DNA from: a virus | DNA: 41,674 nucleotides | Strand: one strand, 5' to 3' | Virus record (IMG/VR): IMGVR_UViG_3300033146_002252 | Location: 1-41,674 of that record | Part shown: piece by piece, positions 1 through 41,674 of the stretch | Layout of the letters: each line of letters begins with the position of its first letter | How positions within the stretch are numbered: position 1 is the stretch's first letter | Position numbers and translations under genes: made by a program | Notes under the pieces: generated by a model | What the model was told of the DNA's origin: nothing | Databases searched by the model: none | What the model saw: the letters and a program-made list of their open reading frames with translations, nothing else

Positions 1-2
1 AC

Positions 3-62
3 ATAAACATTAACCCTAATATATCATTTTCGTTCAATGGTGGTCAATTTTGGACGTTTTAG
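3..62 (+). CDS. C-terminal end of an upstream gene (partial)
   Basis: An open frame enters from the left edge and stops with TAG at 60-62. The readable tail ends in FNGGQFWTF. It lies just upstream of the gp25-like gene, where T4-like phages usually carry other baseplate genes, so a structural protein is likely, but only about 19 residues are visible and I cannot name the family. The frame could also be open by chance in AT-rich DNA, although the Gly/Trp/Phe-rich end is unlike random AT-rich translation. Confidence 0.4.
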   Translation: MNINPNISFSFNGGQFWTF

Positions 63-81
63 ACTATTATAAAGGTCAAAA

Positions 82-90
82 TAATAAATA
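82..90 (+). promoter_or_regulatory. T4-late-like promoter box before the gp25-like gene
   Basis: The sequence TAATAAATA ends 33 nt before the start codon of the baseplate gene. The T4 late promoter consensus is TATAAATA. The box differs slightly, but its distance to the start matches the other late-like boxes in this window (31-35 nt). Confidence 0.45.
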
Positions 91-122
91 ACATTATAAT
101 AAACGTAAAGGGGATTTTTAAA

Positions 123-695
123 ATGGCTAATTCTGCAAATATTAAAACTTGTTTTATACCAACAGAAGTAAAAAAATACGATGATTATATTACTATGACT
201 ATAGAGGAGACTAATCAGACGTTTTTAATTCGAGTAAAGGGTATAGGTATTAAAAATAATAGATTATTGGATTTAGTTAATATTGATGAATATGAGGAAT
301 ATGTTAATGAGGATATAATAGAGGCTCAATATATAGATTTTGATATGAAAATGCCTAAAAATCCTAATACTAATGATGTTCCTAGAAAAACTGATGCTGA
401 TGCTGTAATGCAAAGTATTAAGAATATTTTATTAAATAATAGATTGTGGTATAGTGGTAATATTGATATATATGGGTTAATATTTAAAAACATTGATTCA
501 CCGTTTCAACAAATGAGAATATCTGAAACATTAAAAGATACTATACTGAACTATGAACCAAGATTAGGGTTGCTAGATATTAAAATTGATAATGATATAT
601 ATGATAATAAACAAGTAAATATAAATGTTAGTTTTAGTTTAGAGAATAACAAAGATGTTATTTATGATTATCCAATGTTTATTAAGATTCGCTAA
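123..695 (+). CDS. Baseplate wedge protein, T4 gp25 / GPW family
   Basis: Probable baseplate wedge subunit of a contractile tail. In T4, gp25 joins the wedge to the sheath-tube side and helps start sheath assembly. The family signature lies in the C-terminal half: D91-A-D-A-V-M-Q-S-I-K-N-I-L-L, then a short spacer, then N-Y-E-P-R-L at 133-138 followed by alternating beta strands. At 190 residues it is longer than T4 gp25 (132); the extra length is an N-terminal extension of about 60-70 residues. The start ATG at 123 follows AAAGGGG. A late-type box sits 33 nt upstream, which suits a structural gene. The family is identified from the pattern; the exact T4 equivalence is inferred. Confidence 0.75.
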   Translation: MANSANIKTCFIPTEVKKYDDYITMTIEETNQTFLIRVKGIGIKNNRLLDLVNIDEYEEYVNEDIIEAQYIDFDMKMPKNPNTNDVPRKTDADAVMQSIKNILLNNRLWYSGNIDIYGLIFKNIDSPFQQMRISETLKDTILNYEPRLGLLDIKIDNDIYDNKQVNINVSFSLENNKDVIYDYPMFIKIR

Positions 696-709
696 AAAAT
701 AATAAAAAT

Positions 710-738
710 TTGAATTATTTAAATTTATATGATATATA
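710..738 (+). promoter_or_regulatory. Host-type promoter before the uvsX operon
   Basis: TTGAAT (710-715), a 17-bp spacer, then TATATA (733-738) preceded by TGA. This is a weaker version of the TTGACA-N14-TGN-TATAAT promoters seen elsewhere in the window. It would start the three-gene operon ending with the UvsX-like gene. Confidence 0.45.
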
Positions 739-787
739 ACTAGTGTTAGTTGGAATATTTTATAATTTATTAAAAAGAGGTTGAATT

Positions 788-1123
788 ATGAGTGACAAAT
801 TACAAATGGGTTCGATGGAAGGTAATTTCTACATTGGGAAAGTTGATGGTGACAAGATGGTTGATACTATGGTGTTTATGTTTCAACAGGATAAAGATGG
901 TGGGGTTTCGACACATTTAGTTAATCCTATACCTTTATCATTCGTTAGTGCTGACGAGAAAACACCATACAGACCAATAATCAAATTGGATAAGTTTTCA
1001 TATCTAATTGATATTGAGAATGATATTGCTAGTTCACAGGGACTTGTTGATTTTTATCATAAGGTTATTAGTGATGATAATAATTCATACAATACACAAA
1101 TTGAAAATTCTAAAGAGCTTTAA
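788..1123 (+). CDS. Small conserved-looking protein upstream of uvsX
   Basis: A 111-residue soluble protein of unknown function. The start ATG has the ribosome site AAGAGG seven bases upstream. The sequence is a compact mixed alpha/beta composition with an acidic, Asn-rich tail and no membrane segment or signal peptide. It is the first gene of a tight operon: two bases separate it from the next gene, which overlaps the UvsX-like recombinase gene. A role in recombination or replication is suggested only by that position. I do not recognise the family. Confidence 0.7.
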   Translation: MSDKLQMGSMEGNFYIGKVDGDKMVDTMVFMFQQDKDGGVSTHLVNPIPLSFVSADEKTPYRPIIKLDKFSYLIDIENDIASSQGLVDFYHKVISDDNNSYNTQIENSKEL

Positions 1124-1125
1124 TT

Positions 1126-1365
1126 ATGACTATTAAAGAAACATCCACGGAATTATTATTTGTAGAAGTTTTAAAAAAAGAAACATTACATGACCTTATG
1201 AAATTTGATAAAGATAAAGAAATATTTGTTAAGTTTGGGATAAAAACGAATGGTTTAGATAAAATAGCTGATGCTATTACTAAATTAATGTCATTAGATA
1301 TAAAAGCAAACTTATTACAATATATGGAAGATGTAATTAATAATGGAGGGAATAATGGCGAATAA
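1126..1365 (+). CDS. Small hypothetical protein overlapping uvsX
   Basis: A 79-residue protein, largely helical by composition, acidic in the first half and with a Gly/Asn-rich end. It lies between the 111-residue protein and the recombinase; its last codons overlap the recombinase start, and the GGAGG for that gene is inside this one, so the two are probably translationally coupled. The reverse strand also has an open frame across this stretch, but coupling and lack of gaps favour the plus strand. No family recognised. Confidence 0.65.
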   Translation: MTIKETSTELLFVEVLKKETLHDLMKFDKDKEIFVKFGIKTNGLDKIADAITKLMSLDIKANLLQYMEDVINNGGNNGE

Positions 1366-2521
1366 TCCGTTTGCTTTAAAATATTTGAAGGCTTTGGGTG
1401 ATAACGCATCTATAGTTGAAACTGGGACGATATACGATAGTGTGAATTATATTGATACTGGGTGTTATATGTTGAATGCTCAATTTTCTTCTAGTATATA
1501 TAATGGGTTACCATCCAATAAAATTACAGCGATTGCAGGTGAGGAATCAACAGGAAAGACTTTTTTATTATTAGGTTTTATTAAGCATTTTTTAAAAACT
1601 AATAAGGATTCGTTTGTTGTATTTTTTGAAAGTGAGGGTGCTGTAAATAAAGATACTTTTGAAAAACGAGGAATTGATTCATCTAGGGTTATACTTAAAC
1701 CAGTAAGGTCAGTTGAAGAGTTTAGACACATTTCCACAAATTTCTTAAAGTCTTATATGAAAGATGATGTGAAAGAACGACCTAAGATATTCATGTGTTT
1801 AGATTCTTTAGGAATGTTACCATCATCAAAAGAGGTTAAAGATGCGGAGGATGGTAATGATAAGTCGGATATGACTAGACCTAAAATAATAAAATCATTG
1901 TTTAGAATTCTAACGGTTGATTTGGCTTCTGCAAATATACCGTTTGTATTTACTAATCATTTATATGCAACAATGGATATGTATGGTGCACCTGATATGA
2001 GTGGAGGCAGTGGTTTAAAATATGCTTCATCTGTGATTATCTATTTATCTAAGAGTAATTATAAGGAAGTTGATGGTGTGCAGACCGTTAGTGGGGGCGA
2101 GCATATGGGTATATCTGTAACCAGTCATACTATTAAAAGTAGATATACTAAACAAAAAAAGAAGATTAAATTTGTAATACACGTTGAATATGGGCTTGAT
2201 AGATACTCTTCAATGTTTGATTTTTGTTATGATAACGAGTTAATAGGGAAAAAAGGTATGAAATATTATTGGAAGAGTGATGGTGTGGATTCACAATTAG
2301 AATTTAAAAAAGATATATTGAAGTCACCTAAATCCTTTTTTATTAAAAAAAGATTAGACGAGTTAGATGCATTCTGTAAAAAATATTTTGGATATGGTGA
2401 TATTACTTTAGATGAATATGAACAAGACCAAGATGATATTGATGAACAAGATGATAGTAATGTTATGGTTCAAAATATTATTCCTAATAAAAAAAGAAGA
2501 CAGCCTCGATTGAAAAAATAA
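1355..2521 (+). CDS. uvsX: UvsX/RecA-type recombinase
   Basis: ATP-dependent strand-exchange protein for recombination and recombination-dependent replication. The Walker A motif G-E-E-S-T-G-K-T is at residues 62-69, followed by the RecA-fold helix. A Walker B-like segment (IFMCLDSLG) lies near residue 150, and the FTNHLYA segment near 208 fits the RecA core. The 388-residue length is close to T4 UvsX (391). The C-terminus is acidic (D/E/Q-rich), then ends in a basic tail. I chose ATG 1355 rather than the in-frame ATG 1343 because GGAGGG lies just before 1355 at normal spacing. A hairpin terminator follows. Confidence 0.9.
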   Translation: MANNPFALKYLKALGDNASIVETGTIYDSVNYIDTGCYMLNAQFSSSIYNGLPSNKITAIAGEESTGKTFLLLGFIKHFLKTNKDSFVVFFESEGAVNKDTFEKRGIDSSRVILKPVRSVEEFRHISTNFLKSYMKDDVKERPKIFMCLDSLGMLPSSKEVKDAEDGNDKSDMTRPKIIKSLFRILTVDLASANIPFVFTNHLYATMDMYGAPDMSGGSGLKYASSVIIYLSKSNYKEVDGVQTVSGGEHMGISVTSHTIKSRYTKQKKKIKFVIHVEYGLDRYSSMFDFCYDNELIGKKGMKYYWKSDGVDSQLEFKKDILKSPKSFFIKKRLDELDAFCKKYFGYGDITLDEYEQDQDDIDEQDDSNVMVQNIIPNKKRRQPRLKK

Positions 2522-2538
2522 ATAAACAATTTAAATAT

Positions 2539-2583
2539 AAATTAGCATTCAAATTATAAATATTATTTGAATGCTAATTTTTT
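2539..2583 (+). terminator. Rho-independent-type terminator after uvsX
   Basis: A 16-bp perfect stem (left arm 2539-2554, right arm 2565-2580, core ATTAGCATTC / GAATGCTAAT), a 10-nt loop and a run of T to 2583. The stem is AT-rich but long. The loop also contains the TATAAATA box for the next gene, so end of one transcript and start of another share the same DNA. Confidence 0.7.
2555..2562 (+). promoter_or_regulatory. T4-late-type promoter box before the metalloprotease gene
   Basis: An exact TATAAATA, ending 34 nt before the start codon of the downstream gene. Exact match to the T4 late consensus and consistent spacing support it; in AT-rich DNA a single match could be chance. Confidence 0.5.
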
Positions 2584-2595
2584 AAAAAGGTTAAT

Positions 2596-3357
2596 ATGAA
2601 AAGTTTTAAAGAATATTTAATAGAAGATGCTCAATATGATTATAATATTAGAACAACAGCTGTAGAATTATTTGATAAAGTGGTAAAGTATGTAGTTGCT
2701 AATTCTAATAAATATATTGAAGAATTATCAAAATTTCGTGATATGGGAACTACGGATTTAGATGATGCAATTATTATGTCTCCTGATGAGTTAGGACACG
2801 AATACTCCGATTTGCAAATATTATTGACATATATTGATGGTAAAAATAAAGGTGAAACATATGTTCCAGATAATACAAACAAAAATTATGAATTATGTTT
2901 ATTAGTAATAGACCCTAAAACTAAAAATTATGATTCAATGTTGTCATTATTGAAAACTAGAAAAAGCACATTTGTTCATGAATTTACACATTATATGGAT
3001 TTAAAAAGATATAAGAAGAAAGACAAAACTCCTGATTATGAACATCCTAAGCAAAAGGATTATGAAACTGAATTTGCTTATAAGGTTGCTGTATTAATTT
3101 ATAAAGAAAAATATCGTAAGAATAACCTTGAAAAAAATGCATTTTATCAGCAATTTGCACACGGGGTTGATGAATTTCTAGATAGTATATCTGATGATGA
3201 AAAGGATAAAATATTTTCAAATTTCAATACTTTTTATAATAATATTAAAAAATACGTTAATCAGGGTCCAATAGATGTATTTGCTTATGATGAAAAAACG
3301 TGTAGAAAACTAATAAATAGAATTTATAAAATGTGGGATTTTTTCAAAAATAAATAA
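2596..3357 (+). CDS. Putative zinc metallopeptidase with a T4-like capsid-protein N-terminus
   Basis: A 253-residue protein with a zinc-peptidase motif H-E-F-T-H at 128-132, followed by YMD, as in gluzincin/metzincin-type peptidases. The third metal ligand is not certain. The N-terminus MKSFKEYL resembles the short targeting peptides seen on proteins packaged into T4-type proheads, so it may be a head-internal or virion protein. It has its own late-type box and AAAAAGG ribosome site. The substrate is unknown. It ends one base before the stop of a convergent minus-strand gene. Confidence 0.6.
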   Translation: MKSFKEYLIEDAQYDYNIRTTAVELFDKVVKYVVANSNKYIEELSKFRDMGTTDLDDAIIMSPDELGHEYSDLQILLTYIDGKNKGETYVPDNTNKNYELCLLVIDPKTKNYDSMLSLLKTRKSTFVHEFTHYMDLKRYKKKDKTPDYEHPKQKDYETEFAYKVAVLIYKEKYRKNNLEKNAFYQQFAHGVDEFLDSISDDEKDKIFSNFNTFYNNIKKYVNQGPIDVFAYDEKTCRKLINRIYKMWDFFKNK

Positions 3358-3358
3358 T

Positions 3359-4198
3359 TTATATTTTTGATGTTTTATTTTCATTATATATATTAGTCAT
3401 TAACTCATCATTCAACAACCCAATATCTAAATTCCAACCTTGTTTTATTATTAGGTCAATTATTTCCTCAATATCAGAATCAAAATGAGTTTTACCATAA
3501 TATTTATCTAACGTTTCTTGTAGTGGAATATTTAATGATGATGTAATATGTGGGTCGAGCTTAGTCAATAATTTTTTTATTTTTATAACATCTTTATTTT
3601 TATCTGAAAATAAATCAATAAAAAATTCAAAAATTGTATCTTTTAAATATTCTAAATATCTATTATGATAATAGATATCGTTTTTATCGTCAAAATCTAC
3701 ATATAATTGACTTAGGTTTATTGTATCATCTATAACATCGAATAAAATATTTAATAAATCATTGTTGATATTTGATAGTGTAATAGGTCTTAATTCCCCA
3801 TAATAAAAAGAATCAGATTCTAATATAATATCATTATATAAGTTGACTTTTCTATATTCTAATATAGATATATTAAATACGTTATATACGTGTTTATTTT
3901 CTTTTTTATTTAAAATACTTTTATTTATATCTAAATAATATTTATTATCATTATATATGTGATTTAGTTTCTCTATTTCCTCACGTAAACCTTCTTGAAT
4001 ATCAGATGTATTCTTCTTTGCTTTATTTTGTAAATAATATTTAGGAGGTTGTTCGTATGTAAATCTTCTAAACATGTTTATGTTTTTAAATTTATCTTTA
4101 AAATCATTTAATTTTTGATTTATTCTTCTATATTCCAATTCAGGTTCAAATGAATCAGTTTCGATTATTTTTAACATATAGTATTTTTCAATATCCAT
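3359..4198 (-). CDS. Hypothetical protein, probably late-expressed
   Basis: A 279-residue, strongly charged protein rich in Asn, Asp, Lys and Tyr, without signal peptide, membrane segment or motif I recognise. Start ATG at 4198 has GGAG upstream. A TAATAAATA box lies 33 nt before the start, as at other structural genes here, and the tail tube gene is immediately upstream on the same strand. A virion or assembly role is therefore plausible but is inference from position only. Confidence 0.7.
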   Translation of the reverse strand: MDIEKYYMLKIIETDSFEPELEYRRINQKLNDFKDKFKNINMFRRFTYEQPPKYYLQNKAKKNTSDIQEGLREEIEKLNHIYNDNKYYLDINKSILNKKENKHVYNVFNISILEYRKVNLYNDIILESDSFYYGELRPITLSNINNDLLNILFDVIDDTINLSQLYVDFDDKNDIYYHNRYLEYLKDTIFEFFIDLFSDKNKDVIKIKKLLTKLDPHITSSLNIPLQETLDKYYGKTHFDSDIEEIIDLIIKQGWNLDIGLLNDELMTNIYNENKTSKI

Positions 4199-4230
4199 TT
4201 ATTACTCCATATAAAATAGTTAACTATATG

Positions 4231-4239
4231 TATTTATTA
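4231..4239 (-). promoter_or_regulatory. T4-late-like promoter box, minus strand
   Basis: TAATAAATA read on the minus strand, 33 nt before the start codon at 4198. Same variant and same spacing as the box before the gp25-like gene. Confidence 0.45.
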
Positions 4240-4258
4240 CGTGCGAAATTTTAAATTT

Positions 4259-4822
4259 TTAAATTGTCACATCGTTGGCTATTGATATATATGTTGCAAT
4301 GTCAATATCAATTCGTTCCCAAGCATCTATAGACCACGTTACATCGTATGATACTACTTGGTCGTTTGAGTTTTGGTCAACGGTAACAGCACCAATAACG
4401 TATGGGAATGCGTTGTATAGTTTATATTGTGCTACAGGAATATTTGTACCTGGGGCAAGCATATACATATCAAGCTCTCTTTGTATTATTGGGGTTATTG
4501 CCCCAAAATGCATCATATTGTTCGCCATAAGATTATGCCACGTTTCAAGTGCACTTCTGGCTCTATAATAGATATCTTCTCTCATTGTAACAGTCCAATC
4601 CTCGAATTTAGCAATTGTTCCATTATAATACAATTCTCTTCCTCTAAATTTAACAGGTATTTTATCAGCTGATACCTGTGGTAAACTTGAAGCTGTACAA
4701 TTAACATTTATAACACCTGGTATTCCATCTATATAAAAATTATATGCTAGTAGAGGGTGTACGAACTCTGTTTTTATTGTACTTATCCCTACACTACTAA
4801 CTAGATTTCCTAAACTTGCCAT
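4259..4822 (-). CDS. Tail tube protein, T4 gp19-like
   Basis: Probable subunit of the inner tube of the contractile tail. The family pattern is clear: NFYIDGIPG near residues 28-36, then SLPQV, then IPVKFRGREL at 56-65 with YYNG, then a segment around FEDWTVTMRED. The C-terminal half has the strand pattern typical of gp19 (NAFPYVIGAV, VVSYDVTWSID). Its 187 residues exceed T4 gp19 (163) slightly. The start ATG has AAGGAGG eight bases upstream, one of the strongest ribosome sites in the window, as expected for an abundant virion protein. A CTAAATA box lies about 34 nt upstream. Confidence 0.8.
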   Translation of the reverse strand: MASLGNLVSSVGISTIKTEFVHPLLAYNFYIDGIPGVINVNCTASSLPQVSADKIPVKFRGRELYYNGTIAKFEDWTVTMREDIYYRARSALETWHNLMANNMMHFGAITPIIQRELDMYMLAPGTNIPVAQYKLYNAFPYVIGAVTVDQNSNDQVVSYDVTWSIDAWERIDIDIATYISIANDVTI

Positions 4823-4856
4823 ATCATCCTCCTTATTAACTAATACAATACAAAAA

Positions 4857-4863
4857 TATTTAG
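4857..4863 (-). promoter_or_regulatory. Degenerate late-like box before the tail tube gene
   Basis: CTAAATA on the minus strand, ending about 34 nt before the tail tube start. Only seven positions resemble TATAAATA, so the call rests mainly on its spacing, which matches the other late-like boxes. Confidence 0.35.
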
Positions 4864-4928
4864 TTTTTTAAAAAAAAAATGTAATTAATAATAAATAGAT
4901 ATTGTTGATGTAAATTTAATTTTAAAAA

Positions 4929-4936
4929 TATAAATA
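4929..4936 (+). promoter_or_regulatory. T4-late-type promoter box before a 37-residue gene
   Basis: Exact TATAAATA, ending 31 nt before the ATG at 4967. Confidence 0.45.
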
Positions 4937-4966
4937 TTTATAGTTATTTTAAATAAGGGGTTATTG

Positions 4967-5080
4967 ATGATTAATACTGAAATCATTATTGAGAAATTTG
5001 AATTATATTTTGAAAAAGAAGTTAAAAGATTATATAACGAAAGTTTGAAAACAGTTGTTAAAGACCAACTCAAAAAATAA
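4967..5080 (+). CDS. 37-residue hypothetical protein
   Basis: A short frame beginning MINTEIIIEKF and ending in KDQLKK. The ATG has AAGGGG seven bases upstream and a TATAAATA box 31 nt upstream. The composition (helical, charged, coiled-coil-like) looks coding. The opposite strand has a longer open frame here, but that one is hydrophobic low-complexity sequence with no ribosome site. Function unknown. Confidence 0.55.
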   Translation: MINTEIIIEKFELYFEKEVKRLYNESLKTVVKDQLKK

Positions 5081-5115
5081 TTCATTTGTTATTTTATTAT
5101 TATTGGAGGATTGAT

Positions 5116-5415
5116 ATGGTTGATAAAAAATTATTTAATACTTATTCTAGTAGATACATTAAGGAATCAAAGGATAATGATGTAAATGATGAAGAAAAAT
5201 CTGAAAAAAATGCAGATGATACATTGCATAATAATATACCATCTGTAAAAAGAAATTTAGAATTCTTATTAACTAAATTTACAAATAACCCAACTGCTAT
5301 ACAAAAAGATAATTTAAAAGTATCTAATAAAATATATGTTGAATATCTTGATATTTTATATAAAAAAGAAATTTATGATAAATTTTTAGTTGATAATGAA
5401 AAAAAATCAGGATAA
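5116..5415 (+). CDS. Small hypothetical protein
   Basis: A 99-residue protein beginning MVDKKLF. An in-frame ATG further upstream (5086) exists, but GGAGG six bases before ATG 5116 fixes the start. The first 45 residues are very acidic and probably disordered; the rest looks helical (VKRNLEFLLTKF, VEYLDILYKKEIYDKFL). No family recognised. It follows the 37-residue gene by 35 bp and may share its transcript. Confidence 0.65.
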   Translation: MVDKKLFNTYSSRYIKESKDNDVNDEEKSEKNADDTLHNNIPSVKRNLEFLLTKFTNNPTAIQKDNLKVSNKIYVEYLDILYKKEIYDKFLVDNEKKSG

Positions 5416-5524
5416 TTTTTATTTTTTTATTCAATAAAATCAAATAATTATATTTAAACTAATAAACAGTCCACAATTATATCTATAACTACCTGAAAAC
5501 ATTGATTAATATTAATATTTAAAA

Positions 5525-5532
5525 TATAAATA
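5525..5532 (+). promoter_or_regulatory. T4-late-type promoter box
   Basis: Exact TATAAATA, ending 31 nt before the ATG at 5564. The preceding 110 bp hold no open frame or hairpin I can support. Confidence 0.45.
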
Positions 5533-5563
5533 ATAATACCACTTAATTTTAATGGAGGTTGAT

Positions 5564-5788
5564 ATGGGTGTTTGTGAATATGTTTTGGACTTTTTACCGT
5601 TAGAAATAATAGATGATGATTATTCTATATTATTATATGATGTTGAATATAATAACGGGGATTATGATTTCAATTATTATGTTACAAATAAAGATAACAC
5701 TATCCCATATAATATGAAAAATGATATAGTTGAAACTGTTTTAGATGTATTTTTTAAAAATTTTATTACTAAGTATGCACATTCATGA
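5564..5788 (+). CDS. Small acidic hypothetical protein
   Basis: A 74-residue protein beginning MGVCEYV. The start at 5564 is preferred to an in-frame ATG at 5552 because GGAGG lies six bases before 5564. The middle is Asp/Tyr/Asn-rich. It stands just upstream of the helicase gene, but a late-type box suggests separate control. No family recognised. Confidence 0.6.
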   Translation: MGVCEYVLDFLPLEIIDDDYSILLYDVEYNNGDYDFNYYVTNKDNTIPYNMKNDIVETVLDVFFKNFITKYAHS

Positions 5789-5831
5789 TATTATATATTA
5801 GAGAATTGGTTTTATTGAATGAGGGTTTAAT

Positions 5832-7301
5832 ATGAGTGATAAGATTTTTGATTTTAATGGTTATAATGTACGTTTTGAAAATATGTTATTCCTAAAGTTA
5901 TTTTTAGATAAAAATTTTCGTAACACTGTTATGCCGATGTTAGATGTTAGATATTTTAATCCACCTGTAGGTGAATATCCTTATGATTTAATTTTCAAAT
6001 ATTTTCAAAAATTTTATTTGGATGGGTGTGTTGAAATTACTCCTGTTCAAGTGATTAATGCAATAAAAACTAATGAAAAATATATTGAACCAGAAGATAT
6101 ATCTAGAGTAAAGGCAACGTTCAATAATATTGGTAAATTATATGCAAAATCAGATATGGGGTTCATTAATAGCGTAGATTCAGACTATTTGATAAATATT
6201 ACTGAAAAATATATACAAGAAATAGCTATAGAATTAGCTTTGATAGATTCAGTTGATATTATAGATAATAAACCTAATGAAAAACTTTCTATTCGTGGCT
6301 TGTTGGATGATGCATTAAGTGTTGGATTAAAACGTGATATTGGGTTGGATTATAATAATACTGTAAGGGATAGATTTGAATTTTATCAAAAGTCCGAGGA
6401 TAAAATTCCATTCTTATTAGACAGTTTAAATAAAGTCACTTATAAAGGATTTACACGTAAGACACTAAGTTGTTTTATGGCTGGTACTGGTATAGGTAAA
6501 ACTTTGATAATGACTTCTTTAGTTACTGATTATATTAAACAAGGGTATAATGTAGTATATGTCACATTGGAAATATCAGAGGAGCGTATAGCTCTTAGAA
6601 ATGATGCCAATTTAATGAATATTCCAATTGGTGATTTTGGACGATATGAAAATGGAAATCCAGTTGTTAGTGTCGATGATTTAGTTGAGAAATTTGAAAC
6701 AATTAAGAATGATGAAAAATTAGGTAGATTGATTATTAAAGAATATCCTACAGGGTCTGTTACAACACTTCAAATAAAAACGTTATTGAAAGAATTGAAA
6801 CTCAAAGAAGAATTTAAAGCTGATGTTATTTTTATAGATTATATAAATCTAATAAATTCAGCTAGAATGACAGGTAAAGACTCTAATAGTTATACAATGG
6901 TTAAAAAGGTTGCCGAGGAATTGAGAGGTATAGCTGTTGAAGAAGATGTTGTGATGATTACCGCAACTCAAACAAATAGAGATGGTATTAGTGGGGATGA
7001 AGTTGCGTTAGATAAAGTATCTGAATCAGCTGGGTTACCACATACCACAGATTTCTTTTGTGGTATATTTCAAACCGAGCAACAACGTGAACAGGGTATA
7101 TTTATATTAAAAGTTTTAAAAAATAGATTTTCTGGATATGTAAATTATAAAGTAGCTATGGGTGTTAATTATAATTTTATGAGATTTTTTCAATTGGATG
7201 ATAGTGCTAGTGAGGATGCGATTGATAGAGATGTAGATAATAGTGATGCATCATCATCTGTATTTAGCACTAATAAAAAGAAGAGGCGTAGAAGTAGGTG
7301 A
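5832..7301 (+). CDS. Replicative DNA helicase, DnaB / T4 gp41 type
   Basis: Hexameric 5'-3' fork helicase of superfamily 4. The N-terminal domain (about residues 1-170) resembles the DnaB/gp41 primase-binding region. The RecA-like motor follows: Walker A G-T-G-I-G-K-T at 218-224 (after FMA), the strand VVYVTLE with downstream R residues (motif H1a) near 243, Walker B-like VIFIDYINLI near 335, and ITATQTNR (motif H3) near 377. The 489-residue length fits gp41 (475). The tail is Asp/Ser-rich and ends in a Lys/Arg cluster. Its stop overlaps the next gene's GTG start, so the two are coupled. Confidence 0.9.
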   Translation: MSDKIFDFNGYNVRFENMLFLKLFLDKNFRNTVMPMLDVRYFNPPVGEYPYDLIFKYFQKFYLDGCVEITPVQVINAIKTNEKYIEPEDISRVKATFNNIGKLYAKSDMGFINSVDSDYLINITEKYIQEIAIELALIDSVDIIDNKPNEKLSIRGLLDDALSVGLKRDIGLDYNNTVRDRFEFYQKSEDKIPFLLDSLNKVTYKGFTRKTLSCFMAGTGIGKTLIMTSLVTDYIKQGYNVVYVTLEISEERIALRNDANLMNIPIGDFGRYENGNPVVSVDDLVEKFETIKNDEKLGRLIIKEYPTGSVTTLQIKTLLKELKLKEEFKADVIFIDYINLINSARMTGKDSNSYTMVKKVAEELRGIAVEEDVVMITATQTNRDGISGDEVALDKVSESAGLPHTTDFFCGIFQTEQQREQGIFILKVLKNRFSGYVNYKVAMGVNYNFMRFFQLDDSASEDAIDRDVDNSDASSSVFSTNKKKRRRSR

Positions 7302-9208
7302 GAGATAAAATAATTCAAAAAATGTCAACTATAAAGGGTTCAACTGTTAAAGTTTGGAGAACTATGTTTGATGTTGATGAATTGCTGTATATATTAAATA
7401 ATATATTTTATAAGAATTTAGATTTATCATTTTTAGAAGTTAAATATGCATTTATAAACAATATAATGGATAAACCTGTTTGTCCAGTTTGTGGTGGAGA
7501 TGTTGAGTTCAAATATGGTGGATTTAAAAAATATTGTTCTAGCAAATGTAGAAAATCTAAAATTGGTAAGGATTTAGTTTTTAACAAAATAAAGAAAACT
7601 AATTTAGAAAAATATGGTGTTGAAAATGTTGCACAATCTGATGAAGTAAAATCAAAAGTAAAGAAAACTAATTTAGAAAAATATGGTGTTGAAAGTCATT
7701 TACAATCAGATGATGTAAAATTAAAAATAAAGAAAACTAATTTGAAAAAATATGGTGTTGAAAACGTTGCACAATCTGATGAAGTAAAATCAAAAATAAA
7801 GAAAACTAATTTAGAAAAATATGGTGTTGAAAACGTTGCACAATCTGATGAAATCAAGTCAAAAATAAAGAAAACTAATTTAGAAAAATATGGTGTAGAG
7901 TATTATTCACAAACCGATGAATACTTGGAAAAAGTAAAAGAAACTAATTTAGAAAAATATGGAAAGGATTGGATTTTACAATCTGATGAAATCAAGTCAA
8001 AAATAAAGAAAACTAATTTAGAAAAATATGGTGTAGAGTATTATTCACAAACAGATGAATACTTAGAAAAAGTAAAAGAAACCAATTTAGAAAAATATGG
8101 TGTTGAGTATTATTCACAATCTAATGTTGCTATAGCTGATGAAATTAAACGAAATAGAGAATCTTATTATTCAACTTTTATTTTATTATTAAAGCAAAAA
8201 CAAATACAACCTCTTTTCACTAAGGACGAATATATTCAACACGATTATGATTCAAGCGTGAAAAAATATAAATGTTTAAAATGTGATAAAACCTTTGAAA
8301 ATGTAAATCTTAAAGCTCAAAGAATATTTTGCCCACATCATAAATATAAATCACAGGCTGAACACGATATAAAACAATGGTTATTATCTGAGAACGATGA
8401 ATTAGATATTCTATCAAATAAATATTTCTATGGTGAAAATAATGAAAGGTATGAATTAGATTTATATCTTCCTGAATTAAATCTAGGAATAGAACATCAC
8501 GGATTGTATTGGCATAGTGAAGCACATAAGGATAATAATTATCATAAAGATAAATATAACTTTTTTAAAGAAAAAGGAATTGAAGTTATTCAAATATTTG
8601 AAAATGAATGGGTCAATGCACAGGAAATAGTTAAATCTATAATACGAATAAAAATGGGCGTAGTTAAACGAAAAGTATATGGAAGGTCTTGTGACATTCG
8701 GGAAGTTTTAAATGACGAATATACGCAATTCTGTGAGCTTAATCATCTACAAGGGTATGGTATTGCAAAAGTGAGATTGGGGTTATATTATAATAATACA
8801 TTATTAATGGTTATGAGTTTTTCAAAACCTCGTTTTAATAAAAAATATAAGTGGGAAAATATTAGAACTTGTACATTATTAAATGTTATTGTTCTTGGTG
8901 GTTTTTCTAAATTAATAAAATATTTCATTAATAACTACGAAGGTGATATAATATCTTATGTTGATGTTAGATATTTTAATGGGAATGGTTATATTAAAAA
9001 TGGTTTTGAGTTGATTGGTCATACACGTCCTAATTTTTATTATTTTAAGAATGGAGTGTTAAGTTCTCGTTTAACATACCAAAAACATAAATTGAAATAC
9101 ATTTTTAATAATTTTGATGAAAATAAAACAGCTCATGAAAATATGCTGTTGAATAAATATTTGAGAATATATGATGCTGGGAATTTGATAATGACTATGG
9201 AAAATTAG
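7298..9208 (+). CDS. Homing endonuclease, EDxHD (Vsr-like) type, with repeat array
   Basis: Probably a free-standing homing endonuclease that spreads itself between phage genomes. N-terminus: a zinc-binding pair of cysteine knuckles (CPVCGG, CSSKC) near residues 62-87. Then eight tandem repeats of about 23 residues with the core KKTNLEKYGVE (DNA 7591-8130), probably DNA-binding modules. A further CxxC/CxxH pair follows. The nuclease core has the Vsr/I-Bth0305I pattern: YELDLYLPE, LGIEHHGLYWHS, then HKDKYNFFKEKG and IFENEW. The last 180 residues are a conserved accessory domain of these phage enzymes. GTG 7298 overlaps the helicase stop; ATG 7322 is an alternative start. Confidence 0.8.
   Translation: MRDKIIQKMSTIKGSTVKVWRTMFDVDELLYILNNIFYKNLDLSFLEVKYAFINNIMDKPVCPVCGGDVEFKYGGFKKYCSSKCRKSKIGKDLVFNKIKKTNLEKYGVENVAQSDEVKSKVKKTNLEKYGVESHLQSDDVKLKIKKTNLKKYGVENVAQSDEVKSKIKKTNLEKYGVENVAQSDEIKSKIKKTNLEKYGVEYYSQTDEYLEKVKETNLEKYGKDWILQSDEIKSKIKKTNLEKYGVEYYSQTDEYLEKVKETNLEKYGVEYYSQSNVAIADEIKRNRESYYSTFILLLKQKQIQPLFTKDEYIQHDYDSSVKKYKCLKCDKTFENVNLKAQRIFCPHHKYKSQAEHDIKQWLLSENDELDILSNKYFYGENNERYELDLYLPELNLGIEHHGLYWHSEAHKDNNYHKDKYNFFKEKGIEVIQIFENEWVNAQEIVKSIIRIKMGVVKRKVYGRSCDIREVLNDEYTQFCELNHLQGYGIAKVRLGLYYNNTLLMVMSFSKPRFNKKYKWENIRTCTLLNVIVLGGFSKLIKYFINNYEGDIISYVDVRYFNGNGYIKNGFELIGHTRPNFYYFKNGVLSSRLTYQKHKLKYIFNNFDENKTAHENMLLNKYLRIYDAGNLIMTMEN
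7591..8135 (+). repeat. Eight in-frame 69-bp tandem repeats inside the homing endonuclease gene
   Basis: Each unit encodes about 23 residues with the core KKTNLEKYG and a Q-S/T-D segment. Units alternate between two subtypes: one with ENVAQSDE and one with EYYSQTDE. The near identity of some units at DNA level points to recent unit duplication. Confidence 0.85.
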
Positions 9209-9218
9209 GAGGATGATT

Positions 9219-9500
9219 ATGGGTAAGATTTTTAAACGAGAGGATTTATATAACAATCAGTTGAGTTTTGATATTAAAAACAATGATTTAAAAGCTTGGG
9301 CGGTATATTCTAGGATTGAAGACACCGTTATTAGGATACATTACGTTAATAAAATTAGTAATCAAATCCATTTTGATTTCATTACCAGTCCAGATATTCC
9401 ACATAATGAGTCTAATATGGATAATCTAATGCAAAATATTATGAAATCAGATTTATCATTTAATAGTTTTAATAATTATAAAATAATCAAGGGGTATTGA
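9219..9500 (+). CDS. Small hypothetical protein upstream of nrdG
   Basis: A 93-residue soluble protein beginning MGKIFKRED. ATG 9219 is chosen over the in-frame ATG 9213 because AGGAGG (9207-9212) sits six bases before 9219. One base separates its stop from the nrdG start, so it belongs to the nrdG-nrdD operon. No motif recognised. Confidence 0.65.
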   Translation: MGKIFKREDLYNNQLSFDIKNNDLKAWAVYSRIEDTVIRIHYVNKISNQIHFDFITSPDIPHNESNMDNLMQNIMKSDLSFNSFNNYKIIKGY

Positions 9501-9501
9501 G

Positions 9502-10056
9502 ATGGAAAAAACTAATATTGTGGATATAACAACCACTATTAATGACATTCCACATTTAGCAACAACTTTATGGTTTTCAGGTTGTAATTTGGATTGTGCT
9601 GGATGTCATAATTCACGTTTAGAATTTTTTGAAAAAGGGTTGAGTCTAAAAGTTGTTACTAAAATTTTAAAAGAGAGACGTAAAATGACTGATTGGCTGG
9701 TCTATTTAGGAGGGAATCCATTGGATTCTATTGATGTATTATTGGAAGTTTCCACTATAGCCGAGGATTTAGGGTTTAATCAATTCCTGTATAGTGGATA
9801 TACATTTGATGAATTTAAAAATATGTTTAATAGTGAGATTCATAGTCAATTATTAATGAATTTTGATTATATTAAAACTGGTAGATTCGATGCTAGATTT
9901 TCTAAAAGAAATTGTAAAGAAGATGGTGTTGAATTTTTCTTTGAAACTTTAAATCAAGAAGTTTATAAAAAAGAGGAAAAAAAACAAGAATGGAAAAAAT
10001 ATTATAATTTTGATTTTAGTGTAAATCGAATATGTGGTAATTTGAATTTGATATAA
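9502..10056 (+). CDS. nrdG: Anaerobic ribonucleotide reductase activating protein (radical SAM)
   Basis: Radical-SAM activase that makes the glycyl radical on NrdD, using a 4Fe-4S cluster and S-adenosylmethionine. The cluster motif is C28-N-L-D-C32-A-G-C35-H-N, the CX3CX2C signature, preceded by TLWFSG. G-G-N-P-L at 70-74 is the SAM-binding glycine motif of the family. At 184 residues it is slightly longer than the T4 and E. coli proteins (about 155). Its place ten bases before nrdD is the usual partner arrangement, here in the order nrdG-nrdD. Confidence 0.9.
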   Translation: MEKTNIVDITTTINDIPHLATTLWFSGCNLDCAGCHNSRLEFFEKGLSLKVVTKILKERRKMTDWLVYLGGNPLDSIDVLLEVSTIAEDLGFNQFLYSGYTFDEFKNMFNSEIHSQLLMNFDYIKTGRFDARFSKRNCKEDGVEFFFETLNQEVYKKEEKKQEWKKYYNFDFSVNRICGNLNLI

Positions 10057-10066
10057 GGAGTGTTAC

Positions 10067-12202
10067 ATGAAAGTACAAAAAAGAACTGGAAAAATTGTTA
10101 GTTATGATGAAAGTAAAATTATTAATGCTGTAAAAAAGGCTTTTGAACAAAGTGGTGTTAATACAGTAAACGAATCTCAATTACATGAGATGGTGGGGTA
10201 TATTCATAAGACTTTAAAATCTGATATATTAAAAGTTGAAGATATTCAAGATATAATTATTGAATGGTTACATTATAAAGGGTTTCATAAAACAGGAACT
10301 TATTTTACAAGATATAGGGAAAGACGTGCAATTGCTAGGGGTAGTGTTGTTGATAGTATAAGTCTGGTATCTGAATATCTAGGAAAACTAGATGATATGG
10401 CAATACATGAAAATAGTTCTACTATGTATTCTTTACAAGGATTGAATAATCACGTGTTCAGTTCAGTATCCGAGAAATATTGGTTGAGCTTATATTCTGA
10501 TGAAATAAAAACAGCTTTTAATAGTGGTAGATTACATATCCACGACTTACAAGTTTTAGGTGCATATTGTTGCGGTTGGGATTTAAAACAAATAATAATG
10601 GAAGGTTTTGGCGGTGTACCTGGGAAACCATCATCAGCACCAGCTAAACATTTTAGTTCAATATTAAGCCAAGCTAATAATTTTATATTTACACTACAGG
10701 GTGAATCTGCTGGAGCACAAGCATTTAGTAATTTCAACACGTTACTAGCTCCATTTGTAGCAAATGATAATTTGACATATAATCAAGTAAAGCAAGAGAT
10801 TCAACAGTTTATATTTAATTTAAATATTTCAACAAGGGTTGGATTTATGGCACCATTTTCTAATATTACATTAGACCTAGATGCAACTAAAACAACCTTT
10901 GCAAACTCACCAGCTATTATTGGTGGTAAAATGATAGATAAAAATTATGGGGATTTTTCTAAAGAGGCTACTTGGATAAATCAAGCTATTGTTGAAGTGT
11001 TAGGTGAAGGAGATAGGGATGGAGCAATGTTATCTTATCCTATAGTTACATTTAATGTTACTAAGGATTTTCCGTGGAGAAATAAATTAGGAAAAACTAT
11101 TTTAGATACTACAGCAAAATATGGAAGTTTTTATTTTGCAAATTATATAAATTCAGATTATACCGATTCTGATATAACTAGTATGTGTTGTAGATTAAGA
11201 ATAGATAGAAAAGAAATAGAAAAACATTTAGGTGATTATACTGGTGGGCTAGAGGAAGATGATTATAATGAGACACACCAAAAAGGTGGCGGTTTTTTTG
11301 GTGCGGCTCCTAATACTGGGTCAATTGGTGTTGTTACTCTTGGTTTACCATCTATAATGTATGATGTTAAAAATGATAACCCTGATAGCGATGATGATGA
11401 AATTTGGGAATTATATTTAGAATCAATTAAGAATTATATGGATATGTCCATTGAATCATTGATGAAAAAACGTAAAGTGGTAGAAGATTATGCAGAGAAA
11501 GGTTTGTATCCTTATCTTTCACATTATCTTAAAGATGTTAAAAATAGAACAGGTCATTATTTTACACAACATTTTTCCACTATTTGTACGAATGGGGCAC
11601 ACGAAGCTTTGGTTGTATATGGTTATAAAGACGGTATAATGTCTGAATCAGGTGTTGATAAAGCAGAGAACCTTTTAAAATTTATGAACGAATATACAGT
11701 TGAATTACAAAAGAAACATCACGTTCTTGTTAATTTAGAGCAAAGTCCAGCAGAATCGGCTGGTGTAAAGCTTTGTTTGAAAAGTGGGGTAGACCCATTA
11801 AATAATGGATATTATACAAATTCAACTTGGCAACCCGCTGATGCTGATATGGACATATTTGAACAGATTAATATGCAAGGTAGATTGAATGTATATTATA
11901 CTGGAGGTAGTTCTATGCATACATATACTCAAAATGATTTAGTTCCAATTAAGAATGATTTGAATAAAATAATTAATTATGCATTTACTGAAACTAAAAT
12001 ACCATATATGACAATATCACCAGTTTTTAGTGTATGTGAAAATTGTGGTAGAATCCCAGGTAAACACGTTAAATGTCCTAAATGTGGAGGAGACCATCTT
12101 GAAATATATGAGAGGGTTGTTGGATATTATAGAGCACATACTAATTGGAATAAGGGCAAATTAAAAGAGAGTTCAAATAGAAAATATTTAAATATCAAAT
12201 AG
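10067..12202 (+). CDS. nrdD: Anaerobic (class III) ribonucleoside-triphosphate reductase
   Basis: Makes deoxyribonucleotides for phage DNA synthesis without oxygen. An ATP-cone regulatory domain occupies the N-terminus (KVQKRTGKIVSYDESKI, about residues 1-90), so allosteric control is kept. The C-terminus has the zinc site C657-x2-C660 and C670-x2-C673, then R-V-V-G686-Y-Y, where Gly686 is the expected radical site. The 711-residue length is full size. Start ATG has AAGGAG. The 3' end carries a 20-bp direct duplication of an AAATATTTAAATATC-type sequence running past the stop. Its presence implies an anaerobic stage of the host. Confidence 0.93.
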   Translation: MKVQKRTGKIVSYDESKIINAVKKAFEQSGVNTVNESQLHEMVGYIHKTLKSDILKVEDIQDIIIEWLHYKGFHKTGTYFTRYRERRAIARGSVVDSISLVSEYLGKLDDMAIHENSSTMYSLQGLNNHVFSSVSEKYWLSLYSDEIKTAFNSGRLHIHDLQVLGAYCCGWDLKQIIMEGFGGVPGKPSSAPAKHFSSILSQANNFIFTLQGESAGAQAFSNFNTLLAPFVANDNLTYNQVKQEIQQFIFNLNISTRVGFMAPFSNITLDLDATKTTFANSPAIIGGKMIDKNYGDFSKEATWINQAIVEVLGEGDRDGAMLSYPIVTFNVTKDFPWRNKLGKTILDTTAKYGSFYFANYINSDYTDSDITSMCCRLRIDRKEIEKHLGDYTGGLEEDDYNETHQKGGGFFGAAPNTGSIGVVTLGLPSIMYDVKNDNPDSDDDEIWELYLESIKNYMDMSIESLMKKRKVVEDYAEKGLYPYLSHYLKDVKNRTGHYFTQHFSTICTNGAHEALVVYGYKDGIMSESGVDKAENLLKFMNEYTVELQKKHHVLVNLEQSPAESAGVKLCLKSGVDPLNNGYYTNSTWQPADADMDIFEQINMQGRLNVYYTGGSSMHTYTQNDLVPIKNDLNKIINYAFTETKIPYMTISPVFSVCENCGRIPGKHVKCPKCGGDHLEIYERVVGYYRAHTNWNKGKLKESSNRKYLNIK

Positions 12203-12236
12203 CAAATATTTAAATATCAAATAATTCAAATAAAAA

Positions 12237-12265
12237 TTGACAAACATAATAAAATATATTATAAT
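12237..12265 (+). promoter_or_regulatory. Consensus host-type promoter for the HD/CoaD-like gene
   Basis: TTGACA (12237-12242), a 17-bp spacer and TATAAT (12260-12265). The transcript would begin about 22 nt before the start codon and cover the fusion gene, nicotinamidase and an 80-residue gene. Confidence 0.75.
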
Positions 12266-12293
12266 AGTATTGTATAATTGATGGGGTATTATA

Positions 12294-13298
12294 ATGAGAT
12301 TAGAAGATTATATGTTAAAATATTTTAAATTAGCTAATAAATATGGATTATATTTAAGTGATATATCTGAAAATAATGAGCATATTGTTGCTAATGATAT
12401 TATTAATAGTATAATTATTGAATATAATAAAAGTTATAGATTGTATCATAATGAGACACATGTTTTTGATGTTGTTGAAAATATTATAAAGTTATCAGAA
12501 ATGATGTTGTTAGATGAAAAAGAAACCTGTGTAAATGTTTTATCTGCAATATATCAAGATATTGTATTTGATAGTAAAAGAGCTGATAATAGACAAAAAA
12601 GTGCATTTATGTTTGAATGCCATTGGTTGGAATATAGTGAAGATTGTTATCTAATTTCTGATGTTGTTGATTTAATTATTGGCACATCTATTTTTGAAAA
12701 TACAGAGTCATTATTAAACCAAGCTAATTTAAGATTTCTAACTAATAATATGACACATTCTAAAATAGAGGAATATGAGCGTAGTATATTTAAAGAATAT
12801 CAACACGTTCCTTATAGTGAATATAAGATAAAACGGATAAATATATTAAATAAAATATATCTAAAATATAATCATAATAATATAATTCGTAATAATATTC
12901 TCAACATTATAAATTATATTGAGAATCGAATTGTTAGGGTTGGGGTTTATTGTGGAAGTTTCAACCCTCTCAATAATAGACATATGGATATCATAGAACA
13001 GGCTGATAAATTATTTGATAAAGTAATAATAGCTAAAGTTGAAAAATCTAATGAATTTAGTGATTCTATTGTTAACTTTGATTGGATGGACAATGTGAAA
13101 AATGAAGTTATATTTTATTCTGGATTTACAGCTACATTTATAGAAAGTTTAGAGTCTTATTATGATGTTACTTTAATAAGGGAAATGCGGTATGGTTTTG
13201 ATTTGGGTTATGAGATTAAACAAATACAATATATGTTAGAAATGAAACCTGATTTAAAACACATTATGATATTAGCTAGTTGTGATAAAAGCCATTAG
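12294..13298 (+). CDS. HD-domain / CoaD-like adenylyltransferase fusion, 3' end frameshifted
   Basis: Two domains. Residues about 1-210 look like the small predicted HD phosphohydrolases (YHNETHVFDVV at 58-68, later helices). Residues about 216-330 follow phosphopantetheine adenylyltransferase (CoaD): RVGVYCGSFNPLNNRHMDII, LFDKVIIAK, then LIREMRYGFDLGYE. In CoaD the nucleotide motif reads TNGH; here it is N-N-R-H, so the Thr and Gly are replaced. The frame stops at 13298 just where CoaD's ISSS(L/V)R motif should come. An ISSS-like stretch and an open frame to 13393 follow in another frame, so an indel is likely. The substrate could be pantetheine phosphate or a nicotinate nucleotide. Confidence 0.7.
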   Translation: MRLEDYMLKYFKLANKYGLYLSDISENNEHIVANDIINSIIIEYNKSYRLYHNETHVFDVVENIIKLSEMMLLDEKETCVNVLSAIYQDIVFDSKRADNRQKSAFMFECHWLEYSEDCYLISDVVDLIIGTSIFENTESLLNQANLRFLTNNMTHSKIEEYERSIFKEYQHVPYSEYKIKRINILNKIYLKYNHNNIIRNNILNIINYIENRIVRVGVYCGSFNPLNNRHMDIIEQADKLFDKVIIAKVEKSNEFSDSIVNFDWMDNVKNEVIFYSGFTATFIESLESYYDVTLIREMRYGFDLGYEIKQIQYMLEMKPDLKHIMILASCDKSH

Positions 13299-13303
13299 CT
13301 CTT

Positions 13304-13393
13304 TCGATATTTGAGCAAAGCTATAGAAATATGATGTCTAAATATATGATATGGATATTAAATGTTAATAATATTATAGGAGGATTACTATGA
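13304..13393 (+). pseudogene. Out-of-frame continuation of the CoaD-like domain
   Basis: Reading from 13304 gives an open frame (SIFEQSYRNMMSKY...) that stops with TGA at 13391-13393, overlapping the nicotinamidase ATG as ATGA, the coupling geometry seen elsewhere in this window. The bases just before (13294-13302) read ISS. One net -1-type indel in the AAAA run at 13287-13290, or two one-base changes at 13292-13304, would join it to the upstream frame. Confidence 0.55.
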
Positions 13394-14028
13394 AAAAGAA
13401 AATTATTTTTTGGAACGTTGACACATCTAAAGATTTTATGGATACTGATGGGTTACTACCTGTTCCAAATGCAGAATTAATTAGACCAATCTTGGGAAAA
13501 ATCACAACATTTGCCAATAATAATGATTATCAAGTTATTAATAGTTGTGATGCACATTTCTCGGATTCGGATGAAATTAGTGAAACTCCTGATTTTAAGA
13601 CTACTTTTAATATGCATTGTGAACGTGAAACCTCAGGGATGGAATTTATCCCAGAGGTTTCTAAATATTTTAATGATGATAATAGTGTTGTGATTGATTG
13701 GATGAATGAATATAGCAAACACGAATTAAAAGATGCATCTAAAAAAAGAAATATTATATTATATAAAGATAAGTTTGACGTATTTATTGGTAATAAACAT
13801 ACCAATGGGTTATTGGATATAATTAATCCTGATTTAGTTTATGTTTATGGTGTAGCAACGGATATATGTGTAAATTACACGGTGCTAGGGTTATTAAAAA
13901 GAAATATTAAGGTTAGTGTTATTGTTGATGCAATTAAAGAACTTCCTAATTCCAATATTACTGAAATTGTTAATAAATGGGTTTCTATGGGTGCTAAATT
14001 GATTAATTTTAATAATATTAGAGGTTGA
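13390..14028 (+). CDS. pncA: Nicotinamidase (isochorismatase fold)
   Basis: Probably hydrolyses nicotinamide to nicotinate and ammonia. The catalytic triad of the family is visible: D11 (FWNVDTSKDF), K126 (LYKDKFDVF) and C160 (YGVATDICVN, the cis-peptide plus nucleophile motif). Metal ligands D54 and H56 (CDAHF) and H76 match PncA rather than plain isochorismatases. The length of 212 residues is normal. AGGAGG precedes the ATG. It is followed by an 80-residue gene, then genes for the next NAD salvage steps, which supports the nicotinamidase assignment. Confidence 0.85.
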   Translation: MKKKIIFWNVDTSKDFMDTDGLLPVPNAELIRPILGKITTFANNNDYQVINSCDAHFSDSDEISETPDFKTTFNMHCERETSGMEFIPEVSKYFNDDNSVVIDWMNEYSKHELKDASKKRNIILYKDKFDVFIGNKHTNGLLDIINPDLVYVYGVATDICVNYTVLGLLKRNIKVSVIVDAIKELPNSNITEIVNKWVSMGAKLINFNNIRG

Positions 14029-14038
14029 AGGATATTAA

Positions 14039-14281
14039 ATGATTTATAGAAAAATTAAAACTAATAATTTTTTAAAACATATAGAAACAATTGATAATAT
14101 TGATATTTATATGAATAAATATATTAATGGCAATAAAAGGATAACTCCTTGCTCAAAAGAACGATTTGTTAGCTTGTTTGATAAAAACCATATAGTAATT
14201 CAAGATATAACTAGAAAAAATTTTAAAATTATCAATATTCAGAATGCATCTGAATATTATTTTATAAAATATATAAAATAA
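14039..14281 (+). CDS. Small hypothetical protein in the NAD block
   Basis: An 80-residue basic protein beginning MIYRKIKTNNF, ten bases after the nicotinamidase gene, with GAAGGA upstream. Predicted mixed helix and strand, no cysteine cluster or membrane segment. Function unknown; the position suggests co-transcription with the nicotinamidase. Confidence 0.6.
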   Translation: MIYRKIKTNNFLKHIETIDNIDIYMNKYINGNKRITPCSKERFVSLFDKNHIVIQDITRKNFKIINIQNASEYYFIKYIK

Positions 14282-14283
14282 TG

Positions 14284-14312
14284 TTGACTTTTCATTTATG
14301 ATATGATATATT
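14284..14312 (+). promoter_or_regulatory. Host-type promoter before pncB
   Basis: TTGACT, a 17-bp spacer and TATATT with TGA just before it (extended -10). It starts four bases after the stop of the preceding gene. Confidence 0.65.
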
Positions 14313-14350
14313 ATATTTAACTTTGAATAACTTTAATGTGAGGTGATGAT

Positions 14351-15589
14351 GTGTGTAATTTGAACAATGAATATAATGGTGTGTTAATGTCAATATTGGA
14401 TAATGACACATATAAATTTACAATGCAACAAGTTGTGTTTCACCAGTTTCCACAAGTCGAGGTTGAATATGAATTTAAATGTAGAACTGATGGTGGAGGT
14501 ATGGTTTTAGCTGAACACCTAGATATAATTAGAGATGAAATATATAAAATGAAAGATTTAAAATTAACATATTCAGAGGAAGAATGGTTACGAACTATTC
14601 CATTTTTAAAAGATGACTATATTGATTTTTTGGATGAGTTTAGATTTAATCCTGAAAAACACGTTAAAATAATGGTTGATGATGGAGATATATTTATTAA
14701 AATCATTGGTCCCTGGGTTCAGACTATTTTATATGAGGTTCCAATTTTAGCAATTTTATCTGAAATTTCTTCTAAAACACAGCGTGTGTTTTATAAAGGT
14801 AATTGGAAAGAGCAATCTATTAAGAATTTAGATGATAAAATCAAAAAAGTTAAAGCACATAATTTAGGTTCACAGTTCAAGCTCGTAGATTTTGGAACAA
14901 GAAGACGCTCATCATCCGATAATCAAGATATGGTTGTTAGATATTGTAAAGAACAATTCAACACTTTGGGTGATGGTCAATTTATTGGAACATCTAATAT
15001 GCATTTAGCTAAAAAATATTCATTAAAACCAATAGGAACGATGGCTCACGAATATATAATGGCGTTTCAAGTATTATCTCCGATTAAACATTTTCAGGCA
15101 TCTGCGTTAAAGGTGTGGGATGATGAATATGATGGGGATTTAGGAATAGCATTAACAGACACCATTAATATGGATTCTTTTCTTAAAGATTTTACATTGA
15201 GTAAATCAAAATCATATGATGGTTGTAGACACGATTCCGGAGACCCTTTTATATGGGGGGATAAACTAATTAAACATTATAAAAGTTATGGAATTGACCC
15301 ATTAACTAAAAGTGCAGTTTTTTCAGACGGTTTAGATTTTGATAAGGCATTAGAAATTTTAGAATATTTTAATGGTAAAATATTGGTTAGTTTTGGGATT
15401 GGAACAAATTTAACTAATGATTGTGGGGTAAATCCTATTTCTATAGTTATTAAAATGCAAAAATGTCAAGGTTATCCAGTGTGTAAAATTTCGGACACAC
15501 CTGTTAAAGCAATGTGTCAAATGGATTCATTTTTGAATTATATGAAAGATATTCACGGAATAAAAAATAAAAATTTGACATATAAATAG
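14351..15589 (+). CDS. pncB: Nicotinate phosphoribosyltransferase
   Basis: Converts nicotinate and PRPP to nicotinate mononucleotide, second step of the Preiss-Handler route. The bacterial PncB pattern is present along the whole length: LDNDTYKFTMQQVVF near the N-terminus, EYEFKCR, a GPWVQTILYEVPILA helix, VDFGTRRR ending at residue 186, GTMAHE with H233 (the phosphorylated histidine of PncB enzymes), and the RHDSGDP loop. The length of 412 is normal. It is PncB rather than NAMPT, which lacks this N-terminal pattern and is longer. The start is GTG 14351, supported by GAGGTGAT; ATG 14387 would lose conserved residues close by. Confidence 0.92.
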   Translation: MCNLNNEYNGVLMSILDNDTYKFTMQQVVFHQFPQVEVEYEFKCRTDGGGMVLAEHLDIIRDEIYKMKDLKLTYSEEEWLRTIPFLKDDYIDFLDEFRFNPEKHVKIMVDDGDIFIKIIGPWVQTILYEVPILAILSEISSKTQRVFYKGNWKEQSIKNLDDKIKKVKAHNLGSQFKLVDFGTRRRSSSDNQDMVVRYCKEQFNTLGDGQFIGTSNMHLAKKYSLKPIGTMAHEYIMAFQVLSPIKHFQASALKVWDDEYDGDLGIALTDTINMDSFLKDFTLSKSKSYDGCRHDSGDPFIWGDKLIKHYKSYGIDPLTKSAVFSDGLDFDKALEILEYFNGKILVSFGIGTNLTNDCGVNPISIVIKMQKCQGYPVCKISDTPVKAMCQMDSFLNYMKDIHGIKNKNLTYK

Positions 15590-15603
15590 AATTATGATAT
15601 ATT
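15575..15603 (+). promoter_or_regulatory. Host-type promoter before nadE
   Basis: TTGACA (15575-15580), a 17-bp spacer and TATATT (15598-15603) with TGA before it. The -35 box lies within the last codons of pncB. Confidence 0.65.
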
Positions 15604-15634
15604 ATATATGATGTTTTGATTAAAGGAGATTATA

Positions 15635-16450
15635 TTGAGGGTTTTAGATTATACTAGAGTTGAAAATTTGTTAATAGATTATATAAAATATGAATTTAAT
15701 ACTAGTGGTTTTAATAAAGCTGTTATTAATTTATCTGGTGGTTTGGATTCATCAGTAATTGCTTACTTAACAGTTAAAGCATTGGGTAATAATAATGTTA
15801 CAGGTTTATTATTACCTTATAAAGGAATTAGTTCTAAAGAATCTGTTGATGATGCTGTTAAGATTTCTGATTTACTTGGGATTAATTATATCATAAAAGA
15901 AATTAATGATATAGTAGATATTATTGAACGTGATATGTTTACTAATATTAACAATTCTAAACTTAGAAAAGGTAATGTGATGGCAAGGGTTAGAATGATG
16001 TTGGCTTTTGACTTTTCTAGTGCTAATGATGCTTTGGTTATGGGAAGTTCAATGTTAACAGAGGAGATATTAGGATATTTTACTCTTTGGGGTGACCACG
16101 CTAGTTGCATTGAACCAATGATTCAGCTATATAAAACCGAGGTTTTCAAGTTAGCAGAACATTTAAATGTTCCAATTGAAATAATAAAAAAATCACCATC
16201 CGCAGAATTATGGTTGGAGGATAATGGGGAGCTTCAAAGTGATGAACAAGAATTAGGAATATCTTATGATATCATTGATGATATTTTATATCATATAATT
16301 GATAAAAAGTGGGACGAGAACGACTTTAAACAAAATAAATATGATATGTCATCGGTTGTTGAAGTTATGAACAAAATTAATAAAATGAAGTATAAATTAG
16401 AATTACCAAAACACCCATTAAAAGATATATTAAATGTTGCTATTGTTTAA
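15635..16450 (+). CDS. nadE: NH3-dependent NAD+ synthetase
   Basis: Final step of NAD+ synthesis: amidates nicotinate adenine dinucleotide with ATP and ammonia. The pyrophosphatase P-loop S-G-G-L-D-S-S is at 34-40. The family's dimer and substrate segments follow: GNVMARVRMMLAFDFS near 112-127, then LVMGSSMLTEEILGYFTLWGD, and KSPSAELW. No glutaminase domain is present, so ammonia is the expected donor; the neighbouring nicotinamidase would release some. Length (271) is typical. The start is TTG 15635 with AAAGGAG upstream. Confidence 0.92.
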   Translation: MRVLDYTRVENLLIDYIKYEFNTSGFNKAVINLSGGLDSSVIAYLTVKALGNNNVTGLLLPYKGISSKESVDDAVKISDLLGINYIIKEINDIVDIIERDMFTNINNSKLRKGNVMARVRMMLAFDFSSANDALVMGSSMLTEEILGYFTLWGDHASCIEPMIQLYKTEVFKLAEHLNVPIEIIKKSPSAELWLEDNGELQSDEQELGISYDIIDDILYHIIDKKWDENDFKQNKYDMSSVVEVMNKINKMKYKLELPKHPLKDILNVAIV

Positions 16451-16475
16451 TATATTTAGGGTAATATTAGAGCCT

Positions 16476-16494
16476 AATCCAATTTGGATTTTTT
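16476..16494 (+). terminator. Weak hairpin terminator after nadE
   Basis: A 6-bp stem AATCCA / TGGATT with a 3-nt loop, followed by a T run to 16494. Short stem, so it may only attenuate transcription into the HU gene. Confidence 0.4.
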
Positions 16495-16517
16495 ATAACT
16501 AAGTAATGGAGATTACA

Positions 16518-16784
16518 ATGACAAAGAAAGAATTTATCAGTGCGTTGAAGGAAAAAGGAATTAGTGATGCTAAAAGTGTGTATGAAACATTTATCGAAGT
16601 CATCGTTGATGGTATTAAAGATGGTGACGATGTTGTATTGCACGGAATTGGGACTTTTAAGGTAGCAAATAAAGAAGCTAGAGTTGGTAGAAATCCTCAA
16701 ACAGGAGCAACTATTCAAATCCCAGCTAAGAAGGCGTTATCATTCAAGGTTTCAAAAACAATTAAAGATGCTATTAATAGTTGA
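16518..16784 (+). CDS. HU-family DNA-binding protein
   Basis: An 88-residue histone-like protein. The signature of HU/IHF is clear: TKKEFISALKEKG at the start, a GIGTFKV strand, then GRNPQTG near residues 57-63 and the DNA-binding arm, ending with FKVSKTIKDAIN. ATG 16518 is preferred over the in-frame ATG 16506 because GGAG lies before it and HU proteins start at this point. It stands alone between a weak terminator and a strong one. It may bend or compact phage DNA, or act at replication or recombination sites; which one is not visible. Confidence 0.92.
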   Translation: MTKKEFISALKEKGISDAKSVYETFIEVIVDGIKDGDDVVLHGIGTFKVANKEARVGRNPQTGATIQIPAKKALSFKVSKTIKDAINS

Positions 16785-16801
16785 TTTAATTTCTAATTTT
16801 A

Positions 16802-16832
16802 AAAAGAGGTGGGTCAATAACCCACCTCTTTT
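16802..16832 (+). terminator. Strong hairpin terminator after the HU gene
   Basis: A 13-bp perfect stem (AAAAGAGGTGGGT at 16802-16814, ACCCACCTCTTTT at 16820-16832) with a 5-nt loop and T-rich tail. The flanking A and T runs make it work in both directions on paper. Confidence 0.85.
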
Positions 16833-16850
16833 ATTATTTGGGGGTTGGTT

Positions 16851-17918
16851 TTGTTAAATATACAACAAGGTGTTAAAATAACTGATATTTTAAAATACAG
16901 TGATAATGATTGGTGTACAGCTATTAAACAATCTTATGAATCGAAAATAGCAAAAGTCGATTTTAAATGTGATATAAATACCCCAGAGGGCGTGATGGTT
17001 GCTGATGTTGGTGATTATATCGTTGTAGATGTTGAGGGTAATCAATATATCATTAAAAGTGACCTTATGGAGTATAATTATAGTGATTTAACTTTGGATG
17101 TTGATTCTTTTGTTATAGATTTTAATACTAAGCCTGTTGATACCAGTTCTATTGTATTTTATACAGGGGTTAGAGTTCCATCCATTGTTAGATATGCTGT
17201 TATCAATGATGATTTCAATATAATCCAACAAAATGATTGTATGTATGGTGAGAAAAATGACATTCTAATAGAAACAGATAAAAATGGAAAACCATTTTAT
17301 TATAGAATATATCCTAAAATATTCAATATGACTTATAATATAATAAAATATGCTGTTTATTTGGGTAGATTTTCACCTATACATAAGGGACATCAAAAAG
17401 TAATATCGAAAATGGTGTCAAAATTTGGATATAAGAGCAGTTTATTGTTGATTGGGAGTAGTGTATCAAAATTAGGTAATCGTTTATTCTACACCTATTT
17501 ACAGCGTAAAAATATGATAAAAAAGTTATACCCTAAGATTACAGTTGTTGGGTTACCTGATTATAAAGATGTTTACCCTGGTGATTTAGATTTTACACAA
17601 TGGCATTCTAATCTTTGGGATATTATAAATTTAAGATTTCCAACAGCAAATATTCAAAATACAGTATTTATTGGTGGTGCCTTGAATGATGTTTATTTTT
17701 TTAAAGATTCAGGATATAATGTTGTAATTATGGATAGATATGATGTTGATAAGATGTCAGCAACAGAGGTTAGACAACGGCTTGTGTTAGATGAATATGG
17801 ATTAAATGCAGATTTAAATATTAGAAGTCTAATAGAATTGTGTGATGAAGATATTATAAAAGATATAAAAAAATATTATAATGACAATTTAAATTTGATA
17901 TATTCTGATGAATTATAA
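16851..17918 (+). CDS. NMN/NaMN adenylyltransferase-like protein with extra N-terminal domain
   Basis: The C-terminal half is a nucleotidyltransferase of the NadM/NadR-type: AVYLGRFSPIHKGH with the (H/T)xGH motif ending at about residue 181, and MSATEVRQRL near 302-311, the ISxTxxR equivalent. The likely reaction is adenylation of nicotinate or nicotinamide mononucleotide, the third salvage step. The first 160 residues are separate, with a VGDYIVVDVEGNQYIIKSD segment that looks like a small beta domain found next to nucleotide enzymes; I cannot name it. TTG 16851 fits the GGGGG ribosome site better than TTG 16845. Substrate preference cannot be read from sequence. Confidence 0.8.
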   Translation: MLNIQQGVKITDILKYSDNDWCTAIKQSYESKIAKVDFKCDINTPEGVMVADVGDYIVVDVEGNQYIIKSDLMEYNYSDLTLDVDSFVIDFNTKPVDTSSIVFYTGVRVPSIVRYAVINDDFNIIQQNDCMYGEKNDILIETDKNGKPFYYRIYPKIFNMTYNIIKYAVYLGRFSPIHKGHQKVISKMVSKFGYKSSLLLIGSSVSKLGNRLFYTYLQRKNMIKKLYPKITVVGLPDYKDVYPGDLDFTQWHSNLWDIINLRFPTANIQNTVFIGGALNDVYFFKDSGYNVVIMDRYDVDKMSATEVRQRLVLDEYGLNADLNIRSLIELCDEDIIKDIKKYYNDNLNLIYSDEL

Positions 17919-17950
17919 TTATATTTTTAATATTAGATGGGATATATAAT

Positions 17951-18862
17951 ATGAAATATGTAAGAGGTGTTCACGATAAAAACAGTATAATAATATATAG
18001 TGAAACAAAAAAGGAATATTCTAGAATTGAACGTAGCAAAAAATATGAACAAATTAGGATATTTGCTGATGAAAATGATTGGGGAGTAGATGGTGTTATT
18101 AGGGTTCCTAACTTCAATAAAGAGTTAGCCACTAAAAAATTAATATCAGCATTTCAAATGTTTTATAATGCACCTAAGCCAGTTATATTATTAATTGATT
18201 CAATGACTACCTTAAAACTTGGTAATCCAGAAATGCTTGAAGTGTTTTTGAATTATATTATTAATCAAATTTGTGAAAAATTTATGAGTGTATATAATTA
18301 TGAAATTAGACTGTTTATAGATTATGACTCTAATACTCAACAATGGGGAACGATTTTAGGTGATGACCATATTAATAAAATAGAGAAAGAGGAAGTCAGG
18401 TTAGAACATCACGGGTCTAAATTAGAAAAATTGTATAATACGATTTCGTGGGATTCAGAGGCTATTATTGTTAATAATAATTATATGAGAGTTCGTTTCC
18501 CAGAGATGTTTCCAAACGAACAATCGTGGAAATCATATATTGTTAGACAGGTTAAAGGTTTTGATAATATGTATGATTATTTTAAGGTTAGACATTCAAA
18601 AATGACGTATTATATTGCTAAGATTGATAAATCAACAAGGACAACTAGAATATTATCAATTCACGATAAAGAAACAACTAAAAAAATGTTAGAGGATAGA
18701 TATAATATAACAATTAAATTATATACTGCTGATGAATTTAAGAATTTGAAATTTGATTTTGAAATACAAAAGGATAAATTTACACCTTTTTCAAAAGCTG
18801 ATTTGAAAAGACTTAAAAATAAATCAAGATTAAATAAGCTTAATAAGCAACTTAGTAAATAA
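17951..18862 (+). CDS. Hypothetical protein in the NAD/RNA repair block
   Basis: A 303-residue soluble protein, unrecognised. There is a hydrophobic strand PVILLIDSM near 77-85 and a second acidic strand RLFIDYDS near 118-125, which together recall a P-loop-less Rossmann-like core; no Walker A motif is present. The C-terminal 40 residues are very basic (LKRLKNKSRLNKLNKQ), suggesting nucleic-acid contact. It lies between the adenylyltransferase and the NADAR-like gene, all on one strand with short gaps. Confidence 0.7.
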   Translation: MKYVRGVHDKNSIIIYSETKKEYSRIERSKKYEQIRIFADENDWGVDGVIRVPNFNKELATKKLISAFQMFYNAPKPVILLIDSMTTLKLGNPEMLEVFLNYIINQICEKFMSVYNYEIRLFIDYDSNTQQWGTILGDDHINKIEKEEVRLEHHGSKLEKLYNTISWDSEAIIVNNNYMRVRFPEMFPNEQSWKSYIVRQVKGFDNMYDYFKVRHSKMTYYIAKIDKSTRTTRILSIHDKETTKKMLEDRYNITIKLYTADEFKNLKFDFEIQKDKFTPFSKADLKRLKNKSRLNKLNKQLSK

Positions 18863-18885
18863 TTAATAATACGAGGATTATAAAA

Positions 18886-19173
18886 ATGATATTGTTTAAA
18901 AATAATAAAAGTGATAATAGTGTGTTTTCAAATAGTTATATAATGGAATTTAATTATTTGGGGGATTGTTATAATTCAATCGAGCAACTGTTAGAAGTAA
19001 AAGGTGAACAACATATTGAACCCGCATTATACGCAAAATTTACACAAAATAGTTTTGCACATCAATGTTTATTAGATAGTGATGGGGAAATTATTTTTGA
19101 TGAATTAGATGAGTTTAATACCTTAGGTAATTTACTAATGGATGTTAGAGATATTATTGTCGATGAATTATAA
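18886..19173 (+). CDS. Minimal NADAR-like protein
   Basis: A 95-residue protein whose two halves follow the start and end of the NADAR (YbiA/DUF1768) family. N-terminus: FSNSYIMEFNYLGDCYNSIEQ (14-34), matching the SNFY...GxxYxSvEq pattern with the key Glu at 33. C-terminus: KFTQN at 51-55, a LLDSDG turn, then LGNLLMDVRD. NADAR enzymes are about 150-180 residues and some remove ADP-ribose from nucleic acid; here the middle helices are missing. It may be a mini-enzyme or a decayed one. Ribosome site CGAGGA precedes the ATG. The NAD and RNA ligase neighbours fit. Confidence 0.5.
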   Translation: MILFKNNKSDNSVFSNSYIMEFNYLGDCYNSIEQLLEVKGEQHIEPALYAKFTQNSFAHQCLLDSDGEIIFDELDEFNTLGNLLMDVRDIIVDEL

Positions 19174-19187
19174 TAAAGGAGTATGTT

Positions 19188-20327
19188 ATGGAAAGAAAAC
19201 TAGCTAGTATTCAAAAAATTGTCAATATCACACCAATCAAAGGGTATGATAGGGTTGAGCTTGCAACTGTTTTAGGTTGGAGTTGTATTATAGGTAAAGG
19301 TGAATTTAAGATTGGGGATTTAGTCGTTTATTTTGAACCTGATTCATTATTATATCCGCATAAAGTGTGGGATAATATTCTTTCAAAAAGAAAATGGAGG
19401 GTTAGAACTCTTAAAATGTGTAAAGTTATATCACAAGGGTTGATTATGCCTTTGGATATAATAAAAGAGATAGATGGCACTGCTCGACCACATATGGTTG
19501 AGGGTTATGATTTAACTAATATTTTAAAGGTTAAACATTATGAAAAATATAAACAAGAACTTGCTCTTAATAACGATATCGGTAAACAAAATAATAAAAT
19601 AATTAAAAAGTTAATGTATTTCAAGGCGTTTAGATGGGTGTATAATATGTTATATGGTAGCAAAATAAAAGGATTATATCCAACATCTATAATTTCAAAA
19701 ACAGATGAGACCAATATACAATCTTTTCCTAGTTTTATTGATGAAAATATGGGTTCAGTGTTATACATATCTGAAAAATTAGAAGGACAAAATGGTAATT
19801 ATTTATATTATAGGAAGAATGGATTTATAAATAGATTATTAAATAAAAAACAGTTTCTAGTTTGCTCTCATAATGTAAAATTACCACATAAAAATAACTC
19901 TAATTGGTGGAATGTATCTGAAAAATTTGATATTGAAAATATTCTTAAAAAATATCAAAAAGATACAGGTATTCACGTAGGGGTTCAAGGTGAAATTATA
20001 GGTCCTAGTATTCAAAAAAATATATATAAACTTAAAGAGTTGGATTTTTATTTTTTTAATGTTAAAAATTTAGATACTGGTCATTATTTCAATCTTAAAG
20101 AAAAACGTGAATTTGCTAATGCTACAGGGTTGAAGTTGGTTCCTATTTTAGATGATAATTTCAAAATAACATCTGATATGGGTGTTAACGAAATCCTTGA
20201 ATTAGCAAATGGTTTCAGTGTACTAAATAAGGATACTCTTAGAGAGGGGTTAGTTATTAGAAATATCAATAATGATAGGAAATCTATAAAAGCTAGAAGT
20301 CCAAAGTATTTAATAAAGAACAAATGA
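19188..20327 (+). CDS. RNA ligase, Rnl5 (DraRnl) type
   Basis: ATP-dependent RNA-end-joining enzyme that would mend nicked RNA. The N-terminal OB-like domain of this class is evident: RKLASIQKI, GYDRVELATVLGW, then GEFKIGDLVVYFEPDS (38-53). The nucleotidyltransferase domain has motif I as E-K197-L-E-G, motif IV E-G-L-V-I-R at 353-358 and motif V IKARSPKYL at the end. The usual KxDG is KLEG here. At 379 residues it is a little longer than DraRnl (342), with an inserted basic helix near 115-165. Its likely targets are nicks held by an RNA or DNA strand. AAAGGAG precedes the ATG. Confidence 0.88.
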   Translation: MERKLASIQKIVNITPIKGYDRVELATVLGWSCIIGKGEFKIGDLVVYFEPDSLLYPHKVWDNILSKRKWRVRTLKMCKVISQGLIMPLDIIKEIDGTARPHMVEGYDLTNILKVKHYEKYKQELALNNDIGKQNNKIIKKLMYFKAFRWVYNMLYGSKIKGLYPTSIISKTDETNIQSFPSFIDENMGSVLYISEKLEGQNGNYLYYRKNGFINRLLNKKQFLVCSHNVKLPHKNNSNWWNVSEKFDIENILKKYQKDTGIHVGVQGEIIGPSIQKNIYKLKELDFYFFNVKNLDTGHYFNLKEKREFANATGLKLVPILDDNFKITSDMGVNEILELANGFSVLNKDTLREGLVIRNINNDRKSIKARSPKYLIKNK

Positions 20328-20338
20328 GGAATATTAAA

Positions 20339-20439
20339 ATGGTTAGACTGAATACAAATGTGCTAGTGGGACGTAGGTGTCTAGAATTGAATTTGATGAA
20401 GATATTGTTGAATTTATAATAACGTTGGATATGAAATAA
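20339..20439 (+). pseudogene. Possible frameshifted small gene
   Basis: GAGGA and an ATG at 20339 open a 26-residue frame. A second frame from GTG 20377 reads VSRIEFDEDIVEFIITLDMK and stops at 20437-20439, and looks more protein-like than the first frame's end. One indel near 20375 would join them into about 33 residues. It may instead be a real short peptide or noise. Confidence 0.3.
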
Positions 20440-20451
20440 AAGAGGGTAATG

Positions 20452-21474
20452 ATGACTGATAAAAAAAATAATGATTATATAGATGATGTGATTGTTACTT
20501 TTAAAAATGCTTTAAATGATATTAATATTGAATCCCCTGTTAACATTATTTTACACGATATTCCTGACCCAGATGCTATATCTTGTGGATTTGCCCTGAT
20601 GACTATATTGAATGGACTTGGATATAATTCAAAAATATATCATAAGGGCGAGGTATCCCATATGCAAAATATCACTATGAATAATATTTTTCACATCCCT
20701 TTAACCCAGGTTAATGAAAATCTAACAGATGGGATTAATATTTGTGTTGATTGCACACCTAAAAATTCGTGTGTTGATGAAGCGTTAATGATTATTGACC
20801 ATCATGAAAATAACCCAGTTGCAAAATATGTCATTAATAAGCCAGGATTAGCCTCCTGTGCAACAATAATGTGGAATATAACCAAAGCATATATAAAAGA
20901 TATGTCGGAGCATAAAACGGTAGCATCTGCGTTATTAATAGGGGTTAGAACTGATACTAAAGATATGTCAACTGAAAATGTTTCACCTGATGATTTTATA
21001 GCTTGGCAAGAGTTATATCAATATTCTGAAATAGAAAAAGTTCAAAAAGTAATTAATTATGATAAACCAAGATATTATTATGAGAAATTAGTGATTTTAA
21101 ATAAATCTACTAATTTCATAGAAAAAGATGGAATGTTGGTAGGTGGGGTTGAGTTGTGCACTGAAAAACAACGAGATGTTATAGCTATGCTTGCTGATGA
21201 ATATTTAAGGCAAGAGGGTACCAATACTACGTTAATTTTCACTATAACTGATAAGAAATATATAGATATTTCTATGCGTACAAAATTATCATCAGTTAAT
21301 GTTGCTATATTTTTAAAAAAAACATTTGGGGAGGTTTACACTGGAGGCACTTCCCATCAAGGGGGTGGTAGAATACCTTTAGGTGATTTTTTTTCTAATT
21401 TGAGTGATGATGAACTTAAAGAGCTATGGGTGCTTGTTAGTCATCGAATATTTAAATTAGTTGACCAACATTAA
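20452..21474 (+). CDS. DHH/DHHA1 phosphoesterase, NrnA-like
   Basis: Metal-dependent exonuclease or phosphatase. DHH motifs: HDIPDPDAIS at 35-44 (motif I, D-x-D-A), NICVDCT near 96-102, and I-I-D-H-H at 114-118 (motif III). The DHHA1 domain ends with GGTSHQGGGRIPLG, equivalent to the family's GGHxxAAG. NrnA-type enzymes clear 2-5 nt RNA and 3'-phosphoadenosine phosphate, which would suit nucleotide recycling after host RNA breakdown. ATG 20452 gives better spacing to AGAGGG than ATG 20449. It follows the RNA ligase, separated by the possible small gene. Confidence 0.85.
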   Translation: MTDKKNNDYIDDVIVTFKNALNDINIESPVNIILHDIPDPDAISCGFALMTILNGLGYNSKIYHKGEVSHMQNITMNNIFHIPLTQVNENLTDGINICVDCTPKNSCVDEALMIIDHHENNPVAKYVINKPGLASCATIMWNITKAYIKDMSEHKTVASALLIGVRTDTKDMSTENVSPDDFIAWQELYQYSEIEKVQKVINYDKPRYYYEKLVILNKSTNFIEKDGMLVGGVELCTEKQRDVIAMLADEYLRQEGTNTTLIFTITDKKYIDISMRTKLSSVNVAIFLKKTFGEVYTGGTSHQGGGRIPLGDFFSNLSDDELKELWVLVSHRIFKLVDQH

Positions 21475-21483
21475 GAGGTTGAT

Positions 21484-22023
21484 ATGGATTGGATATTAAT
21501 AGGAAATATTATTATTATTATATTATCATATATTATTATATTCTCATTTATTTTTGTTTTAATCTATAGTATATTTAAAAGTAACAATATTATAAATATT
21601 GTAGATAAAATTTCTAATATGTTGTATGATACTAATAAACATATTATAAATGTTAATATTAGTGATATTATGTTAGAAATTAAAGATTTAGATTTTATAT
21701 TAAAAAAATATTATAAAAATGATAATTCTAAAATTGGGGAGATTGGTTATTTGCTATATGATGCATTATTAAGATTAACTTATAACTCCCCTAATAAAAT
21801 GTTTTTGACGTGGATTATTGATTATACTAATACAATTAAACATATGTTATCCGTTCCTAAACATTTACAAGATATAACATTTGATAATTCAATTAGGGAA
21901 TTAAAAATAGAGTTTGATTTCAAGATGAGAATGTATAATATATCAAATATACGAAAATTAAATAATATATTATTTAAATCAGTTGGTGATATTTTTATAA
22001 TAAAAGAGGAGCATAATGAATAA
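21484..22023 (+). CDS. Membrane-anchored hypothetical protein A
   Basis: A 179-residue protein with a long hydrophobic N-terminus (residues about 4-32), one long or two short membrane spans, then a mainly helical, Asn/Lys-rich body. AAGAGGTTGAT precedes the ATG. It overlaps the next gene by eight bases. The two adjacent genes have the same plan (N-terminal membrane helix plus soluble tail) and could form a complex. Unknown function; a holin would be shorter and more hydrophobic. Confidence 0.65.
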   Translation: MDWILIGNIIIIILSYIIIFSFIFVLIYSIFKSNNIINIVDKISNMLYDTNKHIINVNISDIMLEIKDLDFILKKYYKNDNSKIGEIGYLLYDALLRLTYNSPNKMFLTWIIDYTNTIKHMLSVPKHLQDITFDNSIRELKIEFDFKMRMYNISNIRKLNNILFKSVGDIFIIKEEHNE

Positions 22024-22543
22024 TATCATACCAATGTTTATTGATGTATTTTTTATATTTACAATTACATTCTTAATTATTATTTTACCATATGTTTTAA
22101 ATAATATTAATATTCAAAACATTGTCAAATCTATATGGTATTTCATTAATGTGCATATTAGAATAATATTTGGATTACAATATTATCAAAAATATAAATA
22201 TTTAAATTATTTGAGAATATTTAAAAAGAAAGTTATGAATGATGGGTTTTCATATTTTAATAAATCTCAGGCATTAAATACTTATAGATTAAATGAAAAT
22301 ATTGTAACTACATATAAATATATCAGGAACACATTCTTAACAATTAATTTAGATGCACTTGATTATATTGATTTGGAAAATATATATCTCATATATATTA
22401 TTAGATATCCAATGGTTATTAAATATTATTCCAATTTAAATGAACAAAGTAAAAAAGAATATGCTAATTTATTATTATTATTTAATACTAATATAACAAA
22501 AATTGTTAAAAATAAAAAATGGAGAAAAAAACATGATTTGTGA
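22016..22543 (+). CDS. Membrane-anchored hypothetical protein B
   Basis: A 175-residue protein with one hydrophobic stretch at about 6-28 and a basic, aromatic-rich helical body ending in KNKKWRKKHDL. Its ATG lies within the end of protein A, preceded by GAGGAG, so translation is coupled. Asn and Tyr content is high, as in protein A. No family recognised. Confidence 0.65.
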   Translation: MNNIIPMFIDVFFIFTITFLIIILPYVLNNINIQNIVKSIWYFINVHIRIIFGLQYYQKYKYLNYLRIFKKKVMNDGFSYFNKSQALNTYRLNENIVTTYKYIRNTFLTINLDALDYIDLENIYLIYIIRYPMVIKYYSNLNEQSKKEYANLLLLFNTNITKIVKNKKWRKKHDL

Positions 22544-22643
22544 AAAATGTAATGAAGAAATGGTAAAAGGGACAACCGTCAATAATGGTAAACAACGAAT
22601 CTATATTTGTAAATGTGGAAATTCCGAGATTGTTGATATATAA
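22533..22643 (+). CDS. 36-residue zinc-ribbon protein
   Basis: A short frame beginning MICEKCNEEM and containing YICKCGNSE, i.e. a CxxC pair and a CxC pair that could hold one zinc ion. It overlaps the end of membrane protein B; ATGGAGAAAAAAAC gives GGAG at good spacing. It ends five bases before the stop of a convergent minus-strand gene. A second small CxxC/CxC protein lies at 25502-25693. Confidence 0.6.
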   Translation: MICEKCNEEMVKGTTVNNGKQRIYICKCGNSEIVDI

Positions 22644-22648
22644 TATCT

Positions 22649-23089
22649 TTATCTACGATATTTATAATCATAATCATAATCACCATAATCATAATCATCA
22701 TCTGGAATATCTATGTCATCATCATCGGGAACTAGTTCCTTTTTGTCGATTAGTTCGTCTACTGTATCATATAATGTCATCATAAAATCCTCAAATTCAT
22801 CTGCTTTCCAAACACCATTAGCAACTAACTCATCCCACACCTTAGGGTCACATAACTCTATATTTGCAACCGAGCTATATTGGTCTGAATAATCAGCATA
22901 ATGCATTTCGTGACCAGATGGTCCATCATAACCAAAACTTCTATCTTCATCATATAATATTTCTAAATCTACTTTTACCTTTGTTTTTAATCCATTTTTA
23001 GGATTTGATACTTCAACCTCATAGTCATTAACATTTGTTGTGTGTTCGTAATGATTTTCTCTCAATAGATACTTTTTGCTAATTTTCAT
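22649..23089 (-). CDS. Acidic hypothetical protein, last gene of the minus operon
   Basis: A 146-residue protein ending in a very acidic low-complexity tail (Asp/Tyr repeats encoded by ATC/ATA-rich triplets, DNA 22655-22740). N-terminus MKISKKYLLRE resembles the starts of two other genes in this operon (MRISKNELL, MKIKKEDLL) although the rest differs, which hints at a shared N-terminal targeting peptide. AAGGAG precedes the ATG. No catalytic motif seen. Confidence 0.65.
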   Translation of the reverse strand: MKISKKYLLRENHYEHTTNVNDYEVEVSNPKNGLKTKVKVDLEILYDEDRSFGYDGPSGHEMHYADYSDQYSSVANIELCDPKVWDELVANGVWKADEFEDFMMTLYDTVDELIDKKELVPDDDDIDIPDDDYDYGDYDYDYKYRR

Positions 23090-23100
23090 AATAATTCTCC

Positions 23101-23652
23101 TTATTTATGCATTTGTTTTTTAAGTGTCGAATACGATGTTTGGTATAATGTTTTTAATTTATGTGCCAATGTAGTTTTTGGAACATTAAATCTATCTGCT
23201 ATTTCTCCAAGTGTTTTTCCACCGCTAATCATTGTTTTTATTACTCCCAATGGAAAATCTTGATGCTCTCTATTTTCTTGTTTATGGATAATACTCTTTT
23301 TTGTTTCTATATATTTTTTAAATATAGAATATATCGATGCTATTTGTTTAGCATATTCTTTATTCTGTTCGTCTGATAATTCAGATATAGGAACCATTAA
23401 CTCTTTCCATTTTGCTGTCACTTCTTTAGGTATATCATATCTCTTCATTAATGTTTTTAATGTTTTTATTCGTTGTTTGTGTATATGTTGTAATATTTCT
23501 TGTTTAATGTTTTTATATGCACTAACATCCGAGCTATTATTAGTTTTTTCTTGTGGTTCTAATGATATAACATCATGTATTTTTTTATCTGGTTGTTTGT
23601 TTGTGTCAAATTCTAATAAAACATCTATGAATTGTTTAAAATATTTATCCAT
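23101..23652 (-). CDS. Putative helix-turn-helix DNA-binding protein
   Basis: A 183-residue basic protein. The C-terminal region (about 133-175) reads ISGGKTLGEIADRFNVP then KTTLAHKLKTLY, a good helix-turn-helix with the IADRFNVPKTTL pattern of resolvase/Psq-type domains. The N-terminal two thirds are helical with a coiled-coil-like stretch. It may regulate phage genes or bind the repeat DNA further on, but nothing shows the target. GGAGAT lies nine bases before the ATG. Confidence 0.65.
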   Translation of the reverse strand: MDKYFKQFIDVLLEFDTNKQPDKKIHDVISLEPQEKTNNSSDVSAYKNIKQEILQHIHKQRIKTLKTLMKRYDIPKEVTAKWKELMVPISELSDEQNKEYAKQIASIYSIFKKYIETKKSIIHKQENREHQDFPLGVIKTMISGGKTLGEIADRFNVPKTTLAHKLKTLYQTSYSTLKKQMHK

Positions 23653-23658
23653 TTTTAA

Positions 23659-24096
23659 TTATCTCCTATTTAATGTATTATTGAAATTTTCAAATATTTC
23701 TAAATCCCAACCATTAAAAGCTATTTTTAATTGATTTATTAACCCAGTTCTTCTACTTTCATCAAGTCTATAAAACCAATCTTTAGGTGTAGATTCATCT
23801 ATTGATAATCGTTTAGTTTTACAATCACCAACAAACTTGAATAATATTTTTAAACGTTGTTTAGATTTTTTTACTATAAAATCTATTATTTTATCAGTAT
23901 CTAAGTCACCCCTGAATATTATTGGTATGCCAGTGCTTGTTACAATAACTATTATTTTATCTATTCCTAGTTTTGTAATATTACTAATGTCTAATTGGGA
24001 TAATCCTGGAGCATATATTTCAACACCTTTCCCATTCAGCATAAAAGTACCTTTACGAACCTCTGTTAATAATAGTTCGTTTTTACTTATTCTCAA
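23659..24096 (-). CDS. Hypothetical protein, paralogue 1
   Basis: A 145-residue protein clearly related to its upstream neighbour: both have the plan I-x-K-x-x-L-L at the start, then G-x-x-I-Y-(A/G)-P-x-L, a K-I-I-(I/V)-x-V-T strand, G-(I/V)-P-I, R-G-D-L-D and D-E-(S/N)-(T/S)-P-(K/Q)-D-W. The RGDLD and PxDW positions are the best-kept residues and may be functional. TTG start at 24096 with AAGGAG; a CATAAATA late-like box lies 32 nt upstream. Function unknown. Confidence 0.7.
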   Translation of the reverse strand: MRISKNELLLTEVRKGTFMLNGKGVEIYAPGLSQLDISNITKLGIDKIIVIVTSTGIPIIFRGDLDTDKIIDFIVKKSKQRLKILFKFVGDCKTKRLSIDESTPKDWFYRLDESRRTGLINQLKIAFNGWDLEIFENFNNTLNRR

Positions 24097-24127
24097 AATA
24101 TTCTCCTTTATATAATCATTACTTATA

Positions 24128-24135
24128 TATTTATG
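24128..24135 (-). promoter_or_regulatory. Late-like promoter box inside the minus operon
   Basis: CATAAATA on the minus strand, ending 32 nt before the TTG start at 24096. One mismatch to TATAAATA; spacing matches the other late-like boxes. Confidence 0.4.
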
Positions 24136-24147
24136 ATTTAAACTTAT

Positions 24148-24543
24148 TTAAAAAGGTAATTTCCAGTTTAATAATAATCTAGAAATTTCTAGTTTTAAAG
24201 TTCTTATTTTACTTTTAGGAATGCTATATTGCCAATCTTGAGGTGAGTTTTCATCCAAATAAAGAATTTTTTTATAAATATCCCCTATAAAAAAGAATGC
24301 AAATTTTTCATTGCTATTGTTCATTATTTTTTGTATGATTTTGTTATTATCCAAATCCCCTCTTGTTAATATTGGAACACCTTGAATTGTAACTGCTATT
24401 ATTATTTTTGTTACTCCTGAACTTTTAATTTTATTTAAATCCATAGATGTTAACCTAGGTCCGTAAATAATAGCCTCTTGTCCATCTATTATTAACACTC
24501 CTTTGTTTTCTTCTTTTAATAAATCTTCTTTTTTTATTTTCAT
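24148..24543 (-). CDS. Hypothetical protein, paralogue 2
   Basis: A 131-residue relative of the downstream paralogue, sharing RGDLD, the GVPI strand and SPQDW. It is shorter at the C-terminus, ending WKLPF where paralogue 1 goes on after WDLEIF. The pair probably arose by tandem duplication. The ribosome site is weak. No family recognised. Confidence 0.7.
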   Translation of the reverse strand: MKIKKEDLLKEENKGVLIIDGQEAIIYGPRLTSMDLNKIKSSGVTKIIIAVTIQGVPILTRGDLDNNKIIQKIMNNSNEKFAFFFIGDIYKKILYLDENSPQDWQYSIPKSKIRTLKLEISRLLLNWKLPF

Positions 24544-24562
24544 ATCATTACCAATTAAATAT

Positions 24563-24889
24563 TTATAAATCTTCTAGCTCCAATGCTCCGTCCCATTCCT
24601 CTAATGATTTCATATAATCATCATCTGTTATTTTAATATCCCTGGTGAATATCGATTTAATCCCATTGGTTAAATATTCATCAATATCTAACATAACAGC
24701 TATATCATTACGTTTATCCCCATTGAAATATATATATTCTGTAAATGTGTAAAATGATGGAATTTCTAATATTATTAAATTATTACTTAATATCTTAAAG
24801 TTTATTATTTTAGAATTGATATGATATTTTTTACATTTCATTTCAATTTTTTCTATTATATTTAATTCAAATTGTTTTATTTTACGCAT
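24563..24889 (-). CDS. Hypothetical protein
   Basis: A 108-residue protein with a basic N-terminal helix (MRKIKQFELNIIEKIEMKCKK) followed by beta-rich sequence and an acidic end (EEWDGALELEDL). AAGGAT lies about nine bases before the ATG. It sits between the CoaE-like gene and the paralogue pair. No motif recognised. Confidence 0.65.
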   Translation of the reverse strand: MRKIKQFELNIIEKIEMKCKKYHINSKIINFKILSNNLIILEIPSFYTFTEYIYFNGDKRNDIAVMLDIDEYLTNGIKSIFTRDIKITDDDYMKSLEEWDGALELEDL

Positions 24890-24900
24890 ATATCTAATCC

Positions 24901-25500
24901 TTAATTAATTATATTTAAATTTTTCATAATATTTTTTAAATTTTTCTGAACATCATATCCTATTGTTGATAATATTTGATGATTATTATTTTTACAATAT
25001 TCTATTTTTATATCCTGCTCTATTTGAGATTGTATTCTTATTATTGCTTCTTGTTTTGATATGTTATTTCTGCTCATCAATCTGCTGATTCTAATTCCTA
25101 TTGGACAAGTTATTAATAATATATTATCATATTTATTCATTTCAAAATATTCAAATAAAACAGGGTGTTCTAATAATATATTTCTATTTAATAACTTTTG
25201 CTCTGATATAATTCGGTTTGTCGTGTCTATTATTAATGGATGGGTTACATTTGTTAGTTTTTCCATTTGTTCAGAATTGTTAAAAACAATTCGTCCTAAT
25301 ATTTTTTTGTTAATTGTGGTGTCATCTAAAAAAATATCTATCCCAAAAATTTTAAATAATTTTCCTTTTACTATATCCATATTCAACACAATATTCGCAA
25401 TTTCATCAATATTTATATGATAAAACCCATACTCGGTTTCTATCATTTTACAAACTGTTGTTTTGCCTGATGCAATATTCCCAGTGACTACTAATAACAT
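24901..25500 (-). CDS. coaE: Dephospho-CoA kinase
   Basis: P-loop kinase expected to phosphorylate dephospho-CoA to CoA. Walker A G-N-I-A-S-G-K-T at 7-14, then INIDEIANIV, IFLDDTTINKKILGRIVFNN and L-T-N-V-T-H-P-L-I, which together are the CoaE pattern (DADxIA, R/KxxLGxIVF, HP). RISRLMSRN near 140 fits the LID. I prefer ATG 25500 to the in-frame TTG 25533: it puts the P-loop at the usual distance and follows the upstream stop by one base. T4 dNMP kinase lacks these motifs. It could pair with the CoaD-like domain at 12.9 kb. Confidence 0.8.
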   Translation of the reverse strand: MLLVVTGNIASGKTTVCKMIETEYGFYHINIDEIANIVLNMDIVKGKLFKIFGIDIFLDDTTINKKILGRIVFNNSEQMEKLTNVTHPLIIDTTNRIISEQKLLNRNILLEHPVLFEYFEMNKYDNILLITCPIGIRISRLMSRNNISKQEAIIRIQSQIEQDIKIEYCKNNNHQILSTIGYDVQKNLKNIMKNLNIIN

Positions 25501-25501
25501 T

Positions 25502-25693
25502 TTATAACATATTTTTTGTTTTAGGCTTATCAATTATGGAATTATTTGTGGTGCAATCACAAGACCATATTGTTACCCCAAAATCATTTTTACTTTTAAT
25601 CATTTGTTTTGAACAATATGGACAAATAAAATTTAAATCTTCTTGCTCATCTATCATTTTCATTTTAAATTCATCATTCCATAACTTATCCAT
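25502..25693 (-). CDS. Small zinc-ribbon-like protein
   Basis: A 63-residue protein with ICPYCSKQM and WSCDCTTN, a CxxC and a CxC pair, like the 36-residue protein at 22533. It is one base from the kinase start (TAA then AATG), so the two are coupled. Function unknown; such ribbons often bind nucleic acid or protein partners. Confidence 0.6.
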   Translation of the reverse strand: MDKLWNDEFKMKMIDEQEDLNFICPYCSKQMIKSKNDFGVTIWSCDCTTNNSIIDKPKTKNML

Positions 25694-25705
25694 TTTATAT
25701 TACCA

Positions 25706-25978
25706 TTAGTTTATTATATTATTACCAGAAAACATATCTAATGAATCAATATCATCGCTCATTTCCATCGATACACATAATTTAATTCCATTTTTTCTTT
25801 TATAATGTATCGTTAAATCTTCATCAAACATATTTTTAACCAACTCTTCTATATTTTCTATTTCGTTTTTTTGAACAGGAATACTATTAAGATATACATA
25901 TTCCCCATCGTTTATAATATAAATAAGATATTCAATAATATTCATATTTTTAGTGCCACGTTCTAATAATAATTCCAT
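25706..25978 (-). CDS. Hypothetical protein, first gene of the minus operon
   Basis: A 90-residue acidic protein. GAGGAG lies seven bases before the ATG and a consensus-like promoter is at 26040-26068. An internal ATG (MNIIEYL) 12 residues in is a possible second start. No motif recognised. Confidence 0.65.
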   Translation of the reverse strand: MELLLERGTKNMNIIEYLIYIINDGEYVYLNSIPVQKNEIENIEELVKNMFDEDLTIHYKRKNGIKLCVSMEMSDDIDSLDMFSGNNIIN

Positions 25979-26039
25979 AACAAATCTCCTCTGTAATATT
26001 CATAATATATAATTATTTATATATTTAATCAATATAATA

Positions 26040-26068
26040 ACTATATCATATATTTCACTACTTGTCAA
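26040..26068 (-). promoter_or_regulatory. Promoter of the minus-strand operon
   Basis: On the minus strand: TTGACA, a 17-bp spacer, TATAGT preceded by TGA. It lies back to back with the plus-strand promoter at 26100-26128, forming a divergent control region. Confidence 0.75.
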
Positions 26069-26099
26069 GTTATTATTTTTATTTATTTCATATATAAAT

Positions 26100-26128
26100 T
26101 TGACAAATGCCGTATCTTGTGATATAGT
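26100..26128 (+). promoter_or_regulatory. Promoter of the pentapeptide-repeat gene
   Basis: TTGACA, 17 bp, TATAGT preceded by TGA: the same -35 and -10 boxes as the divergent minus-strand promoter 31 bp away. Confidence 0.75.
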
Positions 26129-26163
26129 TTAATTGCATGTTATTAATTTTAAGAGGTTATTAA

Positions 26164-27000
26164 ATGAGAGGTATCAAACCAGTTATAAAAACTAACAAAA
26201 GAGGAACGTTCATTGTTAAAAATTCAAGAAGTTTAGATTCTGAGAAATATATTATAGGTGAAATATATGAATCAAATAAAAATGAATATAAATTTTATAA
26301 ATATGATGATTTCCCATTTGCTTATGATGAGTTTAAGGTTGGAGATTCTCAAACTGTTTATTTAGAAGTTGAAGTAGACGATGTTAATATTACTGATTAT
26401 AATTATTATTATAAAAGTAATAATATGAAAATAATTAGAAAAATTCCTAAAAAAGAGTGGAAAAAATGGATTAAATATGATGGTAATAATTCAAATATTG
26501 ATAATGTTGGTTATCAAAATTCAGGGAGTTCAAATTTCGGAGATAAAAATTCTGGAAATAATAATTTAGGATATTATAATTCAGGAAATTTTAACGTAGG
26601 TAATTTAAATAGAGGTGATTATAACTTCGGAGATAAAAATTCTGGAAATAATAATTTTGGGGATAATAATTCAGGTGATTATAATATTGGTAATTCAAAT
26701 ATTGGCAGTTACAATAAAGGACATTTTAATGTAGGAATGTTTAATGATGTTAATGGGCTTGATAATGGGTTTTTACTGTTCAATAAACCTTTTGATGAAG
26801 ATATGTGGGAATGTGTGTTATTACCTGGGTTTATTACTTCCAAATTTAATCCTAAAATATCTTATACCCAAAATTGGATGAATATATATAACAAGCTTTT
26901 AAAGTCTCCAGATTGTGATTATCAAATATCATTATTAAAAAATATTCCCAATTTTAATAGTTTGATATTTCAAAATATAACAGGTTTAAAAATATTTTAA
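26164..27000 (+). CDS. Pentapeptide-repeat protein (N-x-G-x-x type)
   Basis: A 278-residue protein with about 16 pentads at residues 110-195, each with Asn at one position and Gly two later (NSGNNNLGYYNSGNFNVG style). This is the N-x-G-x-x class best known from mycobacterial PPE proteins, not the A(D/N)LxN class of Qnr/MfpA. A 100-residue N-terminal domain and an 80-residue C-terminal domain flank the repeats; neither is recognised. The repeat region is the kind of rod that could mimic DNA or form a scaffold. It has its own promoter and AAGAGG. Confidence 0.75.
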   Translation: MRGIKPVIKTNKRGTFIVKNSRSLDSEKYIIGEIYESNKNEYKFYKYDDFPFAYDEFKVGDSQTVYLEVEVDDVNITDYNYYYKSNNMKIIRKIPKKEWKKWIKYDGNNSNIDNVGYQNSGSSNFGDKNSGNNNLGYYNSGNFNVGNLNRGDYNFGDKNSGNNNFGDNNSGDYNIGNSNIGSYNKGHFNVGMFNDVNGLDNGFLLFNKPFDEDMWECVLLPGFITSKFNPKISYTQNWMNIYNKLLKSPDCDYQISLLKNIPNFNSLIFQNITGLKIF

Positions 27001-27007
27001 AAAAATA

Positions 27008-27036
27008 TTGACAATATTACTATTTTATGTTATTAT
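27008..27036 (+). promoter_or_regulatory. Promoter before the primase-fold-like gene
   Basis: TTGACA (27008-27013), 17 bp, TATTAT with TGT before it. It starts the three-gene operon to 29206. Confidence 0.65.
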
Positions 27037-27074
27037 TGGTGTGTTATGTTTGAAATAATTAATAGGATGATGTT

Positions 27075-27746
27075 ATGAATTATAATATTATAAAAGATGA
27101 AAAATTGTTAGATGACTTTATCAATTGGTTGCCTGAATTAAAAGATAATGAAACTTATTATGTTTCTTTATTTGCTAGAAAAAAATATTCTAACGGATTG
27201 CTCAAAGGGGATAAATCACAACTTAAAAGATTTAATACTAATAAAAAATTTTTAAAGTCTAAAATAAAACAACTGGAATGTGAAATAGGTTCGTATATGC
27301 AAGATGATATAGTTATTCCAAATGATTCACTTGCAATATATATCTCTGTTAATCCTAGAGATATGAAGAAAGCTAGTAAAAATATTATAAGAACTTTATT
27401 GGATAAAGTTATGGATGAAAATTCTATAAATTATAATCCTAAAGCTATAGCATTAAATGAAATTCAAAAGGCAAAGGGTAAAACTCATTATTTAAATTTT
27501 GATTTTGATGGTGTAAATGTTGAAGATATTGGCAAAATCCTTATTAATAGGGATAGTTATATTATATTACAAACAAGGGGTGGTTTTCATTTGTTAATTA
27601 ATCCCGATAAAATAGAAAAACAATATATGAAAAATTGGTATAAAAATATCACTAATTTAAAAGGTTGTGATGGACTTAAAACTTATGATTTAATCCCAAT
27701 AGTAGGGTGTAATCAAGGCGGATTTGTTCCAAGATTCATAGTATAA
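27075..27746 (+). CDS. Possible archaeo-eukaryotic-primase-fold protein
   Basis: A 223-residue soluble protein. Conserved-looking elements are YYVSLFARKKY, SQLKRFNTNK, IYISVNPRDMKKA, then FDFDG near 143-147 and TRGGFHLLI near 170-178. An acidic DxD-like strand followed by a G-G-x-H strand is the arrangement of AEP primase/polymerase cores, but the protein is small and the match is by eye. Neighbours are a nucleotidyltransferase and an unknown gene in the same operon. Otherwise hypothetical. Confidence 0.5.
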   Translation: MNYNIIKDEKLLDDFINWLPELKDNETYYVSLFARKKYSNGLLKGDKSQLKRFNTNKKFLKSKIKQLECEIGSYMQDDIVIPNDSLAIYISVNPRDMKKASKNIIRTLLDKVMDENSINYNPKAIALNEIQKAKGKTHYLNFDFDGVNVEDIGKILINRDSYIILQTRGGFHLLINPDKIEKQYMKNWYKNITNLKGCDGLKTYDLIPIVGCNQGGFVPRFIV

Positions 27747-27760
27747 AATGGAGATGTGTT

Positions 27761-28762
27761 ATGGATTATAAAAAAAATGGGGTTGTTTTAGAAATAAAAA
27801 CTGGAAGCCATCTATATGGAACAAATGTTGAAACATCTGATGAAGATTTTGTTGGCGTTTATATTCCATCTTATTTTGAGCTATTAACTTCTGATAAATA
27901 TATAAAAGAAAAAGATTTCTCTATAAAGTCTAAAGATAAAAATGGTAAAAATGATAAAAATGCTGTCGATAGAAAATATTATAATTTTAATAATTTCATT
28001 AAATTGTTAATATCCAATAATCCCAATATCTTAGAAATATTATATGCTAATGATGAAAATATAACATATGTTAATCCCATAGGACAAAAATTAATAGATA
28101 ATAGACATTTGTTTCCCTCCATCAAATTGGTTAAAAGATTTATAGGATATTCAAATCAACAATCTCATAAAATGGAAATAAAAAGTAATAAGTTTAATGA
28201 GATGAATATTATACTAGAATATTTAAAATCAATCAACCCAAAATTATTAATAGCTGAATTACAATATGATAACGAGTTTAAAAAATTATTAGAAGAATGT
28301 AAAACTAATGAAATAAAACAAGATGGTAAAATAAAAAAAGTTATTAGATTGCACGATGACTTCTTAACTATTGGAGATTTAAATATTCCTATTAATGTTT
28401 ATGTTAAAAATGCTTGTTCTAGGTTACAAAATCGCATATCTAAAGGTACATCACGTAATAGGCTTATTACAAAATATGGATATGATGTGAAATTTGGAAT
28501 GCATTTGATTAGACTGTTAATTGAGGGATTGCAATTTTTAAAATTTGGTGAGTTACAATTCCCTTTACCTGAAAAAGATTTATTATTATCTATTAGAAAT
28601 GGTGAGTTGAAAATCGATGAAATATTCGATTTAAGAGATAAATTGTTACAAGATATAACTTACTATGAAAAGATAACTAATCTGCAAATAACACCAAATT
28701 TGGAGGTTATAGGCTATATTATGAACGAATGCTTGAATGATTATATTAATGGTGATTATTAA
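27761..28762 (+). CDS. RlaP-like nucleotidyltransferase (Pol beta superfamily)
   Basis: A 333-residue protein with the Pol-beta-type motif G-S-H-L-Y-G (15-20) and S-D27-E-D29-F-V-G, as in the RlaP / COG3541 family that is often found near RNA ligases. These proteins are thought to add or remove nucleotides at RNA ends; the reaction is not proved. The middle has a KNACSRLQNR helix. GGAG precedes the ATG, and the next gene starts one base after the stop. An RNA ligase is encoded 7.4 kb upstream. Confidence 0.75.
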   Translation: MDYKKNGVVLEIKTGSHLYGTNVETSDEDFVGVYIPSYFELLTSDKYIKEKDFSIKSKDKNGKNDKNAVDRKYYNFNNFIKLLISNNPNILEILYANDENITYVNPIGQKLIDNRHLFPSIKLVKRFIGYSNQQSHKMEIKSNKFNEMNIILEYLKSINPKLLIAELQYDNEFKKLLEECKTNEIKQDGKIKKVIRLHDDFLTIGDLNIPINVYVKNACSRLQNRISKGTSRNRLITKYGYDVKFGMHLIRLLIEGLQFLKFGELQFPLPEKDLLLSIRNGELKIDEIFDLRDKLLQDITYYEKITNLQITPNLEVIGYIMNECLNDYINGDY

Positions 28763-29206
28763 ATGAAAAATCTACAATATTTAACAAACATCGAATCAAC
28801 TTTAATTTTGTTATCTAAGGGTCATTACCCTGATGGACTAACAATAGAACAATCCACTATATATGCAATTTCTAAATTTTACATTTATCAAAATGATATT
28901 ATTTCGTTGGAGGTTGCTTGTGAAAATATTTTAAATTTAATATTTAAATTCTATGATGTAAATCGCATCAAATATGATATTAGTAAATTAATTTTAAACG
29001 ATTTATCTCCTAGGTCTCTATCTTATATTAACCCTAAATATAATGATGGAAATGTAAAAACATTATATGATGAACATTTTAATTATTATAAACAATTAAT
29101 AGTTCACTTGTTTGATATTTTATCAGATTTAGATTGCCAAACATTCAAATTATCAATAGATAGTAATGATTTAATTTCAGATATAAAAAAGAATATAAAA
29201 ACTTGA
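28763..29206 (+). CDS. Hypothetical protein in the nucleotidyltransferase operon
   Basis: A 147-residue, mainly helical protein starting MKNLQYLTNIEST, directly after the nucleotidyltransferase stop (TAAATG arrangement), so coupled to it. It may be its partner. No motif recognised. Confidence 0.6.
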   Translation: MKNLQYLTNIESTLILLSKGHYPDGLTIEQSTIYAISKFYIYQNDIISLEVACENILNLIFKFYDVNRIKYDISKLILNDLSPRSLSYINPKYNDGNVKTLYDEHFNYYKQLIVHLFDILSDLDCQTFKLSIDSNDLISDIKKNIKT

Positions 29207-29231
29207 CAATCATATAAAACTATGCTATAAT
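29203..29231 (+). promoter_or_regulatory. Consensus promoter of the glucosaminidase/WG operon
   Basis: TTGACA (29203-29208), 17 bp, TATAAT (29226-29231) preceded by TGC. Confidence 0.75.
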
Positions 29232-29268
29232 ATGTTCGCTTTAGTAATGTAATTATAGGTTGTTGATT

Positions 29269-29751
29269 ATGAAAAAATTCATATTATTATTGGTTGTTGT
29301 GTTATATTGTACGTCACTTTTCGCTTGGAAAAGACACGCCAAATTGATTTATTCGTATTTTGAAAAAACAGAGTATCATAATGTTGCTGATGTTATTACT
29401 GCAATGTCTATACTCGAAACTGGTTGGTATAAATCAAAAAATCACATATGTCGAAATAATATGTTCTCTATTAAAACTATCATTAAAAAAAATTGGACTG
29501 ATTGTAATAATAATCCTTGTAATAAGCCAATTTGTAAAATGCATCATTTCAAAACATTAAAACAGGGATATAAACACGTGTTAGAACACTTTAGACAAAA
29601 ACATTTTAGCACTAATAGAAATAAATTTTTAACTGAACTTACTACTAAACGTTATGCACAGGATAAACAGTATCAAGATAAGTTGAAATGGATAATTAGA
29701 GTTAAATTAAAAAATATAATATTTCAAAATAAAAATAGGTTGGCAAAATGA
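29269..29751 (+). CDS. Exported glucosaminidase-type lysozyme
   Basis: Probable peptidoglycan hydrolase of the endo-beta-N-acetylglucosaminidase family (Bax/FlgJ type). A signal peptide is clear: MKK, hydrophobic core FILLLVVVLY, then CTSLFA with cleavage likely after A19. The active-site Glu is E50 in AMSILETGW. NNMFSIK, a Cys-rich insert (CNNNPCNKPIC) and RYAQDKQYQDKLKW follow the family order. At about 140 mature residues it is compact. ATG 29269 is preferred; TTG 29260 would place residues before the signal. Its stop overlaps the next ATG as ATGA, coupling it to a WG protein. Confidence 0.75.
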   Translation: MKKFILLLVVVLYCTSLFAWKRHAKLIYSYFEKTEYHNVADVITAMSILETGWYKSKNHICRNNMFSIKTIIKKNWTDCNNNPCNKPICKMHHFKTLKQGYKHVLEHFRQKHFSTNRNKFLTELTTKRYAQDKQYQDKLKWIIRVKLKNIIFQNKNRLAK

Positions 29752-30650
29752 TAATTATAAATTTTAATCAAATATATAAAAATAGATATTATTATAATAA
29801 AATGATTAAAGAATCCAATGCTTGTGTTGATGAATATAAAAATCTTATTAAGGCTACTAATGCAAATAATAAAGAAAAATATATCCAAATTATTCAAAAT
29901 AATTTCGAATGGTTTAATGATAATATTATTAATAAATTCTATGTCTGTTATGATTTTAAAAATGGTTTCGCTAGAGTTCAACAAAATGGTAAATGGGGTT
30001 ATCTCAAATCTGATGGAACTTTCCTCACTGATATTATATACGATGTCTGTTATGATTTCAAAAATGGTTTCGCTAGAGTTCAACAAAATGGTAAATATGG
30101 ATTTATTAACCTTGATGGGGTTAATATTACTGGATATATTTATAATGATTGCTTCGACTTCAAAAATGGGTTCGCTAAGGTTCAACAAAATGGCAAATAT
30201 GGTTATATCAAATCTGACGGAACTTTCCTCACTGATATTATATACGATGATTGTTCTGATTTTAAATCTGATTTAGCTAAGGTTCAACAAAATGATAAAT
30301 GGGGTTATATCAAATCTGATGGAACTTTCCTCACTGATATGATATATGATGTCTGTTATGATTTCATATCTGATTTCGCTAAGGTCAAAATCGATGATAA
30401 ATATGGTTATCTCAAATCTGATGGAACTTCGCTCACCGAGTGTGTGTACGATATATGTTTTAAATTTAAAAATGATTTCGCTAGGGTTCAACAAAATGAT
30501 AAATGGGGTTATCTCAAATCTGATGGTACGATGCTCACTGATTATATATTCTCGGCTTGTTTAGATTTTGAAAATGATAAGGCTCTTGTTCATCTTGACA
30601 ATAAATGGGGCACAATAGACACTCAAGGAACGTTTACACCAAACCAATAA
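29748..30650 (+). CDS. WG-repeat protein 1
   Basis: A 300-residue protein: an N-terminal helical module of about 65 residues (KESNACVDEYKNLIKAT, IQIIQNNFEWFND), then seven 34-residue WG (KWG) repeats built on K-(W/Y)-G-Y-(L/I)-K-S-D-G-T. WG repeats form beta-rich, possibly binding, arrays. Coupled to the glucosaminidase gene by an ATGA overlap. The stop TAA (30648-30650) replaces a TAC kept in WG protein 2: reading on gives QNTN...QSS to a second TAA at 30696-30698, so the tail was recently cut. Function unknown. Confidence 0.85.
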   Translation: MIIINFNQIYKNRYYYNKMIKESNACVDEYKNLIKATNANNKEKYIQIIQNNFEWFNDNIINKFYVCYDFKNGFARVQQNGKWGYLKSDGTFLTDIIYDVCYDFKNGFARVQQNGKYGFINLDGVNITGYIYNDCFDFKNGFAKVQQNGKYGYIKSDGTFLTDIIYDDCSDFKSDLAKVQQNDKWGYIKSDGTFLTDMIYDVCYDFISDFAKVKIDDKYGYLKSDGTSLTECVYDICFKFKNDFARVQQNDKWGYLKSDGTMLTDYIFSACLDFENDKALVHLDNKWGTIDTQGTFTPNQ

Positions 30651-30720
30651 CAAAACACCAACCCACACCCAAACGTTCAACCACGCCAATCCTCATAAGT
30701 CAAAATAATCAAAATAAAAC

Positions 30721-30749
30721 TTGACAAAACCAAAAATAAATGATATATT
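30721..30749 (+). promoter_or_regulatory. Promoter of WG gene 2
   Basis: TTGACA, 17 bp, TATATT with TGA before it. The 70 bp before it carry sequence homologous to the 3' end of WG genes. Confidence 0.65.
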
Positions 30750-30793
30750 ACTTTTACTGGGGTTAGATTGCAAACAAACAAAAGGATTTCAAA

Positions 30794-31642
30794 ATGCAAA
30801 AAGTAGATTTCAAACAAATGTTCAAAGATAAAAACAATACCAATGAACAAATCAAAAAAGCTGGTGCTTGCAAAGAGGAATATAAAAAACTCATCAAGGC
30901 ATCAAATCAAAATAATGAACAAGAATATATCAATGTCATCCAAAATAATTTCCGATGGGTTAATGAATACATAGCTCATATTTACGATTATGGTTATGAT
31001 TTCAAAAATGGATTCGCAGTAGTCAAAAATAATGGTAAATATAGTCACATCAAACAAGATGGAACCCTACTCACAAATTTCATTTATGATTATTGTTATG
31101 ATTTCAATAATGGATTAGCAGTGGTCAAACTTGATGATAAATATTGTCACATCAAAACAGATGGAACCCCACTTACAAATTTCATTTATGATTATTGTTA
31201 CAATTTCAAAAATGGATTCGCAATAGTCAAACTTGATGATAAATGGGGATATATCAAACAAGATGGAACCCCACTTACAAAATTCATTTACGATTATTGT
31301 TATGATTTTAATAATGGATTCGCAGTGGTCAAAATTGATGATAAATGGGGATATATCAAAACAGATGGAACCCTACTTACAAATTTCATTTACGATGATT
31401 GCTCTGATTTCAAAAATGGATTCGCAATAGTCAAACTTGATGACAAAGAAGGATATATCAAACAAGATGGAACCCCACTTACTCAAATCCTCTATGATAT
31501 GTGTTACAATTTCAAAAATGGATTTGCTAGAGCCAAACTTGACAATAAATGGGGCACAATAGACACTCAAGGAACGTTCACTCCAGATGAATACCAAAAC
31601 ACTAACCAACTCCATATCGTTCAAATACATCATTCCTCATAA
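30794..31642 (+). CDS. WG-repeat protein 2
   Basis: A 282-residue protein with the same N-terminal helical module (KAGACKEEYKKLIKASNQNN) and six 34-residue repeats. Three have lost the WG pair (KYSHI, KYCHI, KEGYI). The tail TFTPDEYQNTNQLH...HHSS is the sequence whose decayed copies fill the next 1.5 kb. The coding strand is unusually rich in A and C (AAACC, CCACTTAC), unlike the WG genes at 37-41 kb. AAGGA precedes the ATG. Confidence 0.85.
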   Translation: MQKVDFKQMFKDKNNTNEQIKKAGACKEEYKKLIKASNQNNEQEYINVIQNNFRWVNEYIAHIYDYGYDFKNGFAVVKNNGKYSHIKQDGTLLTNFIYDYCYDFNNGLAVVKLDDKYCHIKTDGTPLTNFIYDYCYNFKNGFAIVKLDDKWGYIKQDGTPLTKFIYDYCYDFNNGFAVVKIDDKWGYIKTDGTLLTNFIYDDCSDFKNGFAIVKLDDKEGYIKQDGTPLTQILYDMCYNFKNGFARAKLDNKWGTIDTQGTFTPDEYQNTNQLHIVQIHHSS

Positions 31643-33180
31643 GTCAATATAGCAAATACAAATCTCAACAAACTCAACAAAGCTTCAAATCAAAATGTAA
31701 TTATTGTTATTATTTTCAAAATAATATAGCCCAGGTCAAACTCATCAATATATAATCCACAATTAACGTACAAGGAACGTTCACACCAAACCAATACCAA
31801 AACACCAACCAACTCCATAACGTTCAACTACACCAATCCTCGTAAGTTAAAATAGCAAATACAAATCAAACCAAATCAAACCAAACCAAATCAATGGTCC
31901 AATGTTGAAAATGAAATCAATATATAACTCACAATTAACATACAAAGAACGTTTAAATCAAAATAACAATCAAAATAACAATCAAACTCATCAATATATA
32001 ACCCATAATTGACCTACAATGAACATTCACACCAATACAATACCAAAACACCAACCAATACCAAAACGTTCAAATACAACAATCCTTGTAAGCCAATATA
32101 GCAAATACAAATCCAATTCAAAAAAACAATTCAAAAATGAAATCCATAATAAAACAAATCCATAATAACAATCAAACTCATTTATATATAACTCACAATT
32201 AACCTACAAGAAACGTTCACACCAATTCAATACCAAAACACCAACCAATCAAATAACGTTCAAATACATCATTCATCATAAGTCAATATAGCAAATACAA
32301 ATATCAATGGTCCAATGTTAATAAAAAATAATTCAATCAAACTATCATCTAACAATCAAACTCAAAAATTAACCTACAAGAAACGTTCACACCAATTCAA
32401 TACCAAAACACCAACCAATCAAATATCGTTCAAATACATCATTCATCATAAGTCAATATAGCAAATACAAATCAAACCAAATCAATGGTCCAATGTTGAA
32501 AATGAAATCAATATATAACCCATAATTGACCTACAATGAACATTCACACTAAACCAATACCAAAACACTACCCAACTCCATATCGTTCAAATACAACAAT
32601 CCTTGTAAGCCAATATAGCAAATACAAATACAAATACAAATATCAATTGCTCAATGTTATAAAAAACAAATCCATAATAAAATAATTCAATCAAACTATC
32701 ATCTAACAATCAAACTCAAAAATTAACATACAATGAACGTTTATATCAAACTCATCAATATATAATCCACAATTAACATACAATGAACGTTTATATCAAA
32801 CCAATACCAAAACTACATATCGTTCAAATACATCAATCATCGTAAGTCAATATAGTCAATATAGCAAATACAATTATCAATGGTCCAATGTTATAAAACA
32901 ATTCAAAAAACAATTCCATAATAAAATAATTCTATGGTTTAATTCAAACTCATTTATATATAACTCACAATTAACATACAAGAAACATTTATATCAAACC
33001 AATATAATTCCACTAACCAATCAAATATCGTTCAAATACATTAATCCTCGTAAGTCAATATAGTCAATATAGCAAATACAATTATCAAATCATCAATGTA
33101 AAAAAAACAATTCAATCAAACTATCATCAATACAAATAATGAAATCTATATAAACTCATATAACTACAATTATCAATTGC
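31643..33180 (+). repeat. Array of about seven decayed WG gene copies
   Basis: No open gene here. Units of about 160-250 bp repeat: GTCAATATAGCAAATACAAAT, short N-terminal pieces, AAACTCATCAATATATAA, then GAACGTTCACACC and an AATACCAAAACACCAACC tail. Tail copies lie near 31791, 32038, 32228, 32398, 32556, 32799 and 32996. The first unit is the clearest: 31697-31760 still reads as a WG half repeat (CYYFQNNIAQVKLIN), and 31755-31790 aligns without gaps to the last WG repeat of the gene before it, with TGG GGC changed to TAA TCC. The strand is rich in A and C. Confidence 0.75.
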
Positions 33181-33850
33181 TCAATTCAACAAAAAAAACA
33201 ATTCAATGGTTTAATTCAAATATCAAACTCTTCAATGTTAAAAATAAAATCAATATCTAAACAATAAAAATAATTCACTAACCCTATACATATATCATTC
33301 AACTACAATTATCAATACCAATATCTACAACTCATAACATATATATTTGACTCTTTAAGATTATTCACACCATATTCATATGTCTAGTGGTATCATAACC
33401 CTGAATGTATATCTCATCCATTGATTCAATATTGTTTATATAAGTACTTCAATATCTATTGAAAATTTAGTACAAATCTTCTATCTTTTATTCCAATATA
33501 TTCAAGTGGTTATATCCTTGATTATATGGGTTGCTCTAAATCATCAGTGTTATCAAATACTTATATATCTTGCGTGAGTTGTGGTCTCTTTGGTTTAATA
33601 TGTAATAGTGGGTTCAGTGGGATTAACTATGTGAAATCATTGAGGATTCACCCCACTGAACCCATTTTCACCCCAATTTTCAAAAAAATAATCCCAATGA
33701 TTTCAAGTACTTACAAATCACCCAAAAAATCGAATAATTTACTAGTATAAGTATTAAGAATCGCATATAGCGAACGTAAAGGGGGTTTAATTGAACGAAC
33801 GCTAATTAGTGGGGTGTTAGTATTCGAAAACCTTAAAAATCAAATCTAGG
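33181..33850. other. Non-coding junction between relics and repeat blocks
   Basis: AT-rich DNA with no supported gene. It holds a 12-bp inverted repeat (GGGTTCAGTGGG at 33610-33621, CCCACTGAACCC at 33652-33663) with a 30-nt loop and a following TTTT, which may be a terminator or cruciform. An inverted copy of the block element (CCCAATGATTTCAAGTACTTA) lies at 33693-33713 and a partial direct copy at 33632-33644. Confidence 0.5.
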
Positions 33851-33854
33851 GCAT

Positions 33855-34010
33855 ATTCTATTGATTTTAGGGGTATATTAAGAGGGTATGGATAAGAATA
33901 ATGGTATGGGGGTGTGTATGGAATGACCCCAGAGGCATATATTTGTATGGTTGTATAATATGACCCCAGAGGTATAATTGTATAGAGGTATAATTGTATA
34001 TGAGCACATA
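33855..34010. repeat. Minisatellite patch 1 (GGTATG / GACCCCAGAGG)
   Basis: Irregular tandem copies of GGTATA(A/G)TTGTATA and TGACCCCAGAGG. Same family as the larger arrays at 35285 and 36295. Confidence 0.65.
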
Positions 34011-34026
34011 ATATGTATTGACAACT

Positions 34027-34358
34027 TTTTATCCTAGGGGAAAATAGTTGTAAAGTGGTATAAGTGGTTGAAATCATTGAGGGTGGAAAAATCAATAAAA
34101 CATAAAAACAGAGGTAAAAGCCAATAAAAAAACAGAGGTGAGAAAAGTGGAATCGTAAGTACTTGAAATCATTGGGGGTGAAAAATATAAAAAAAGGCAT
34201 CTAGAAGTCAAAATCCCCTAGGATAAAACCTGGGGTTAAACGATGTAAGTAGTTGAAATCATTGAATGTGGAAAAATTGGGATAAAATAAAAAGTAAGGA
34301 TAAAAAGAGGTAAAAAATATACACTTGTAAGTGCTTGAAATCATTGAGGGTGGAAAAA
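34027..34358. repeat. Direct-repeat block A with four 30-bp elements
   Basis: Begins with TTTTATCCTAGGGGA (34027-34041), whose inverted copy is at 34214-34228. Elements of the form TAAGTACTTGAAATCATTG + (G/A)GGGTG + AAAAA start at 34061, 34156, 34246 and 34328, spaced 95, 90 and 82 bp. Block B at 36729-37060 is collinear with it. Confidence 0.8.
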
Positions 34359-34379
34359 CAGATAAGAAGTATTAAAAAT

Positions 34380-34500
34380 GGTATTATATTTTGGAGTAGA
34401 TATAACCCCAGTGGTATGATTGTATAGTGGTATGATATAACCCCAGTGGTATGATTGTATAGAGGTATGATATGACCCTGGAGGTATATAGGTATAAAAA
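34380..34500. repeat. Minisatellite patch 2
   Basis: About four units with GGTATGATTGTATAG and ATAACCCCAGT, next to the 3' side of block A. Confidence 0.65.
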
Positions 34501-34571
34501 CTAATACTATGTTATAGATATAATTCCAGTGAGTTCAAACAATAAGATATGATATATTAGATAAAAGGCTA

Positions 34572-35168
34572 TTAAATATCAGGTGTGAATATTTTATTAG
34601 AATTAAGGAAACCCCATTTACCATTAATTTTAACTCTAGCTATTCCGTTTTTAAAATCAGAGCAAACATCATATATGAAATTAGTAAACATATTACCGTC
34701 AGAATTAAGATAACCCCATTTATCATTAATTTTTACTGTAGCCAATTCATTAGAGAAGTCATCACAATCATCATATATAAAATCAGTAAGCATATTACCA
34801 TTGGAATTAATGAAACCCCATTTATCATTTATTTGAACAGAAGCCAACTCATTAGAGAAGTCAGAACAATAGTTATATATTAACTTAGTAAACATATTAC
34901 CATAGGAATCGATATAACCCCATTTATCATTATTTTCAACTCTAGCGAATCCATTTTTAAAATCATTACAATTATCAAATTTTTTTATGATATTTTTATT
35001 AAACCATTTGAAATTTTTTTGAATAACATTAATATATTGTTTTTCATCATTTTGAATAGAAGCATTGATTAATATATTATAATCATCAAGACCTCCACAT
35101 TTTTCACATTTAGAAATGACCTCTGTGCGATTTTCAAACATTTTTTTGAAATTGATAACATTTTTCAT
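34572..35168 (-). CDS. WG-repeat protein 3 (minus strand)
   Basis: A 198-residue protein with the family's N-terminal module (INFKKMF, then KCGGLDDYNILINAS and YINVIQKNFKWFN) and four 34-residue WG repeats (KWGYI, KWGFI, KWGYL, KWGFL). The tail is IFTPDI. In the N-terminal module, the usual AGAC is replaced by a C-x2-C pair (CEKCGG). It has its own promoter at 35211-35238 and AAAGAGG before the ATG. It lies between two minisatellite patches, opposite in direction to the other WG genes. Confidence 0.85.
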   Translation of the reverse strand: MKNVINFKKMFENRTEVISKCEKCGGLDDYNILINASIQNDEKQYINVIQKNFKWFNKNIIKKFDNCNDFKNGFARVENNDKWGYIDSYGNMFTKLIYNYCSDFSNELASVQINDKWGFINSNGNMLTDFIYDDCDDFSNELATVKINDKWGYLNSDGNMFTNFIYDVCSDFKNGIARVKINGKWGFLNSNKIFTPDI

Positions 35169-35210
35169 TTAAACTACCTCTTTATAAAATAAAAACAAAT
35201 CAACAAATAT

Positions 35211-35238
35211 ATTATAATGGATTCAAAATATTTGTCAA
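35211..35238 (-). promoter_or_regulatory. Promoter of WG gene 3
   Basis: On the minus strand: TTGACA, a 16-bp spacer and TATAAT, 43 nt before the start codon. No TG before the -10 box, unlike most others here. Confidence 0.65.
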
Positions 35239-35284
35239 GTATTATTTAAAAAATAATTCAATGAAATTGTGGATTAAATTGATT

Positions 35285-35540
35285 TTTAAAGTTATTGTAT
35301 GATTGTATGGTGGTATGATATGACCCCAGTGGTATGATTGTATGATATAACCCCAGAGGTATGGTGGTATGATATAACCCCAGTGGTATGATATGACCCC
35401 AGTGGTATGATTGTATGTTATGACCCCAGTGGTATGATTGTATGATATGACCCCAGTGGTATGATTGTATGTTATGACCCCAGTGGTATGATTGTATGTT
35501 ATGACCCCAGTGGTATGATTGTATAGTGGTATAATTGTAA
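35285..35540. repeat. Main 27-bp minisatellite array
   Basis: About ten tandem units of 20-27 bp with the core GACCCCAGTGGTATGATTG, differing mainly by TATGATATGA or TATGTTATGA. Several neighbouring units are identical, which shows recent homogenisation. No spacer diversity, so not CRISPR. Confidence 0.85.
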
Positions 35541-35566
35541 CAACTGAATAAAAATGAATAAAAAAC

Positions 35567-35595
35567 TTGACAAGATTTAATATATATGTTATATT
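35567..35595 (+). promoter_or_regulatory. Promoter of the divergent WG-type gene
   Basis: TTGACA, 17 bp, TATATT with TGT before it, 34 nt before the start codon and directly after the minisatellite. Confidence 0.65.
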
Positions 35596-35628
35596 GGAGA
35601 GGTATTATATATCAAAGGGGTAAGAATA

Positions 35629-36222
35629 ATGAACAATGATATAATTATAGTAGAGATGGAGCGAGAAACAGGCATTGCAACATCAGACTATGTACCAGAG
35701 TATCAACCCAATGGGCTAGCGATATTTGAGAAATCAGGCAAGTATGGGATAATAGATGTGGAGGGCAAGGAGATAGTTGCACCATTGTATGATGACATAT
35801 ATGAATACAATGATGGGTATGCAATAACAGAGAAATATAACAAGTATGGGATAATAGACGTAGAGGGCAAGGAAATAGTTGCACCATTGTATGATTACAT
35901 ATATGGATATACGAATGGGTTATCAATAATAAAGTTATGGGGCAAGTATGGAGTAATAGACATAGAGGGCAAGGAGATAGTTGCACCATTGTATGATGAC
36001 ATACACATGTATCAACCCAATGGGCTAGCGATATTTGAGAAGTCTGGTAAATATGGGATAATAGACGTAGAGGGCAAGGAAGTAGTTGCACCATTGTATG
36101 AAGGTATAAATGAATATAATGATGATGGATATTGTAGAGCAATAGATAGCAGAGGTATTATATATTATCTAGACCAAAAAGGTGAAAAATACAAAGCAAC
36201 ATTCACATATCATAAAGTATAA
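35629..36222 (+). CDS. WG/KWG-repeat protein of a different subfamily
   Basis: A 197-residue protein with four repeats of the classic type K-Y-G-(I/V)-I-D-(V/I)-E-G-K-E-(I/V)-V-A-P-L-Y. It lacks the N-terminal helical module of all other WG proteins here and uses more G/C-rich codons (GAGGGCAAGGAG, GTTGCACCATTG repeated almost exactly), so it probably arrived separately. Repeat units are near identical in DNA, showing recent duplication. The N-terminal 25 residues are short and acidic. AAAGGGG precedes the ATG. Function unknown. Confidence 0.8.
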   Translation: MNNDIIIVEMERETGIATSDYVPEYQPNGLAIFEKSGKYGIIDVEGKEIVAPLYDDIYEYNDGYAITEKYNKYGIIDVEGKEIVAPLYDYIYGYTNGLSIIKLWGKYGVIDIEGKEIVAPLYDDIHMYQPNGLAIFEKSGKYGIIDVEGKEVVAPLYEGINEYNDDGYCRAIDSRGIIYYLDQKGEKYKATFTYHKV

Positions 36223-36294
36223 GTTGTATCAAAAAAATATAAAAACCAAGGGGGTCCCCTTGTATAATGTCTAATTATAAAAACAAATGATGAT

Positions 36295-36690
36295 ATATTG
36301 GTATGAATGTATGTTATAAACCTGGAGATATAATTGTATAGAGGTATATTATAATCCTGGTGGTATGATTGTATGTTATAAACCTGGAGATATAATTGTA
36401 TAGTGGTATAATATAATCCTGGTGGTATGATATAATTCCAGTGGTATATTATAACCCTGGTGATATAATTGTATAGTGGTATAATTGTATGATATAATTC
36501 CAGTGGTATGTTATAATCCCAATGGTATGATTGTATGTTATAATCCTGGTGGTATGATTGTATAGAGGTATATTATAACCCTGGTGATATAATTGTATAG
36601 TGGTATGATATAATCCCAGTGGTATGTTATAATCCCAATGGTATAATTGTATAGTGGTATAATTGTATGATGGTATGATATAAACCCAAT
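36295..36690. repeat. Minisatellite array 3, diverged variant
   Basis: Tandem units of the forms GGTATGATTGTATG, TTATAA(A/T)CCTGG and GATATAATTGTATAG. It is the same family as the 35285 array, but CCCCAG is often changed to CCTGG or TTCCAG. It ends just before block B. Upstream, 36247-36262 is a CAAGGGG / CCCCTTG palindrome with a 2-nt centre. Confidence 0.75.
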
Positions 36691-36728
36691 AATTAATATT
36701 GATTATTAACCCCCAGTGACATTTTAAC

Positions 36729-37060
36729 TTTTATCCTAGGGGAAAAAAGTTGTAAACAGGTATAAGTAGTTGAAATTATTGAGGGTGAAAAAATATAAAA
36801 AAATATAAAAATGGTATAAAATGACATCAAACGACACCAGCATAAAAACCAAAAACGTAAGTACTTGAAATCATTGGGGGTGAAAAAGCTAAAAAAAGGC
36901 ATCTAGAAGTCAAAATCCCCTAGGATAAAACCTGGGGTAAAGTGATGTAAGTACTTGAAATCATTAAATGTGGAAAAATTGGGATAAAATAAAAAGTAAG
37001 GATAAAAAGAGGTATAAAATTCACACTTGTAAGTAGTTGAAATCATTAGGGGTGAAAAAA
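36729..37060. repeat. Direct-repeat block B with four 30-bp elements
   Basis: Begins with TTTTATCCTAGGGGA (36729-36743), with its inverted copy at 36916-36930. Elements start at 36763, 36858, 36948 and 37030: spacings 95, 90 and 82 bp, exactly as in block A. The stretch around the third element (GGCATCTAGAAGTC to CCTGGGG) is almost identical to block A, while the first spacer has diverged in sequence but not in length. Confidence 0.8.
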
Positions 37061-37537
37061 ATATTTAAAATAGTATAACATTAGGTTTAAATTATCATAT
37101 TTTAGAAGTTATTTATATTGAGTTGACACATCTTCCCACCTACTCTTCAACTATATTGTATTCCCTTTGCGTGGTTTCCTCAAGTTTCTTAAATATAATA
37201 TACCACAACTTGTTAGGTTTGTCAATTTATTTCTTGAATTATTTTAAAAAAGATTATCTTGATGTATTTGCAAGAATAAAACTTAATACCATATATGCTT
37301 ATGGATTTTGATTTTGATTTTGATTTTGATTACAGTTCTGGGTTATATTGTGGATAATAGACCAAAAGGGGATATAAAAAACTAGAAGAGTAATGGAGAA
37401 GGTATGTTATAAGCATATAAATCGTTTCTAAGCAACGATAATTGAAATCTAATGTTATGGCATTCAAAAAGTTTTTTCGTTGAAATTTGACGATTTATAA
37501 AAGATTATAAAAGATTTTAAAATAATTAAAATAAAAA
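37061..37537. other. Non-coding stretch before the tandem WG family
   Basis: No supported gene. It contains a GATTTT hexamer repeated four times plus GATT (37304-37331), a short piece reading like a WG half repeat (YLDVFARIKLN, about 37257-37290) and a 10-bp inverted repeat TATAAATCGT (37416-37425) / ACGATTTATA (37490-37499). No tRNA or structured RNA recognised. Confidence 0.45.
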
Positions 37538-37566
37538 TTGACAAAGCTAATAAGTTGTGCTATAAT
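37538..37566 (+). promoter_or_regulatory. Promoter of tandem WG gene 1
   Basis: TTGACA, 17 bp, TATAAT preceded by TGC. The leader after it (CATTTGTAGTTGATTGATG, then TATGAGGTG) is nearly identical in all five tandem copies. Confidence 0.85.
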
Positions 37567-37615
37567 TCATTTGTAGTTGATTGATGTTTATAATTTTTTT
37601 TATGAGGTGGTTAAG

Positions 37616-38608
37616 ATGAAAGTAGTTAATTTTGAAAAAATGTTTATTGGTCGTGAAGATTTGGATTTGAAAATAAAACAAGCTGGAGCTTGTAAAGATG
37701 AATATAAAAAGTTAATAAAAGCAACGACAGAAGAAGACTATATATCTATAATACAAGACAATTTTAATTGGTTTAATGAAAATGTATTAAAACAATATGA
37801 TTATAGTTCTAATTTTTACGAAGGTATTGCCAGTGTTAAAAAAGATGATAAATGGGGATATATTAAATCTGATGGAACAATGCTTACAGGTTTTGAGTTT
37901 GATTATTGTTATTATTTCTATAATGGATATACCAGGGTTCAAAAAGATGACAAATGGGGATATATTAAATCTGATGGAACAATGCTTACCGAAGTTGATT
38001 TTAATGTATGTCATAATTTCTTTAATGGTCTTGCAAGGGTTAAAAAAGATGGTAAATGGGGATATCTTAAAAACGATGGAACAATGCTTACTGGATTTGA
38101 GTTTGATAAGTGTTTTGTTTTCAAAGATGGGTTCGCAATGGTTAAAAAAGATGATAAATATGGTTATATTAAATCTGATGGAACAATGCTTACTGGTTTA
38201 GAGTTTGATGAGTGTAATTATTTCTATGGAGGTTTTGCAGTTGTTAAAAAAGATGATAAATATGGGTTTATCAAACCTGATGGAACAATGTTTACTGATA
38301 TAATATATGATATTTGTTCTGATTTCTATAAAGGATATACAAGTATTAAAAAAGATGGTAAATGGGGATATCTTAAATCTGATGGAACAATGCTTACTGA
38401 TATAATATATGATGTTTGTTATAATTTCAATGGTTGTTTTGCAAGGGTTAAAAAAGATGATAAATGGGGATATCTTAAAAACGATGGAACAATGCTTACT
38501 GGATTTGATTTTGATAATTGTGAATCGTTCTATAATGGGTTTGCAAAAGTAAAAAAAGATGGCGAATGGGGTTATATCGATGAACAATGCAATTTTACAG
38601 CTGAATAA
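37616..38608 (+). CDS. Tandem WG-repeat protein 1
   Basis: A 330-residue protein, the longest of the tandem family: N-terminal helical module (MKVVNFEKMF, QAGACKDEYKKLIKATTEED, IIQDNFNWFNENVL) then eight WG units of 34 residues built on K-W-G-Y-(I/L)-K-(S/N)-D-G-T-M-L-T. Units alternate between TGFEFD and TDIIYD linkers. I chose ATG 37616, which follows GAGGTGG; the frame is open upstream only because the conserved leader lacks stops. The last unit is EWGYIDEQC, not KWG. Probably early-expressed from its own promoter. Function unknown. Confidence 0.88.
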   Translation: MKVVNFEKMFIGREDLDLKIKQAGACKDEYKKLIKATTEEDYISIIQDNFNWFNENVLKQYDYSSNFYEGIASVKKDDKWGYIKSDGTMLTGFEFDYCYYFYNGYTRVQKDDKWGYIKSDGTMLTEVDFNVCHNFFNGLARVKKDGKWGYLKNDGTMLTGFEFDKCFVFKDGFAMVKKDDKYGYIKSDGTMLTGLEFDECNYFYGGFAVVKKDDKYGFIKPDGTMFTDIIYDICSDFYKGYTSIKKDGKWGYLKSDGTMLTDIIYDVCYNFNGCFARVKKDDKWGYLKNDGTMLTGFDFDNCESFYNGFAKVKKDGEWGYIDEQCNFTAE

Positions 38609-38650
38609 AATAAATCCAATAAAATAATTCAAAAAATAAATTCAAAAAAT

Positions 38651-38679
38651 TTGACAAAGCTAATAATTTGTGCTATAAT
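38651..38679 (+). promoter_or_regulatory. Promoter of tandem WG gene 2
   Basis: TTGACA, 17 bp, TATAAT preceded by TGC; same leader as the other tandem copies. Confidence 0.85.
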
Positions 38680-38725
38680 TCATTTGTAGTTGATTGATGT
38701 TTATAATTTTTATGAGGTGTTTAAG

Positions 38726-39520
38726 ATGAAAGTAATAGATTTTGATACAATGTTTATCGAACGTGATGAGTTAAATAACAAAATAAGACAAGCTGGAGCT
38801 TGTAAAAAGGAATATAAAAAACTCATGAATGCAACAACCGAAGATGAATATATATCTATAATACAAAATAATTTTAATTGGTTTAATGAAAATGTATTAA
38901 AACAATATGATTATAGTTCTGATTTTTATGAAGGTATTGCGGTTGTTAAAAAAGATGATAAATATGGGTTTATTAAATCTGATGGAACAATGCTTACTGG
39001 TTTTGAGTTTGATTATTGTTATTATTTCTATAATAGTTTTGCAAGGGTTAAAAAAGATGACAAATGGGGTTATCTTAAACCTGATGGAACAATGCTTACA
39101 GGGTTTGATTTCGATTATTGTAATGGATTCTATAATGGATATACAAGGGTTAAAAAAGATGGTAAATATGGTTATATGAAAACTGATGGAACAATGCTTA
39201 CAGGGTTTGAGTTTGATGTATGTTATGATTTCTATGAAGGTTTTGCAATGGTTCAAAAAGATGACAAATGGGGATTTCTTAAACCAGATGGAGCAATGCT
39301 TACAGGGTTTGAGTTTGATGAATGTTCTGATTTTTATAATGGATTTGCTATTGTAGAAAAAAATGACAAATGGGGTTATCTTAAATCTGATGGAAATATG
39401 ATTACAGGTTTTGAGTTTGATTTTTGTGATTGTTCTGATTTTTATGATGGTTTTGCTACGGTAGAAAAAGATGGCAAATGGGGAAAAATCGACACACAAG
39501 GAATCTTTACAGCTGAATAA
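38726..39520 (+). CDS. Tandem WG-repeat protein 2
   Basis: A 264-residue protein with the N-terminal module (MKVIDFDTMF, QAGACKKEYKKLMNATTEDE) and six WG units (KYGFI, KWGYL, KYGYM, KWGFL, KWGYL, KWGKI). It has two fewer units than copy 1. One linker carries a two-residue insertion (DFCDCSDF). The tail KIDTQGIFTAE is shared with copies 3 and 4. Ribosome site GAGGTG. Confidence 0.88.
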   Translation: MKVIDFDTMFIERDELNNKIRQAGACKKEYKKLMNATTEDEYISIIQNNFNWFNENVLKQYDYSSDFYEGIAVVKKDDKYGFIKSDGTMLTGFEFDYCYYFYNSFARVKKDDKWGYLKPDGTMLTGFDFDYCNGFYNGYTRVKKDGKYGYMKTDGTMLTGFEFDVCYDFYEGFAMVQKDDKWGFLKPDGAMLTGFEFDECSDFYNGFAIVEKNDKWGYLKSDGNMITGFEFDFCDCSDFYDGFATVEKDGKWGKIDTQGIFTAE

Positions 39521-39537
39521 AAATAAATCCAAAAAAT

Positions 39538-39566
39538 TTGACAAAGCTAATAAGTTATGCTATAAT
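39538..39566 (+). promoter_or_regulatory. Promoter of tandem WG gene 3
   Basis: TTGACA, 17 bp, TATAAT; here ATGC replaces GTGC before the -10 box, keeping TGC. Confidence 0.85.
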
Positions 39567-39612
39567 TCATTTGTAGTTGATTGATGTTTATAATTTTTAT
39601 GAGGTGGTTATA

Positions 39613-40401
39613 ATGAAATTAGTAGATTTCAATAGAATGTTTATCGAACGTGAAGATTTGGATTTGAAAATAAAACAAGCTGGAGCTTGTATAGAGGAAT
39701 ATAAAAAGTTAATAAAAGCAACAACAGAAGAAGACTATATTCAAATAATACAAGACAATTTTAATTGGTTTAATGAAAATATATTAAAACAATATGATTA
39801 TAGTTCTGATTTTCACGAAGGTTTTGCAAGTGTTAGAACAAATGACAAATGGGGATATATTAAATCTGATGGAGCAATGCTTACCAGATTTGAGTTTGAT
39901 TATTGTTATAATTTTTATGATGGATTTGCAAGAGTTAGAAAAAATGGTAAATATGGATTTCTCAAACCTGATGGAGCAATGCTTACTGGTTTTGATTTTG
40001 ATGTATGTTCTGATTTTTACGAAGGTTTTGCAAGTGTTAGAATAAATGACAAATGGGGTTATCTTAAATCTGATGGAAATATGATTACAGGTTTTGATTT
40101 TGATGAATGTTATGATTTCTATGATGATTTAGCAAGGGTTAAAAAAGATGGTAAATGGGGTTATATCAAATCTAATGGAACAATGCTTACCAGATTTGAT
40201 TTTGATGAATGTTATTATTTCTATGATGGATTTGCCGTTGTTAAAAAAGATGATAAATATGGTTATATTAAACCTGATGGAACAATGCTTACTGATATAA
40301 TATATGATGTTTGTTCTATTTTCAAAGATGGATTTGCAAGGGTTCAAAAAAATGGTAAATGTGGAAAAATTGATAAACAAGGAAACTTTACAGCTGAATA
40401 A
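39613..40401 (+). CDS. Tandem WG-repeat protein 3
   Basis: A 262-residue protein, N-terminal module (MKLVDFNRMF, QAGACIEEYKKLIKATTEED) plus six WG units (KWGYI, KYGFL, KWGYL, KWGYI, KYGYI, KCGKI). It uses Arg-rich strands (SVRTND, RVRKNG) in place of the VKKDD of copy 1, so the exposed faces differ. The last unit lost the Trp (KCG). Ribosome site GAGGTGG, own promoter. Confidence 0.88.
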   Translation: MKLVDFNRMFIEREDLDLKIKQAGACIEEYKKLIKATTEEDYIQIIQDNFNWFNENILKQYDYSSDFHEGFASVRTNDKWGYIKSDGAMLTRFEFDYCYNFYDGFARVRKNGKYGFLKPDGAMLTGFDFDVCSDFYEGFASVRINDKWGYLKSDGNMITGFDFDECYDFYDDLARVKKDGKWGYIKSNGTMLTRFDFDECYYFYDGFAVVKKDDKYGYIKPDGTMLTDIIYDVCSIFKDGFARVQKNGKCGKIDKQGNFTAE

Positions 40402-40418
40402 AAATAAATTCAAAAAAT

Positions 40419-40447
40419 TTGACAAAACTAATAAGTTGTGCTATAAT
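40419..40447 (+). promoter_or_regulatory. Promoter of tandem WG gene 4
   Basis: TTGACA, 17 bp, TATAAT preceded by TGC; leader is two bases shorter than in copies 2 and 3. Confidence 0.85.
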
Positions 40448-40493
40448 TCATTTGTAGTTGATTGATTTATATAATTTTTATGAGGTGTATAAA

Positions 40494-41267
40494 ATGAAAG
40501 TAATAGATTTTGAAAAAATGTTTATCGAACGTGAAGAGTTAAATAAAAAAATAAAACAAGCTGGGGCTTGTAAAAAGGAATATAAAAAACTCATAAAAGC
40601 AACAACAGAAGAAGACTATATATATATTATTCAAGACAATTTTTATTGGTTTAATGAAAATATATTAAAACAATTTGATTATAGTTCTAATTTTTATGAA
40701 GGTATTGCTGTTGTTAAAAAAGATGGTAAATGGGGTTATCTCAAACCTGATGGAGCAATGCTTACCAGATTTGAGTTTGATTATTGTTATAATTTCTTTG
40801 AAGGATTCGCAAGAGTTAGAAACGATGACAAATGTGGTTATATTAAATCTGATGGAACAATGCTTACAGGATTTGATTTTGATGATTGTCTTGTTTTCAA
40901 AGATGGGTTCTCAAAAGTAAAAAAAGATGGTAAATGGGGTTATATTAAATCTGATGGAACAATGCTTACCAGATTTGAGTTTGATGAATGTTATTATTTC
41001 TATAAAGGATTTGCCGTTGTTAAAGAAGATGGTAAATATGGTTATATTAAATCTGATGGAACAATGCTTACTGATATAATATTTGATGTTTGTTCTGATT
41101 TCTATAATGGATATCCAAAGATTAAAAAAGATGGTAAATCTGATGGAACGATGCTTACAGGTTTAGAGTTTGATGATGGTTATTATTTCAATGGAGGATT
41201 TGCAAGGGTTAAAAAAAATGGTAAATGGGGTTATATTGATACTCAAGGAAATTTTACAGCTGAATAA
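40494..41267 (+). CDS. Tandem WG-repeat protein 4
   Basis: A 257-residue protein with the N-terminal module (MKVIDFEKMF, QAGACKKEYKKLIKATTEED) and six WG units, one of which has lost W-G-Y-I-K by an in-frame 15-base deletion near 41138 (it reads KKDGKSDGTML). One unit is KCG. The tail is DTQGNFTAE. Own promoter and GAGGTG ribosome site. The deletion has kept the frame, which suggests selection for an intact protein. Confidence 0.87.
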   Translation: MKVIDFEKMFIEREELNKKIKQAGACKKEYKKLIKATTEEDYIYIIQDNFYWFNENILKQFDYSSNFYEGIAVVKKDGKWGYLKPDGAMLTRFEFDYCYNFFEGFARVRNDDKCGYIKSDGTMLTGFDFDDCLVFKDGFSKVKKDGKWGYIKSDGTMLTRFEFDECYYFYKGFAVVKEDGKYGYIKSDGTMLTDIIFDVCSDFYNGYPKIKKDGKSDGTMLTGLEFDDGYYFNGGFARVKKNGKWGYIDTQGNFTAE

Positions 41268-41296
41268 AATAAATTCAAAAAAATAATTCAAAAAAT

Positions 41297-41325
41297 TTGA
41301 CAAAACTAATAAGTTGTGCTATAAT
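41297..41325 (+). promoter_or_regulatory. Promoter of tandem WG copy 5
   Basis: TTGACA, 17 bp, TATAAT preceded by TGC, as in the other tandem copies, in front of the frameshifted gene. Confidence 0.8.
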
Positions 41326-41371
41326 TCATTTGTAGTTGATTGATGTTTATAATTTTTATGAGGTGTTTAAA

Positions 41372-41674
41372 ATGAAAGTAGTAGATTTTGAAACAATGTT
41401 TATCGAACGTGAAGATTTTGATAAAAAAATAAAACAAGCTGGGGCTTGTAAAAAGGAATATAAAAAACTCATAAAACAACAACGGAAGAAGACTATATTC
41501 AAATAATACAAGACAATTTTAATTGGTTTAATGAAAATATATTAAAACAATTTGATTATTGTTCTAATTTCAATGAAGGATTTGCAATGGTTCAAAAAGA
41601 TGACAAATGTGGTTATATTAAATCTGATGGAACAATGCTTACCAGATTTGAGTTTGATGATTGTCTTGTTTTCA
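41372..41674 (+). pseudogene. Tandem WG copy 5, frameshifted and cut by the window edge
   Basis: Starts MKVVDFETMF with the family's N-terminal module, then loses one base: between 41476 and 41477 a G present in copies 1-4 is missing, changing KATTEED to KQQRKK and giving a stop at 41504-41506. In the restored frame the sequence is open and family-like to the window end (IIQDNFNWFNEN, then KCGYIKSDG). Either a true pseudogene or a base-call error. Confidence 0.8.

Follow-up and report, generated by a model that had tools for sequence, protein, structure and literature searches.

A predicted Preiss-Handler gene set for the synthesis of NAD+ from nicotinamide on a tailed-phage contig

The DNA stretch analysed here, 41,674 nucleotides of the IMG/VR record IMGVR_UViG_3300033146_002252 (the window), raises the question whether a phage encodes the whole way from nicotinamide to NAD+, and whether such a gene set would serve against host NADase defences or as metabolic supply.

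Gene content of the block

All four enzyme types needed for nicotinamide → NAD+, namely PncA, PncB, NadE and a NadM-like domain, were found intact and with unbroken catalytic motifs on the + strand at 13390–17918, in the order pncA, 80-aa ORF, pncB, nadE, HU gene, hairpin and adenylyltransferase gene (Table 1). The first-pass annotation had reported such a set on one strand of a phage contig, which is supported by families, motifs and recurrence; its end at 17918 was correct, but its start at 12294 belongs to a neighbouring HD-like/CoaD-like ORF. This ORF was rejected as a member of the set, its CoaD-like domain stopping short of the last motif, ISSTxxR. The contig is that of a tailed phage, with T4-like helicase, UvsX, tail tube and baseplate genes flanking the NAD+ block.

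Table 1. Positions of features in and beside the NAD+ block of the window
Feature	Position	Strand	Remarks
Promoter-like site TTGACA-17-TATAAT	12237..12265	+	12/12; 5' of ORF 12294; 0.18 expected per strand over the window
Neighbour ORF, HD-like N-terminus and CoaD-like domain	12294..13298	+	TIGR01510 45.9 bits (cut-off 103); phrog_19425 phosphohydrolase
PncA, predicted nicotinamidase	13390..14028	+	212 aa; ATG with AGGAGG; Pfam Isochorismatase 46 bits
80-aa ORF, no assigned role	14039..14281	+	between pncA and pncB
PncB, nicotinate phosphoribosyltransferase	14351..15589	+	412 aa; GTG start
Promoter-like site TTGACA-17-TATATT, extended -10	15575..15603	+	11/12; directly 5' of nadE; about 3 sites of at least 11/12 to the consensus expected per strand over the whole window
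NadE, ammonia-dependent NAD+ synthetase	15635..16450	+	271 aa; TTG start with AGGAG
HU/IHF-like DNA-binding protein, within block	16506..16784	+	Pfam Bac_DNA_binding 96 bits
Terminator-like hairpin	16802..16832	+	13 pairs, 6 GC; parts HU gene from adenylyltransferase gene
NadM-like NMN/NaMN adenylyltransferase	16845..17918	+	domain at residues 166-349; N-terminal extension of ~165 aa, no assigned role

Judged by these signals the block is not one simple operon, because a hairpin precedes the adenylyltransferase gene and promoter-like sites precede ORF 12294 and nadE. The 80-aa ORF had no Pfam, PHROG or NCBIfam match, and scans for RNA genes returned no RNA family (Rfam) and no tRNA (ARAGORN).

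Enzyme assignments and the order of the route

PncA was aligned with 38 viral homologues, in which the triad D11, K126 and C160, already named in the first-pass annotation, and the metal ligands D54/H56/H76 were invariant, giving the Asp-Lys-Cys triad and Asp-His-His metal site of the isochorismatase fold. PDB matches were the nicotinamidases of P. horikoshii and M. tuberculosis, and the AF2 model (pLDDT 92.8) had the S. mutans nicotinamidase 3s2s as its top Foldseek match. Relatives of this fold also comprise other amidases. The neighbouring pncB and nadE favour the prediction of a nicotinamidase. PncB was matched over its full length by TIGR01514 (455 bits, cut-off 270) and NF003704 (500 bits, cut-off 379), with PDB 1yir at E 1e-107; NadE was matched by NF010587 (265 bits, cut-off 255) and TIGR00552 (221 bits, cut-off 64), with PDB 2e18 at E 2e-51, a conserved SGGxDS loop and no amidase (glutaminase) domain. 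Both assignments agree with the first-pass annotation.

The adenylyltransferase scored low by sequence, with a partial match of 40 bits to arch_NMN_Atrans TIGR01527, below the curated cut-off of 181. It holds HxGH and SATEVR (SxTxxR), as noted earlier, and H180, G182, H183, R221, W253, T307 and R310 were invariant among the viral homologues. The structure model, confident over the catalytic domain only, had the fold of the NadM type: NadM 2qjo came top (Z 18.1) and all top structural matches were NMN adenylyltransferases (Z 14-18), against Z 13.4 for CoaD. The low sequence scores, the long N-terminus and the separation by the hairpin would also fit another nucleotidyltransferase of the HIGH superfamily, with the host NadD taking the adenylylation step, and an adenylyltransferase lay within 5 kb in only 13/50 PncB contigs of the sample described below; with NMN adenylyltransferases ahead of CoaD and HxGH and SxTxxR conserved, this alternative is quite improbable. 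The NadM-like enzyme may use NaMN or NMN, the sequence leaving room for both.

It is likely, on sequence and model evidence, that the genes of this phage make up a full deamidated (Preiss-Handler) route to NAD+ starting at nicotinamide. PncA would convert nicotinamide to nicotinic acid, PncB nicotinic acid to NaMN, the NadM-like enzyme NaMN to NaAD, and the ammonia-dependent NadE NaAD to NAD+. Expression would probably be early, from host-type sigma-70 promoters, and the NAD+ pool would be kept or rebuilt during infection. Against this route, the HU gene and the terminator-like hairpin split the four genes, the adenylyltransferase lies far under the curated cut-offs, and NMN may be the favoured substrate of the nearest NadM enzymes.

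The last point bears on a Francisella-like order, in which NadE would amidate NaMN, giving NMN, from which the NadM-like enzyme would then make NAD+. The adenylyltransferase domain is nearest to NadM enzymes, that of Francisella included (2qjt, Z 16.7), and the uncultured phage LR756501 holds a NadR-type enzyme, a type that prefers NMN, alongside pncA, pncB and nadE. The window NadE, however, matches ordinary NAD synthetases better (2e18 at 178 bits, against 110 bits for the Francisella enzyme 3fiu), and NadD types in other phages, together with one NadD-NadE fusion, fit NaAD, so the order via NMN is unlikely and the order via NaAD is preferred.

Recurrence in other viral contigs

PncB relatives were found via an alignment of phage PncB proteins, and 50 IMG/VR contigs with such a relative formed the sample. 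NadE was encoded within 5 kb of PncB in 31/50 contigs (3.9 expected) and an isochorismatase in 30/50 (3.6 expected), always on the same strand. After collapse of PncB at 70% identity, pncA and nadE lay within 5 kb in 27 of the 61 groups, in 14 gene orders. The adenylyltransferase step was taken by NadM, NadM-Nudix, NadR or NadD types across the viral contigs; the nadM profile may pull in other nucleotidyltransferases at low score, and the conclusions use Pfam tallies and curated matches. In one contig (L080) a NadD-NadE fusion with overlapping frames lies downstream of pncA and pncB, and the same NAD+ gene set is held by a second uncultured phage, MT835470, besides LR756501. The search of phage genomes for pncA-pncB-nadE neighbourhoods that the first-pass annotation had proposed thus returned the set in dozens of viral contigs with its order shuffled. 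Recurrence on one strand in varied order strongly indicates, at the level of gene content, that a Preiss-Handler route has been selected.

Contamination with bacterial DNA, or clustering by chance, has to be weighed, since IMG/VR contigs are sometimes misassigned and the window is a 41.7-kb fragment. For the window it is excluded by the flanking phage genes; elsewhere, the cassette of contig L090 lies amid phage topoisomerase, primase, helicase and polymerase genes, and terminase or sheath genes occur on 20/50 PncB contigs, which leaves this explanation a very slim chance. The pncB hits of Acinetobacter phage MD-2021a had bacterial neighbourhoods and were left out of the phage evidence. The nearest bacteria seldom cluster all four genes, in a control that covered less flanking sequence and a narrow range of taxa.

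A direct search of viral contigs returned nothing close to the window PncB, and searches at near identity gave no near relative of the cassette either. The closest relative found was reached via NrdD (80% identical) in L199, a 31 kb fragment in which PncB and NadE were not found; because of this, the NAD+ set is taken, on gene content, to be accessory. In the PncB tree, with the best 80 hits as its bacteria (nearly all Pseudomonadota), the window was weakly joined to L037/L038, and the origin of the window gene is not shown by it.

Known systems, counter-defence and metabolic supply

The NAD+ set is a further example of a reported kind and not a first, contrary to the novelty implied in the first-pass annotation. 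Many NAD+-synthesising gut jumbo phages reportedly have all of the salvage or Preiss-Handler genes. Sinorhizobium phage Phosso (PV764938) has, like the window, nadE, pncB, NMN adenylyltransferase and isochorismatase genes in ~6 kb on one strand; nadE, pncB and NMNAT are annotated in its record, and the 'hydrolase' there is the nicotinamidase homologue. Phosso differs in its order (nadE-pncB-NMNAT-pncA), in an extra Nudix gene and genes without assigned role, and in its PncB, which is only ~31% identical to that of the window. The report of NAD+-synthesising gut jumbo phages is that of Li et al. 2024 (Microbiome 12:268, doi 10.1186/s40168-024-01984-w), as cited in PMC13282480 and PMC12931631.

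The difference from NARP1 and NARP2 claimed at first was borne out. NARP2 and the KVP40-type salvage (NadV with NadM/NadR) lead, like the window set, from nicotinamide to NAD+ via a phosphoribosyltransferase and an adenylyltransferase, but in NARP2 NadV takes nicotinamide directly, whereas the window set would deamidate first and NadE re-amidate, at the cost of extra ATP and ammonia. The window PncB scored 455 bits as an NAPRTase; against the PHROG that bears the name nicotinamide phosphoribosyltransferase it reached only 66 bits. NARP1 (Adps and Namat) rebuilds NAD+ with nicotinamide from NADases, as the window set would, but it recycles ADP-ribose, whereas the window set would draw on PRPP and ATP. 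No Adps-like domain was found among the scanned proteins of the window, a fragment, and the phosphoribosyltransferase being a nicotinate enzyme also counts against NARP1.

The NAD+ set is probably useful to the phage. Most bacteria own these enzymes already, so a benefit would rest on flux or on hosts without them. Counter-defence against NADases is plausible, and metabolic supply in general is just as likely. The chance that a main reason for the set's selection lies in the countering of NADase defences is put slightly below even, and the same weight goes to supply without any anti-NADase role, with NAD+ used for replication and repair or in hosts weak in NAD synthesis. Supply is favoured by the anaerobic ribonucleotide reductase adjoining the set in a metabolic block and by a dephospho-CoA kinase gene on the contig, so that provision of cofactors may be a wider trait of this phage; nearby, no defence or counter-defence genes were recognised, and NAD+ synthesis in jumbo phages has been put down to resource supply (PMC13282480). 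Against supply alone, NARP1 and NARP2 are established phage NAD+ reconstitution systems of counter-defence (PMC11984713), and NADases all release nicotinamide. Tentatively, the cassette could be a third phage NAD+ reconstitution system, repeatedly and independently assembled, that counters NADase immunity by recycling the released nicotinamide via nicotinic acid; the NadD-NadE fusion would be its most compact form.

Should it protect against NAD+ depletion, the cassette would represent a third biochemical route beside NARP1 and NARP2. A 2022 survey of 21,191 viral proteomes gave NadV, NadM and NadR only as the principal NAD+-synthesis enzymes (PMC9503650), and counter-defence searches based on these three would then miss the Preiss-Handler route. 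The shuffled clusters and the fusion protein offer compact material with which metabolism and immunity evasion could be tested against each other.

NAD gene block and its phage context

The window spans 41.7 kb and is a viral record in IMG/VR, the ends of which are not known. It was assigned to a tailed phage, since it encodes baseplate wedge and tail tube proteins, UvsX, a T4-type replicative helicase (36–38% identical to those of T4-like cyanophages), a class III ribonucleotide reductase, an RNA ligase and an RlaP-type nucleotidyltransferase. The last two likely form an RNA-repair pair (compare other large phages). The first-pass annotation had assigned 12294–17918 to a nicotinamide-to-NAD+ set; all four enzymes are present there on one strand, whereas the ORF opening this span is HD-like, with a CoaD-like C-terminus stopping short of the last catalytic motif; NAD+ synthesis does not require this protein.

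Features of the window (+ and −, coding strand)
Feature	Position	Strand	Remark
Homing-endonuclease/DUF7487-like	7298-9208		follows helicase gene; internal 69-bp repeat array, 7586-8126
Sigma-70 promoter-like site	12237-12265		upstream of block; perfect or near-perfect
HD-like/CoaD-like ORF	12294-13298	+	
pncA	13390-14028	+	
80-aa ORF		+	between pncA and pncB
pncB	14351-15589	+	
Sigma-70 promoter-like site	15575-15603		upstream of nadE; perfect or near-perfect
nadE	15635-16450	+	
HU gene		+	between nadE and adenylyltransferase gene
Terminator-like hairpin	16802-16832		
NadM-like adenylyltransferase	16845-17918	+	N-terminal extension, 16845-17340
RNA ligase, RlaP-family nucleotidyltransferase	19188-20327, 27761-28762		
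coaE	24901-25533	−	
WG-type repeat genes	29748-31642, 34572-41267		eight paralogues
ORF-poor repeat region	31850-36700		~190-bp array, 31965-32473

Early, host-driven expression of the block is likely, because sigma-70 promoter-like sites, of a class shared with strong promoters elsewhere on the contig, precede both the block and nadE (chance expectation of perfect sites, 0.18 per strand). The terminator-like hairpin suggests separate transcription of the adenylyltransferase gene. The WG-type repeat proteins (DDKWGYIKSDGT; mutual identity 25–69%) are built from 102-bp tandem units, and most of their genes follow a near-perfect TTGACA-17-TATAAT promoter with an extended −10; the family is strongly promoted and unexplained. 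The ORF-poor region is repetitive, with ~35-bp units (GATATAACCCCAGTGGTATGATTGTATAGAGGTAT) among its arrays, and gave no Rfam match.

Assignment of the four enzymes

By established enzymology, PncA would convert nicotinamide to nicotinic acid, PncB would join this with PRPP to NaMN, the adenylyltransferase would form NaAD from NaMN and ATP, and NadE would yield NAD+ from NaAD, ATP and ammonia. PncB and NadE exceeded curated cut-offs and matched solved enzymes over almost their full length. PncA is divergent, with its triad and metal ligands invariant across 38 viral homologues; nicotinamidases were the top structural neighbours of its model (mean pLDDT 92.8). Since other amidases of that fold also matched, we infer nicotinamide as the substrate from residues and gene context. 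By sequence, the adenylyltransferase had the least support of the four (40 bits vs. a cut-off of 181); its predicted domain retains HxGH and SxTxxR and matched NadM structures at Z 16.5–18 (NadR, 14; CoaD, 13.4). The enzyme may act on either NaMN or NMN. Its N-terminal extension (~165 aa) has a low-confidence model; residues 11–82 match several uncharacterised phage families (phrog_419, 4502, 1810).

Recurrence and variation among viral contigs

Viral contigs were scanned with a phage PncB alignment, yielding 211 relatives, of which the best 80 were kept, and whole-record Pfam searches were run on 50 PncB contigs, 20 of which carry terminase or tail sheath genes. NadE exceeded its cut-off in 35 of the 50 and isochorismatase in 31, with one more below cut-off. 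Within 5 kb of pncB, and always on the same strand, lay NadE in 31 contigs (3.9 expected under uniform placement) and isochorismatase in 30 (3.6 expected); a CTP_transf-like domain, a class that includes unrelated enzymes, lay within 5 kb in 13 (3.5 expected). Using profiles built in this analysis, all four enzyme types were found in 27 of 87 loci and pncA, pncB and nadE in 51, each locus spanning ≤21 kb. Within loci, 78 of 122 pncA or nadE genes lay ≤1.5 kb from pncB on the same strand (35.6 expected under uniform placement). After collapsing PncB at 70% identity, pncA and nadE lay within 5 kb in 27/61 groups, in 14 different orders. Only one of the 80 nearest bacterial pncB loci, a sample mostly of Pseudomonadota with shorter flanks, held all four types. 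One viral cassette (L090) is surrounded by phage topoisomerase, thymidylate synthase, helicase, primase, SSB and polymerase genes.

The adenylyltransferase type found beside pncA, pncB and nadE differs between phages: NadM in some, NadM-Nudix in loci L061 and L088, NadR in the uncultured phage LR756501 and NadD in L109 and L064; some NadE proteins (L110) carry a glutaminase domain. In L080 (IMGVR_UViG_3300031998_000310), overlapping pncA and pncB are followed directly by a single-chain NadD-NadE fusion of 440 aa (8005–9339; TIGR00482, 137 bits, cut-off 112; TIGR00552, 166 bits, cut-off 64), which combines the final two Preiss-Handler steps. Apart from a tRNA-His guanylyltransferase matching a PHROG family, no phage hallmarks were found on L080. 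The adenylyltransferase frames of L111 (G048) and L096 (G041) contain two in-frame TAG and two in-frame TGA codons, respectively; these stops may be recoded or the copies broken.

Precedents and possible role

NadV, NadM and NadR have been described as the principal phage NAD+-synthesis enzymes (Iyer et al. 2022, PMC9503650), and a comparison table of phAss-type gut phage genomes includes a nicotinamidase (PMC10607447). Sinorhizobium phage Phosso carries a full, partially annotated NAD set. Li et al., whose work two other papers cite, reportedly found that 174 of 668 jumbo phages encode a complete gene set for making NAD+ through the salvage or the Preiss-Handler pathway; the window set is therefore a further case of something known, not the first. 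Possible novelties of detail are the shuffled order, the mixture of adenylyltransferase types and the NadD-NadE fusion.

NARP1 reuses ADP-ribose, whereas the window route does not; compared with NARP2, only the window route proceeds via nicotinic acid. Counter-defence and metabolic supply are both compatible with the set and carry about equal weight. The contig also encodes the dephospho-CoA kinase CoaE (TIGR00152, 112 bits, curated cut-off 66), which mildly favours a broader cofactor-supply habit. Together with the truncated CoaD-like domain, the final two CoA-synthesis enzyme types thus occur on one phage contig; the huge phages LR756501 and LR756500 also have CoaE homologues. Unless the complete pathway benefits phages, it is difficult to account for the NAD+ route having been assembled repeatedly out of differing components.

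Follow-up and report, generated by a model that had tools for sequence, protein, structure and literature searches.

The array of five WG-repeat genes at positions 37538-41674 of the window, i.e. the whole of IMG/VR record IMGVR_UViG_3300033146_002252 (41,674 bases, linear), is a real feature that was over-interpreted at first, and its pattern is that of genes duplicated in tandem in a phage that recombines. What is uncommon here is that the WG family is so large, that a helical module is attached to it and that a graveyard of dead gene ends is visible. As the best explanation, held with moderate confidence, these genes would form an early, cytoplasmic and accessory family of binders, which is amplified and lost by recombination and is most likely directed at the host, in takeover or counter-defence.

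As judged from its gene content, the source is a T4-like (tailed, contractile) phage, because the record encodes a UvsX-like recombinase, a gp41-type helicase, a T4-type tail tube and the anaerobic ribonucleotide reductase genes NrdD/NrdG, a placement above the level of genus or family given a record of only 41.7 kb. Protein searches with the core genes against the phage collection returned only matches below 60% identity, placing the phage far from all isolates, and a 25 kb megablast query from the window matched no phage. Helicase and tail tube identify one clear relative of the lineage, a 12 kb contig (L022) whose helicase is 65% identical. The record, with a GC content of 26.6%, is probably a fragment; as the window is the complete virus record, the array may extend past its end.

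The WG array and its promoters

The array genes share one plan, a 66-residue N-terminal helical module followed by 34-residue WG units (PF14903), and all five copies lie on the plus strand. Copy 1 (37538-38608; promoter 37538-37566, ATG 37616) encodes 330 aa with the helical module and 8 WG units, copy 2 (38651-39520; promoter 38651-38679, ATG 38726) 264 aa with 6 units and a 2-residue insert in unit 5, copy 3 (39538-40401; promoter 39538-39566, ATG 39613) 262 aa with 6 units, and copy 4 (40419-41267; promoter 40419-40447, ATG 40494) 257 aa with 6 units, the fifth of which is shortened to 28 residues from the usual 34. In each of copies 1-4 the final unit, included in these counts, is a half-unit cap. 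Copy 5 (41297-41674; promoter 41297-41325, ATG 41372) has lost 1 nt near codon 36 when compared with its sisters, which shifts the frame, and runs off the record at 41674; the data fit an error as well as true decay. The first-pass annotation had reported five genes with module and WG units, of which four are intact, and differing unit numbers, which holds for copy 1 and for the wider family (4 to 8 units), while the remaining three intact copies are equal (6, 6 and 6).

Copies 1-4 score 213.9, 179.7, 189.5 and 159.5 bits against PF14903 (WG_beta_rep, a 35-position repeat in tandem), all far above the Pfam gathering cut-off of 25.6, and 27 of the 48 matches to this family in the record fall inside the array. 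WG repeats are widespread in bacteria; compared with the family at large, the units here are joined to the helical module and stand in a tandem phage array.

Exact TTGACA-N17-TATAAT promoters on five tandem copies, as originally described, begin at 37538, 38651, 39538, 40419 and 41297, and the common leader was likewise confirmed, since the promoter and leader segments are 90-94% identical pairwise. All five promoters carry TG before the -10 element, the ATG lies 47-50 nt downstream of the -10 element, and a ribosome site (GAGGTG) precedes it. Across the whole record, 17 sites have at least 11 of the 12 consensus bases with a spacing of 16-18 nt, and the extended -10 TG is present in 13 of the 17, against 0.55 expected from 20 Markov-1 simulations (6.95 if the TG is not required). 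The array accounts for five of these 13, and seven of the eight others lie 29-62 nt upstream of an ORF in a hand-chosen set of 51 ORFs, including non-WG genes; most genes of 26-41 kb are preceded by near-consensus sigma-70 promoters. The idea that a promoter for each copy is a special design has accordingly been given up in favour of a general style of the early region, in which strong sigma-70 promoters stand ahead of single genes or small groups, as tandem duplication of a promoter-plus-gene segment copies the promoter too. The promoters are of the early type (host sigma-70), in line with the early action first proposed, and on this ground the WG genes are predicted to be expressed early. 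The proteins would be located in the cytoplasm, because inspection of the sequences by eye, rather than with a predictor, shows no hydrophobic leader.

A scan for late promoters (TATAAATA) was set aside, as its 23 sites, some of them before other genes, are by our own estimate about the number expected by chance at 27% GC. On the minus strand, a promoter-like site TTGACA-N17-TATATT with TG (37225-37197) is not followed by any clear gene of the ORF list over a distance of 2 kb. The early region encodes a further repeat protein, of the Pentapeptide_2 type (26164-27000), with its own promoter at 26100.

Sister genes and decayed gene ends

Four further WG genes lie upstream of the array, and all nine WG ORFs match PF14903. 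Gene a (29748-30650, plus strand) encodes 300 aa with the helical module and 7 WG matches, and its start overlaps the end of a gene (29260-29751) for a Glucosaminidase-domain protein with a signal-like N-terminus and a perfect promoter at 29203. Gene b (30721-31642, plus strand) has the promoter TTGACA-N17-TATATT at 30721 and an ORF (30794-31642) of 282 aa with the helical module and 6 WG matches, while gene c (34572-35238, minus strand) has the promoter TTGACA-N16-TATAAT at 35238 and an ORF (34572-35168) of 198 aa with the helical module and 4 WG matches. The helical modules of a, b and c share 42-52% identity with that of copy 2. These are the three related genes noted earlier at 29.7-35.2 kb, to which gene d has to be added (35567-36222, plus strand; promoter at 35567; ORF 35629-36222, 197 aa, 4 WG matches), which is without the helical module. 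By their coordinates, the WG ORFs together make up about 6.6 kb, or about 8.6 kb with array spacers and remnants, rather than the "over 10 kb" first given.

Seven degenerate 3' ends of gene b, overlooked in the first-pass annotation, follow it on the plus strand (31705-31894, 31983-32135, 32173-32307, 32377-32485, 32509-32629, 32747-32861 and 32945-33103) with 68-86% identity to b. Most contain stops or frame breaks, and in the first the terminal WG half-unit is still recognisable, a stop lying close to where the tryptophan would be. Their changes relative to b are spread about evenly over the codon positions (12, 9 and 16 of 47 each in the first remnant; 13, 13 and 14 of 43 each in the third). 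These stretches may derive from earlier copies of the gene or, equally, from a repeat into which the end of gene b had been captured. As part of the best explanation, the WG genes would constitute a birth-and-death family.

About 4.3 kb nearly without ORFs (31643-34571 and 36223-37615), which seems unusual in a phage, holds GGTATGATTGTATGATATGACCCCAGTG-type arrays, the remnants of 3' ends and a direct duplication of 300 nt (34027-34326 and 36729-37028, 84%). Non-coding repeat arrays lie around genes c and d at 33.9-34.5, 35.28-35.55 and 36.28-36.68 kb.

Predicted structure, relatives and known systems

The AlphaFold2 model, computed with an alignment of seven members from the window (mean pLDDT 92.8, pTM 0.82), has five N-terminal helices followed by beta hairpins for each WG unit, the beta units being propeller-blade-like. 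The repeat-based, binder-like architecture proposed at first is supported. Foldseek and VIA-align name propellers, with TM scores of 0.20-0.41 among the 50 PDB matches listed, rmsd of about 5-11 Å over 129-233 aligned residues and a best Z of 8.4, and the matches to viral structures are of low TM, many of them propeller proteins. The WG part is read as blade-like units, which may form a closed ring or an open ribbon; the latter would suit the unit numbers of 4 to 8 within the family. By sequence, no solved structure matched below E 0.4. The helical module alone gave a modest model (pLDDT 75.5) and has no Pfam match; its best PDB match has E 2.1, with none below E 1, and it is not put forward as a new fold.

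At the sensitivity of these searches, no close relatives of the WG family came up in phage, viral or genome collections. In viral_contigs, scans with a single protein or an alignment confirmed 0 of 6, 1 of 599 (among those listed), 0 of 57 and 0 of 18 candidate stretches, and an exact match to the 27-nt promoter-leader string was absent. In genome_contigs, two scans with the same family patterns, which reach fairly close relatives only, each confirmed none of 221 candidates. By tblastn, copy 2 matched 4 phage records and copy 1 matched 26 plasmid records, none at 60% identity or more, and the WG matches listed from the collections share 23-35% identity. A profile of the helical module reached E 0.1 or better in one record of seven, that of Wolbachia phage WO, where the match is weak and partial (E 0.011). 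Clostridioides phages ES-S-0173-01 and ES-S-0107-01 likewise carry WG repeats, but the helical module was not matched in their records, and the one of the two that was inspected (L024) has a single WG ORF of 361 aa with a lipoprotein-like start, unlike the tandem array.

Other repeat proteins occur in the window and in the related phage. A DUF7487 protein (7298-9208) contains a 69-bp (23-residue) tandem repeat of the KTNLEKYGVE type, and a similar ORF adjoins the helicase in L022, where two cysteine-rich repeat proteins (L022:9253-11236) indicate that the related phage likewise has repeat families. The ribonucleotide reductase-like ORF of L022 (5020-9216) appears to contain an intein.

Annotation searches gave little on function. 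PADLOC, whose library covers defence rather than counter-defence, assigned no family to any of the eight proteins given (copies 3 and 4 not being among them), and the PHROG matches are to families of unknown function or endolysin families. An identity as PspA/PspC was rejected, as the NCBIfam matches are far below cut-off and were taken as matches of repeat composition. The literature, in the text available, names WG proteins as annotations only, without a tested function, e.g. a WG lipoprotein in Pseudomonas (PMC8855297), a WG-methyltransferase fusion associated with Wolbachia phage WO (PMC4701759) and WG as a Pfam marker in Acidovorax (PMC8767351), and the 2021 modelling of PF14903 appears in the portion available as a table row without a good structural match (PMC8078820).

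The window also contains a gene set (12294-17918) with which nicotinamide could be converted into NAD along the deamidating (Preiss-Handler) route. It comprises a nicotinamidase-like gene (13390-14028) below the NCBIfam cut-off, a nicotinate phosphoribosyltransferase (14351-15589) and an NAD synthase (15635-16450) above it, and two adenylyltransferase-like genes (12294-13298 and 16845-17918), and differs from the Adps-Namat route of NARP1, as the latter is described in the available text (PMC12774641). These salvage genes would fit an arms-race setting and have no bearing on WG function.

Divergence, selection and competing explanations

Among copies 1-4, the upstream segments differ pairwise at 5-9 of 87-90 sites, whereas the module differs at 9-18 of 66 third codon positions (14-27%) and at 8-15 of 132 first and second positions; the promoter segment has thus been kept tighter than near-neutral sites. 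The first 201 coding nucleotides are 85-93% identical pairwise among the array copies. The pN/pS ratio is 0.28-0.58 in the module and 0.28-0.88 over collinear units, and omega is 0.59 across 22 WG units. This set, also used in the other unit comparisons, omits the C-terminal half-unit of each of the four intact copies, the shortened g4.5 and all units of genes a-d. These ratios indicate that the WG units are under relaxed purifying selection, and the constraint on module and units argues that the genes are not simply drifting.

Units are also lost or gained between copies, as the unit trees and best matches pair units in shifted registers (g1.5/g3.5/g4.4, g1.4/g3.4/g4.3 and g4.2/g5.1). Non-corresponding units share exact tracts of up to 54 nt, the length of the one between 39361 and 40044, and a four-copy site-pattern test on 23 sites (9 runs vs 13.2 in shuffles, P 0.029) hints at mosaic blocks along the genes. 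Variation within the unit is concentrated at positions 3, 7, 31, 33 and 34, with some other positions invariant. A site-wise test over the 34 columns, made with a custom script on one FastTree tree, a single-tree assumption that unit exchange violates, found seven columns conserved at uncorrected p<0.1 and column 33 tending toward positive selection (p=0.096), none of the 34 being significant for positive selection after correction.

These results bear directly on the original proposal of variants built by unit exchange like binding proteins, the gain and loss of units between copies being sustained and the diversifying selection not, as no robust positive selection supports variants built for binding. 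In its strong form, with a separate host protein for each copy, this proposal draws on the clustering of variation at five positions of a unit in which others do not vary, but given the absence of any corrected positive site and the low omega it is unlikely. A dosage explanation, in which every copy has an identical role and the array does no more than increase the supply of a single early inhibitor, as tifA amplification does in T4, is served by the strong promoter on each copy and by the T4 analogue, which in the available text amplifies a promoter-plus-gene segment in tandem (PMC9391042). The array is indeed a tandem segment including the promoter, but the copies are not recent or near-identical; third-position differences of this size make their divergence old, unlike that of a fresh dosage amplification, and the proteins of copies 1, 3 and 4 share just 65-70% identity with that of copy 2 and differ in their units, whereas fresh amplifications would be identical. 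We consider this explanation improbable.

A mostly non-adaptive expansion, in which repeats make the region of 30-41.7 kb liable to duplication and the WG genes are passengers that have merely not yet been lost, is possible though doubtful: the large non-coding repeat arrays, the 300-nt duplication, the seven dead 3' ends, the broken copy 5 and the damaged unit of copy 4 all speak for it, but the module is constrained and so are the promoters relative to third positions. It is very improbable that these are virion or cell-surface proteins (decoration or fibre-like); a WG gene does stand beside what we read as fibre-like repeat ORFs in a viral contig (L021), and some WG proteins are lipoprotein-like, such as that in L024, but the promoters here are of the early type, no recognised structural gene adjoins the array and no signal-like N-terminus was seen.

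The early, host-directed binder family therefore remains the preferred explanation, because of the promoter type, the position in an accessory region, the repeat architecture, the constraint and the precedent of tandem amplification in T4-like phages; the confidently modelled fold, the decayed 3' ends and the shifted unit registers also speak for it. Against it count the old divergence of the copies, the weakness of the block-like signal along the genes, the lack of a match in the defence library and the failure of the searches to find a relative with the same family. Under this explanation, a segment of about 0.9-1.1 kb (a strong host-sigma-70 promoter, leader and gene) would have been duplicated in tandem via homologous recombination, with WG units within the genes also gained and lost; some copies would have diverged under purifying selection, and others decayed into frameshifted genes or 3' stubs. 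The N-terminal helices may serve in attachment to a common partner or in oligomer formation, while the WG ribbon may bind host proteins, most likely for takeover or counter-defence, and several related copies would provide dose and some breadth of targets. A bolder extension, unlikely on present evidence, is a library of early repeat-protein binders carried by the phage and fed by recombination, in which a common helical anchor carries WG ribbons with reshuffled unit number and exposed residues, each copy is separately expressed and the dead 3' ends are waste.

According to the available text of the reports, counter-defence genes are amplified in tandem with an early promoter in T4 (dmd-tifA; PMC9391042), and SegB drives tandem amplification in T6 (PMC13096335). 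The present array resembles both in having tandem promoter-plus-gene copies in a T4-like phage, but those are laboratory-arisen copies of known counter-defence genes, whereas this one is natural and diverged. The array and its graveyard would be a natural counterpart of the laboratory-evolved tandem amplification of counter-defence genes, and a phage with several constrained, promoter-bearing WG copies in its early region offers a promising way to identify the binding partners of WG proteins.
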